From NCBI RefSeq assembly GCF_032118995.1, contig NC_092662.1:1488001-1552000 (forward strand): 64,000 nt of DNA, given 5' to 3'. Every line of letters begins with the position of its first letter. Positions within the stretch are counted from its first letter, which is position 1. This DNA is from Asterias amurensis (taxonomy: Eukaryota; Echinodermata; Asteroidea; Forcipulatida; Asteriidae). Shown in pieces: positions 1 through 64,000 of this stretch. The notes under the pieces are model-generated. The model was not told the origin of the DNA, made no database searches, and was given only the letters and a program-made list of their open reading frames with translations. Position numbers and translations under genes: made by a program.

Positions 1-128
1 GCTTAGCAAAGAAATTTGTCAAGCAGTATTTTCTGCTTTATTATGAAGTAAAAGTGGGCCCAGATGTCATATATGTGGAGAACTGCTTCTTGAATCATAA
101 CAACTCATTCCTAAGATTCTATTCTTAC

Positions 129-294
129 CAGGAATATGTTGTTCCGAGATCGATACCAACAACTGTTCCAATGTCATTCTCCTTTTCCTCTTCTTCTTCA
201 TCTTCCTCTGCCCTCACCATCATGAGGGCGTTGAGGCAGAACACCACAAAGCACAAAACTACAAAAGCTTTCTTCATGGTGAAAGTTCTTCAGT
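129..294 (-). CDS. HSPA5: BiP/GRP78 (HSPA5), first coding exon, gene continues off the left edge
   Basis: ER-lumenal Hsp70 chaperone that binds unfolded secretory proteins. Only the first coding exon is present. Translation starts at 277 (minus) and gives a hydrophobic signal peptide (MKKAFVVLCFVVFCLNAL), an acidic stretch (EEDEEEEEKEND), and then GTVVGIDLGTTYS, the phosphate-1 loop at the start of every Hsp70 ATPase domain. The exon ends after TCCTG at 129 with donor GTAAG; the next exon should supply the base completing the Cys codon of the usual TTYSCVG. The acceptor (TTGATTGCAG) lies just upstream, so the exon begins at 294 with a short 5-prime UTR. The signal peptide plus acidic N-terminus separates BiP from cytosolic Hsp70. 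The rest of the gene lies outside the window. Confidence 0.93.
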
Positions 295-893
295 CTGCAA
301 TCAAATGAGAAGGTTCATGAAATACATCTGTGCACTTGACAAAGTATTTAGTTGTTTCCAATTCATTAACTGAATATTCCAAACAAAAGGGAGGAAACAG
401 TACTAATAAAATATGAGCTATGACTGTGGCAATCACTTTTTTTCCCTCAACCTTATTTAAAATTGTGCCTACTCATGACGTTAATGTTCGTGTCAACAAA
501 GTACTTGCTATAAAACTGCTAATTTTGTGTAGTTATGATGATGGATGGAAGTAGAAAAATAAATGAGTGATTAAAATACCAAAAACATCCGCTTCAAAAT
601 TTCAGTGAATTGACATGGTCATTAACTCATTAATTGATTTAAATCCACTCCATGTTTGCTAGTCCAAAACTTCAGACACTGACATTAAATCCAAGTCAAG
701 ACGCTGGCATTTATTGGCAAAGACCTACACTTTTTGTGACAGACCAAACGCCCAACCAAAACCATGAAACATGATTTTTTATTTAAAAATTAAAATTGTA
801 ACAAATTTTGACCAGCTGCTCAATATGCTTCAATTTAGAAGGGAATCCCCACTTTATTTCGTGTAAATCGTAATTAAGAAAACACTTACTTAC

Positions 894-1010
894 CACAATT
901 CTTCTTCGGCTCAAATCTTCAGTAAAATAGACAACTTTACTCGAATAGCGTCTAGCAAATCATAAATTAACTCGTGTTTTGAAGATCTACCTCCAACAAA
1001 ATGTATGTTT
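894..1010 (-). other. HSPA5: Probable 5-prime UTR exon of the BiP gene
   Basis: On the minus strand a strong donor (GTAAGTAAG) follows position 894. It would splice to the acceptor just upstream of the BiP start exon, making a 599-bp intron at 295-893. The upstream limit of the exon (transcription start) is a guess; no TATA box is obvious. Confidence 0.55.
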
Positions 1011-1101
1011 AACGACTCTTGCATGCGCGTGTGTGGTGACGATGTGCTACGTGTTATTTTTGCACCGTGCACATGCTGCTATTTTACAGTGACAATCTGA
1101 T

Positions 1102-1120
1102 CGTGGCCTTTTGTGATTGG
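1102..1120 (-). promoter_or_regulatory. Consensus ER stress element (ERSE), BiP promoter
   Basis: On the minus strand this reads CCAAT, nine bases, CCACG: an exact match to the ERSE consensus CCAAT-N9-CCACG bound by NF-Y with ATF6/XBP1. It lies roughly 90-200 bases upstream of the likely BiP transcription start, the usual distance, and explains how this gene would respond to unfolded protein. Confidence 0.85.
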
Positions 1121-1134
1121 CTAAAAACCGGCAT

Positions 1135-1153
1135 TGTGGCTATTTCTGATTGG
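1135..1153 (-). promoter_or_regulatory. Second ERSE, one mismatch
   Basis: The minus strand reads CCAAT, nine bases, CCACA, one base off the ERSE consensus and 14 bases from the perfect copy. Tandem ERSEs of this kind are typical of vertebrate BiP promoters. Confidence 0.7.
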
Positions 1154-1167
1154 TCCACATGTAAATA

Positions 1168-1174
1168 CACGTCA
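1168..1174 (-). promoter_or_regulatory. TGACGTG core (ATF6/XBP1 UPRE-like or CRE-like site)
   Basis: The minus strand reads TGACGTG, the core of the unfolded-protein response element, immediately upstream of the two ERSEs. The motif is short, so the call rests on position. Confidence 0.5.
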
Positions 1175-1259
1175 GTAATATGTATTGCGTCAGGGATAGT
1201 AGTGTGATTCATTATTCAGCATTGTCAAAGTTCAGTTCCGCCTACTTTTTTTCTTAGAA

Positions 1260-2330
1260 TGAATAATAATAATAATATACAAAATCAGTCTGGAATTTTA
1301 TGACAGAACCAATTAAAACCCACCCTAGTGTTTTTTCACATTTACATGCTAATAATATCACGAAATTGAACAGGCTGATGCAATAAAAACTGTACGTTCA
1401 GGGTTTAAAATGAATTGGCGATAATATTTATAAGGTTCCAACAAAAAACTAATTTTTTGATTTTTCATTCATGATATTTTATCATAATTATTCTATTAGG
1501 GACCTAGTATTCATTATTTATAGTTAATGTAAATAATTGAGTGGCGTGCCAGCTGATGAATGTGACAGTTGTGACACTGTCGGTGTCCCCCGTCGGTGTC
1601 CCCCGCCGTAGTCTATCTAGCTATAGACAAAACAATGGCGCTCTCATGGAGGTAGTCTACCTCCATGACATGACCTATAGGCGAAATTGCAACAGAAACG
1701 ATTTGTTTGCCAAATTCTGTTCACATCCTCCAAAACAACATACACAAAAAACAAAACAAACCAAAAAGTAACGGGGAAGTACAATTTGCATTAGTTAAAA
1801 TTTTCGCCTCTTTTTCAAAAATGTTTGTATATGTATAACGGTCGGATTTTTAACATCAAGACACGTTGCGAAATTGTCCAGACCAGTTTTCTCACTTGGT
1901 ATAACAGTGTACAAATTTGAGCTCAATTGATAATCGAAGTTGCGAGAAAATGATGAAAGAAAAAACACAATTGATAGACGAATTTGTGTGCTTCAAGAAA
2001 TTACCTCTTTCTCAAAATCTACGTTACTTCAGAGGGGGCCGTGTTTTATACTATCAACAGCTGTCCAATGCTCGTTACAAAGTCAATTTTGAAGTTAATA
2101 TTTGTTTTGAGTAATTACCAAACGTGTACCTTCCCTTTAAAAATGCTCCATCCAACCCCTCCCCTCCCCCCTTTTTTTTTCTTCGGCAGCACCCCCCTAA
2201 AATCCCGACCCGAAAAAAAACCCGCCAAACAGGACCGCGGTCGGTGGTGGCGCCCACCACATACAAAACTGGTACTAGTGTGACTAGGCCGTGCTTTATA
2301 ATCGTGAACTCGTACTTGATTAGTACACCA
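1260..2330. other. Intergenic region between the divergent BiP and snoRNA-host promoters
   Basis: AT-rich DNA with no coding pattern I can support. It holds one MITE-like element (1849-2140), a C-rich/A-rich low-complexity patch near 2155-2225, and a short duplicated GTCGGTGTCCCCCG at 1580-1605. Confidence 0.6.
1849..2140. repeat. MITE-like element, TTAAAGG/CCTTTAA family (decayed copy)
   Basis: This is an inner-sequence relative of the element at 35549-35925: both contain TCGAAGTTGCGAGAAAATG, AAATTACCTCTTTCTCAAAA and GAGTAATTACCAAAC, and both end in GTACCTTCCCTTTAA. The left end is degraded. It has no coding capacity and is probably a non-autonomous DNA transposon. Confidence 0.7.
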
Positions 2331-2338
2331 GTGACTCC

Positions 2339-2347
2339 CTATATATA
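2339..2347 (+). promoter_or_regulatory. TATA box of the snoRNA host gene
   Basis: TATATATAC lies about 35 bases upstream of a pyrimidine-rich start (TTTCTCTGCTG) and about 65 bases upstream of the first donor. The spacing fits a TATA-driven start at about 2374-2377. Confidence 0.6.
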
Positions 2348-2967
2348 CGGCACACGTGGCTCATGCCAATTTGTTTCTCTGCTGTTCGTGATGTGGTGTG
2401 TTGTCCAGAGGTAAGCCCAATCGCTGAAAATAAGTGTCTTCTAAAATCCATTGACATCGGTTTCTTTTTCAGATTAAATATACAAATACACTTCTTATTG
2501 TAATTATAAAGGACTTATCATACAAGTTCATGTGAATATAGGGTGATTTGTTTGGTTTTAAGATATTTTTGCTAGGGTTTTTGGCAAGCAACTGTTAAAC
2601 ATTTGCGTACTTCACTTCTTTTAATTTCTGGTTATTAAAACTGTTGTGAATCATTTTTGTCGTATTGAAAGTAATAAATTCTTTACAGAGCCACTTTAAA
2701 TGACCAATGCTCCCAGGATTTTGCATTAATTTGAGGGTGGAACTTGACACTTTTTTGTTCGGTGATGATGTCTGATCAATGATATCACCACGTGACCATT
2801 TTTTTTTTTTAATTATTATGTTTAAACTTTAACTAAAACAACTAACACACTGTCACTAGCGCCCTCTTTCTTTGTTTCTTTAATTGATCTGTGATCAAAA
2901 GATGCGAAAATGAGAACTGTAAAAATTGTTTTTAAAAACATTCCATTCCAATCCCATTCTGTTAGTG

Positions 2968-3310
2968 TTAAAGGATTTGGGTACTTTTTCAAAATAAAAT
3001 GTCCATAGATTTACATTTAACTTACAGGGTTTGAAGATAATGATAGTGGAAAGCTTCCCTTCAAATCTTACTTACTGAGGTGCTGTAGTTTTTGAGAAAT
3101 GAGTAAAACGTCATGAAAATCCGTTTGTAAATTATTAAAATAATTTTCGTCTCATGAGACGAAAATAATTTTCATGACATTGTTTTACTCATTTCCAAAA
3201 AACTACAGCACCTCAGCACGTAGTATTTTCAGGGAAGCTTTCTACTATCATTATCTTCAAACTGTAAGTTTAGTGTAAATCTGTGGACATAAGTTACATA
3301 GACCCTTTAA
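2968..3310. repeat. Long foldback MITE in intron 1 of the host gene
   Basis: The two halves form a near-perfect inverted repeat (for example GAGGTGCTGTAGTTTTTGAG at 3079 against its complement near 3200) around a central palindrome (CGTCTCATGAGACG). The ends are TTAAAGG and CCCTTTAA, as in other elements here. No ORF. Confidence 0.8.
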
Positions 3311-3859
3311 GCTTCACATGGTTACTGGTAAAGCAACAGCGGTTTCACTAATCATTTATTTTATGAATGAAAAGTTTGAAATTGCAAGTATTTAATGCTT
3401 TGGAAAGATTTCCTTATCCTACTAGTCTACCACTTTTTCCCTCTTTTTACCATCAAATTTCTTATTTGTTGAGTAAAATAGAGAAATTTATTTCCTAACT
3501 AATGAATAAGAAGTTAAGTTAGGCCTACAAAAAATTTTTATAAACCTAATTTACTATAATAAAAAAAAAAATGATGAATTTCTTTTAGTTTTCGTAAAAA
3601 AAAATAAGTGAAAATACTTGGGGAAACTCATTTCGGCTCCATTTGTGAACAGCCCGGCATTTCTTGGCTCGAACTTAATAGGTTTATTTTCCAGTGAAAA
3701 ACTGATGGGTTCCTAACCGATTGCTCAATGAATGATAACAAATATGTAAATAACACGATTTTAAGGGCTTCGGCTTCCCAACAAAGGACTATAATTTTTT
3801 TCAAACTATTTCATAGCCCTACCCTAACCGTGTCTATTTTGCTTTCCCTATTTAAACTT

Positions 3860-3940
3860 GCACAAATGATGACTTAGATAAGATAACTGAGAGTCCATGA
3901 TTAGAAAGTTCTTAACAATGGATCGATAGGTCTGATGTGC
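3860..3940 (+). ncRNA. Box C/D snoRNA, intron 1, target not assigned
   Basis: C box ATGATGA (3866), D-prime CTGA (3887), C-prime-like TGATTA, D box CTGA (3932). A perfect 5-bp terminal stem GCACA/TGTGC closes it. The 3-prime end lies 124 bases before the acceptor at 4064. The guide before the D box contains ATGGATCGATAGG; I could not place it on rRNA from memory. Confidence 0.82.
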
Positions 3941-4195
3941 TTCCCCCGTCTTCCTTGCCCCTGCAAGGTATCTGAAGTCTGATGTTGACTTAAAAACCAA
4001 CTGTTCAATAAATCACAAATTTTAAGTTGATTTGTTAATTTTGCTTTTCTCACCAAATGTACAGACCTGTGTTACTGACCAAGCTCAAAGATGTTTGTCC
4101 ATACTTCTACTTAAGCTAAAAAAGGTAAGACAGTAGATCTAGCATCATCGCTTATATTATCTTGTTTTTTGTTTTTCTTTGTTCTGCAAACCCCA

Positions 4196-4281
4196 GCACA
4201 AATGATGATTACTAGATAGGGACACTTGATTAATCATGATGATAAACATCTTTTTATACAGTGGAATCAATACTGATGTGC
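4196..4281 (+). ncRNA. SNORD74: Box C/D snoRNA, SNORD74-like, intron 2
   Basis: C box ATGATGA (4202), D box CTGA (4273), terminal stem GCACA/TGTGC. The 5-prime guide AGATAGGGACA, next to a degenerate D-prime (TTGA), sits at the same spacing as TAGGGACAT-CTGA in human SNORD74. That guide pairs with the 28S segment TGTCCCTA(C/T)CTA (human 28S C3820 site). Second guide unassigned. Confidence 0.78.
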
Positions 4282-4690
4282 TGGTCTAAATTTATGATAA
4301 TACAAAAAAAATGCTGTAAATTGGCCAATTACTTGTTTATTATAAATGGTTGATGATTTTTATAAACATTGCTTTTTCTTTACTGTGTAAGTGTTGAACA
4401 TGGCATTGCTCACACAAATTTCTGATTTATTTTTAAGCTTGCAAGGATGGAAGAAGTACTTTCACACAACAGAATGGGCATTTGGAGATCGACAAAGAGC
4501 CACCAAACATTGAACATGTAAGAATGTTTAAAAGCAGATCATTTATAAATAAAGTTCAAGTAACTCGGATGTAGAAGTACCCCTTGTTTGTTTTCAGTAT
4601 TCCCAACTTGTGGACTAGATGCTTAAATTGGCCCATGAGGATAATACTTCAGCCAACTTAAAAAGAATGGGGGGGGGTTGTTTGATTATG

Positions 4691-4775
4691 GTGCTTGTGA
4701 TGATTCAAGTCGCTCTTAGTTTAACAACTGTGATGACAAGTTTAAATGTAGCGACACTAGGGCGGTCTGAAGCAC
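4691..4775 (+). ncRNA. Box C/D snoRNA, family c copy 1, intron 3
   Basis: C box GTGATGA (4697), C-prime TGATGAC, D box CTGA (4767), terminal stem GTGC/GCAC. Both arms and the guide before D (GTAGCGACACTAGGGCGG) are conserved in copies 2 and 3. Target not recognised. Confidence 0.85.
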
Positions 4776-5017
4776 ATGATTACAACTGCTTTTGTATGTA
4801 GTATTTGTTAAGTTGAATTTTGAATACTGACATTGATTTTTACCAAAGAAATGTGCCTGACTTTCTCCAATTGTTTTTTATCCAGTTGCAGTCACTGTTG
4901 GTTGGAATCACAAGTTCTGGTAGATGTTGTTCCTCTGATAAATAATAGAGTCTGAAGGTATGTTTCATGGTTTAATGATTTTTGTAGTGATTAATGATAT
5001 ATATTTTTTGTTTGAAT

Positions 5018-5102
5018 GTGCTAGTGATGATTCAAGTCGCTCTTAGTTTAACGACTATGATGACAAGTCTAAATGTAGCGACACTAGGGCGGTCTGAAGC
5101 AC
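5018..5102 (+). ncRNA. Box C/D snoRNA, family c copy 2, intron 4
   Basis: Same RNA as at 4691 with few changes, none in the guide before the D box. C box at 5024, D box at 5094, stem GTGC/GCAC. The flanking exons 4886-4957 and 5199-5262 are also homologous, so an intron-plus-exon unit was duplicated. Confidence 0.85.
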
Positions 5103-5323
5103 TCCGTTACAGCTTTTCGACATTTTTTTTTTATTATAAATAATGATACACATTTTTATTGAATAAATGTGCCTTGTTTTCTTTCCAGTTCTATCCAGTT
5201 GCAATCTCTGATTGGCTTAATGGCAATATCTAGTTGTTTCGCCTCTGATGTAATTAATAAAGGTAAGTTTTCCTGTCATCTTTGTGGCCATAACTAGCTT
5301 TCTGTTTATTTGAACTGAAGATT

Positions 5324-5408
5324 GTGCTTGTGATGATTCAAGTCGCTCGTAGTTTAACGACAATGAAGACACGTTTAAATGTAGCGACACTAGGGCGGTC
5401 TGAAGCAC
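5324..5408 (+). ncRNA. Box C/D snoRNA, family c copy 3, intron 5
   Basis: Third copy. C box GTGATGA (5330), D box CTGA (5400), stem GTGC/GCAC. Most changes lie in the middle; GTAGCGACACTAGGGCGG is unchanged, which points to selection on the guide before the D box. Confidence 0.85.
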
Positions 5409-5637
5409 TTAATCAAAGCTGTCGAGTTACAAAATTGCAAGTCTTTTGAGTCGTAAGTTTAAAACAAATCGTTTGGTATTTTTTGTTAGGTGCAGAGCAG
5501 ACTGACGTAGGGTGTTCCCATGGTGATAGTCTAAAGAATGCAGAAATAGGTATGTAATTTATGTCATTCTAAATCAAACATTTACATTTAAAAAAAATAT
5601 ATAATAATAAGTTTTGAAAGGTGAGGTTTACATCATG

Positions 5638-5720
5638 TGTGTCGGTGATGACAATATTTGCTACTCTTGACAGTCTGGATGACGACACACATTGACTACC
5701 ATCAAGATCTCTGAGACACA
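5638..5720 (+). ncRNA. SNORD76: Box C/D snoRNA, SNORD76-like, intron 6
   Basis: C box GTGATGA (5645), D box CTGA (5711), 6-bp terminal stem TGTGTC/GACACA. The 5-prime guide plus D-prime reads ATTTGCTACTCTTGA, identical to human SNORD76 including its unusual TTGA D-prime box. It pairs with 28S GTAGCAAAT (human A2350 site). Confidence 0.88.
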
Positions 5721-6006
5721 TACACAGATGTAATCCTTTGTTGAATATGATGCACCCCCTCCCCTCTATATTCTGAACGGAATGTATTAGGTTTTATGGT
5801 ATGTTTAATTTTCAATCATTTTGTTTCTTCAGGTCTATTGGTGCATCCTTCTTGAAGCACAGTCTTGCATGCAGAGAAGTCTTGAGCAATGGTAAGTCCT
5901 TGGTCCAGATGTATTTTGTTATTTCAAAAGTCTTGTGAAGCTGATTTTGAAAACAGAATCTTTTGCTATAGTTATTTCAGTTTAGATTCCGGTCTTGTTA
6001 TTAATA

Positions 6007-6097
6007 CTGGGGTTATGATGAGTACGATGATTATAAGATGCTGAGTTTTCAAACGTTGATTATATCATCATTAGCTACTAGACGGACTGAACCCCAG
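6007..6097 (+). ncRNA. Box C/D snoRNA, intron 7, possible 28S target
   Basis: C box ATGATGA (6015), D-prime CTGA (6041), D box CTGA (6087), 7-bp stem CTGGGGT/ACCCCAG. The guide before D contains AGCTACTAGA, complementary to the conserved 28S stretch TCTAGTAGCT. No human counterpart recalled. Confidence 0.82.
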
Positions 6098-6349
6098 TGA
6101 AATCGGTCAACCAGCTGTTGCACACAAAACTTGTTATATTGTTGCTCATATCTGTACCAGAAATTAAGACATAATTCTGTTTTATTTCATACAGCCATCT
6201 TCTTTGATGTGTAATTCCAAGTGGTTGCCGTCATCTAATGCTGAAAAGGTAATTGATAATATCTTCGTGCTCACAATTGGGTTTTTTGGGGGGGGGTTGA
6301 AAAGAGGGAAAAGTCATGGGGCGAAATTTGTATGCATGGTTGGTTAAGC

Positions 6350-6445
6350 TTTTTGCCTTGAAGTGATGACTGCATAGTTCAGCTGATAACTGTGATGAGC
6401 TCTAGAGTAAATTAGTCTTTCGCTCCTATCTGATCCTGGTAAAAA
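6350..6445 (+). ncRNA. SNORD80: Box C/D snoRNA, SNORD80-like (shares a guide with SNORD77), intron 8
   Basis: C box GTGATGA (6363), C-prime GTGATGA (6393), D box CTGA (6430). Guides CATAGTTCAGC and TCTTTCGCTCCTATCTGA match human SNORD80 almost base for base; they pair with 28S GAACTATG and AGGGGCGAAAG. An outer AAGCTTTT/AAAAAGCTT stem brackets it. This is the clearest orthology anchor to GAS5. Confidence 0.92.
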
Positions 6446-6491
6446 GCTTAACACGTCCATATTCATTCATTCATTCAAACTGATATTTATT

Positions 6492-6528
6492 TCCATCAGC
6501 TATGCCGTGACGAAAACCCTCAACATAA
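6492..6528 (+). ncRNA. Decayed 3-prime fragment of the H/ACA snoRNA
   Basis: The last ~37 bases of the H/ACA RNA found in introns 9, 10 and 18 (ATGCCGTGACGAAAACCC, then ACA) lie after the SNORD80-like RNA in the same intron. No 5-prime hairpin is present, so it is probably a dead remnant of the duplications that built this region. Confidence 0.65.
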
Positions 6529-6710
6529 TTGCGTTTACTTTCTTTTTTAAATAAATAGTTGTTTCTATTTACAGGAATGCAAGAAGAGTTTTACATTAGC
6601 AACATCAAACAACCGGGATCATCTTAGAGAAATTATGTAAGTCACTATCATTTTCTACAATTTATTGCTTGTTAATTTTTTTATTTTTTTTTACTTAAAA
6701 GTTAATGCTG

Positions 6711-6852
6711 GTATAGCCAATATTGCCACATCAAACTTTCATCCGATGAAAGATAGTTGATTCCAGAATATGGCTTATACTAAAATGATGGTCAATGAAG
6801 CGGCAAGATGTTTAATTGATCAGCTGTGCCGTGCCGAAAACCCTCAACATAT
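6711..6852 (+). ncRNA. H/ACA snoRNA copy A, intron 9
   Basis: The 5-prime hairpin is closed by GTATA/TATAC, GCC/GGC and ATATT/AATAT, with an inner CTTTCAT-CCG-ATGAAAG hairpin. Then come a hinge AAATGA (H box ANANNA, 6783) and a 3-prime hairpin around GCGGCA/TGTGCCGT. ACA lies at 6847, three bases from the end. This RNA would guide pseudouridylation; target unknown. Confidence 0.75.
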
Positions 6853-7083
6853 GTATCCAGCAACTAAATGAAGGTCATTGAAATGGATTATATTCATTGC
6901 GTTTACTTTCTTTTTTTAAATTAATAGTTGTTTCTTTTTACAGGAATGGCGAGAAGAGCTTAACATTAGCAACATCAAACAACCGGGATCATCTTAGAGA
7001 AATTATGTAAGTTACTATCATTTTCTACAATTTATTGCTTGTTAATTTTTTTATTTTATTTTTTTACTTAAAAGTTAATGCTG

Positions 7084-7225
7084 GTATAGCCAATATTGCC
7101 ACATCAAACTTTCATCCGATGAAAGATAGTTGATTCCAGAATATGGCTTATACTAAAATGATGGTCAATGAAGCGGCAAGATGTTTAATTGATCAGCTGT
7201 GCCGTGCCGAAAACCCTCAACATTT
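7084..7225 (+). ncRNA. H/ACA snoRNA copy B, intron 10
   Basis: Nearly identical to copy A through both hairpins, hinge and ACA (7220). The flanking exons 6575-6636 and 6944-7006 are also near-identical, so this is a recent intron-plus-exon duplication. Confidence 0.75.
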
Positions 7226-7463
7226 ATCTACATGTGCAGCATCCAGTACATCAAATGGACTTTCTGCAATACTTTTTTTTAGATTTTTATTAACTTATGG
7301 TAATTTTGTTTTGTTATGTTATTTCCAGTAATGACGGGAAGAGTGTTCTTTGAAACCGCAAAAGCACTCCAGAATCATTGCAAGGTAAGACATTTGTGAC
7401 CTTTTGGTTTAAATACTAAGACATAATATTTAATTGAAAAGTTCTAGGTATTGAAAGGTTCTA

Positions 7464-7548
7464 GATTGACTGATGTGATGAAAACACACATTAAAGCCAG
7501 TCTTGCTTCTGACCATTACTGCTGAGTTGTGCCCTCTGATTGGTTAAT
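7464..7548 (+). ncRNA. Box C/D snoRNA, family h copy 1, intron 11
   Basis: C box GTGATGA (7475), D-prime CTGA (7509), D box CTGA (7536). Guide stretches AAGCCAGTCTTGCTT and GAGTTGTGCCCT are invariant in all seven copies. An outer stem ATTGAC/GTTAAT closes it. Target not recognised. Confidence 0.85.
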
Positions 7549-7779
7549 ATAGAACCTGATATAATTTTTATAGTGTTGTGCTATCAAGTTAAAACAATAA
7601 TTTAATACTGCAAAAGTAACCTTAATTTATATATTTTCTTTAATTGTTTTCAGGAATGATGAGTATAGTGCACATCAGAGTCGCAAACGTTGTGGAGACA
7701 TTGCAAGGTATGAAGTAAATTGAAAAGAAAGTCGAATTACTGAGACATTGAAAAAGTATCTAATTGATAGGTTTGGTTA

Positions 7780-7865
7780 TATTAACCTACATGATGAAAA
7801 CACACATTAAAGCCAGTCTTGCTTCTGACCTTTAGTGTTGAGTTGTGCCCTCTGATCGGTTAATA
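7780..7865 (+). ncRNA. Box C/D snoRNA, family h copy 2, intron 12
   Basis: C box ATGATGA (7791), D box CTGA (7852), perfect stem TATTAACC/GGTTAATA. Same guides as copy 1. Upstream and downstream intron sequence differs from copy 1, so the duplication of copies 1 and 2 predates the 605-bp triplication. Confidence 0.85.
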
Positions 7866-8068
7866 AACCTTTTATGTGCTTTATCAATTACAAGCTAACA
7901 AACGATCTCGACACTGAAAACAAATAAAGCTCGCCTCTGTTTTATTTTCAGACTTTGAAACCGCAAAAGCACTCCAGAATCATTGCAAGGTAAGACATTT
8001 GTGACCTTTTGGTTTAAATACTAAGACATAATATTTAATTGAAAAGTTCTAGGTATTGAAAGGTTCTA

Positions 8069-8153
8069 GATTGACTGATGTGATGAAAACACACATTAAA
8101 GCCAGTCTTGCTTCTGACCATTACTGCTGAGTTGTGCCCTCTGATTGGTTAAT
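8069..8153 (+). ncRNA. Box C/D snoRNA, family h copy 3, intron 13
   Basis: The copy of the 7464 RNA in the second 605-bp unit. C box at 8080, D box at 8141. No difference seen. Confidence 0.85.
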
Positions 8154-8384
8154 ATAGAACCTGATATAATTTTTATAGTGTTGTGCTATCAAGTTAAAAC
8201 AATAATTTAATACTGCAAAAGTAACCTTAATTTATATATTTTCTTTAATTGTTTTCAGGAATGATGAGTATAGTGCACATCAGAGTCGCAAACGTTGTGG
8301 AGACATTGCAAGGTATGAAGTAAATTGAAAAGAAAGTCGAATTACTGAGACATTGAAAAAGTATCTAATTGATAGGTTTGGTTA

Positions 8385-8470
8385 TATTAACCTACATGAT
8401 GAAAACACACATTAAAGCCAGTCTTGCTTCTGACCTTTAGTGTTGAGTTGTGCCCTCTGATCGGTTAATA
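8385..8470 (+). ncRNA. Box C/D snoRNA, family h copy 4, intron 14
   Basis: The copy of the 7780 RNA in the second 605-bp unit. C box at 8396, D box at 8457, stem TATTAACC/GGTTAATA. Confidence 0.85.
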
Positions 8471-8673
8471 AACCTTTTATGTGCTTTATCAATTACAAGC
8501 TAACAAACGATCTCGACACTGAAAACAAATAAAGCTCGCCTCTGTTTTATTTTCAGACTTTGAAACCGCAAAAGCACTCCAGAATCATTGCAAGGTAAGA
8601 CATTTGTGACCTTTTGGTTTAAATACTAAGACATAATATTTAATTGAAAAGTTCTAGGTATTGAAAGGTTCTA

Positions 8674-8758
8674 GATTGACCGATGTGATGAAAACACACA
8701 TTAAAGCCAGTCTTGCTTCTGACCATTACTGCTGAGTTGTGCCCTCTGATTGGTTAAT
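8674..8758 (+). ncRNA. Box C/D snoRNA, family h copy 5, intron 15
   Basis: The copy of the 7464 RNA in the third 605-bp unit. C box at 8685, D box at 8746. One base differs just before the C box. Confidence 0.85.
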
Positions 8759-8989
8759 ATAGAACCTGATATAATTTTTGTAGTGTTGTGCTATCAAGTT
8801 AAAACAATAATTTAATACTGCAAAAGTAACCTTAATTTATATATTTTCTTTAATTGTTTTCAGGAATGATGAGTATAGTGCACATCAGAGTCGCAAACGT
8901 TGTGGAGACATTGCAAGGTATGAAGTAAATTGAAAAGAAAGTCGAATTACTGAGACATTGAAAAAGTATCTAATTGATAGGTCTGGTTA

Positions 8990-9075
8990 TATTAACCTAC
9001 ATGATGAAAACACACATTAAAGCCAGTCTTGCTTCTGACCTTTAGTGTTGAGTTGTGCCCTCTGATCGGTTAATA
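8990..9075 (+). ncRNA. Box C/D snoRNA, family h copy 6, intron 16
   Basis: The copy of the 7780 RNA in the third 605-bp unit. C box at 9001, D box at 9062. Confidence 0.85.
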
Positions 9076-9267
9076 AACCTTTCATGTGCTTTATCAATTA
9101 CAAGCTAACAAACGATCTCGACACTGAAAACAAATAAAGCTCGCCTCTGTTTTATTTTCAGATCTTGTGAACAGATTCACCAAGAGCAGATTTTCCTGGT
9201 AGGTTCAGAAATTTGTATGATTTAAAGGAGGTTTTTGTGCAACAGATTATTTACTTCAAAGAGAGTT

Positions 9268-9353
9268 GATTAACCGATGTGATGAAAACACACATTAAAG
9301 CCAGTCTTGCTTCTGACCTCTAGTGCTGAGTTGTGCCCTCTGATTGGTTAATC
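9268..9353 (+). ncRNA. Box C/D snoRNA, family h copy 7, intron 17
   Basis: Outside the 605-bp array. C box GTGATGA (9279), D box CTGA (9340), perfect 8-bp stem GATTAACC/GGTTAATC. The flanking intron sequence is unlike the other copies while the RNA is almost unchanged, which shows selection on the RNA itself. Confidence 0.87.
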
Positions 9354-9578
9354 CTTAATTTTGTTTCCACTTCCTGCAAATGGCAATGCAAACAAATGGC
9401 TATTTGACTCTAACTGTATCTCTTCTTCTGATCTCAGGGAGTACAAGATTTCCCAAGTCCAGTGATGAGTTTTTAACTGGTAAGTTGAAGTTCAAGTTTC
9501 ATTTTGTGATAGTGCACAACAGTTTTTGTAAAAGCTGCCTTGTTAATGCTTCTTGAAAATAAAGTATGAAAACAACAA

Positions 9579-9718
9579 GTTATAGCTCATTAGCCACATC
9601 AAACTTTCATTCCATGAAAGTATCGATGCCATAATGAGGCTTAGATTAAAATGGTGGTCAAATGAAGCGGCAAGAAGTTCTTTAATCTCCTATGCCGTGC
9701 CGAAAACCACCCACAAAT
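9579..9718 (+). ncRNA. H/ACA snoRNA copy C, intron 18
   Basis: A diverged relative of copies A and B. The CTTTCAT/ATGAAAG hairpin, hinge region, GCGGCAAGA arm, GCCGTGCCGAAAACC and ACA (9713) are kept; connecting bases vary. Retention of the structural elements suggests it is functional. Confidence 0.68.
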
Positions 9719-10090
9719 ACCACGCCTATTATTTCCTTAAAAGGAGGGTTCCACTGAATCTTTTTAACTGTGACCCCCTTGTTTTCTTTTTTACCAGATG
9801 GGGGCAATATGGTCGAGGACTGTACTAGTGGAACAAGGTGGGCTGTGTTTCAGGGGTAAGTACAAATTGCATTTCTTGTTTTGCCTCTTGATGAAAAAAG
9901 TTTGTTCAAAGTTCTGCTCCAAAGATTATGGTTTGCATTTGTTTTGAGTATTTGTTCAATAAGTATCATTTATTAAGTTTTTTATAAATGGATTGGAGAA
10001 AAGAGTATTACATATATCGATTGAGTCACACAATCTGCTGCTGGTCAATTTTTTGGTATTATATTCCAACAAATATAACCAAAATATTAA

Positions 10091-10167
10091 GAAATGCTAT
10101 AATGATGACAGCATGTATTATCTGATCTATTGATGAAAACAGGTCTTGTTCCACTGAATGGCATTTC
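10091..10167 (+). ncRNA. SNORD45: Box C/D snoRNA, SNORD45-like, intron 19
   Basis: C box ATGATGA (10102), D-prime CTGA (10122), C-prime TGATGAA, D box CTGA (10154), perfect 7-bp stem GAAATGC/GCATTTC. Guide GCATGTATTA before D-prime is complementary to 18S TAATACATGC, as in human SNORD45 (18S C174). Human SNORD45 genes sit in RABGGTB, not GAS5. Confidence 0.8.
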
Positions 10168-10357
10168 TCACAACTCTACGTAGTTAGGACATTGTTATAT
10201 ACAAAGTCGCAAGGTGAATCACAAGACCAACATTGGAAATGCATTTCAGGGTTTATGTAATAAAATATTTCTTCTTTTTTACAGCTATCAACAAAAATGC
10301 CGAAGATCTTTAATATCAGGTTCGTTATACTTCATAATAAAAAAAATTAGGAACGAT

Positions 10358-10451
10358 TGAATGATGTACAATGATGACAATATTGAATGCCCCAGTCTGA
10401 AAGTCATGATTGATTATTCAACAGTCAAATGCCTTCTGAGTACATCATTCA
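10358..10451 (+). ncRNA. Box C/D snoRNA, family j copy 1, intron 20
   Basis: C box ATGATGA (10371), D-prime CTGA (10397), D box CTGA (10436), 11-bp stem TGAATGATGTA/TACATCATTCA. Guide GAATGCCCC before D-prime is complementary to 18S GGGGCATTC, a site that may correspond to human SNORD98; tentative. A MITE separates it from the acceptor. Confidence 0.83.
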
Positions 10452-10499
10452 TGTAGAGTTTTCTGTGTCTCCAGTTATCACTCATTTTTATGTCGACAC

Positions 10500-10731
10500 T
10501 TAAAGACACTGGACTCTATTGATGAGATATTCATAAAATAACTTGCCTGTGAAAAATGAGCTTGTTAAGTTTGAAAATAACATTGAAACACTAGACTAGA
10601 AAACAAGTCTCCCCATAACTCATGCAAGCTATAAACACCAACAGGGAGCAACATGCAGAGTATAAGTAATTTTATCGCTTACTTGATAAAAATTATTTTG
10701 AGTGATTACCAATAGTGTGCACTGCCTTTAA
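10500..10731. repeat. MITE-like element in intron 20
   Basis: Begins TTAAAGACACTGGACTCTATTG and ends with the complementary pattern CCAATAGTGTGCACTGCCTTTAA, so it has terminal inverted repeats. It also contains internal sequence shared by the family (AACTTGCCTGTGAAAAATGAG). No coding capacity. Confidence 0.78.
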
Positions 10732-10975
10732 CCATTGCATCTATTTATCTGTTTCAGATGTTGACAAGTTGCTGTCTCCAGAGCAGAAGGGTTGTTGCCG
10801 TCTCCAACGAAGGTAAGTTTAACATAGATTTAAGTGTTGTGTTTTCTTTGTTGAACCCAACTGGACAAAGTATGCTCTCTTTTTGGTCCTTTCACTGCAT
10901 TTTAATTGAAAATGAAACTAAAATTCTTTAGAGCTGCTCAAATGGTTCGTGTCGACAAACTTTTAGTTTGTTTGT

Positions 10976-11062
10976 CTTGTACCAATGATGATTGTTATGA
11001 TTCTGCCAACCGGAGCGAGCCAATGAGGTCAAGTATAACCCGTTAAATTTCTGAGGTACAAG
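10976..11062 (+). ncRNA. Box C/D snoRNA, family k copy 1, intron 21
   Basis: C box ATGATGA (10985), D box CTGA (11051), 8-bp stem CTTGTACC/GGTACAAG. The segment AACCCGTTAAATTT before D and GCCAACCGGAGCGAGCC in the middle are identical in copy 2. Target not recognised. Confidence 0.85.
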
Positions 11063-11432
11063 AAATGCATTCTTTTTCATGAGAAAGGACAAACACTAAT
11101 TGATCAAAGTTTATACCTGCGGTTTTCATACTAACTTTGCTGTGTTTTTTGTTAATGCAGATTGTGTCAAAGACATCGGCTGGCTGAAAATGGATCAGTG
11201 AGATCAACTTGATATTTCAGGTGTGTGTATTTCTTTGTATACAAATGTAAATGCCAAAGAAAAATACGATTAATACCACTAAAACTAGCTTGATTTTGCA
11301 AATTGAAGAAAAAGCCATGTCAGATATTAGGCCAAAGTATGCATTGACAACCGGGGTCAACAACAAAATAAGGAGGCAAGATTGTATACCCCACTCTGAT
11401 TTTGTAGTTGTTTTTGCAATACATTATTCTTC

Positions 11433-11522
11433 AATGATGTACAATGATGACAATATTGAATGCCCCAGTCTGAAAGTCGTGATTGATTATTCAACAGTCA
11501 AATGCCTTCTGAGTACATCATT
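11433..11522 (+). ncRNA. Box C/D snoRNA, family j copy 2, intron 22
   Basis: Copy of the 10358 RNA with essentially one internal change. C box at 11444, D box at 11509, stem AATGATGTA/TACATCATT. Here the acceptor (11598) is 76 bases downstream, the normal spacing. Confidence 0.85.
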
Positions 11523-11719
11523 CATGTGGAGTTATCTTTGTTGTTGGCTTAATTTGGGGTCGTTTGTTAACCATTGCATTTATTTCTTGATTTCAAAGGT
11601 TTCTGGTGGAGAGCAGGATGATTGTTTGCCATCTCCATTGCCAGAATTTAAGGCAAGTTGAAATTTGTATGTGTTTTGGTTTTTGTTATTGGGTTGCCAA
11701 CTTTTGTTCAGAGTTTGTA

Positions 11720-11804
11720 TTGTACCGATGATGATTGTTATGATTCTGCCAACCGGAGCGAGCCAATGAGGTCAAGTATAACCCGTTAAATTTCTGAGGT
11801 ACAA
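11720..11804 (+). ncRNA. Box C/D snoRNA, family k copy 2, intron 23
   Basis: Copy of the 10976 RNA with one change in the linker before the C box. C box at 11728, D box at 11794, stem TTGTACC/GGTACAA. Confidence 0.85.
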
Positions 11805-12278
11805 GAAATGCAACTCATGTAACTAAAGAAAAATGTGTATCTGCTGATCAAATTTTGAATTGATATTCAAATACTAATTTTGATGTTTTTTTGTCGTGCA
11901 GTGTTGGAAGACTTTGCCGTACACAGTTTAAAAGATCATCGGGCTTGGAATCTCAGGTATGTATTTCATTGTATAGGAACCCTGTGGGCCTAAATATTTA
12001 TATTGGAAGTGACCTTTGCAAAGAAAATATGCTTGCTGTTCAAAGGGCATGGTTAACTCTTCTTTTTTTTTCTACTTTTTTTTTTAAAGATCTGAATAAC
12101 TTAAATTTAATAGCCAGACTCTGCCTGATATGTCTCTATAGCAAACACCATGTGTACTGGTCTTTTCTTGTACTTGATATAATATTCCTACTTTTCAAAT
12201 CCTATATTTCTTCTTTTGTTCCACAAATATGATGCCTGCACAAAGATGAACATCCATGACTGTTGGTGTAATTTGTTT

Positions 12279-12374
12279 TGGCATTCTGAAGATGATGAGT
12301 TTGAACTTGTGGGAATCTCTCTGAAATAACCATGTAGAGTAATTTTACAATGTTCACTGATCCAGATTTGCCAG
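12279..12374 (+). ncRNA. SNORD79: Box C/D snoRNA, SNORD79-like, intron 24
   Basis: C box ATGATGA (12292), D-prime CTGA (12321), D box CTGA (12357), stem GGCA-TCTG/CAGA-TGCC. The guide with D-prime reads TGGGAATCTCTCTGA, matching human SNORD79; it pairs with 28S GAGATTCCCA (A3809 site). Confidence 0.85.
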
Positions 12375-12552
12375 CATTGGGGTATTTTTTTACTTGATGT
12401 TTAAAAAAAAAATAACTGACTTGACTCGATCGTTGATTATAACTCCCTTTTACTTTTTATGTTAGGTTGTTTCCAGTGAGGGCAATTTCAGTCCACAAGC
12501 AAAACCATGAATTATCCCTGGAACAGGTGTGTAAAATGTCTACTTTGGTTAC

Positions 12553-12752
12553 AAGGTAGTGGACACTCATGGTAATTACTATGAAAAAAAGTCGCATAAA
12601 ACCTTACTTGGTAATGGGGAGAGATGGATAGTATAGCTCCCTCTGAATTGAGCTCAAATTTTCAGTTTTTTTTTATTTTATGCACATCTTGAGATAAACC
12701 AAGTGATAAGACCTGGCTTTGACAATTACCAATAGTGTCCAGTGTCTTTAAA
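12553..12752. repeat. MITE-like element in intron 25
   Basis: Ends AAGGTAGTGGACACTCATGG and CCAATAGTGTCCAGTGTCTTTAA are inverted repeats of the family at 10500-10731. Confidence 0.75.
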
Positions 12753-12818
12753 CTCTTAGGTTTGTTTATTTACAATTTTTCTTTTAACTTCCCAATCCCA
12801 AATCCAAATTTGTGGCAT

Positions 12819-12921
12819 GGGGAAAATGATGATAACTTTTAAACACGTACTATTGAACTCTCTAACTGAAGAGAAAGGTTTCACAGCTAATCTCGATGTT
12901 GTGTTCAAGTTCTGATTCCCC
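12819..12921 (+). ncRNA. SNORD81: Box C/D snoRNA, SNORD81-like, intron 25 (last)
   Basis: C box ATGATGA (12826), D-prime CTGA (12866), D box CTGA (12912), 6-bp stem GGGGAA/TTCCCC. Guide TTGAACTCTCT before D-prime equals the human SNORD81 guide to 28S AGAGAGTTCAA (A391 site). As in human GAS5, it is the last snoRNA of the host. Confidence 0.87.
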
Positions 12922-13535
12922 TCTTTCAAAAGCGAATTACATAGGTATTGGTCGACCCTTCTATTGAGGATCTGCCTGAGATCAATTTAGTTGATCCAAG
13001 AAAAGCGTTTGTTATAAAATGCATGGTTAGAAAGGTGTTTTAAAAAGCGAATAAAATGGTCCACACAAGTATCAATCGAAATTGCGTGATTTTCCCTAAA
13101 CGTCGTGAATTCACAGTCTGCCATTTTATGGAGTCGAGTCAAACCTTGACTCCACAAAATGGTATTCTTTGTCCCGTCTACTCCTGTCAAAAGAGAGTGG
13201 TGCGATTTTTTTCAGCGGATCTCTATGTAGCATTAAAAAATCCAATTCCCCTTGAAGATGAACCAGGCTTAGCCCCTATGCCTGTATTGAACATGGACAA
13301 TGTGTATCAAGTTCGTCTTGGTAGTATTTTGTTGATATGATAGTGATGACCTTTTTTTTTCTTTCTGTTATCTGCAGGTTTGAAGCCAAAAGGATCAAGT
13401 GCAACTGAACGGTTATCTTCCCAATGTTCACTGCCTGTCATTGCTTTAATCAAAATTAAACAAATTTGAATTATTTCATCTTCAGTACATGTGTAACTTT
13501 CTGATTAGAAACATAATTTCGATTCGAGTTGCTTC

Positions 13536-13541
13536 AATAAA
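13536..13541 (+). terminator. Polyadenylation signal of the snoRNA host gene
   Basis: AATAAA, overlapping a second copy (AATAAAATAAAA), lies about 160 bases into the last exon. Confidence 0.75.
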
Positions 13542-13560
13542 ATAAAATGAAGTGAAAGTA

Positions 13561-14611
13561 TCTGAGCTTGTTTCCTGTATGTTAATTTGTTTTGTGTTTT
13601 GACTTTAATAGGGGAGATGTATAAAACAAATGCATGTACATGTAACAGTTGTACATAATGATATTGGCTTTGACACTAATGTAGATGGTTACTTAATGAT
13701 TTAAAGCCATTGGGTAGTGGTGAAATACTTCTCTTGAAATATTATTTCATGAAATGCTTTACTTTTTGAGAAAACAGTAAAACTATCAATTCTCGTTAAC
13801 GAGAATTACGGATTTATTTTAAACACGTGTCATGACACGGCGGATACAAGGGTGGGTTTTCCCGTTATTTTCTCCCGACTCGATCCGATGACCGATTAAG
13901 CCCAAACTTTCACAGGTTTGTTATTTGATATAGAAGTTGTATACACGAAGTGTGGGCCTTGGACAATATTGTTGACCGAAAGGGTCCAATGGCTTTAAGT
14001 CTCAAGATGGCAACAAATATTAACTGTCTGCACATTCAGCATGGGTTTTGTAGGGGTGTCTAAACAAATCTTTCAAGGTAATTTTGTTGGGGGAGTGGGG
14101 TCATAGTGTTATCCCAGGAGGGGTGGTGCAAATCCTATAAACAATATTATCGACCTTAAAAATAATGTGCCTGTTAGGGATTGGGTAATGAAGGTTGTGT
14201 ATGTTTGTTGCATGCACGTCTTATCTAACTTTCATTATCGATGAATATTTTTAGGTTGAGCAGATTAAAGAAAGCAAAATATACTTGTGTATAAAACGCA
14301 AGATTCTAATTTTTGCGGGTTAATTAGTGGCTAAAGAGGGCGCCCTTTCAAAACAATAGTTGCTGCCCTGACCTAAAAGACATGTCTGTGGTCCTGACTC
14401 ATCTTTCAACAAATGACGTGTTAAGGAATAAGCGGAAATCATTTACTTGCCGAAGGAGACATGTAGTCTACGCACACGTGTTTTGAGGTCAATGTGTCGT
14501 CGTGCCTGTTTCGATCGAAGGCGGGAGGTAGGGGGAGCGCTGTCTGTGCAGTTAAAAAGGAACTTCAAGTCTGAAAATCTGCTGTGGGCGGATGGTGGAG
14601 ACTAGGGAAAG
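13561..14611. other. Intergenic spacer before the SMYD3-like gene
   Basis: Contains one MITE-like element (13701-13998) and the SMYD3-like promoter. Near 14470-14540 it becomes GC-richer with ACACGTG and GCGGGAGG motifs. No TATA box or coding pattern seen. Confidence 0.55.
13701..13998. repeat. MITE-like element with TTAAAGCCATTGG ends
   Basis: TTAAAGCCATTGG at the left end and CCAATGGCTTTAA at the right end are exact inverted repeats. The interior has no ORF. Confidence 0.82.
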
Positions 14612-17600
14612 ATGGCATCCGACGTAGAGAAGCAGGAAATGCCTGATGAACTTATCGAGGTTTTCACCACGAAGAACAGGGGGAGAGGTGTCCGAGTAAC
14701 TCGTGAAGTCAAGGCAGGGTGTCTGTTGCTGACTGAGGAGCCGTTTGAGTTTGTCGTCAAGAATGGGGAGAGGGGTTACTACTGCGACCAGTGTCTCGCA
14801 AAACGGTACGTTATGTTTAAATAAACTCAACTGTCAAGTTCAACGTTCTTCCTCCATGACCATGGGTTATTAAGTTAACTGTGTTAAAGGTCGCAGGTGA
14901 CGGATTAAAATAACACACTGCAGAAACTCTTTACTGCTGGTGGGTTAGTTAGTTCCTCCATGGTAGAGCATGTAGAGAAGGTAGACCCAGCACCCAGTGA
15001 CTGGGGCACTAGATTCTTTTTTTCGATATTTGGACATTTTACTAGATGACAGATAGGCCTAATGTCAAAATTTCGAGGAAAACAAATCTAGACATCTAGT
15101 GCCCAGTCACTGGGTCTAAGAGAGTAAGGTAGAGCATAGAGAAAGACTTAGACTTTTTTAGAGTACCTCTTGGTTTGGGGGGGGGGGTTACCTCCATTGC
15201 ACTATGGCATGCAGTGTTCTTTTCCAGTGTCTTCCCGGGTGATGGTACTAGAAATTATAAGTCTCGAATAGAGGACGAGGTAAAAAATACAGCATGGCAG
15301 TATTTAGTCAAATGGGATTGCTTTTCTTTGGAATGATTTAGTAATGAGTGAAAAAGTGGTGGCCAGATTTGGACATTTTTCATTTTTCCACGGCGCAAAG
15401 GGTACAAAAGATCAATTTTAACACAAGTTGAAGTTGAACACACTAACGTAATGGTAAAGCACGATGGTTACAGAGTGATCGTGTACTACTAGGTTATGTG
15501 GTTGATTGATTAGACCACAGAGAAAGAACGAATGATTAGACAACCCTAACTAACCCTACCCTCTACTCTACTCTACTCTGTACATCCATAATTATGCCTA
15601 ATTGATAAATGAACAGGTGTTCTGGAAAATGAGAGAACTAAACTAGGATTGTGATTAAATCAGAAAGTGATACTGATAGGCGGGCTTACTAATACTCCCA
15701 GAACTATGTTTGTGGAGACGATAACGGAATGAACCTCATATAGTTCTAGAAGTAGGCGGGGCCTAGGCTTTCAATGTAAAGAAAGTGTACTGTTTTGTTA
15801 TAACTATTTTGTGGACATTGACAATGTATGATTATAAATTATAGAACTTGTGTTTTAAAAACATATAATATATTTGTTCATGACCCAAATCCTACTGATA
15901 AATGAATCTACTGATGATGATTAGATGTTTTTTTATTCTAATGAAGAATGACTCAGTGGATTCTACTAAATTAATTTCCACCGATTTGTTTAATGTACTG
16001 CAGGGATGATATTCTTCACAAGTGCTCAGCCTGCAGGTTTGCATACTATTGCAACCGAGATTGTCAGGTAGAGAAACCTTATTCTTCTTCTCTTCATTTC
16101 GACATTTAAGTTTCTTCTGTTGAACCTGTCATCTGTACATATAAAGTATCCGTTTCTTGTGTTAATCACATTTGCCTATAATGACTTACCTCTTTCAGTC
16201 CATGTATGTAATCTGTATCTCGTTATAGTATATTGTAATGTATTTAGAGAGGTTTACAATCATTGCAACTAAATTTAGTTAAACTGTCGAACAGGCCTGT
16301 ATGCTTTGTTTTCAAACAGGCAAGGGCCCAAGGCATGTTTATCCTTGTTAAAGGGCACCCTATGAGGAAGTTGTAAATTTCTACTGGAGCATTTCAAGGG
16401 AATCAAGGCATTGACAAGGGGGGCACTGAGGCAATCACCTTCGTTGCCTCAGGGAAGTATCAAGCCTGGATTATTTAATTTACTTGTGACTAATTAAATC
16501 CTCTTTGGGGATAGAGGGTTCCAATTTTGGAAAATTTATTTCCTTTAGTGGAGATAGCATTTGGTGTGAAACTTCATTAAAATATTTAATCTGTGCCAAT
16601 TTTATAACCCACAGAGAGCAGCTTGGTCTTCACACAAACTGGAATGTGAGGGTATAAGTAGGGTCACTCCTAACGTTCCTTCAGACCATGTCAGACTCAT
16701 GTCTAGACTAAGTCGCAAAAGAAAGGTAGATATTTGAAGCAAGTTCTGTGAACATTTCTTAAACTGTTTTGGGTATATCTTGGGTTATCTGTGCTGTCGG
16801 TCGATCGCATTGTGTTATCGGTTGATCTCAATGTGCTATCAGTCAATCTTCCTGCAACTATTTTTTGTTTCTAAAAAAAATGTAAGTCCCAGATATCCTA
16901 CAGAGTCAAATGATCGTGCAACACAACAACCGATGGCGTGGTTTGACTGATCGCTTCCAACATAGATATTTTTAACACATGCTAATCTTTCCAAATCTTC
17001 AAAACTATAAATTATGCTTGCTTGATCAAAGGTTTAATTACCGGTACCTAACAATTTAACTTTGTTCCCCTCTCTAGAAACAACCTGCTGCAACAGTTAA
17101 TGGATCTGTGACTTTCCCTACTCATATCGACCACCTACAATCGGGTAAGATTTGAATTTTATTAGCTTCTTCTGAAAATAACAATAAACAAATAACAATA
17201 CTAATAACTGTATTTGTAAAGCGCCAAATTGCCAAAGGATACAAGGCACTGAAGAAAGAAGGGGAAAAGACAGAAAAAAGACAAAGACGACCAGCTATGA
17301 AGAGGGAAAAAGGTGGGTTTTGAGAGCACATTTGAAGAGACACTGTTGGAGTTGCCTGATTGTTTGTTCAGTGACATAACTTGGGTTGGGCTTTCATCCA
17401 ATTAAAAGTAGGGTGGAATTAGAGTTGATTTGAATGAAGGAAAGCCAAAATTATATTTTGTAAATTGACACAGTGTTTTTCTACAGAAACCTGTTAACGA
17501 TGTGTTGGTCAACTCTTGATAAACACAAATACACACATATAGCATATATTTAAATGAATGTAAAGGTATTAATAAGTTAATGATTATATTGAAATCACTT

Positions 17601-20600
17601 TACTGAAACAAAGTTAAAATGTGTGTTTTGTTTTTCTCTTTGGCAGTTCCAACAGATCTCCGTGGAGACACACAGCTAGAGTTCTCTAGTTGGTTGTATA
17701 CATTACGACGGTTCATGGGGGAGGAATCCAATGTCATGCTACCAGCTGAGGTCTTGGAGTTGTTCGGAAGGATGCGATGTAATACATGTGATATCTCAGA
17801 TGGTGAACTACAAAGCTTAGGAATTGGATTATATCTTAAGTGAGTCCAAACTCTGTTTGAAGTTATACTATGGCGCCCTTGAATGGCATTTTCTTTGTCA
17901 GATACTGTGCGCTCTATAAGTGATGTATATTATTATTATTACTATGGCAGATTTATTGATTCAATTCTTTGTGGGTGATACTGTGAATTAATGAAGCATT
18001 TGATCCCTATTCATATATTTTGGCTGTTGGTTCTTTTTCAGTTTTGATTTCAAAATCTTTAACTTAACGCTTGAGACAAAACCAGAACTGAAGTTCAGTA
18101 GGCTAGATTCTTCTGCCTGAGTACTCAACATAATGATACATAATGCAACTACTTACAGTTTGCTTGTTTTTCTTGTTGTATTGCCACAGATTTTCCATGT
18201 TTAACCACAGCTGTGACTATAACTGTGTTGCTATCCATAATGGGACTTCAATGAGTGTCAGAGCAACAAGAGATATACTTGCCAACAAAGAGGTGAAGTT
18301 AAGAATCTTAAAAAAGAGTCAACTCAAATTTTCAAAAACCAGGAATTCTTTATCTTTCTCTTCACTTTATTAAACTGCATATTTTTACTCTTTTTTTTGT
18401 TCCAGTGTTTTGTGTGCTATGTTGATGTGTTGAAACCAACCGCATCAAGAAACGCCATCTTGAGAAATGTCTTTCAGTTTATGTGCAAGTGTCACACGTG
18501 CAGAGACACAAAGAGGGTAAGAAGCAATATATATAAACTTGTTTATGCTTAACAATTTGTTACTCTTCTTATATTTCAAGTTTTATTTAGTCATTTGGTA
18601 AGTTATACAAGGTCAGGCAATCAACTTGTCAGATGATAAGATGATTTCCTCATTTTTTTGTTTCTTATCTGTACCATTAAAATCTTAAAAACACAGACTA
18701 CAAAGTTTTGTTTTGCCGGGATCTTTTCTCGTTTCTGACAAACCGCAGTGACAAACCTGCAAGGTGCTATACAAAATATATAATGTAGCTCTGCTTAACT
18801 TCTGTTCAAAACAAAACTTTTCTCGTTTGAATCATAAAGAGTTGACAACAACCATTTCCATTTAACCAACAACAAATTAGACTTTTCATGCGATTGTTGC
18901 TTTCCAGTTGTGTATTACTGGGTATATTTAATCTTTGTTTGGTTTTCCTTCTTAAAGGAACAACTTCGTCACAGTGTAAGGTGTGGTAACCCTGAGTGCA
19001 GAGAAGCTGTCCTTTTAAACCCAGGTAAGCAAAGTATACCGTTGAGCAATATTAACACAACACAGATGTGACCTCTGACGTCATCACTCGAAAACCATAA
19101 CATAATTAGCGCACATACTTCCGGGTAAAACCTTTGTGTTTTGGCAGCCAGCTAGAAAGCGTATGCAATATTACCATGACTACGCATCTTTTTGCCCCGT
19201 GAAATATGACGTGTACAGTGTTTTGTCGACAGAGGGCGGTTGGAATATAAGCATAGGTCACATTGTCTATATAAACAAATTTATTAAGATTAATGTGGAC
19301 AGTTGTGTCACCATTCACAAGATGGGCAGTTGAGTTGTCTTAAATGGTTTCTCAGTGTCCGAGAGTAGGAGTGTTTAACATGATGGTATGAATTTATTGA
19401 GAATAAATGTAGAATATATATCTTCCTATTTTACTCTCACAGATGGCAGTGTCAAGAGGTGCAGTCAGTGTACATTTGATGGTTTCCCTCCTGATTTCTC
19501 CGAGCAGCTGAAACTAGTGGAACAGCAATGCATGGCTAAACTATCAGCAGCTGAAGAGATTATGTCATTTGGAAATATCCTCTTTGTATAATTTTACTCT
19601 GTTTATTCTTAGATACTTTCCCTCTGCTTCTATAAACATGTTTTGTTAAAACCCTTACCACCTAAATCAAAAATCTTGTGCTTAAATTTTATTAGTACTA
19701 TACCCCAAAGTACAAATTCTTAGCATGGCACAAAGCATACCTCTAATCAAAGTCCATACGTTTTTGACATTTAATAGTGGCTAGAGCTGTCCAGCCGTCG
19801 ATTTCATTAAACTCTTCCTAACCTAGGATTAATCTTAGGGCGAGTTCCAGCCCCGCACTGTAGCATGCAAACCTTAAGATTAATTCTAAGTCTCGTCCTA
19901 ACTCGAGATAAAATGTATCCTAGGGCTTCGTAAAATAGGCTGCAGGTCACAACCTTGTGACAGGTTTTTATTTAGAGTGTTTAAAGAGTAGGCTTTGAAA
20001 ACGGCTGCTGGATCCTTCAAAGTTCTTGTTGTTATTTTGTAAGATATGATCTATTACCTCCAAACCACCCTCTGTCAGCCTTAATCCAGGCTTAGTCAAT
20101 AACATCAAGAGTCCAACGATTTGGGCATTAAGGGGCGTTCCAAGAAGGTCTCTACCCAATGACACAAGGGTTAAAGTTAATGGGTTTGGGGTTGTGTCTT
20201 TTGGTTTTGTTCTTCAACAGAATTTCCTTAACTTTACATTTCACATTGGCTGAAGATTCTTCAACTGAGTGAGCAGTGTTTAACCTTACAGAAGGGTATA
20301 CTCCACCCATACCATCACCTGGTACTAGAGACACTCCACTATGCAATGGATGCATGTATTCATCTTGAGAAATGGGAGCTAGCTCTTGAGTACGGGCTAC
20401 GATCTATTGAACATATTGAGTAAGTTTCAAAAGCGTTCTCCTTATTTCCAAGAAAGAAATATTGCAAGAATCCATCGGGTAACAATATGATAATATCTGT
20501 CTTTGAAATGTAGTAAAGTAGACTGTGAACTGCTGGCTTTGCTTTCATGAGAAGATTGTGGGTTCAAATAGCTGGCTTTGAGGTGTATATTATTTGATCA

Positions 20601-21709
20601 CTCTGGATCTTATCAATTATACTAATTCAAATTAAGATAATTGAATTGTATTTTGTTGCCTTTTCCAGTTTTCATTGCCCAGGTAACAATCCAAATGCTG
20701 CCATCCAGCTGATGAGAGTTGGGAAACTACAACAATACTTGAAAATGATCCCAGAAGCGACAAAGAATCTGCAGAAAGTAAGAATGATGACCAATTTCTC
20801 ATGTAAAAATCAAAACAATTTCTTGCTGTGATGTTGACAAATCTATCACAATTTTTTTCAATATAATTTTGTTGGCTGATAGTGAAAGGTTGAATGCGTT
20901 TTGTAATACAAAGGACACCCGGCCCTCTTCAGTCCATATTTTATCAGGTTGCCTTACTTTTTCTTTCTCGCTACTTTCACTCATTCATTGTAGCACTGTC
21001 CTAGTGCCTTTTTCAATGGCATTACTTTTCCAGTTTCCCACATGGACATGTTAACAATAAAGACTTCCTAATACAATTTTGAACCCCAGGGTTGAACAAT
21101 GACAAGTTAGTAGAGGGGAACTTGAACCTGGTGACCTCCAGATAAACGTTCCAGAACTTTACCAACTGAGCTTTCAGTGGTCTCTCTATTTCTCTATTTT
21201 GTCAACATCTTTGTTCAGGAGTGCCAGCCAGAAGCCACTCAACCTGAAATGTTTCAATGTTAAATAAATACTGTATGTTTTCTTGAGAAAATAAAAGATT
21301 GCAATGATTTGACTTTATTAAAACATTGTCAGAATGATAAGTTTTTATTTGTTTGTTTATTTAGGCAGAGAATATAATGCTGATCACCCATGGTTCAGAC
21401 CATCCTCTGTTTGCCAGTCTGAAGGAGATGCTGGCTGCTTGTGCGATCGAGAAAAGACAGACGTGTAGACTTGAATCAATAGAAGAAGCAGAACCTGACC
21501 TCGAAGTTGAACACTTAAAAAAATCTATGGAAATTGTGGAGATTACAGATAAGACTGAGGATGCCTCTCAGGACACTGAAAGTGGACTAAAGGATAGTAG
21601 CGGGGGTGCCTTGAAAATGGATGATGCAAATGCTTCACAACAATTAAAGGAAAGTGCTGCAAAAAGTACTGATAATGATGCTGCAAAGGTCAGCAATGAC
21701 CACACATGA
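14612..21709 (+). CDS. SMYD3: SMYD3-like SET/MYND lysine methyltransferase
   Basis: Probable histone or cytoplasmic protein lysine methyltransferase. Exons by splice signals: 14612-14805, 16004-16067, 16615-16725, 17078-17144, 17647-17839, 18190-18292, 18406-18516, 18958-19024, 19443 to about 19589, 20292-20419, 20669-20777, 21365-21709. Order: split SET N-part (KNRGRGVRV), MYND zinc finger (CDQC...CSAC...YYCNRDCQ...HKLEC), then SET core (GELQSLGIGLYL, NHSCDYNC), post-SET cysteines (CKCHTC) and a TPR-like C-terminal domain (CAMDAC-like YAMDACIHL, VGKLQQYLKMIPEATKNL, THGSDHPL). These match SMYD3 better than SMYD1 or SMYD2. A short exon of roughly 20 residues between 19589 and 20292 is probably missing from my model, and the exon 9 donor is uncertain. 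Odd: about 90 extra acidic, Ser/Lys-rich residues follow the point where vertebrate SMYD3 ends. Confidence 0.88.
14982..15118. repeat. Short inverted-repeat element in SMYD3-like intron 1
   Basis: TAGACCCAGCACCCAGTGAC at the left end is the complement, with small gaps, of GTCACTGGGTCTA at the right; GGCACTAGAT and ATCTAGTGCC are also paired. About 137 bp, no ORF: a foldback MITE. Confidence 0.8.
15341..15364. repeat. Fragment of the inverted-repeat element seen at 34336-34468
   Basis: GAGTGAAAAAGTGGTGGC is identical to one arm of the element in the last intron of the first ACE2-like gene. Confidence 0.5.
19790..19945. repeat. Degenerate foldback related to the 28904-29076 element
   Basis: Contains TTCCTAACCTAGGATTAATC and inverted TTAAGATTAATTC...CTCGTCCTAACTCGAG segments ending near a CTTCGTAAAATAGGC motif. 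It resembles an old copy of the TCCTAACTTAGGA inverted-repeat family. Weakly supported. Confidence 0.4.
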
Positions 21710-22367
21710 AGAAATTGCCTCAAGTAAGCTGAACTTAAAAGTAACTTTTATCCTTCTAAGATGCTTTTGTGTGTTTCCTTAGGTGTAAATACGATTCTCT
21801 CATCTGCAAGATGTATATCTTATAGTTAACTGACTTTGTAAATCATGTTGAGGATTTTTTTTTTTTTTTTTGAGGAAGCAACACTGGTTACATTTGGAGT
21901 TCTTTTTTATGTACATGTTTGAAGAAAAGATAAAAGTTACTTTGAAATTGAATAACCAATACATAACTTCAAGTGTTGTGTACGAAACTCATGCAACTAT
22001 AAGAAAATTACCTTCTGACTTATAGTTATAATCATGAATACCTAACCATTCACAACAATTAAAGGAAAGTGATAATTTAGTATGCTGCATGGTAATAGTG
22101 CTAATTAGTTAAAATGTCTTTTTGCTGGCCTATGAAGTAAGTTGGAATACAGCTGGTTTATAAAAGTAATCACAAAGAAAATTGCAGTCTTTTTGTGTTC
22201 CTGTTGTTCTCCCATTCCTGGCTGATGGATAAGTATTTTGAGGTCTAGCAAATTTTATAAATTATAAAAAGTTTGTTCTTTTTCCTTTATGGTCAGTCGC
22301 CATGTGAGAAATCAATTTAGTGCAAAATGCATTGAAAGTATAAACTGTATTCACGAGAAAAGTGTAT

Positions 22368-22373
22368 AATAAA
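22368..22373 (+). terminator. Probable polyadenylation signal of the SMYD3-like gene
   Basis: AATAAA about 660 bases after the stop codon, within AT-rich 3-prime UTR sequence. A second AATAAA is at 22998. Confidence 0.5.
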
Positions 22374-22379
22374 TAATAC

Positions 22380-24005
22380 CTACAAAAAATAACATATTTG
22401 GTAAAAATGTGTGGAAGTTGTATTCAATTTTGGAGAAATTTGTATGCTTTTTTACACTGCCGAATTCTTGCCCTTTTGTCTTGGAACAAAAAGACAGGCC
22501 CTCTGAGAAACATATTTTCCACAAGGTAATTTGTAATTCGGTCGCAAAAAGTATAAAATCTTAAAAAACCTTGCACCGTTTTGCATGTTTTCTATTTTAC
22601 ATTTGGCAGTGATTTGATTTTTTTTTTTTTTTTCGTATTAATGATATTTGATTTGAAACCATTACAGCACCTCATTGTTCATAATGATGTGATTTTGAAA
22701 GAGAAATGAAAAGCAAATGTGAAAATGGTTTTTGTGTTGTAGATATTTGTAAAGTTTTGAATCGTACATATCAATGCATGTTTATTATCATATTGATATA
22801 CAAGTATAAATACTATTTTTATATATACTGAAAATATTTGTAAAAAGAAAAATTTTCTTGAGCATTATAGCAGTAAATGAAAAATCATTGACAAAAAGAG
22901 TCATTATCGAATGCATGTAAAATATTAATCCCGTGAAATAAGTTTTTGTTTTTTTCCTCTTTTCATATTTTTGTATCATATAGGGTTGATAAACAAGAAT
23001 AAAGCAAAGTATTTTCTGTGCGATAGTTTTTTCTATTCTTCATAGTCATTTATTATGTTTATATGTTTTATACTAGTATGAAGTGAACCCCTCCATATCC
23101 CGAAAATAATTTCGTTCACAAACGTTAGTTTGAAATTCATAGCTCTTAGTTTATCTTGGTTGCTTTTCCTTTTGAAAGTGTCACAAATAGTTGTCAGGAG
23201 GGGAAGAAAATATGTACACATAAAACTGCCGTCGGTCGATATTGTTCGCACACCGAATGAAATAGTCGTTGGGCGCATGGGTCTGATATGGTTTGGGTTT
23301 TAAAAATTTGGGTGGTGAGACTGAACATCGTTGCAGAAAAGGATAATACTGCAACGCGTACACACGTGAATGGAGGTATTGTACAAATAATTAGTTTGTT
23401 ATATTTTATTTGTCATTAAGGGCTGTCGTCTCCCCCTGGGCTTGACTATTTTTATTTTGTACAAAATATCAAAATATAAAAAATTACAGCGTTTCAATTA
23501 TGTTGCATCTAATTCGTGAGAAATATTACATGCAACTTATAATATCAAAAAAAAGGCAGTAAATAACTTGTATTTACAGAAAACAACCACCCACTTTATT
23601 ATTTATTGATCGTTATTTGTGTTGTGAATGATTTTTTTTTATGCCCACTCGAAACTTTAGTTATAGTTATTACTTTGTATACTTTATAAAAAATATACGG
23701 AAATACATAGTTGTGGCAAACATGATTGATACAAAGTTGTGGCATGGGGGAATTTATTCCTGCATGGTTGTGGGTGATCTGGCCGGAAAATGGCAGGGCT
23801 GATTTTGACATCCCTGGCTTAACAATATACTTGTTGTTGAAAGTTAAATGCACTCAATCTGTTAAAGATTTTATTTTAAGATAATGTCTACCTGACCAGG
23901 TGAGAATTGGGTAGCAAACTTAGCTGACACTTGTTTAGTGACACCCATAATCATAATGCATTTCATTTAATGTTCTCATTCCTACTGTTTTTTTGTTGTT
24001 GCTAT
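22380..24005. other. AT-rich intergenic region
   Basis: No gene recognised. It must hold the promoter and first non-coding exon of the zinc-finger gene; an acceptor-like TTGCTATTTTCAG at 23999-24011 suggests a 5-prime UTR exon begins at about 24012. Confidence 0.45.
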
Positions 24006-24129
24006 TTTCAGGGTTCAACTTGTAGCTAGGAGTTCCTCCCTCCTGACCTGACCTCATCTAGTGTTGTAGAAAGGAGCTGCTCAATTGTTCCATCAGGATT
24101 GAGATGAACAAAGATTTTTCTGCATCAAA

Positions 24130-26310
24130 ATGCGGTTTATTGAGAATCCTGAGTTAAGAGAATGGGTGAAAGAAAACTTGTGCAGGACAGTCTTTCAAAA
24201 GGTTAGTTGATTAAAAAAAAAAGAGTTTTCTAAATTGTCTCTTGTACCTCTCCAGACATGTTCAGCTTATTTCATCTTTTTCCCCCAAAGAATGACGTTG
24301 AAAACTAGGGGTTTAGGGCTAAGAGTTAAGTTTGATGTAAAAATTGTATACAATGTTTAGTACCGGTACAGACTGCCTTCACAGTGCAAGTTAGCTCTAC
24401 CTACAATTTGATAGTTTTGGTTGGTTTTTGTGGGGGGGTTTTCAGGAAAATATAGTGATTTGAAAACTAAAAATATTTACGTTTGTGTGTTTTTTACTTT
24501 CTAATTACAGGCACATGAGTTGGCTGTGCAAACTGGTTGTGAAGTACTGGTCAAACTACAGGATGGAGCTAACCAATCCGGCCAGTATTATGCCACCAAG
24601 GCCCTTCATCTTTTGTACAAAGGGAAAGGATTGACCAAGCAACCATGGGAGGTGACGGTATCAGGGATCACTGGACTTCCAGAAACCGTCTTGGTGGACA
24701 AAAGCAGCCAAAGTGACGGATGGACGGAGGATGGGGGTTCTAAGGAGGATGCAGTGAAGGTTGTGTCGGGAGAGATGACCTCATCTTCATTAAACTCGGA
24801 GGACTACCAAGTAACATCTGCTTCAAGTGTCCTCAATGGTCAAAGTGTTTGCTGTATGGATAATGACCAAGCTGTAACTAGAACTATTAAAGAGAGTATA
24901 GAGGGATCTGTTATTGTGAAAGAGGAACATGAACTTGGACAGTTTGCAGAGCCCTGCTCCTCGTCAATCCATTCACATAACCATGATTTTGGAAGATTTA
25001 GAGTACTTTCAGAAAACAAGGGAAGCTTTCCTGATCAGTATCAACCAAATGATGAGTTGAACTCTCTTTGTGATTCTAACGGTAATGATAATGAAAATGG
25101 TCTGACTTTAGCCAAGTCTGATGATACAATGAATCAAACTCTGTTCCAAAGTCAAAATTGTGCAGCCTTTGTAGGAACAGATCAAAACCAAACTGAGATT
25201 CATTGTGCTGAAACTGAAACAGTAGTGCCAACTCCTAGGCCATACAAGTGTGGAATCTGTAGCAAGACATTTGGTAGTATCCAGATACTGAGCCGGCATG
25301 CACAGATAAACCATGGAATGGAGAGGCAAATGAGTTTCTTCTGTGATGTGTGCGGGCAGAGCTACAAGTTGGCACAACATTTACAGCGCCATATGCACAT
25401 GCATCGCACTGTGATGCCTTACATTTGTTCCGTATGCCATAAGGGTTTCTTCAATGGGACTAGCTTGATCAAACATGAGAAGGTTCACCAAAAATTCAGT
25501 GACAAGGTTCACACAGTATTTCACTGCCAGATCTGTCCGAAATATTTTCCGCAGGTGTCCGAGCTGGTTGAACATGCAAAGCAGGTTCATGGTAGCCGAA
25601 GATGTGCTTCAGGTGCTCCATCATCTCAGCATGCTTTCCCCACACCAACAGCGATCACATCTGAACACTCTCACCTCTCACCTCTTGGTGAGGAAACAAC
25701 TGATGAAATCACAGAAGGAGACACTCAAGATATTTTAGAAGAAACCTTTCAAAATGATAACTTTCTCTCCGACACAACTGCCCTGCCTCGCGGTAGTTTA
25801 AGACCAGTGTTTCCACAAGTCATTCATGACTCCTCCAAGAATTCTGGCTCTCCACATTCCAAAACAGAACATAGCAAAAAGAAAGATGACAACCAAGAAA
25901 CTACCCCTGGTAGCCCCATCAGCAGCATCGCTGATATTTTTAGCAATGCCCCAAACACAAACTCAGGGATTCGTCTGGCCTTTAAAAGAAACATTGGACT
26001 GTTATCAAGCGGGAGTCAATCCTCCAACTTGTTCAGATTGAATAGACATAATTGCAATATCTGTGGGAAGAGTTACAAGTACAACTTCTCTTTAAAGGAA
26101 CATCTTCTCACTCATGCCAGTGTGCCTCAGTTTTCTTGTAAGATTTGTGGAACTAAGTTTACCCGAAGACGTCAGTTAAGAGATCACATGTTCCGACACA
26201 GTGGATTGTACCCCTACCATTGTGAGATTTGTGGCAAGGGATGTATTCGGCCATCTACACTGAAAAGACACCAGACAGAACGTCATCGGATGCTCAATGA
26301 GGAACTCTAA
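24130..26310 (+). CDS. Seven-finger C2H2 protein with an N-terminal MADS/SRF-like domain
   Basis: Putative nuclear DNA-binding protein of 623 residues, two coding exons: 24130-24201 and 24511-26310. Residues 1-60 (MRFIENPELREW..., FQKAHELAVQTGCEVLVKL, GQYYATKAL) align without gaps to the SRF-type MADS box (MEFIDNKLRRY..., MKKAYELSTLTGTQVLLLV) up to the end of the first beta strand. The lysine/arginine run that contacts DNA in SRF is missing. Residues 60-265 are a long low-complexity acidic/Ser linker. Four C2H2 fingers follow from about 269 to 385 (YKCGICSKTF..., FFCDVCGQSY..., YICSVCHKGF..., FHCQICPKYF...), then a second linker, then three fingers from 537 to the end (HNCNICGKSY..., FSCKICGTKF..., YHCEICGKGC...). 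I know no named vertebrate orthologue. The start at 24130 is the first in-frame ATG of the exon. Confidence 0.88.
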
Positions 26311-28290
26311 TTACAATCAACGTCAAACTCTTCTCTTGTTTTTGAACTCGATGTGCTCAGGTTTTGTTCTTTTTAGTATAGATCTTTATCATGCTGCCTC
26401 CATCTTGGTCATGTTCCTTGTATCGAATAACAATAATGAATGCTTATAATCATTATGCAAATAGAAACCAGACTATTTTGTTCTTCAAGCCTCGGAATGA
26501 TTACATTGATATCAATGGGGAAATTTCAAGATGGCTGCTCCATGATAAAGGTCTATTGGGAACAAGATCCTAGTGTGTGATTTCATCTATGAAGGGTCAA
26601 ATGTTAGCATGAAAGTGCACTAACGGGTATTATAAACATCATATATTGTTGCATTTTAGTCTAAAATCCTACTTAATATTATGGAGCCATATATTTGGTA
26701 AAACTAAATCTGAAAACAGTGCTGAAAATGGTTCGTGGTTTGTCACATGTACACTGCGCTATTCTGTCAGCTCTACCAATTCTGTGAAAGACATTCAATA
26801 ATTGTTTTTTAGTTCAATGACGAAGAGCCCCTAGGACAAGATGATACATTTTTTTTTTTTTTTTTATTCATAAATGTGTGGGACAGTTTATCAGACAGGA
26901 AATGAAAAATTTACTTAAAAGTTTTACATCTTTTCCAACATTATTTTAAAAGCTATTCAACAAAAAGGGCATTTATGATCGCGAATGAAACTGAGTAGTA
27001 ACTCGGTCTTTGGGGCGGTTAAAACCTGCAGGTTCGTGGGTGTGTGATAAAGGACCTTGACATTCACCTCAGTCCTTTATCGCTCAACCTCTACCCTTCC
27101 AGTTTTAAACAACCAGTTGTGACCTTGTTGCTACTCTTTTAGTCTCTTATTTATTTATTTATGTATTTATCAATGTATGTATTAATCAACAGGTTTTTTT
27201 TTCAGCATTATCAGCTTGTTTCTGATTGGATAGATTGCTGTTATCAAAAGAGATTGTACGGGTAGTAATTTATCCGTTTGTGCCAGGAGGCTCCCTCCTT
27301 TTTTTCTTTTACTTGAGGACTGAAATGCAGGGTTCTCAACAATTACATAAAGGTGAAAAAAGTGGGGTTTGGGGTTTTAAATTTCTTCCTTTTTTTTCGG
27401 GCGGGAGGGGGGAGGGTTGGGGTAATTTTGGGTTACAGAAGTTCTCTCTAACTTGTCACTGGGAAAAGCTTTGTAACTGACCAAATTTTAAGTGTAGTGC
27501 AGCATTTTAATTTCTTCTTTCTTGTCCTCTATATGCTGTTTTCATTGGTTGGCACACTATCTCGTCTTATGACTGGCTCACACACAGCTCTGTGTATGAT
27601 GTCACTCTTCCCTCCACAAACAAAAGTTCAATGGGTTTACAACAAGGCCAAGGGAGAATTTCTTAAACCAATAAGTGCAGTATTATAAGTAATGGATTAT
27701 GAAGCCAGTATTTGAATTGGAAATCAATTTGAAAATGAATAAATTAATATATTATACAACGGTCTCAATTTGTATTGTGTGTTTCTTTTCAATGTAAATA
27801 CACTAAGAGATAATGTATTATATTGGCACACAGGCACTAGTAGTGCTAATGTGATGGCATGAAATATTGTAGTGTTGTTTTAAACAAAATTAGTAAATAC
27901 TGTTAATAATACTAGTTATCACACAGAAAAACATGTGTATGTTTTTTTATCTAACAAACATCACATATACAAAACACAACTATAGATCTTTGCCACCCCC
28001 CCCCCCTTAAATGTCTGGTTACCCCCATTGAGCAAAAGTGGCATTGACTTGCCTCCCCCCCCCCCTTAAATGTCTGGTCACCCCCATGGAGCAAAAGTGG
28101 CCTTGACTTTTCGTTTGGAAAGTGCCAGAGTGGAACTTGAATGAGTCGGTGTGCCATTGTCATTAGTAATAATACCTACAGCATGTCTGCTGTATTATTA
28201 TGGTGACATTGCAGTGGAAAACAGACTTGTGTGGTAGCTACAGTTATAGTGGCATTTTGACCTTTGGGGTGTAGTGTGCGAGTGCTGTGA
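26311..28290. other. 3-prime UTR of the zinc-finger gene and intergenic sequence
   Basis: No ORF with a coding signature. It contains poly-T and G-rich low-complexity tracts and a possible AATAAA at 27738. A short direct duplication lies at 27992-28108. The promoter of the first ACE2-like gene should lie at 28200-28400. Confidence 0.5.
27992..28108. repeat. Direct duplication of a ~60-bp C-tract unit
   Basis: The segment from the poly-C run through CTTAAATGTCTGGT, CACCCCCAT and GAGCAAAAGTGGC occurs twice in tandem with small changes. Confidence 0.8.
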
Positions 28291-28404
28291 GCATTGGTAG
28301 AAAGACTATACCACGCGCAGGTGTACGGTATACTGCCAAGCTCTAAAATACCATCCTTTCAGAATCCAAGTCCAAAGGTAACCATTCCTTTAGCAGTGAG
28401 CAAG

Positions 28405-31400
28405 ATGTTCTTCAAGAGCTCAACAACTTGTCTTCTGTTTCTTAGCTCAGTCTGTGTCCAGATCCACATTTCACATGAGGAGCTGAGTACGGACGTGGAC
28501 GAGGCCAGAGAGTTTTTGGCAAACTATGGAGCCACGGCTAAGGTGGTGTACTTTGCAAGTAATCTGGCTAGCTGGTCATACTCTACTAACATCACCGATT
28601 ATAACCAGCAAAAAGATGTATGTATTCTTATTAATTCGTTCAAAATGCGTTTTTTTTTTACAGATCATAGAGTGTCCCTTGCTGTACTATAAGATCATGA
28701 AACCATTGATAAATGTTCATAAAAGAGTTATGTAGAGCTTTGATTCCTGGTCGGGGTTGACTGACAGGCACGATTTTAGATACAAATCTGACATTAGAGA
28801 TCGCACTGGCTGATTTTTATAAACTTTTCATATTATATAAAAACTTGTTCAGCTGCTTTGTACCTCTTGAATGCATGCATGACATAGTTTCCAATTTGAC
28901 CAGGGGTGGATTTCACAAAGGTAGTCCTAACTTAGGACTTGTCCTAGGCAATGCTAAGAGATAGGACCAGTCCTAAGTTAGGACCAGTAACTCATCCTAA
29001 CTTAGGACCAGTCTTATCTCTTAGCATTGCCTAGGACTAGTCCTATAAGTTAGGACTACCTTTGTGAAATCCACCCAGTCTTGCCTATCAGAAAGTTCAT
29101 GGAATGCAAGGTCATGTTGACCTATTCAGTCTTGGTTGGCAAACTGGTTTATGGGCAGTTGTGGTTGTGTCGGTGTGTGCCAGTGCATTATCAATCAGGA
29201 AAATAGGTGGGATAGCTAGTTCGCACTTATTAATCTTCATATACACCATGTACTGAGTTGATGGGTTTTAAATGAGAAAATAAATTGGTCGGGTTAATTT
29301 TTCAGTTGGAAGCCGGACTAGTCGCAGCTGCCTTCGACAGGGAAGCCTATGAGAACGCCACCAAATTTGACGAGACAGGTTTTCCAGATGACATCAAGAG
29401 ACAACTTCAGAAACTCAAAGACATAGGATCTGCTGCATTGGAGCCTAGCAAAGTTGAAAGGGTAAGATATTGCATTAACTATGTGGGTTTTTGTATACTT
29501 CTGTTTTCATCTCCTATTAAAATTGTGATCAGAACCCGGGACTAACTTTCAGGGTCCGGGCAGGCATTATTTCCACACAAAAAGGATTTCCCCTCCCATA
29601 ATATGGGAGGGGTTGTGTCAAGGGCAAAAGAGCAAGGTCACTTGACTTTATGCGGACAAATAAGTGAAACTCAAGTCCAATAAAAACGGATAAGACAAAG
29701 TGGGGCAATTTCAACTGGTGTTGTTTCACTTCTCAAAAAATTGCTTCAACTGTACCGTAATTTAGTGTTCACTTTCTCAATGGTATCTTTCTTTTTATAG
29801 TACAATGAATTGACCAGCACCATGTCTGGGAATTACGCCTCTGCTTCGGTATGCCGACCGGATAATTCAAATGAATGTCTACAGATCGAACCTGGTAAGC
29901 CCGCAGTAACTATACTTCCTCTATATTATTGTTATTTCCCTATAATTTAACAACAATGGGTCACAATAATTTGGAACTTTCCATAACACGTGTTTTTAAA
30001 TTGTAACTGCATGATGCTTTCTTATCAGGTTTGGGTAAAGTCATGGCTACCTCTGAAGACTGGGAAGAGCTATTGTGGGCCTGGCAAGGATTCCGAGATG
30101 AAGTCGGGATACCAAACAAACCACTCTACAAGGAATATGTGGCACTTGCCAATGAAGCTTCTCGTCTCAACGGTACGTTAAGGCCGCGTCCAAAATGGCC
30201 GTTATGGCTACGGCTACGGTTGCTCAGGATGTATATATATAGCCCTGACGGCCCTTATACTTTCGTATTATACTACAGTATCTGTGTATAGAGGAAGAGT
30301 CATATAATAGGACTCGAAGTAAAGGAAGTCATCAGAAATGTTCACTCTTAATATGAAGAGCATCATCAGACCCGAAATTTATTATAGTGATCTCTGGTGC
30401 TGTTTTGGGGGCAACGATGACACTAAATATCCCCCGGGAAAGTAAGGTATCTTGCAATGATATAATTGATTTATGCACACAATTTCGATTTACTAAAATA
30501 ATGTGTATTTCATTCTAGGTTTTTCTGACAAGGGCGATTACTGGAGATCTGAGTACGGGGGTGATACCATTGCGCAGGCGTATGAGCTTTATAATCAGAT
30601 CCTACCATTATACAAGCAGCTTCATGCCTACGTCAGACGCATCATGAATACCAAACACAGCGATCACGTGGATCTAACTGGACGTATCCCAGGCAACCTA
30701 CTCGGTGGATATGGCTAACATTTTTATTTTCATCATAAAGAACATAATATTTTTAACCTTGAATAGTTTATTTAAGTGAATGTACTATGCGTGTAAAGTA
30801 AAAGATGTCCAATAATCCATCTCAGTTGAAGCATTTCAACGAACTAAATAAAATGATTCGTTGTGCTATCTTGTGCAATAATGTATCATTGCTGCACAAA
30901 GTATACCGTAACCGGTATTAATCTAACCTATTTAGGTTCCCGATAGGCGACATTTTTCAAGCAACAACTGGGTTCGGCTTTGAGCCGTATAACGAGCCTT
31001 TTCTCGCAAGGTATTTTAATGTTAAAATCTTGACAAGTCACGCGGAAATTATGTTCTGAATAAACGAAATCACAAACGGGGAATATTTCCTTTAGCCTTT
31101 TATGTGTCATTTACAATCCATCTTGCGTTTTATTTTATTATGGGCACTTTTGTGAACTATTGTTTGAAGTGGACTAATCTGTTTTGTTCACAGGAGACAT
31201 GTGGGGTCGCTTCTGGGGCAACATCTACAGCCAAGTTGTTCCTTATCCGGATGCCCCAAATATTGACGCCACGGACTCCCTTAGGGCAAAGGTAGTGATT
31301 GTAGTATTATAATAATACCCTCTTGGGATAGGTTCCAATAAGAGTATGGTAAGACCCCAATTAAGATATATAAAATGAGCGATAAAGTCTTCACATTTTG

Positions 31401-34400
31401 CTGGCTGTTCGTTACAACGGGAAGTCATTCTATAGCTGAAGTTAGGCTTAAACGCAAAAGGACAGTAAAATGTTTTTTCTTTTTCTTTTTAGAATATCAC
31501 TCCACTCCAGATGTTTCAAATGGGCGATGACTTCTTTGCTTCTTGCGGATTGTCGAGAGTTAATGACAAATTCTGGATTAATTCCATGATCGAAAAGCCA
31601 ACAGACGGCCGGCAAGTCGTGTGCCACCCATCAGCCTGGGATATGCAGAGTGGCGATGATTTTAGGCAAGTAACCGGGCATTTGTAATACCGGTTCACCC
31701 GCAAACTATTCGAAATGAACAATTAAAGGTCCTCGGACAAGAAATCTACAAACTCCCCGGTTTTGTCCCGGTGGGGTGAGTCATCATCTGACCCTAAAAA
31801 GGAAAGATGGGACTTTGACTCAAATTCGTAATTTTGACCCATTTTTTGTCCATTTCACATATTGACGGGTTACACTGACCCAGTATTGGGTCACACCCCA
31901 TGGTACCCAGATACGCGTCAGTCTGACCCGAATTGTTTTAGAGTTAATAAATGAATAAAAAGTGTCAAAACACTGACCATATTGGCCTAAAAGTGTAACT
32001 CTAAAAGGATAACCTTTGTAAAGGATTTTCATTTTTCTTGTTCAGTATAGGATCAAGATGTGTACAGAGGTTACAATGGAGTATTTTCAAATCATCCACC
32101 ATGAGCTTGGTCACACTCAGTATGACATGCAGTATAATCATCTCCCTTTCTTGTTCCATGACGGAGCAAACGGGGCCTTCCACGAGGCCGTGGGCGAAGT
32201 GATGTCATTGTCCGTTTCCACGCCTGCGCACTTGTCCCATCCGGATATCGATCTCTTGGACACCGCATCAGGGACTGATTTTGGCGAAGGTAAAAGTTAT
32301 TTAAAACCAATGTGTGTTAGCACGTTAATTATGTAGGCCTACTTTCCAAATAAAAGCTCTCACGAAAAAAATAAGAGTGCAACAAAAACCCTCGCCTACG
32401 GCTCGGGCCTTTATCACACGACCGCCACCCTGCCGGTTTTAAACGGCCGTTTAAGGATCGTCACTACCCTTTTATTTCCCTTATTTACTGTTTACGGTGT
32501 TAAATTTGCATCGGGGAAAAAATGCTTTGTTTTAGGCCCTACCCACGCGTGTTTGAGTTTGTAAGGCATCCATTTCATAATAACATTAACGAGATATACT
32601 TTTGTTTATGATATTAAATAAGTATTTTATGTTGTCAGAATTTTAAAGTTGAAATAAAACACTACCGAAAACCTCCTTTCCAAATCATTGTATAACCTTT
32701 TAGAGACGGATATCAACTTTCTACTGAAGACAGCGTTGAATACAATTGGTACCCTGCCCTTCAGCCTCGCTTTGTCGCAATGGCGATGGGATGTATTCGC
32801 TGGTAACGTCACTGAGGATAAATGGATGGAAAGATGGTGGCAACTCAAGTGAGTTGAGTGTTCTGATCTTCTTGAATGTTCTTATATTAAGTAAAATCAT
32901 TCGGTCCGTAATATAGCGATTTCCCTCGACATGGCACTGTGTGTTTGAGGAAAATAACAAAATAGGTTTTTGCTAATAAAACAGTTGCTTGCAGTGTGGG
33001 GCCTACGCACTTGTCCGCCATAATACATTAACTGACATAAACTGACAAACCAAACTGAAGTTTGGGATCGACCGGCTATCTGGGTCACAATAAAATAGTG
33101 GGGGGAAAACGGTTACACATTTTTGCATAACATCGATTTACAACAAAATTAGTTAAACGCTGACAATAAAACGGGAAATTAGTTTAAATTACTTCTCATC
33201 AAATATTTCAGGGATGTAAAGGGATGTTTTGTTTTATTATCATCGTTATTTACCGTGGAGGTTTTATGTTAATGTTTTGTTCTATAACCAATTCTGTAAT
33301 TTCCTTAAAGCCTCTTGGTTATTATGTTTCATTATCCAGGCAGGACCTTAGTGGTGTACAGGCTCCAGTGACACGGACAGAGAATGACTTCGATCCGGGT
33401 GCAATGCACCACTTTCTGGTCGATTACCCGTTCATTGGGTAAAACAGCAGTTAATGTTTTATTAAATAATAATTTGGATGAAATATTGGCAGACCTCAAA
33501 TCTTAAAACCCTCCCAATTTTGGCAGAGCCTTCTGACCTCCCCTAAGTTCAATCATCCAAAAGGGGTTAGGTTGGTTTGTTAAATGTCTGCGAGTGCACG
33601 AATATGGTGCATAAACACCATTGAAGGTTTTCTTCATTCGATTTTCTCAAACACTAACATCTGCCTAACTTATCAATACTAAGTTAGTACTACAGGAATA
33701 TCTAAGGTTTGTTTCTACCATTACAGTGTGGGGGAATATAACGGGGTAAATGTTTCATGATTCTGTAAAACGTTTGGAACTAAAAGTGGGTGAATTTTTA
33801 TGAATGTCATTTTCTTCTTTTCTTAAAAGCTATTTCATCCGTACGATCATCCAGTTCCAGTTCCAGAAAGCATTGTGTGACGCAGCGGGACATACGGGAC
33901 CTCTACATCGATGTGACTTCTACAAGTCGCAGGAGGCAGGCCAGAAACTCAAGTAAACCATCATTATTTTCCCCCACATTTCCAAATATTCTAATCATTC
34001 AGTCTTTGACCTGTCCATGGAATATAATAACTTGTATTTGGTTGTTATTTTGTGTTGGGTTTAAATATTTATCAGCTTCAAAATAAACGATTTTTAATAA
34101 TTATTTTCAGAGCTATGCTGAGTTTGGGATCAAGCAAGCCCTGGCCAGATGCAATGGAAGCCATTACAGGTCAAAGGTTAATGAAAGCAGACGCCATCAA
34201 CGCCTACTTTGCGCCATTGAAGACATGGCTCGAAGAGACCAACGAGAAGAACGGAGAGAAAATTGGATGGGAGACTCAGGGTAAGTTGTTAATCAATCCC
34301 TTTAATTTTCAAGACGTTACAATGTTTTTGCGGAAAAGTTTCCGTATGGCGCCACCACTTTTTCATTCGAAATAAAATAAAATAAAATAATATAGTATCT

Positions 34401-34793
34401 AATTTACCTGATTGATATATCCCTTTTTGTAAAAATGAGTGAAAAAGTGGTGGCGCCATACGGAAAGTTATCCGTTTTTGCTTTCATTTTGCTAGCCCTA
34501 GTAGGACGAAAATCTCATAACAGACGAGTCAAACCTGGGCTAGGGTTTTGCTATCATGTGAAAACTACCACAGTGTCAAATGTTTTTATTGTTTTTACGA
34601 CTTCAATTGTTAAAAGCAAATGCAACCGTCCACGTGCACAGATTATTATTCAAATCGTTCGTTCAAACCGTCAATGCTTTGTACTCTGTTGGTTTTCACA
34701 GATCCTGGTACGGATTCAGCTAATTCCATAGCGACGATGTCGCTGATTTTGCTGCTACTGTGTCTGGTAGCTTCACGGTCCATCCGAATGTAG
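28405..34793 (+). CDS. ACE2-like peptidase (family M2), paralogue A
   Basis: Secreted or membrane-anchored zinc carboxypeptidase-type M2 enzyme, 643 residues, 13 exons: 28405-28617, 29306-29461, 29801-29894, 30029-30172, 30519-30704, 31194-31291, 31493-31665, 32051-32289, 32704-32848, 33340-33438, 33830-33952, 34111-34280, 34702-34793. Signal peptide [20 protein letters not shown]. The zinc site is HHELGH (His372, Glu373, His376) with Glu400 in FHEAVGE. Arg270 in MWGRFW sits where ACE2 has Arg273, which binds the substrate C-terminus; ACE has Gln there. His342 (HPSAWD), His507 and Tyr517 match ACE2 His345, His505 and Tyr515. Gly516 replaces the chloride-binding Arg514. The intron after 31665 starts with GC. 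The C-terminus is a short hydrophobic tail with no long cytoplasmic part and no collectrin domain. Activity on peptides is inferred. Confidence 0.93.
28904..29076. repeat. Foldback element with GGTGGATTTCACAAAGG ends, ACE2-like A intron 1
   Basis: GGGTGGATTTCACAAAGGTA at the left end and TACCTTTGTGAAATCCACCC at the right are exact inverted repeats. The inside is repeated TCCTAACTTAGGAC palindromes. It could form one long hairpin; no ORF. Confidence 0.87.
31740..31935. repeat. GGGTCA/TGACCC-rich repeat, ACE2-like A intron 7
   Basis: Scattered TGACCC and GGGTCA motifs in alternating orientation (TGACCCATTTTTTGTCC, TGACCCAGTATTGGGTCA). Similar patches lie at 49945-50130 and 54008-54122. Probably one small repeat family. 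Confidence 0.5.
34336..34468. repeat. Inverted-repeat element in the last intron of ACE2-like A
   Basis: TTTCCGTATGGCGCCACCAC followed by TTTTTC near the left end is the exact complement of the right end. The spacer includes an AAATA microsatellite. Short MITE. Confidence 0.85.
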
Positions 34794-36293
34794 TTGGTAT
34801 ATACTCAATGGAAATATCGGGGTCGGTCCTTAGATTTAACATAGGTCATAGAGGTACTCTGATAAAATCTTCGATGTTTACCGAAACAAGTTCGGTGAGC
34901 CAGCATTCCCAGCAAACACTCTTCCATTTAAATGTAAGAACTTATATTAAGTCTTTAATTTACAAACAACTATTAAACTTGAAGCAGACATAACGGGTCG
35001 AACAAAGAGAACATGACTAGTAAAGGAAACATGATACTGATATTAAAGGTGAATGTATTTTATTCAAAATTAAAAAGGGAAGTACTTATATTTTTAAACT
35101 GTTCACTGTCCAATTCGATCAGCACACTCTATTCGACTTGGAAAAAAGGCGATCCTGCACAAGGGGGTCGATTCAAAAGCTTAGATTCATTTTAACCTGT
35201 GTACAAATCTTAATTGCTGAGCAAAGTGTGACATCACAATAAAAATAACTTTGTGGTGATATTGTCCACCCAACATAACAAACTTATTTTGTTGCCCATT
35301 TTTTTCTGGCGCTTTTTTGTTTTATACTCGAAAGAATTTATTTTTTAAAGATATAATGTGATGAAATGATCGATTTTCAAGGACTTGCCTCGTAACCACT
35401 GAATAATTATAACTGTGTTATTCACTAGACATTAGCTTGATTAAAAAGTTTTTATTACAGGTAGGCCTAAATGGATTAGAACACTGGTGTTGCGACATCG
35501 TAGCTTAGAATTTAAATGTATTTGACAAGATTGGTAATGACATGGCTGTTTAAAGGAAGGTACACGTTTGGTACTTGTCAAAGACCAGTCTTCTCACTTG
35601 GTGTTTCCCAACAGAAGCATAAAATAACAAACCTGTGAAAATGTAATGTAAATTGGTCATCGAAGTTGCGAGAAAATGATGAAAGAAAAAACACCCTTGT
35701 TGGACGAATTTGTGTGCTTTCAGATAGGACTAAAAGACTTCTAGCTAGAAGTCTTTTAATATTTTCGTGGGAGAAATTACCTCTTTCTCAAAATCAATGC
35801 TACTTCAGAGGGAGCCGTTTCTCACAATGTTTTATCCTATCAACAGCTCTCCAATGCTCATTACCAAGTCAGTTTTTAAGTTATATTTGTTTTGAGTAAT
35901 TACCAAACATGTACCTTCCCTTTAACTTTAGTTTGGAGGCTTGCCATTTGTAAAGGTTATAATAGAACCATGAGGGAAATATTTCCCTCTAAAATGAAGT
36001 CATATTCGAAATATTCGAGAAATCTGTATCTTTAAGTTACCTTTAAGTTTAAACTGAACATAACGGATTATACAATGATTTTCTGCGATGCTTTGAATTG
36101 CATTGTAAAATATTTCAGTTTCGCATGTGATGGCTGAATCTGCAAACCATGTCCTTTCGTAATAATAACTTTGGTTGGTAACAAGTTTCCCCCAGAGAAA
36201 ATTATAAATATGATATACCGTATCCTTGGCAACAGATTTTGAACTGTCCATATCACCTCTTGATGAACCTGTACAGGTAGCGCCCTCTATAGG
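34794..36293. other. Convergent intergenic region between ACE2-like A and GLMN
   Basis: Holds both 3-prime UTRs, an AATAAA at 35238-35243 suited to the ACE2-like gene, and a full MITE at 35549-35925. No further gene seen. Confidence 0.55.
35549..35925. repeat. Best-preserved MITE of the TTAAAGG family
   Basis: TTAAAGGAAGGTACACGTTT and its near-complement AACATGTACCTTCCCTTTAA form terminal inverted repeats of about 24 bp. The interior contains a GACTTCTAGCTAGAAGTC palindrome. No coding capacity. Confidence 0.85.
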
Positions 36294-39200
36294 TCACCTT
36301 TTGCCAGATGATATGATCTCGCCAATTCTACCAAGAATGCTGGCAAGGAGGTCAAATGTGTACTTGGCAGACTGGAGGACCTAAGAAAAAGTTAAATTAA
36401 ATTATTACTTGAGAAAATAAAGTTAGCTGTTGCAAACTGCTTATCAACCAAAATGACCTCAGTACAAAAGCAAACAATATAACTTATAAGACACAAAAAA
36501 CCATAAATTGATTTCGTTGCGGTACCTGCTGCGGTACCCGCTGCCAAAACATGGATTCGAACTGCCTCTAGCTACCGGGCAACCTCGGTAGTCTAGTTCG
36601 TAAGACAATGCTCTAGAATTGCAAGGGTCGTGGGTTCGAATCCCACCCGAGTAACATGCCTGTGATATTTTTTCACAGGACTCGGGAAAGTACTGAATAT
36701 ACAGTGCTAACAAACATCGGTGTATGGGTAAACAAACAAAATTAATAATAATTTTATGGTATTAGTTTTAGTAGGATTTGAAATTTTGCATGGTGTAAGT
36801 ACAAGTAGGTGATGTTTGCCGTAGACCATGTGTAAATATCTTTTTCAGCTTTAAAACATATTATTCAATAATGGATTTTATATAACACAAAATAATACTG
36901 TGTCTTTATTGAATGTTAACTTTGATACGTTTTTAAAACCATACCAAATTCTTATATAGCGTACAATCTATCTTCAAGGTATTCAAGGGCTTAGTATACA
37001 TATACATTTATAAAGAAAGATAGGTTATGGAAGTTATTATTTCTGAGACTCAATTAGTAGCACCTTATACGGGGTTGTGACGTGCAGCTGCAGCCCGTTC
37101 AGCAGCCACATCCAGGATGGAGTAAACCCCTTCTCTTTCCGATAAGTGCAATGGGTTCTTTTGTATCATGAGAACAACTGAAATAATAGTGCCTAGGTTT
37201 AAATTGTGAAACACTTTTTTGTTTTTCTAAACCGTAAGACGATACACAGGACACTTAAGAGTGCACGCCAAGTAAGTTAAATGCCTACCTTGTATTGCTC
37301 TGCAGGGGGCATCTGAGGTAGATCCTGACCTCCAACATTTAGTTTCACTGTCATCTGTTTTTTCTCTGATACAGCTGTAATCAGAAACACATTTGTTGAT
37401 CAGGAATGCTATATGAAACCATGGAGGTAGAATTAGAAGTGGGGGTCGTTCCTACTTCTTCAAATTCTACCTCCAGGATGTAACCTTGTTAGGGTTAGGG
37501 TTGGTCCAAACAATTGAATACAAACTAGACTTGTACAGTCTAATGAGAGCCTACCTTGTACTTCCGCCTGAGTTGCTTTCATCTTAAGATCATAATGAGC
37601 CTTGGACATATCTAGGCATGTATGAAGAGGTTGGAGGTAGGTGGTCTGTAGCCAGTCTACCCGGGACCAGATTCCTGTTGCATTCTTATCTGGTGTGTCT
37701 CGTAGAAACAAGTAGCGAAGGAAATTCAAGGCGCCCATATGCCTACAAACAAATCAGAAGGAAACATTTTTATCTGAAGAGCTCGCATGTCATTAATTGA
37801 AAGCGACCTCTCTGAATCCATCAAAATTTGTTTTTGTGATATTGAACTCAAAAGATGAAACAAAATACACTATGTATTATTTTAAAAGAGCAGCCATTTT
37901 GATTTATTAAACTTTAACCATGTCTGATATATTGGCATCAGCAGTGGCTTTGGCTAGAACATGTAGTAACACAATAAACTCCTACTCTTCATTGTAGTCA
38001 TTACAACCAAAAGACGTAGCCGCAGCCGCAGCCATTGTTATTTGAATTAGTAGTTAGTACAACTCCATAAAATTAAATAATCTTTTTGAGGAAATCCTGT
38101 GAATTTGAACGTCTTTACTGTCTGAATATAATCCCGGTTTTCAAATAATGAAAACAATCTACAAGTGTTGTGTACTTACTTGTCTGCTTCATGCAGTAAA
38201 TCCGACTGGATTCCTTCGTCCAACTTGAAGATGATTGTGAACAACTTATGAATGTGGCATCCACCAAACCATTCATTGCTCGATTCACTCTGAAATGAAA
38301 CCATGTTACTGTTACTCACAACTGCAAGATGGACCACAATTATGTACAATAATTTTCAAAGATTTGCCATCTTATATGGAGAGGTTTGCGCTAACACCAT
38401 GTAATGACTATCTCTGAATGAGTTGGGGCGGTTCTGAAAAGAACCGTTGGTTTCAACGTGATGTTTCAATCAGTATGCTCTGATTGTCTTCTGGAGAAAC
38501 CAATTGACAAAATAAATAAATCCAACCAAAAATTAATGTATAAAAAATGAGGCTGGGAAGAAAAAACATCATGATCATCTTGTGTACTAGAAACCTGACT
38601 AGGATTGATATATGTAGGTTTACATTTTCTGATTATTGATAGCTGTACAAGAGAATGTACGTATATATGAATGATGTCCATTCAGTTTGGCAGCTCATAT
38701 TTGTATACAATAAATTTCTATAAGTCAAGAGGATTTAAAGTACTGACTTCCAGTAATTATTTGTACCTGCAATGAGCAGTGGACATAATCTTTGATTTTC
38801 CCGATGAGCATTCCTCGTACACCTGAATGTTCGGAGCTTAGCAGGAGGGATCGTAGTATGTGGTAACGACCTTTCCAATTGAAACAATCGATGTAGGAAG
38901 GCAGGATGGAGACGGCTTTTCTTCTCTGATGAAAACAAGATGAAGGGTAAGAATGAGGTTTTAAAAGAGAATTGTTAAATCTCTGACGAAACTTTGCATG
39001 TTTCTTCTGCAAATAGATATTTGACATTAACCAATTTCCCCAACATTATTTAATATTATTTTGAGATATAGATTTAGAGTGAACATAATATGTATTTTGT
39101 TTGAGTAATGAACAGAAACAAAAATTGCAAAATAACCTTCTGGGTTATACTGAGCCAACTTCTCATTTCACGATGAATGACTAGAACAAAATATTGTCGT

Positions 39201-42200
39201 CAATTACTGAATCACAATTTATTGATTTGTGTTCAATTCATAATAATAGATGTTAAATCAATGTTTGTAAAAGAGAGATTGGCTATTGCTATCTTGGTGT
39301 TTATATCCCCTTGTGTGAGCTTTGCCAAGTTCCCTCGTTGAAAAATTATAAAAACAAGCAAACAAACAAACACTGTCTGATGAAACACCTGTTGTTTAAA
39401 CACCTGTTGTTTAAACACCTGTTGTTTAAACACCTGTAAATACTTACAATTGACTTTGAAGGGCACATGACCATGATTTGTACTAAACACTGTGGGACCA
39501 GTAGCAAGTTCTGCCTTGTGTCAATGAGGCTGGAATCCAGTGATTGATCATCTAGCCTCTTCACCAGCGACGCAAGAAGCTCCTACACCAAAATAAATTT
39601 GCAAGTTTGTAAATGTTGCATACTAAGAAAACAATATATGTCAAGACTCATAATTCGGCTAAACATCAATATTGATATCTCTGAAACAACTTTGAACTTG
39701 GTTTGCAGATGGAAAAAATTGACTTAGGTTTTTCTCCCACATCTAAAGCTGAAACTTCCTTCCTTGTCTGCCCTCCACAGGCTTCTTAGCTAGTATAGTG
39801 AATAAGTTTGCTTTTTGAGAATCCTTGACTTCAATGAAATGAAAGATTTATCAGACAGTAAATACTTACAAGGCCCTTAAAGATAATAGATTCCTCCGGT
39901 CGTCTCAGCATTCCCTCAACATATGGCATTATCATCTCCAGCATATAGACTGCACTGCAGAGAAACAACATAGAATTCATCAATCAACAGTTCACAGAAT
40001 GTGAATATGAGGGCACAGAAAAAGATCAACAACTGCAGAATTTTGAAGTTAGAATTTGAAACTTTGCATGGTGGAAGTATAACTAAGAGATTTTGCAGTA
40101 ACACCATGTGGAGTCGTGTTTGTTCTGAAAAGTACCGGTGGTTAACGACCAAGGATATGCAAACCACCGCTTCTTTTCAGAACCAACACTACTCAAAAAG
40201 AGATATCCACATGATGTTACTTCAAACCTCCTTCATTTTTAAAAGTTATTAGAGTAGATTGATTTCATACCTGTATATACTTGGCATACGGTTTGTCTCA
40301 TATCCCTCTACTAGGAGTATATAAGCAAAGCAGCCAAGACCAAGAACAGGGAGTGTCTTAACTTCCTCCTCCTCTTCCTCCCCATCATCCTGATCATCTT
40401 GCTTTTTCTTCTTTGCTTTTCTTAGATGCTGCTCTTCTAATGTGTCTAGATTCAGAGCATGTTGGTTGGCGTATAGAAGCAGGCTCATGAAACTACATCC
40501 CATGGAATCTAAAAAGAACTGTTCAACATTGATTGCTATTTGAGAAGTTGCCATCCATGCTATCTTTCTACTCATACACAAGGTCGGTGTACACATTCTT
40601 AGTGAATATCCTTAGGTCAGAATATCATCCGAGTTTATTAACCAGTGTCCAGTTTGATAGAGTTGTTTAAGCAAAAACTATATTGCTTAAACCATTTCTG
40701 CTAAACAAAAGATTGCCCATGTCCGAGCTATGGCTACTGCTTGTATACACGAGCAGTATAAATTGTATGTTATATACATTGTGCAATGTTGTTACCCCCA
40801 GTTTTACAAAGTAGGCAATAATTTACGCCCTTTGTTCCAAGTAACTCACCATACACTGTTCAGCAGAGGTCTTGCTTATTGAGTGCTCCTCATTTCTGAG
40901 TGCAAGTCTTTCTCGAGCTTCTTCATCCATTCCTTCCAATTCCTTCATTTCCTCTTTCTCATCTTCATCTGCATCATCACTGTACTTGAACTCCATCTCA
41001 ACGAGAGGATGCTCAAGAAGATTCAACACACTGTCAACAACAAAAATCCTTTGAAATGTTTTTCTTTTTATAGAAGATACCCAATTGTTTCGTACTATAG
41101 AAACATCTCCTGCAAGTTTTACGGAAACACAATCTTGGGGTCAACAAGTGTTTAGAGACTGATCGACCACATTGAGAGAATATTTCACAAGAAATTTGAA
41201 AAGCCAGCTTTTAATAGATTTTTTTTTTTTTTTACACTCACAATTTCATTATCTCTGTTCTTGTGCCTTCAATTTCAGTAATTTCCTGAAAAGAAAAAAA
41301 CAATTTTTTAGAAAATATATAAATTGGCAAACACAACATTAGCACACTCAAAAGCTTTTTGTTTAAAGTCAGCTCTGGGGTCTTTACAGCTATTTCCCTG
41401 TGGGTCTGCTTCTGGTCTTTCTTTGGCCTTCCCTAGGATCAACCCTTGGGTCTGCCAAGGGGTTTGTTGAGGGTTCTGTCAAGGGGTTTGTTGAAGATTC
41501 TGACAAGCCATTCTCACCTTTATAGTGTACCTTTCAATTTCCTCCTTGTCAAACACCTGCTGAACATCCCAAACTATTGGCGTAAGGAATTCCAACAGCG
41601 CCACCAAGGTTGTCTCAACCTTTGAGAAGTCTGGATCTTGGCTTAGTAGTCTCCTCTCCATTACACCCATTCCACTGACGCTGGGTACCTTCAGGACCTC
41701 CATATGGGTATACAGGGTGGATAGTAACTGCTTGTAGTACAGAGGTTTGGACAGGCCAAGACGTCTCATAACTTCAAAAGTGAAAATACAAAAAAAATTG
41801 TATAATTATTTTGTTTGCCTTTAGAGTGACTACTTCAATCACCTCAACAAGAATGTTAAATTTAGCCTTCTTTGACAACGGAAAAGCACTGACAATACAA
41901 ACTGTCTGAAAAGATTTACAAATAAACTTACTGCAACATTCACTTTTGCAAATTATTACTTACAATTCAATATAATATTCACTCTTTTAACCCTCCAATT
42001 GTTTGACTGTTAAATACCATCCACTATAGTTCTTTAAAATAGATAATTTATTAAATCAATTGATGAATGTATCTACACAGTTTACACATTTACACAGTAA
42101 ATTCTGTACACAATTGTGCCACCATGCACAGCCTGTAGAGTTGAATGGTTTAACCACTTCCTCCATGGTTTAACAGTGGAGGAGCTATTCAGATTCTGAA

Positions 42201-44473
42201 CTAAGAACACTGAGCTATGCAGAATTGAAATTCAAAAGCTCCAAACACAGCCAGCCTTGTAATGGATGCCTAGGGGCAAAACAACTGCTATTGCCATTGT
42301 GTTGGTACGGTTATATTTTAGTCAGTTTGCTGGGCTTAAAAGGAGGGTTGGGTAAGTTACCTGTCTGCAATGGTCTCAAGAAATCAACAACAGTGTCTAG
42401 GAATCGATTCACCTGTTCCAACAATCCAATGAACATCTCTTTGGGACTACCAAGCTGTACGGGGGAAAATAAATCAAAACAAATAACAACTTTGAATGTC
42501 ATTTGGAGAAGCAAAGTTGTTTACATTGTATAGAACCGAAACTCACACAGTTTCAGCAGTTTCCGCGAAGGGCAGGTACAGCCTAAAGTTGTCTAAGTCC
42601 TTGCTCACCCTTTCTTATTCATCCAAACAATTAGTGAACAAGAAACTCACAGAAATTCATGTCAAAATTAAGGCTTCCAAGACAATATGATTCGCACTTG
42701 TATAACTCAATTTCCATCAGCAACACCCTAAGCTGCACTGGGCTAACATAATCACAGGAGTTTAAAGATTCACAACAATTATGACTTGCTGGACATCTTA
42801 TGATTTACAATACCTCTGCAAGACGGGTGATTATCTCAATGCAGTTTCTATACATCTCATCATTCTGTTCTTTCTCAGATAGATGAGGACAAACAAGAGG
42901 TAGAAGATCCCACGCTATGTACTCCACCAAACCCTGGAGATCAAGGAATCATTGAAACTTTTATGTACAAAACCAATACAAAAGTTCAACAAGATTAATG
43001 ATTTAATCTATGTTCAATTTGCATCAGGGTTAAAGAATATTCATTTTGTATTTTACCCATTGTACACTGTTGTGTTTTAGCAATGTGTACTCAGTACTTA
43101 CCCAAGTTCTGTGGGAAAAAATTAATGATGCATCGAGATAAAGAATTTTATTTGAATCTGCCATTGCAGCGATGTTTATTAGTTAAGCGCTGTACACTCA
43201 GTACTTTCCCGAGTCCTGTGAAAAAAATCCACAGGCATATCGCTTGGGCCCCTAGTTGGGGACTCAAACCACGACCTATGTCAGGCTGGAGCAGATGTCT
43301 TACCTAGTATTCAAACTGCCTCTAGCCACCGGGCCAGCTCAGTGGTCTAGCTGTAAGGACATCAGATTCATAGCAACCATATGCCTGTGAATAGTTTTCA
43401 CATGACGCAGGGAAAGTATCAAGTATACAGTGGTACATGCTGTGAAGGTCAAAACTCAAAATAGGAAGACAAAGGAGCCAAGTATAAACAAATTACTTTC
43501 TTACAAATACAGAGTGTACTGACCTTAAATTCTTCATCACAGATGATATCCTTGAGTTGATTAGAATTTCCTTGATCCATACACTCCTTGACGGACGATA
43601 AGACGATGAATGTGTCTTCATGGCGGCTTTTCAACGACTGCACAGACAACCCTCTCTAGAAAGTGACAAAAAACAAAACATCATTTTACTCCACGTGGAA
43701 TTGTTATAATGCATGGGCTCCATGAGTGCAACATTCCTTTCAACAGAATAAAACCAAAACTAAGAAGTAAGATAATAATCTTCTTACAATACTCTTATGT
43801 TTAAATTGTTTCAGTTTCTTAAACTTAAAATATCCTCTAGAGTCCAAGAGTTGTCCACAAAAAACAAGGATGCTAAAAGAAATCAAAATAAATTTTCAAT
43901 TTTGTTTTAGTAAAGCTTTACTTTCTTTTCTTTTACTAAAAAAGTATATATAAACATGTATAGGGCTTAACTGATGTATGCCGATTTATTAATGTTCTAA
44001 TCTAATAGTGTCCGAGTCTGACTGCTAAATCAAACTGAAACTGAGTTTTTAAAGTAAAGTTTTAATAGTTTTACTTTCTTTTCTTTACTAAATTCTCAAA
44101 AATTATAAATAGTTATATTAATGTTCTTGTCTTGTGTCTGACTGCTAGTGCTATGTATTGTTATTAATGTCTATGAAAATCTAGTAGTACTAACACAACA
44201 GCACAGTTTGATGATTATAAATATAATGCATATCCGTTCTTTGGTGGATGCTGTATGGTATGGTATGGTAAAACAAATGTATTCGTCCGTCCGGAATCTA
44301 GGCAACATATCTATTTTAGTGCTATACACAATGAGATGAGAGCGATGGTTACAACTTGAATAACTCTACATCACTTGATTAATTATGCCACTTTGTAATA
44401 GAAAATACCAAACAGCGATCCGTTAAATAACGTCAAAATAACTTACGAAACCTTCAACGGAATCCGTCAACAT
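36294..44473 (-). CDS. GLMN: Glomulin (FKBP-associated protein, cullin-RING regulator)
   Basis: Glomulin is a HEAT-like repeat protein that in vertebrates binds the RBX1 RING domain and restrains cullin-RING ligases. Fifteen coding exons, in transcript order: 44447-44473, 43524-43655, 42814-42933, 42361-42454, 41518-41771, 41242-41285, 40855-41030, 40271-40508, 39870-39954, 39448-39582, 38767-38925, 38180-38289, 37555-37742, 37289-37374, 36294-36380. They join in frame to 644 residues (human is 594). Diagnostic matches run along the protein: GLLEQVNRFL...LRPLQT, RRPEESIIFKGLELL, NWKGRYHILRSLLLSSEHSGV, WFGGCHIHKLFTIIF, NFLRYLFLRD...PLHTCLDMSKAHYD and PQMPPAEQYKVLQSAKYTFDLL. Exons 7 and 8 add acidic stretches (DADEDEKEEMKE, DDQDDGEEEEEEV). 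The exon 7 donor is ambiguous (GTATGG keeps the frame, GTGAGT does not). The gene lies between the two ACE2-like genes on the opposite strand. Confidence 0.92.
36545..36715 (+). repeat. tRNA-derived SINE, family 1
   Basis: An A-box-like TAGTCTAGTTCG, a perfect B box GGTTCGAATCC (36633-36643) and a perfect T-arm stem (GTGGG/CCCAC) form a tRNA-like head. A body TGCCTGTGATATTTTTTCAC, GGACTCGGGAAAGTACTGA follows, shared with copies at 43165-43450. The acceptor stem is imperfect, so this is a SINE rather than a tRNA gene. Confidence 0.75.
39165..39345. repeat. SINE body, family 2, GLMN intron
   Basis: Shares TACTGAATCACAATTT, GAGAGATTGGCT and GTTTATATCCCCTTGTG with the copy at 44936-45200. The tRNA head is not recognisable here. 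Confidence 0.65.
39380..39437. repeat. 15-bp minisatellite, GLMN intron
   Basis: CACCTGTTGTTTAAA occurs three times in tandem plus a partial fourth copy, preceded by CAAACAAACAAACA. Confidence 0.9.
43165..43450. repeat. Two family 1 SINEs in opposite orientation, GLMN intron
   Basis: 43165-43300 holds a minus-strand copy (GTCCTGTGAAAAAAATCCAC, B-box-like GACTCAAACCAC). 43310-43450 holds a plus-strand copy starting AACTGCCTCTAGCCACCGGG, with CAGGGAAAGTATCAAGTATA. Both are decayed. Confidence 0.6.
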
Positions 44474-44935
44474 GTTGACAATTGTAGTTGTACGCAATTA
44501 AGTCAATTGAGGGCGCCCTTCTCAGATTTTTAGAGGCTGTTGGAGCAGCTGTCACGAGCTGAGCGCACCGGGGGTGACCCCGCCCACCTCCCTGAAACCA
44601 TTGCCTAACATTAGTTATGATCATGAGGAAAACTGAGCAGCCTTTATATTTGCAGAACTATTCATGTGACAGGGAGTTCAGCCACAGGCCTACTAAAACT
44701 ACCCTATGACGATCCGCTGCTAGACACAGCATCATGAGCTCCCCTAATTACCACCTCATCTTCCTAGTTGGTGATGAGGCGTAGTATAGCGTAGCCAACA
44801 TCTTGATGAAGCAGACGGGCGCCAGCATGAATTTTTCTAGACTTGCGATCCTTCCAGCAATTACACTGAGGGATACCTATCCACTGTATTTGGGGGGGGG
44901 GGGGGGCTGCGAAATTGAAGCCATCAGGCAAAACA

Positions 44936-45200
44936 GTCACCGTGGTCAAGTGGTTAGACTGCAGAGAACTTGCAATCACAAGAATGTGGGTTCGAATCCC
45001 CAGCTAACCGCTGATTTCACAATGACTAGAATGATATATTGTCGTCTAGCTACTGAATCACAATTTCTTGATTTGTGCACTTCATAATCATAGACGTTAA
45101 ACCAATAATAGTATGAGAGAGATTGGCTGTTGTCAACTTGGGGTTTATATCCCCTTGTGGGAGTTTGCCGAGTTCCCTTGATGGGAAGATCATCTATTAC
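44936..45200 (+). repeat. tRNA-derived SINE, family 2
   Basis: A box TGGTCAAGTGG and perfect B box GGTTCGAATCC (44989-44999) lie within a tRNA-like head. A body with GAATCACAATTTCTTGATTT and TATATCCCCTTGTGGGAG follows, shared with 39165-39345. Confidence 0.77.
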
Positions 45201-45441
45201 AAACCAAAACCAACTGAAACCCAATACTTTTACCCTCCGCTGTGTCACAGTTTTGACCTCTCACACCAAGTCTGCTTTTCATTAAAGGCTTTGGGACCAG
45301 ATGATCATTATTAAAAAATTACTGGTATGGAAAATTTAATTATGGCACCATTGAGATACGAAAGACGAATGTGTGTGCGCAAGGCTCTTATGACAGCAAT
45401 AAACTTGTGTAAAGTTCAGTTGGTTGTTATGTAGCCTGTAT

Positions 45442-45586
45442 TAGACTTGTGGCCATGTCGTTTAATGTTCGTGCAGCAGCAGTAGACCAGTACGGGACCA
45501 GAAGTCTTGCGAGCACGGTATGAGGCTGCAGGAGGAGCTGTTACGCTACACTGCGATAAACATTTAACGACTTGTTCACAAGTCTA
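45442..45586. repeat. Foldback MITE, TAGACTTGTGG family, copy 1
   Basis: TAGACTTGTGGCCATGTCGTTTA at the left end is inverted at the right (TAACGACTTGTTCACAAGTCTA). It lies about 150 bases upstream of the ACE2-like B start codon. Confidence 0.8.
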
Positions 45587-45739
45587 GGTCCGTGTCAATT
45601 GAACGGAAAACCAGATACCCGCATGATCATGAGCACTATGCAAATAAACACATTGTCGGACAAAGTCACAACCTAACCCAACATCTGGCAGCTTCGATTT
45701 TAGGAGTCGGGGAAGGTTCCATACGCAGGAGCCAACAAG

Positions 45740-48700
45740 ATGTTTTCCTACTATTACTGTACTTATATCCTCTTTATTTGTGTAGTCTCTTTACAAGTCA
45801 ACCTATCACTTGGAGATGAAGCGCTTATAACGGACATTGATGAGGCGAGGGCGTTTTTATCCCGCTACGAAGAAAGTGCCAAAGTGGTATACTATGCCAG
45901 CTCTCTGGCTAGTTGGAAATTCAACACAAATATCACCGATTACAATCAGCAAAAAGATGTAAGTAAACACACGCATTGATTGTTACATTTTGACAGTGTA
46001 TGACTAGACCTATAGTTTACTGCTTGTATAGACCCGGGGAATTCGGCCTATAGTCTATGTCAATCTAAAGCATATGTTGTATGTTGTACGAAAGTTTGGA
46101 ACCTCCCTATCATCTTCTGACCCATTGGTGCCCGGTCCAACATCCTTTAAATGAGCAGTCAATATAGCATTTCTTGTTCATAATACGCACGGTACTTTAA
46201 AATTGGCCCTTTTTTGATACTTGAATATTTTCGACATTTATTTTGTTTGAGAGGGTCTACTGGCTTCAAGAGACATTTGCATGAAAATTTGATGTGACAA
46301 TCAATTCTACAACTATCAGGGCGTGTGCACACATTTACATTGGTAAAAAAAAATAGTCGAAAACGGCAATTGTTAATTTAAGCAAATAATGCATACGTCC
46401 CGTACTTCCTTTTTTCTACTTTTTGATATGATACTTTGTTTTGGAGGGTTTATAGAGACTTTTGCATGCAAATTTGATGTTAAAATTATATCAAGTTCAC
46501 TATAACCAGGGCGTATGTATACAAAACATTAGTGGGAAAAAGAGGCGAAATATACTCTTTTGATATGTTGTTTTGGAGGATGTGAAAAGATTTTTGCAAA
46601 AGAAAAATCGTTTCTGTTTCTGTTTGCAATTTTGTCTAGGTCAAACCATAGATTGACTAGACGTCTATGCCGGAATACACATAGGGAGCCTACCTGTTCT
46701 TTTTACAAATTTCTGATTGACTTAGTATGAATGAAAACAAATTCATAACTCAATAATATGTAAATTGTTGTATTCTAACTCCATTTGAAACGAGGATTGG
46801 CTTTAAAGGCTCTGGACACCTTTGGTTAATGCCAAAGGCCAGTATTCACTTGGTGTATTCCAACTTGCAGACAATAACAAACCTGTGAAAGTTTGGGTTC
46901 AATCGGTCATCGGAATTGCAAGAGAATTTTGAAAGAATGACACCCTTGTTGCACAAATTTGTGTGCTTTCAAGTGCATAAGAAAAGGCTTGGAGTCTTTT
47001 GTTAGAAATTACCTCTTTCTCAAAAGCTACATTAAAGAGTAGGGAGATGTTATGCTATCAGGCTATCAGCAGCTCTCCATTGCTCGATACCAAGTAAGTT
47101 TTTACAGTTTTGTTGAGTAATTACCAACAGTGTTCACAGTGCATTAAATGCAATTTGGCTTATGTGTCCTTGCTCTATGCTGTGACGGAAAGGTTATTGG
47201 CATGGTATAGACTTGTGGACAAGTCGTGAAAGTCGAGTTGTGGAGGTGCTCTCACGAGATCACTGCTCTCGCGCGAACTGCTGGTTGCCCGACTTCTGCT
47301 CCTCACTCATTAACGGGAATAGAAGTCGGGCAACCAACAGTTCGCATGAGAGCAGTGATCTCGCGAGGGCACGCCACAACTTGACTATTTCCACCGAGTG
47401 GGACCATTAACGACTTGTCCACAAGTCTAGGCAAGAACCAGTCCAAAAGGTGGCTCCTGTTACCCTGGACCTTCCCCTCCCAATTTATGATCGAAATAAT
47501 TCATTCCTCTCGATGATAATCATGAAGTATCATTCTGATACATGGGTCATTATGTCAAACTTGATCAAACAAAACCAAAATAAGCGATCTCTTATGTAAA
47601 TAGCGCCTACAAAGTTTGCTGTTTGCACAATCCCGACTACCTTTTTAGTTGAAATTAAAGGGAAGTCACGTGAAAGATAATGCAGTATATGACGCACCAA
47701 AAGGTCGCAACCGCATTAAATCAACCAATTCACGACTATTATCTTATCTATCGTGTTTTATGGTCGAAACTAAAGGGTTTCATGATAATAAAGTTCGGGT
47801 ACTTGCATATCAGTTATCGACACTTAAAGTAGAATTTTAAATTGAACTGTAATAATTTATTGCCACTTCATTCCAACGCCTCCTCCCGATCCCCATACTG
47901 CCCACAAATTGTATTATGAATAATATTTTGATTTATATTATACCCCTCCCTTTTCCTGAGTGTACCCCTGAGATTCAATTTCAGCCATAAGTAAATAATG
48001 ACATTAATTTTGTGTCGAGGCTTGAACAAAACAATCGTTTATATTCTTCCCAGCTTGAAGCCAGTCTCGTTTCAGCCGCTTTCGGAAAAGAAGCTTACGA
48101 CAATGCCACCAGATTCGACGAGACTGGTTTTCCAGAAGACATCAAGAGACAGTTCCAGAAACTCAAAGACATTGGATCTGATGCACTGGAGCCTAGCAAA
48201 GTTGAAGAGGTAAATATTAATTTCTTGCCCACTTATTTACACCTTTTGAAACCTAATTGCAGAATGTTCACTTTCCTTACTTTTGTTTCGTATTTAGTAC
48301 AACCAGGTCATTAGCAAAATGACCGACAACTATGGCAAAGGTACGGTGTGTAGACCGAATGATGCAAGCGACTGTCTTCAAATTGAGCCGGGTAAGCCTG
48401 TACTAGTGCAGCTCACTTTTTCCATTTTTCTTGAAACTCGAAACACACTTTTGTGATGACGGTTCTAATGATTTCAATTTTGGACTTTGTGTCGCAAGAT
48501 TTGGTAAAGTCGAATTTATAAAATTGTTAAAGTAATACGTATGTCCTGTAGCTATTGCTTACCGGGCCGTTGTTTATACCCATGTTCACTGTAATTAAGT
48601 TGTGTTTGTCCCGTTCTGCAATGGTTTTCCAGGTTTGGGTAAAGTCATGGCTACCTCTGAAGACTGGGATGAGCTATTGTGGGCCTGGCAAGGATTCCGA

Positions 48701-51700
48701 GATGAAGTCGGGATACCAAACAAACCACTCTACAAAGAGTATGTGGCACTTGCCAATGAAGCTGCTCGTCTTAATGGTATGTGCTTTAAAATTTCTCATC
48801 ATTTTTATTATTATAATTGAATGCTTTGCTCGAAATAATGGGAATAACCTTTAAGATCATTAGCAATCTCCGTTCAAACGATGGTCGGCCAACCATGGCT
48901 TTAATAAAATGATTAAATAATATTGAATTTTTCTTTAAAATTAGCATCTAGCGATACTTTGGAGTATTTTGTACCATGTGCTTTCAACCAGTAAAGGACT
49001 GTCCTATGCCTACTTCATGCCTTACCAAACATAGGCCTATATCATAGTCTGCTTGACTGAATACGTTTCAATTCTCGTCTTTTCTCCAGGATATTCTGAC
49101 ATGGGCGAGTACTGGAGATCCGATTACGAGAGTGAAACCATCATTGCGCAGGCGTATGAGCTGTATGATCAGATCCTACCATTATACAAGCAGCTTCATG
49201 CCTACGTCAGACGCATCATGAATACCAAACACAGCGATCATGTGGATCTAACTGGACGTATCCCATCCAACCTACTCGGTGGGTTGATTTATTACCACAA
49301 GTTTGCCTTCAGAATGATGCAAAATCGGCATATTATAAATAAAAGTCATTAAAAAATATAGGCCAATGGCGATATTTGTTAGAAATTAACACTTTGTGGC
49401 AAACCCCACTGATTATTATAGTATTATGACGCACAAAGAAAACGACCGTCGTCATCACAAAAACCTTGGTTCATAATATTAATTGGGGTAAAAGAAAAAC
49501 TGTGTGTTATATCATGGAGGTAGGAAAAGTGTATGTGTATGGAGGTAGGAAAAGTGTTTGTGCGCATTTTGGGCGACGTGATAATACATCACAGATATGG
49601 TTTTTTTTTAAAGAAATTCCAAAGTCTGAAACTTTACCGTTTTCTTGTAGGCCATTTATATTGCTAAGCTGTATTTCATGACTAAACTGCTGCACTTTCT
49701 TTACAGGAGACATGTGGGGTCGCTTCTGGGGCAACATCTACAAACAAGTTGTTCCTTATCCAGACGCCCCAAATATTGACGTAACCGATGCTATGATTGC
49801 AAAGGTAAATAAAAGTAGTCAAGTGCCTTGAACTCAAGTTGGTTATGTTCCAAACTATTAATAATAACTGGTTTAACATTATTTGAGAACCGATCGCAAA
49901 CCTATTGCAATATTTTCGGAAACTACTTTACATTTTACCCTGCACTCCCAGGTCAATGGACCCAACTAGGGTCACGATGTGCCTTGTGCATTTTTTGGTC
50001 AGGCTGCCCTGGAAACTGGTTTTAAAGGTAGAATTAAACTCGTAGTTAACGTCTTTTGAGCCATTTCTGGGTCATTTTGACAGATTCTGCGTTATACTGA
50101 CCCAGAAAGGGTCGAGCCCACGGGTCCTGGAATTTTGGTCATTGTGCCGGGCGGTGTCCCGAAATTCTGTCCACCTGAGATTTATGCCCCTCGGCGAAAA
50201 TGTACGTTGCCTGATGGAGGAGAATTCAAGAGAGGGCGCATTCAAAAGGGGTTTGTACACAGCCTCGACAGGGGTCCAAATCTCCGGGGGGGGGGGGGTG
50301 GGGGTCCTGCCATACTAGTGTTATAGTGTGGTCAACAGCATGAATTGATTCGATGGTTGAGGCAATAAACAGAATCGACATGAAATCTAAAATCTGTGTT
50401 TTATACTGTAGGGGTTAACTCCCTTGGAGATGTTCGAAATGGGTGACGATTTCTTCGCTTCCTGTGGCCTGATACGAGTCAATGATGCCTTCTGGAATAA
50501 TTCAATGATTGTTAAACCTACTGATGGCAGGGAGGCTGTGTGTCACCCAACAGCATGGGATATGGGCAACGGTGAAGATTTTAGGCAAGTGAACAATGTA
50601 TACTTGGTTCATGCTTGATTCTTTAGCTCATACCTCTCATAGAATCGAATAATGTGCCAAAAAAAAGATACCCCAGGGATTTTTGTAAACAAAGGAAATT
50701 TTTCAAAGAAGTTAAACAGCTGAGCAGGCCGAACAGAGTTGCCCATCATACAAACTACATGTTCCTGTTTGCCTGAATAATGTGATTAAATAATACCCCA
50801 AAATCGATATTCAAAGTTCTTTTAAACTATGTATCTTTTTTGTCAAGCGTTTTTTGTTTTTTTGTCAACAGAAAGTTTCACAAATTTCTTTTATAATAAC
50901 TTCAAAAATAATTAGGCCTAGCCAGGTTTAATAAGTGATTGTTTTACGCCTTCATTGTAGAATTAAGATGTGTACCGAGGTCAACATGGAGTATTTTCAA
51001 ACCATCCATCATGAGCTTGGCCACATTCAATATTACATGCAATATAAAGATATCCCATTGCTCTTCCACGGTGGTGCCAATGGGGCCTTCCACGAGGCCG
51101 TGGGCGAAGTGATGACACTGTCTATTTCTACGCCTGCGCACTTGTCCCATCCTGACGTCGCACTTCTTCCCCCAGGGACTGGTGCAGATAAAGGTAAATA
51201 ATGACATTATTATAACTTCGAAGCCGGAAACAAATCTCTTTGTTGGGCAGAAAAAAAATGTGATCGCCAACTGGGCATAATTATTATGTTATTTTATGTA
51301 CATGATTCTGAAGTAAGCAAGTTTGCAATATACGATGTGACCTGTGACATCGCATGTTTACAAGAGAGCCACAGAGCCTGGACTTCCTGCAGGCATGATT
51401 TGTACACACCTCAAACATAAAATCTTGTATTAATATGGAGATTGCACTGTCTAATTCCTATCAATTTTTGATATGATGAAAGGGGCTCATCTCAAAAATT
51501 GTCAAGCTTTTACTTTCAGGATTTTATGTGGAAATATGACACAGTATGTCAACTTTCCCATTACCCATAGGGCCATTGTAGTATACTGCCTGCCAGAATA
51601 CTCAAAGAATGCTACAAGTTCACACTTATTGTAAACAAGGTTCACATGGTCTATACTCTCAGCAAACCTTTTGTGCCCATTACCTGCTCATGGAAATTGA

Positions 51701-53948
51701 AATAAATACAATTTTGCATGAATACGAAAATAAGTCACTACAATTTACTAACGTCGATCACTCTATAAAGTACCCAGATGGGGGATTTCTTTTAGATAAA
51801 AAACTGACACATTTATTTTCCTTAAAATTAATACATTCAGAGACTGATATCAACTTTCTACTGAAGACAGCGTTGAGTACAATTGGTACCCTGCCCTTTA
51901 GCATCGCTTTGGATCAATGGCGATGGGATGTGTTCGCTGGTAACATCACTGAGGATAAATGGATGGAAAGATGGTGGCAACTAAAGTAAGTTGAGTTTTC
52001 TGAAAACAACTTTATGCAACTGTCATCCATTTTCGTTTTGAGCAAAGTAGGTGGAAGGTTGCAATAGCTTATTCAAAACTTTTTTATTTACTGGTGTATT
52101 GACTTTCTTGTCATACTTTCTCCAGGCATGATCTTGTTGGTGTAAAGGCTCCAGTGACACGGACTGAGAATGACTTTGATGCCGGTGCAATGTATCACAT
52201 CGTCGTCGCTTACCCGTTCCTTGGGTAAGTATAAGCTGCGTCAATAGCCCTTTTTGAAATCACGGCTTCGGCTTGGGTTCCGGCTTTAGGCTCCGTTCTC
52301 TCGTGTGAAGCCATGCGCGTACGCAAAGCACGTACAACTGTCAAAACAACCGCACGGGGCCAAGCTAGCCTAAGCCGAATCTGGAGCCGAAGCCGTTGAT
52401 TCGTAAACTTTACACCCTTTACGGTAGGGTGTGTGATTTATAGTTTGGTAGTTCTGTAGGCCCCTGTGGCGTGAGCAGCTTATATTTACATACATTTTAT
52501 TCTACAGGTATTTCATCCGTACGGTCATCCAGTTCCAGTTCCAGAAAGCATTGTGTGACGCAGCGGGACATACGGGACCTCTACATCGATGTGACTTCTA
52601 CAAGTCGCAGGAGGCAGGCCAGAAACTCGAGTAAGATTGATAAGTTTGTTTTTATCCTAAACAAGTTGCTATTACTGCAATCGCAGTAGGCCTACTGCTG
52701 TAGCCTCGGTATTGTCTCTTTCGGGTAATGACGTCATATCTCTTTGAAATCATTCTACCTTGTGATTACGTTTAAATTTAAAAAAAAAATCTTCTTAAAT
52801 ATATTGAAGTAATTTCTATTGCATTTTTGTTGTTTTTAACTAATTTTGTTATTTTTTAGAGCTATGCTTAAGTTGGGAACGAGCAAGCCCTGGCCAGATG
52901 CAATGGAAGCCATTACAGGTCAAAGGTTAATGACAGCAGACGCCATCAACGCCTACTTTGCGCCATTGAAGACATGGCTCGAAGAGACCAACGAGAAGAA
53001 CGGAGAGAATATTGGATGGGAGACTCAGGGTAAGTTTAGGTCCCGGTCAACATTACATGGTTTGAAAAAATTAAGTTTTCATATAACGCACTTACTTTTG
53101 CATTTATCATTTTTGTGTTGTTGATCTTTTGTTTGCCTTTTTTAGAACAAGTAATGTAAACGCTGACAAGAGTGTTAGTGGGTAATGTGAACTGTTTTTG
53201 TGGGTTCTGTGAAGGTTTGCATGATTTGAAACACAATAAAATACGTTTGTAATATTCCTATCACAGTATCAACTTTGTTTTATGGAATCCTTTGGCACGG
53301 TTTCAGTGGAACCTGTCGATCGTTGGACCTCTGTGCCTGGCGGTGCTTAATAAGTAAAGCACGAATATAAGCATGGAACCTGTTTGTGTATTTGCCATTA
53401 TATTTTCTCAATCCATTTCCTTTTAACAAAAAATGTTGGCACTTTATTTTTACGTGTATGTTGCACATGGCATGGCTAACTAACTATCCACTGCTATTTT
53501 TCACTCTGGTTATAGCAGCTTCACACTCGTCCACGTACATGCAACTGTTTTTCAAATTTTCCAACTGAATCGATCAATAGCGCTTATGCATAAGCGTATC
53601 CTTTAAACAAAATATACCGCAAATCATCACAGGAAACCGAGTACAGTTAGAATAAACTCAGCTGCCCAAATGGATGCCATGTTTGAAAGCTGTGTACGAC
53701 CGTGGTTCTCCGTTTCTAGCTTGGACTCGGATTTCACCCAGAATCCTTTGCACGCCGATCATGCGCAATGGGAAATGTGGGTCATTTCTCTCTTAAGTAC
53801 ATGCACGGTTCCCTTTTTAACTGTCTATAACAAGATGTTGTTTTTGCTATACACAGAACCTGACGCTGGGGATGGTGCTTATTTACTACCTGGTGTATCC
53901 ATGCTGTTGCTGGTCTTATGTCTGATAGCTACACGGTTACAAATGTAA
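45740..53948 (+). CDS. ACE2-like peptidase (family M2), paralogue B
   Basis: Same family and intron positions as paralogue A; 644 residues, 13 exons: 45740-45958, 48054-48209, 48298-48391, 48633-48776, 49090-49278, 49707-49804, 50412-50584, 50961-51193, 51841-51985, 52126-52224, 52508-52630, 52860-53029, 53857-53948. Signal peptide [20 protein letters not shown]. Zinc site HHELGH (His375, Glu376, His379) plus Glu403. Arg273 in MWGRFW falls at the same number as ACE2 Arg273. HPTAWD, His508 and Tyr518 are present, and Gly517 replaces the chloride Arg as in A. The intron after 50584 is again GC-AG. The C-terminal tail ([21 protein letters not shown]) is hydrophobic to the end, as in a GPI signal or short anchor. 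Exons 4, 5, 11 and 12 are almost identical to A, while exons 1, 3 and 7 are not. Confidence 0.93.
46803..47149. repeat. MITE of the TTAAAGG family, ACE2-like B intron 1
   Basis: Left end TTAAAGGCTCTGGACACCTT; inner GAAATTACCTCTTTCTCAAA as in the 35549 copy; right end ACCAACAGTGTTCACAGTGC then ATTAA. No ORF. Confidence 0.75.
47208..47429. repeat. Foldback MITE, TAGACTTGTGG family, copy 2
   Basis: Almost the whole element is an inverted repeat: TAGACTTGTGGACAAGTCGT against ACGACTTGTCCACAAGTCTA at the ends, and GTTGCCCGACTTCT against AGAAGTCGGGCAAC near the centre. Confidence 0.88.
49945..50130. repeat. GGGTCA/TGACCC-rich repeat, ACE2-like B intron 6
   Basis: Alternating GGTCA and TGACCC motifs as at 31740-31935 (CTGACCCAGAAAGGGTC). 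A G/C-rich run with 11 G follows at 50286. Confidence 0.45.
52259..52400. repeat. Inverted repeat, ACE2-like B intron 10
   Basis: CACGGCTTCGGCTT near the left end pairs with AAGCCGAATCTGGAGCCGAA and CCGTTGAT at the right; GTGCGGTT-like arms lie nearer the centre. Imperfect foldback. Confidence 0.6.
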
Positions 53949-54007
53949 AGCAAATGTGGGGCCAATAGTTTGATAAGGGTTCTACACTTTATCACTTCTA
54001 CTGAGGG

Positions 54008-54122
54008 TTGATCCGGGTCCCGTGGGCCTGACACACTTCTGGATCACGTGATCCAAAAATGGGTCAAAATTGACCCAGAATGGGTCAGGTCCCATACGAC
54101 CCGGGATCCGGGTCAATTCTTA
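54008..54122. repeat. GGGTCA/TGACCC-rich repeat
   Basis: TTGATCCGGGTCCCGTGGGC is inverted as GACCCGGGATCCGGGTCAA; the interior reads AATTGACCCAGAATGGGTCA. The clearest member of this small family. Confidence 0.6.
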
Positions 54123-55063
54123 ACAGGGAATTCTAGAGTATATCTTACCAGAGACAGTTGCGGGAACAAAATTGAGCCAGTGATGCAATCTTGTAACTTC
54201 ATTTATTTTAATCATTTTAGTCATTGTTGCTCCTCATTTTATCTACATGCCAATTAAATCTTAAGATGACTGTGTTTGAACTGCAATAATGTACACGAAT
54301 TGGTTTTGACTTTGTTTGGAAGCATACCTCATTTATTTCCACAAATGATGCTAGTTCAGTGTATCAGTGTGCATCTACCGTTAGTTTTAGCTTCATGGCA
54401 AACACAGCTCCCCTACCATTATTAGTTGATTATAATATCTGTTACATGATACTGGAGCCCGTAGAGGGCGTGCACAACAGCTCACCCGTGTTTTATTTCT
54501 ATGGTTTAAAACTAACTTTGAATAACACAGGACTCCTATCAGACTAAGGCCACAATACAAAATAAGTCCAACTGTTAGTAGATGATCACAACATAATAAT
54601 TAATGAAAATTAGGAAGTTTTAGTTTCATATTTGTCACAATAGTAGTGTCACAACCCTAAAACGACTCATGGTCACATTGCTGCATGCTGAGCATAGTAT
54701 GCTTTTATCTGTTCAGATTACACTAATCAATATTGCAAACTATTAACTATTAGACGGTCCGATTTAATGATTGATGTATTCCTGTAACACATTAAATCTT
54801 GGCTGTTACTTAATATGTAGTTTTGCCTATAGTGTAACACTATAGAGCCACCTAGTCGCCTATATCAGCTCCGTTGCGCATTGAATTTTAATAAAAATGG
54901 AATAGAATTATTTACCATTATAATGTAGTCATGGAGCGCTAGTCAACACCGGCTACACGGATAAAAACAAAACCCTTCGGGGAAAGAAACGTACAACCAA
55001 CGCGGCAAAATTAAAACAGTGTGTTTTACTGAACCCTAACGGTGCAACCAAAACGGTGCAAAT

Positions 55064-55298
55064 GTAAAGTATAACTTTGATATTTGGAACTTCCTACACA
55101 ATCTGAGAAACGATTCGGCAAGAAGCGTTTCTCATATTATTTTGTTTTTAATCCCTTACTCTAAAACCACAATTCCTTTGAAGAGAAACTTTTCTCAAAA
55201 TGTTGTACATTATCATCAGCTGCGGTGCTTCTTATATAAATGGAACCTATTATGGCGATTCATTTATGTAGCAATTACCAAAGGTACAGTCCCTTTAA
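55064..55298. repeat. MITE-like element, TTAAAG family
   Basis: The right end ATTACCAAAGGTACAGTCCC then TTTAA matches the family. The left end (GTAAAGTATAACTTTGATAT) is its degenerate complement. Internal GAAACTTTTCTCAAAATG is shared with other copies. Confidence 0.6.
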
Positions 55299-55362
55299 GC
55301 TTGATCTGTAAGTTTCCCGTTTCGGATGAATACTGAATGCTGTATTAATTCTCCACATGAGT

Positions 55363-58300
55363 TCATCTGAATCTGAGGAATGGATACAGTTTAGGTCTCG
55401 TACATCGTCGTCTTCTTTTCGCCATGGGGAACTTGATTAGAGGAGGCAGGCGATCCTTCCAGTCACCCTGGTTTTAAGAAAGAAAACGAAGTTAGAAAGA
55501 TATATCATAATTTTTTATGTAAATACATGGTTTCTGTCATCACACTACAAAAAGGTTTACATGCTTATGTTTTCCTATTATCAATATACACACATATTTT
55601 TTTACTACACAGTAGAAAACGGTTGCATATATTACGAGCTTTTGTAAGGGTTGAATACATTAAAAACAGCTGTTTTCATGACGTTGATAACTTATGCACG
55701 CATTTACCGTTTAATTTGTTTAGGCTATCTGTAGTGCTAGGATTACCCTAAGGAGGAATTGTGATCAAAATGTGAATTATTTGACACTCGACAAGAACAC
55801 CAACTTTCGAGAAAAAAAATATCTGACTGAAACGCAGATCCTCCCAATCGATTTGCAGTAATATTATTGGTTAAACGTGACTCACATGGAATGGTTGCCC
55901 AGACGACCTGAGGCACTCCATGTCTATTGGCGCCTGATCTATGACGTATTGCCATAGCAATTTGACACTCGGTGTCCAAGTGATACTTTGAAATTGCCTG
56001 GCCACTGCTGCCGGAGAGAGGGCTTCAGAACGTTTGTTGTTTTTACCCCTGGTGAGTTCAATTTAAAAATCAAAGTAGATTTAAAGTATAACAATGAAAA
56101 CCAATCGGTTATTATCAAGTTGTTTAATTATTGTTAGGTTTGTACACTTGCCTTTACATCAAGTTCTTGATTTACGTAAAGGTTTTAATGTTAATTTATT
56201 TAAAATTACGTTAAGGATGACTAGTGGGTGTGACACAATAATAGTGTCCAGAACCGTCCATGTTAAAGGAGTTCTCAATTGAATTTTCTTACCCATTTAC
56301 GAATGTGAAGAACGCATCCAGTGCTGTATTGGAAACAGTACTTTTGCAAACCTCCAGACCACTGCTAGGATAGTAGTGCATGTAGTTAACACACATCTCG
56401 TCTTGTATCCCGAATCCACCCTGATGCAATACACAGAATATCAATGAGAGTTTAGTTTAGTCTGGCTACAGACTCACTGTGATCATGACGACAGTGCACC
56501 TTTAAGCAGATGGGTTATGTTTGTTTTTCTTTCTTAGAGAGCCTTAAATAATCTCGTTTGTAAATCATGCTGTACTAAATTTACAAAGGTTTGGTAATGA
56601 TGCTGATTATCATGAAAATGTAATAAGCTCTTACAAACACATCACTTAATTGTTTTAAGTGAAAATTCATTGCTGACAAAAAGTCTGAATCATAGGATCC
56701 ACATTAATTGTTATGAGATGTGTTAAAATAGTGGCATTTTCACCTTTTGGTAACCCTTTACACTAAATATCCTCAGTATTGCAGAAGATCAAGAGCAAGA
56801 TTTATGTATAATTTGGACAAAAAGTTTGAATTCAGACAAAAGTATAAAAATACTAAAAATCTCTTCCCTGTTAATATTATTATAATATTAAGGCGTTATC
56901 CTTACCAGTGTTGTGTTTCTTCGTGATGATGTATCATACCTGCATGTTGTAATCAGAGCATCTCCCTACGGTAAAAACCAGAAACAATACAAAGATTACA
57001 AACCCACCCAAATCTCATTCATAGTACATCTAAATTTAGATCGATAAAACGGCATGTTCTAAGTTGACATTTGTCCTACGGTCATCGATTTCACACTTGC
57101 TGGTGGATGTTGATGTAAATCGGTTGCTATGGTTACACACGCACTTACAAACCCATCCCTAGAGAAGTTACAGCTTATACGGAGTGCGTTTGCGATTCAG
57201 GTTGAGAAAGTGAATATAGATTGAATAAGAGTTACCTCATTACAAGATGTGAATATAAAAAAGAAATATAACGATTTCTTGAACCAGTCCAATTCTCCTA
57301 AGGTCATTCTATACATAAATTTCTCTCGATTCCCCCTCAGTTTGTTTCTTATAAATACTAAAGTATAGTCAAAGGCAGCTTACCGGGTAAACAGTGACAT
57401 CTTCTTTGAGTAAACGAATTTCCTGAACAAAGAGGAAAATCACATCTCATAAACTTATTAAGAAAATTTAACTAATGCAAATTTATTTGATTTTTAAAGG
57501 GAAATTTTGCGATTGGAATTGTTTGGGGAAAATAGTTTATTCCATCCTCTAGTAAGTTCTAGGTTTGTTTGAATGTCTGTGTTAATTGAATTTAATAATT
57601 ATTTTTAAGGGGAAACATTGGTTTTGGATTGGAGGTTTGGGGGAAAGCAGTTAATTTGTCATCCTTTGGTAAGTTCTATAATGGTTTATTTGAGTATGAT
57701 ATATTTTACCTGAAACATTGAGTCGTAATGGTTATCTCTATTGAGTTCGGGTATCTCTACTCCATTTCGGACATGTTTGGTCCAGACCCCGGTGCCGCTA
57801 AGATGAGTGTGAAGCTGGGACGCAAACACATGGATACCTTCTCTGGGAATTCCCTAAAGAAAGATTTGCAAACACATTTAAAAGTTGCCATCCTGTAAGA
57901 AGGGGATTTCAAGTTTCTTTGGACTATTCTGATGCAAAAGGAGCCAAGACGGAAGGGCATTCATGCAGCAAGTGACTTCAGTGGCATGTTTAACTGTTTG
58001 ACCAACTTGTCCACCACATAATGTCTTGCGTATTGTTGTAACAAAATTAACTACTCTAGAATTATGAAGTTTAGTCGTCAATACTTATAACTTTACAGTG
58101 GATTAGTCTTCTTTATTCAGTGATGGCTTCTTGATTTCTTAGGTTGATTTGGCGAGTACATCCAGGATGTTATAAAAGTATGACGCAAATTACGTGTGGT
58201 TAAGGGTTTATTCGAAACCACGTCTTTGCTTTGGAGTCCTGCTTTTTAGTGCGAGGTTTCATACAGGCAGACGGGGTCTAGGCCTGAGCCTGTAAGCCTA

Positions 58301-61300
58301 AGCCATGGTTTCGAACATGCATGCAATTCACCAACCTGGTGAGTGCAGTCTGGGGCACAGTATCCAGTGAGATAGAAACTAGTAGATGTAGGAGGTACGG
58401 AGAGGTTTGGTGAGTAGGTGGCTCCAACTTCTAGGATACCGGCATCGTGAGGTCTTAGAAATGGCGTGTAGTGAAACCGGATTCCAGAGCTGTCCAAAAC
58501 CCCTAAATGAGCAAAAATGAGTAGAATTTCGTCATTTCATCAATAAACATTTTGAGTGAATCGTTGCTTTGTGTTGGCCAAAATATCATTTTACAACGGT
58601 TTTAGTGGTTTGTGCTTGTGTGTGATCAGTTTGATAATTTCCTTCCTCCATGGTTTGATTTACGAAGGGGGACAGTCCCGTAGGAAAGACCTTTTGATTG
58701 ACAACATGGATAAGATTAAGAAATAAAAAAGGACGTATGTTTTTCGCATATCTAATTACTAAGATATATCTGAGCCCGTTAATTGACTTACGACCGTAGA
58801 CCTTATCTTCAACATGCCTTCTACTTTACCACCCCCCGCCCCTCCTTTATAAATCACCCTTACCCCGACCCTTATCTACCTTCTCTGTGTCCGAGGTTAT
58901 TGTAATGAACTTGGAGCATGACGTAGCTGGACTTCCCAGATCCACCAATCGGCACGCCGGCCTCTTTCGGGTACGAAAATGCCTGCCATATATAAGAGAT
59001 AACTGCTATTATTGAATCGTCATCATAACCATTTCAAAAACTTTGTTACATCTTGGAAATTGACTTTATATTGTTTTAAATTGTTTATTTTTATGTAGGC
59101 CTTTATTAACTCAGGTTCGTTAATATGGAGTCCCGCAAAAAGAACTTTCATGTAGGTTTGTTTGTAAATTGACTCTGTGTTAGGCCGTATCCGAACTGTC
59201 GACATCTAGGACTGGTGTTAAGGGTGTTGCTAAGGACCATATTAAGCTAAGGACGTCATATACTGCAACCATGGAGGTAGAAATAGACTACCTCCATGCT
59301 GCAACGCACGTGACGCAAAAAGTATAGCCATTGCTAGCCGTAGCTTCATCAACCGACCATTCGGACACGGCACGACAATATGCTGGATGGACCTACCCCC
59401 CTAAAAACATCCACAAGTGGGTAATAAAATGGGCCGGAGAAAAACACAAGGGGTAAGTTTAGCATTGTTATCCAATTTGGGTCAAAAATTTAAACAATCA
59501 CAATGAGTAAGTCCACATTTTGGTCTAATTTGGGCCCCCAATTTTTTTTTTTAACAAGCGTTGAGATGCAATCGAGTGGTGTTTGATTAATGTTTTTCTC
59601 ACCGTTGCACCCATTGCCCATGCGCCAATGACTCTCTTACATGGCTCCAGCTCAGAAGGTTGATCTTCATCCTCGCACTCACCGTTGTAGTCTGGTACTT
59701 CGACCCCTTCTGGAACGACACAATGGAATACCTCCATGTGGTGGACGACATCTTCGTTGCCAGGGGTGATCACTGACTCGTACTAAATATAGACCACGAT
59801 TTAATCACATGTAAACGATGAGGTCGTTATTTTGGGGCATTGAAAGGTGAAGATACAAGGCTTTATTAAAAATGAAGCCCCCCAGAACATGACTGCTGAA
59901 ACGTCGGTAAGACAACCAACATGAACATCAATCATTGCTATAATTCTTGAGGCTCATGTTTGCAAGGTTGACCAAGTCTTCTTAAACGAATGTGCTTTAT
60001 TTCTTGCAGATTGCTTGCATTTAAATCTTTGTTTAAATTTCAATTTAGCATCTATAACTAAGGCATACCTTAATGATGTGATGAATATCTTCAACATCCG
60101 GGAACTTTCTCACTCTGCACCAATACGTAGTTACTTGGTTAGGTATTTCAGTCTGAATGAAATTAGAAATAAATTTCATAACAATTAATTGGATTTAAAC
60201 ATTTTATTGTTTATTTTGTACATACAGTGCACTCCATTTACACTGACATCAAAGAGATTTTATGCAACTCAAAATTGTACTATTTCTTTTTGCCTTTTGA
60301 AATGATTGATCTAAAAAATATTGTGTTCATCAAACATCGTTGCCTGATAATTTCTTCTCAGCATTGATAAAATAATCATCGTATTCTATCTGGGAGTCTT
60401 AAGTTACATGTCTGCCAGCAGCATATTATTTCACTCTGTCGGTTCTCGTTCTCTGTTTTTCTATTACCTTAGTCTTGGTCTCAAGCAGTGTTTTTTCTAA
60501 AGTGGTAACATCTGACAGGTGATATCAATGCACGTGTACAGTGATGTCCACGAAGGCACGAAGCAAGGATAGATGTTTCTATGAAGGTTTCATTTCAGTG
60601 GAGGCTGATGCTCGAAAAACAATTTCAGAGGTACATCTTATCCGAAACAGAGCGTCTTCAAGGACAAGTGACTGCTCCAGACAATAGGGCAATAATGTTT
60701 CAAGATGTTTTATGCGGTATTGGACCATCGATTGGTACATTCTCAAGTGTTCGTTAAATCAACTGGTTTGATAGTTTATATTCTTTGTTCGTGATATCTA
60801 TAAATTACTGTAGTTTTTCATTAAATTCTTGGGATGCACTTAGGATGTACAGTCGCATCACCTTCTAAGATCTCGGCAGTTTGAAATTGATTATTTTCTG
60901 TGGGACAAAAATATTTTAGGGAGAATGTAAAAGAAGAAAGCTCTCTCAAACGCTTGTGATCATCCGATAAAAAGAGATAATCTGTTTGCAAATTGTTATT
61001 GAAATGATTGGTATGTTACGGCTAAATTTCGGTAAATGGCAGCTTTTCATAAGATGTTATGTTAATTTTCTAGAACGGGTTAGCCCTTGTTATAATACAA
61101 GTTCTACTCACATTGTGCATGGTAATATCTGCAGATTTGACATCTGACGGTACAGGGGGTGCTCGTCTTTTACTCTTTAGAAGCTGGACCCGCCGACTAG
61201 CTAGATCAGCATATTCTGGATTGATAAGTCCCGATGAGATCGTGGAGTGGTTCCCCCGGAGATAGATTAAATCCACGGTCCCACCCTTGCAATGATACAA

Positions 61301-63207
61301 ACCATAAAAAAGCATATAAAAGCTACTTTATATAAAACAAACTGTGATTTCCACGTTAATTACACAATTTTATGTGGACGCGTACCCCTCGTTCCCCGCA
61401 TGTCAATTGAAGTGTGTTGACGCAAGAGTCGCAAAGTATAAGAACCATGTCATAAAAGAACACTTTGCTATTTCTTGGCTAAGAAAAAGAACTGTAATTG
61501 ACGTTACAATTACAGAACTTTCTATGGGCATATATAAACATTGAAGTGTGATTTTGACGCAAAGGAAAGTTAGAAAGTTTACATTGATCATTTTTTTATA
61601 TAATTATTAAACCGTTTTTAAATGCATAATTACATCAATTTGATAGTCATGGCGATCACACGTGTCAAACTGTCGTCTGAAGTCGATCTCAAGATGCGCG
61701 GGTGATTGGTCGTAGAGCCCACCTCCTGTCACTCTCGATCCCAGGAGAACATAGTCGTCGTTGCCGCCATCTTTAAACATCACACCTTCGCTGTTGGTAT
61801 ACGCTTCCTTCCAACAACAATTAATATAAAACAATGGATTTCAAACTGCCTTTCATTTCAAAAACACAGTGTTTTTGATCTCCAAACCTTAGTTGAAATA
61901 ACGTGAAACAATGGAGGGGAAAAGACATTGTGGTGAATTGGCTGTTCTAGGATGAGACTCAATTAATTTTGTTTTCTTTTTGTGTTGTATTTTGATGTTT
62001 TTTGTTTCATTAGGCTATTTGCTTTTCTTTAAAAAAAAAAGAGGGCCTATAATCTGAAGCTTGGATTCATCTTGATTCATCTTGATTCATCAGATTTATA
62101 ACATGATATTGTCCATAATTATATAAAAGCGCATGATTTCAACTCTTTGGTGTAGTTAATATCGTTACTTTCAAAAAGTAATTGCAAAATTCGCTAAAAT
62201 AAATCATGACATTTTCCTTCTGAAATTATGCCGTTGACCCGAAGCAAGGTATGTGATATGTGAGATTCGGTAACGCCGAGAATCGATCGCTTCGTGCGAG
62301 TGTTGCTAGTTTATTTAGGCCGTCTGCCAAGTCTTCTGGCCGGGATCATATCGGCAAAGATACGGCCAAGATATTAATTTTCGCGTTAAGAGTTCATTTA
62401 TACTTGGAAACAAAAAATATTATAAAGTATTGAAGTTTTAACCTGAAATACTTGTGATTAAGGTGTTCAACTTTGTGAAACGTTTATTTGAATATGCAGC
62501 ACAGTCATTTTAACAAAACAACACAAACCGTGGAATTTGTTTCGTAAAAGTTAAAACAACATACCAAAATTCCACAAGGGAACTAATCGTTAACACTGTC
62601 ACAAATATATTTCTTTCTTCTTCTTTTTTTTTTGGGGGGGGGGGTAATTCAGTCAAATATAAAACCATACATTTGTTTCTTTATCAAACTGTAAAATCGC
62701 AAATTCATTTTTGGAACATTTTTTTCTTTTGGTATTATGGGGTTTCAATAAATGATTATTTTGAGCTCAGATCGAGAAAAAAATTATGCATATATTATAG
62801 GGTAGCCTATAAACACCTAAATATTTAATGTATTAAGTTACACTAAAACTATTTCAACGGAAACGGTTAGTTGGTTTGGGCATACAGAATTAAAGGACTT
62901 CGAGAAGTTGACTATCGACAACTGAGCCTTCAGTAGCGTCAGTACAGATCGATTTAACACCCAGTCTGTTGGGGCCCGTTTGCTTCGGGCACGGGGGGGG
63001 GCATTAAGTCATGATGCCTGAGCCACAGTGAGGAAAAATGAAAAGGTACTGTCAGTTTTACGGGAGATCCAGAGGGTAGCAAAAGCCCCTCTGGGTTTCA
63101 GAAGGTCTAAATTAAGTCAGTATTTCTGTGACGGCAGGGCATGTGATGAAGTCAATCGTACTGCGCCTTGAACACCCAGCAGGGTGGATATGTGCGCATT
63201 ACAAGTC

Positions 63208-63301
<94 letters not shown>

Positions 63302-63887
63302 AGGTCGAATGACCATAGTCACACTATGGTCACGGTTAGGGCCTAGGGTTTATTTCAAAGGAACAGAGAAGCGATATTTGTAAATATTATTGTCATCTAG
63401 TTTCACTCTGGTTACGTCGTTGATAACTTCTCATTAGAACTTGATAATTCTTGGCAGTATGCCTCTGAAAAGCGTATGACGTGTGTATTTTAGGAGGGAA
63501 ATTGCATCACAATTTCAGACAGTGTTTACAAAGTAGTCAGTTGGAAAGCAATTATAAACTTACCGTTACTTTCAAAATGCCACGTGGAAAGCAAAACACC
63601 ACAAGATCTGCCTTAACCAGTGATCCATCAGGTGACATACCGAAAGCGAACCATTCTCTGTTGTTTCGCGGTCGACTCTCTCCGTTTATCAGCGGGACAC
63701 TCAGCCTAAAGTCGACCGTCTCTTTCTCAAAATCGACGGCCCAAGATAAATCGGCCGCACGGTCGCTACCCTCCCCTTCCGGAACGAGTAAAACGTGGTA
63801 CGGGAGGTTAGAGTGCTGGTAACCGTCTGTCATAGATAGTAAAAATCCATGTACAAAACAAAGACAAACCAAGTATGTGCTTATCAT
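55363..63887 (-). CDS. DBH: Dopamine/tyramine beta-hydroxylase-like copper monooxygenase
   Basis: Copper type II, ascorbate-dependent monooxygenase; family members make noradrenaline or octopamine in secretory vesicles. 614 residues, 13 exons in transcript order: 63564-63887, 61634-61807, 61112-61285, 60069-60152, 59603-59782, 58880-58982, 58336-58502, 57710-57853, 57384-57422, 56906-56965, 56293-56420, 55886-56048, 55363-55467. Signal peptide MISTYLVCLCFVHGFLLS, then a DOMON domain (WAVDFEKETVDF, WFAFGMSPDG). The CuH ligands are His266 and His267 (HHMEVFHC) and His338 (LQVHYNN). The CuM ligands are His417 and His419 (QLHTHLSG) and Met492 (EMCVNYMHYYP). Length and sequence favour DBH/TBH over MOXD1, which has a hydrophobic C-terminus; here the tail is basic (AKRRRRCTRPK). 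Substrate is not determinable. The donor choice of exon 1 is the least certain splice. Confidence 0.9.
63208..63300. repeat. (ATT)n microsatellite, DBH-like intron 1
   Basis: About 30 uninterrupted TTA units. Uniform repeats of this length mutate fast and would be a polymorphic marker. Confidence 0.98.
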
Positions 63888-64000
63888 CTTTGAAATCAGT
63901 CTCGAAAATGCGGTTCAATGTGATTTTTTTTCTAAATAATGATGTTGCGACTGCCATGCACCGCCCTAAATACAAGAAATCAGTTTGCTCCGATGTGAAT

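Follow-up and report, generated by a model that had tools for sequence, protein, structure and literature searches.

Identification of a starfish locus with 25 snoRNA genes

The + strand of a starfish locus (positions 2377-13560 of the window, i.e., the whole 64,000-nucleotide stretch of DNA that was analysed) carries 22 box C/D and 3 H/ACA snoRNA genes, and we consider it fairly likely that the locus is a non-protein-coding multi-snoRNA host gene, most likely derived from the ancestor of vertebrate GAS5. The gene is probably a duplication-prone, non-coding one that shares an ancestor with GAS5; we infer its orthology from the shared guides, which falls short of proof. A preliminary description of this DNA had claimed an invertebrate gene with 25 snoRNAs, and both points were correct, the host being a sea star gene. 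It also knew of no GAS5 outside vertebrates, and our literature search likewise found no such description.

C/D genes were scanned for by RTGATGA, CTGA and a closing stem, with a threshold applied to the stem. The scan gave 21 genes on the + strand of 2374-13560, compared with a mean of 0.12 and a maximum of 2 in 100 Markov controls, and none on the − strand of this interval or on either strand of the remaining 52.8 kb of the window. The 22nd C/D gene (12284-12368) has a weak closing stem, below the scan threshold. The genes have C and D boxes, a closing stem and rRNA pairing before D or D', the pairing being weak or irregular in three of the 12 C/D families (3859, 6006 and the array at 7466). 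The three H/ACA genes, with two hairpins, an ANANNA hinge and ACA, were recognised by eye; minimum-energy folding gave two clean hairpins in two of the three slices and an extra outer stem in the first. The Rfam search gave no H/ACA family match for these three genes, and a search by eye found no pocket targets. The C/D snoRNAs would guide 2'-O-methylation of 28S and 18S rRNA, and the H/ACA snoRNAs are presumably pseudouridylation guides. The snoRNA genes are as follows.

3859-3941, +, C/D, no human counterpart, weak 28S pairing GCCTAACGATCC (motif scan; pairing)
4194-4283, +, C/D, SNORD74-like, 28S C3820 at D' (guide test; Rfam snoR44_J54)
4690-4776, +, C/D, SNORD43-like copy 1, 18S C1703 (motif scan; copy comparison; guide test)
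5017-5103, +, C/D, SNORD43-like copy 2 (motif scan; copy comparison)
5323-5409, +, C/D, SNORD43-like copy 3 (motif scan; copy comparison)
5638-5721, +, C/D, double guide, at D' for 28S A2350 (as SNORD76) and at D for 28S C2338 (as SNORD24) (guide test; Rfam)
6006-6098, +, C/D, no human counterpart, 28S pairing TCTAGTAGCTGGT unusually spaced from D (motif scan; pairing)
6354-6441, +, C/D, SNORD80 type, 28S A1521 at D', G1612 at D (guide test; Rfam snosnR60_Z15)
6702-6862, +, H/ACA copy 1 (fold; boxes by eye)
7079-7235, +, H/ACA copy 2 (copy comparison; fold; boxes by eye)
7466-7548, +, C/D array copy 1, weakly SNORD38-like, 28S A1858 (motif scan; copy comparison; guide test)
7782-7864, +, C/D array copy 2 (motif scan; copy comparison)
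8071-8153, +, C/D array copy 3 (motif scan; copy comparison)
8387-8469, +, C/D array copy 4 (motif scan; copy comparison)
8676-8758, +, C/D array copy 5 (motif scan; copy comparison)
8992-9074, +, C/D array copy 6 (motif scan; copy comparison)
9270-9352, +, C/D array copy 7 (motif scan; copy comparison)
9578-9722, +, H/ACA copy 3 (copy comparison; fold; boxes by eye)
10092-10167, +, C/D, SNORD45-like, 18S U172 at D' (motif scan; guide test; Rfam SNORD45 26.5 bits, cut-off 42)
10359-10451, +, C/D, SNORD31-like copy 1, 28S G4166 (guide test; Rfam SNORD31 31.9 bits, cut-off 40)
10976-11064, +, C/D, SNORD47-like copy 1, 28S C3866 region (guide test; Rfam SNORD47, cut-off 50)
11432-11524, +, C/D, SNORD31-like copy 2 (Rfam SNORD31 33.2 bits, cut-off 40)
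11719-11807, +, C/D, SNORD47-like copy 2 (Rfam SNORD47 30.9 bits, cut-off 50)
12284-12368, +, C/D, SNORD79-like, 28S A3809 at D' (guide test; Rfam SNORD79)
12816-12925, +, C/D, SNORD81-like, 28S A391 at D' (motif scan; guide test)

Similarity between C/D copies is confined to the snoRNAs: in eight pairs, the snoRNA is 89-98% identical and the 55-nt flanks on each side are 44-57% identical, compared with 48-52% for shuffled flanks. The snoRNAs were probably gained, and increased in number by duplication, within the host while its exons drifted. Separately, miRNA-family matches at 3063-3228 derive from a long inverted repeat and lie far below cut-off.

Transcript ends, splicing and coding capacity

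Both ends of the proposed transcript carry recognisable signals. Upstream, a TATA box and a pyrimidine tract were read in the sequence; downstream, two AATAAA motifs lie in exon 26 on the + strand (13536-13541 and 13541-13546). Transcription is probably by RNA polymerase II from this TATA and pyrimidine-initiator promoter.

2340-2347, +, TATA box TATATATA, 37 nt upstream of the proposed start
2374-2380, +, pyrimidine tract TTTCTCT (a 5'TOP-like start is predicted near C2377)

The + strand of the locus gave a splice-chain score of 237, compared with 60-132 across 19 controls, namely 73 for the reverse strand of the locus, 76-132 for eight stretches of the same length taken from four other places (both strands, containing other genes), and 60-96 for ten Markov controls. 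A free chain had 28 introns and placed some exons on top of snoRNAs, and a constrained chain had 25 introns with one snoRNA apiece, an outcome that its scoring rewarded. Since the controls likewise yielded 18-28 'introns', we take the chain score, not the intron count, as the evidence for splicing. The exact number of 26 short exons depends on chain settings and is less secure than the snoRNA count, and at least three exon edges were shifted by eye; one snoRNA per intron, as had been proposed, is what the best chain gives, but also what it was rewarded for. The exons follow (splice-chain model unless stated).

Exon 1, 2377-2410, + (start assumed)
Exon 2, 4065-4124, + (start by eye; program start 3968)
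Exon 3, 4473-4517, + (start uncertain; alternatives 4438 or 4446)
Exon 4, 4886-4957, +
Exon 5, 5189-5262, +
Exon 6, 5490-5549, + (end by eye; program end 5620)
Exon 7, 5833-5891, +
Exon 8, 6195-6248, +
Exon 9, 6575-6636, +
Exon 10, 6944-7006, +
Exon 11, 7329-7384, +
Exon 12, 7654-7707, +
Exon 13, 7952-7989, +
Exon 14, 8259-8312, +
Exon 15, 8557-8594, +
Exon 16, 8864-8917, +
Exon 17, 9162-9198, +
Exon 18, 9438-9479, +
Exon 19, 9798-9855, +
Exon 20, 10285-10319, +
Exon 21, 10758-10812, +
Exon 22, 11161-11220, +
Exon 23, 11599-11652, + (by eye; GC-AG donor AAG/GCAAGT; program chose 11645-11666)
Exon 24, 11902-11956, +
Exon 25, 12466-12526, +
Exon 26, 13378-13560, +

That the snoRNAs are instead small genes of their own, or parts of a single polycistron cleaved by endonucleases, is very unlikely: although the exon count varies with chain settings and the exons are predicted from sequence, the splice signals between snoRNAs are strong, the snoRNAs lie a median of 81 and 96 nt off the splice sites of the chain model, and the locus has a single promoter-like start and a single poly(A)-like end. 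In a spliced host, the primary transcript would be joined into about 26 short exons, a product that may lack its own function, and each removed intron would be debranched and trimmed to one snoRNA, whose ends would be shielded by the closing stem and snoRNP proteins. A fast-evolving or short protein as the main product is extremely improbable. Its one supporting feature is a run of 89 codons open in one frame of the modelled transcript, the longest found, against which stand 28-38 stops per frame and no Pfam match for ORF 11251-11658 (the one overlapping ORF tested), indicating that the host has no long ORF.

Guides shared with GAS5

We tested guides in one representative of each family, 12 out of 22 C/D genes in all, with 300 shuffles per site; the targets were human rRNA, not starfish rRNA, and the site list, which took in the GAS5 sites other than that of SNORD78, was compiled after the guides had been inspected. 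Guides for GAS5 sites were found in six of the 12 distinct families (SNORD74, 76, 80, 47, 79 and 81), and in exact register none of 300 shuffles reached the guide scores for A391, A1521, G1612, A2350, A3809 and C3820. The families 74, 76, 80, 79 and 81 had been named before, and all are in register at the guide level; by covariance, 80 and 24/76 were above the Rfam cut-off and 79 below it, but 81 had no useful support and 74 was not listed. SNORD47, present in two copies, is a GAS5 family that the earlier list lacked. None of the 12 family representatives showed a guide for the SNORD44 or SNORD75 site, and SNORD77 has no separate gene, its site being covered by the 80-type gene.

The genes above the Rfam cut-off are those at 6354 (snosnR60_Z15, 56.3 bits, cut-off 41) and 5638 (SNORD24, 50.4 bits, cut-off 41). 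The latter, the '76' of this locus, is a U24-type double guide, with the SNORD76 guide at D' and the SNORD24 guide at D, and is named SNORD24 by Rfam. It carries guides for both A2350 and C2338, as yeast and plant (Arabidopsis) U24 do for the equivalent sites; in human these sites are divided between U76 and U24 (PMC3511168). The 12284 gene matched SNORD79 at 41.7 bits (E 2.7e-4), below the cut-off of 47.

In the 4194 gene, the C3820 guide is 8 bp long, and three of 300 shuffles reach its score with one base of slack. Its D guide resembles the SNORD79 guide minus one base, and SNORD74 was not among the matches listed in two Rfam searches (6 and 5 same-clan matches left out, respectively). The gene shares with plant snoR44_J54 (Rfam RF00357) the AGGGACA core of the D' guide and the GGAAUC stretch of the D guide, but its D guide lacks one base and the last positions (32.4 bits, cut-off 48). 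At 10976, SNORD47 scored 32.5 bits (E 0.005), but plant snoR27 reached 31.5 there too; if a CTGA-like box is required, its guide misses C3866 in exact register, where 171 of 300 shuffles score as well, and reaches it with one base of slack. The 12816 gene has 11 guide bases that pair exactly in register at A391. The preliminary description had stated that covariance scores no better than those of unrelated families would count against it, and this was the case for SNORD81, which scored 16.2 bits here, compared with 16.6 for the unrelated snoZ122, and 17.5 on another snoRNA of the locus.

Eukaryotic 28S was not found in viral contigs but was found at five loci in genome contigs. Against these, the human rRNA used as target had an exact match at A1521, G1612 and A1858 in one locus or more, and had one mismatch at C2338/A2350 and at 18S C1703; A391, C3866 and U172 were not usefully covered, and A3809/C3820 and G4166 only in divergent copies.

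The other half of the C/D families comprises SNORD43-, 45-, 31- and 38-like genes and two without a known human counterpart; this half and the H/ACA genes are outside human GAS5 content. For the 3859 gene, SNORD74 was not among the 17 matches listed (two left out), and the guide lies in the next intron. A SNORD77 identity for the 6006 gene, suggested by apparent pairing close to the U80 site, was rejected: the pairing lies elsewhere, and SNORD77 was not among the 28 matches listed (one same-clan match left out).

Descent of the host gene

The match of half of its distinct C/D families to GAS5 guides suggests that the starfish gene is older than vertebrates. The probability of at least six of 12 families coming from a set of 10 was 7e-5 to 5e-4 (hypergeometric test, with human host assignments and an assumed total of 80-110 human families), and that for the Rfam-supported families alone (80, 24/76, 79 and 47) was 0.012-0.038; note that counting 76, a U24 hybrid, as a GAS5 family tilts these values toward GAS5 descent, human U24 residing in RPL7A. 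Five of the six shared families, all but SNORD79, are collinear with human GAS5 (P 0.036; human order from PMC6856654). The guides carried for the GAS5 sites C3820, A2350, A1521/G1612, C3866, A3809 and A391 are thus mostly in GAS5 order.

Synteny does not add to this. No GAS5 neighbour (ZBTB37 and DARS2 in human) was found among 20 ORFs tested in the window, which includes 2.4 kb upstream of the locus; the window contains ACE genes and a C2H2 zinc-finger gene whose long ORF gave no BTB match. A host that predates vertebrates, as had been claimed, is likely only, and the claim that it kept its guide content finds support at guide level for six families but not for the SNORD44 and 75 guides or the non-GAS5 half.

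Independent assembly, in which the starfish host itself collected mobile snoRNAs and overlaps GAS5 by coincidence or shared tendency, is the less likely alternative. No neighbour supports synteny, and the SNORD43-, 45-, 31- and 38-like guides sit in human genes other than GAS5. Many such guides are ancient, and their intronic homes are reported to be mobile across eukaryotes (PMC3511168); Neurospora has clustered hosts that are likewise non-coding with intronic C/D snoRNAs, their content differing from gas5 according to the authors (PMC2780460). Against it stand the shared families and order given above, and the chicken gas5-like gene, which is reported to share this architecture: it has a TATA box and a 5'TOP, its exons are shorter than 100 nt, and it has gained snoRNAs by tandem duplication (PMC2653536).

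The starfish gene resembles vertebrate GAS5 in being apparently non-coding, with predicted short exons and C/D snoRNAs in successive introns (PMC6856654, PMC2653536), in its TATA box, putative pyrimidine start and within-gene snoRNA duplication (PMC2653536), and in having candidate 74, 76, 80, 47, 79 and 81 guides in nearly the same order (PMC6856654). It differs in having 25 snoRNAs instead of 10, including three H/ACA, in its SNORD43-, 45-, 31- and 38-like guides, in lacking detected SNORD44 and 75 guides, and in that 79 follows 47, 76 is fused to a U24 guide and the neighbours are others.

Further, GAS5 may be at least as old as the deuterostomes, its guide set linked for over 500 million years while the exons drifted, with 76+24 and 74+79-relic as ancestral double guides that split, at least for 74/79, inside this host. 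We judge the chances of this to be even, two genes being the basis for the double-guide step. Work on human disease treats GAS5 as a regulatory lncRNA; if the gene is pre-vertebrate and mainly its snoRNAs are under selection, guide delivery would be ancestral and the lncRNA roles later. Such a history would also run against reports that snoRNA locations are unstable, and the starfish gene specifies the locus and the guides to look for in other deuterostomes.

snoRNA Genes on the Plus Strand

We scanned both strands of the whole window for C/D snoRNAs, requiring a C box, a D box and a closing stem. The scan returned 21 structures on the plus strand of 2374-13560, none on its minus strand and none in the remaining 52.8 kb, and 100 Markov control sequences gave a mean of 0.12 structures (maximum 2). 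The SNORD79-like gene at 12284 lay below the stem threshold of the scan and was matched by Rfam at 41.7 bits (E 2.7e-4, cut-off 47). Furthermore, three H/ACA genes, each with two hairpins, a hinge and an ACA motif, were spotted by eye and then folded; the minimum-energy fold was clean in two of the three and had an extra outer stem in the remaining one. The total is thus 25 snoRNAs, in agreement with the preliminary description.

Modelled Structure of the Host Gene

Two features were read in the sequence at the proposed start of the gene:
2340, plus strand, TATATATA box
2374, plus strand, TTTCTCT tract

They resemble the TATA and 5'TOP start reported for the chicken gas5-like gene (PMC2653536). 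The chain of splice signals scored 237 on the plus strand of the locus and 73 on the reverse strand; eight other parts of the window, equal in length, scored 76-132, and the 10 Markov controls scored 60-96. When the chain was constrained to respect the snoRNAs, it gave the previously described 25 introns with one snoRNA apiece, a result that the scoring itself rewarded; the unconstrained chain had 28 introns (controls, 18-28). In the constrained chain, the median distance between snoRNA and splice site was 81 nt on the 5' side and 96 nt on the 3' side. The modelled transcript of 1,653 nt contained 28-38 stops in each frame, and its longest open stretch was 89 codons. It is very likely that the locus functions as a snoRNA host gene. 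The first intron also contains a long inverted repeat (3063-3228), perhaps a small transposon, which was the source of weak miRNA-family matches.

Pairing of the Guides with rRNA

Guides of 12 representatives among the 22 C/D genes were tested against human rRNA, with the site marked by the fifth base upstream of D or D' and with 300 shuffles of the snoRNA cores as controls.

Guide matches in exact register (28S unless stated): site, pairing score, shuffles reaching the score
G1612 (SNORD80 type), 18.4, 0/300
C2338, 15.4, 0/300
A2350, 12.5, 0/300
A391 (SNORD81-like), 11.0, 0/300
A3809, 11.0, 0/300
A1521 (SNORD80 type), 10.0, 0/300
U172 (18S), 10.0, 0/300
G4166 (SNORD31-like), 8.4, 2/300 (one base of slack, 3/300)
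C3820, 7.5, 0/300 (one base of slack, 3/300)
C1703 (18S), 7.0, 0/300

At C3866 (SNORD47-like), none of the 12 representatives matched in exact register (171/300 shuffles equal), but with one base of slack the site was matched at a score of 10.9 (0/300). Matches were weak at A1858 (18/300) and A166 (34/300), and a guide for C4032 was absent among the representatives. Eukaryotic contaminant rRNA agreed with the human rRNA sequence used at A1521, G1612 and A1858, with one mismatch at C2338/A2350 and one at C1703, and primers printed in PMC6856654 agreed with it at A1521 and A3809/C3820. A eukaryotic-type 28S stretch lies at about 3120-3452 (minus strand) of NZ_QBKZ01000001.1, a 1.16-Mb contig titled Mangrovicoccus ximenensis, and is either contamination or a chimera.

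Unusual guides were seen in the following genes:
4690-4776, 5017-5103 and 5323-5409, SNORD43-like, copies 1-3
6006-6098, C/D gene

In all three SNORD43-like copies, the guide ahead of D is GTAGCGAC-ACTA-GGGCGGT, both halves of which pair with 18S ACCGCCCGTCGCTAC with four extra bases in between (copy 1 in the guide test, copies 2 and 3 as read from the sequence). Such an interrupted guide would be unusual. The gene at 6006-6098 has 13 nt of complementarity to 28S TCTAGTAGCTGGT that end four bases before D, departing from the usual spacing; we know of no human counterpart.

Comparison with GAS5

The snoRNA order in human GAS5 is SNORD74, 75, 76, 77, 44, 78, 79, 80, 47, 81 (PMC6856654), and the shared guides in the starfish run 74, 76, 80, 47, 47, 79, 81, so that five of the six shared families are collinear (P 0.036). 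Six of 12 distinct C/D families belong to the human set of 10, with P of 7e-5 to 5e-4, or 0.012-0.038 when restricted to the four Rfam-supported families.

The SNORD74, 76, 79, 80 and 81 guides proposed earlier held up in that they pair with their sites in exact register; on the other hand, the family assignments were less firm. The SNORD81 model scored 16.2 bits at the SNORD81-like gene, where snoZ122 reached 16.6 bits, and 17.5 bits at a different snoRNA of the host gene. The Rfam matches listed for the gene at 4194 did not include SNORD74; the hit there was to plant snoR44_J54, with E 5.6e-5 for the slice. The lead of the SNORD47 model over plant snoR27 was only one bit for copy 1 and 3.5 bits for copy 2, and SNORD76 is of the U24 type. 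These four points were counted against a link with GAS5.

The U24-type gene, at 5638, is a 76+24 double guide, like Arabidopsis and yeast U24 in the table of PMC3511168. The gene at 4194 carries the SNORD74 guide at D' and, ahead of D, GTGGAATC, which matches the beginning of the SNORD79 guide except for one missing base. The consensus printed for plant snoR44_J54 has AGGGACA and UGGGAAUCUCU within one snoRNA. Together, this 74+79-relic gene and the 76+24 gene would fit an ancestor whose double guides were separated later.

Intronic snoRNA location was judged unstable across eukaryotes in PMC3511168. In PMC2653536 the vertebrate gas5-like gene was called a hotspot where snoRNAs expand, and the starfish gene is similar to it. 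We found no description of GAS5 outside vertebrates among the papers listed on invertebrate, amphioxus, sea urchin, echinoderm or lamprey GAS5, starfish or sea star snoRNAs and gas5 evolution (titles and abstract openings, in a collection with few subscription journals). The starfish gene is probably a GAS5 homologue by descent; genes of this kind are known, and it is the lineage that is unexpected.

Copies within the Gene and Neighboring Features

Ten copy pairs were compared (8 C/D, 2 H/ACA), excluding pairs inside exact 605-bp blocks. In the C/D pairs, snoRNA identity was 89-98% and that of the 55-nt flanks on both sides 44-57% (shuffled flanks, 48-52%). Identity in the two H/ACA pairs was 93% (flanks, 77 and 60%) and 73% (flanks, 53 and 46%). 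Taken over all pairs, similarity is kept in the snoRNAs and not in the sequence around them; gene conversion limited to the snoRNAs would give a similar picture.

Other features were as follows:
7348-9162, 605-bp block present three times head to tail, with two exons and two snoRNAs per block
24505-26310, zinc-finger ORF of 601 aa
28291-34372 and 47991-51986, plus strand, angiotensin-converting-enzyme (Peptidase_M2) exons
36582-36654, tRNA gene

The blocks differ by 0, 4 and 4 bases; either they were triplicated very recently or they are an artefact of the assembly. The zinc-finger ORF shares 93% identity over its full length with a protein of Asterias rubens and 41% with one of Acanthaster, which places the window in a sea star near Asterias. 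The Peptidase_M2 exons, with one of four matches below the Pfam cut-off, probably form two tandem genes.
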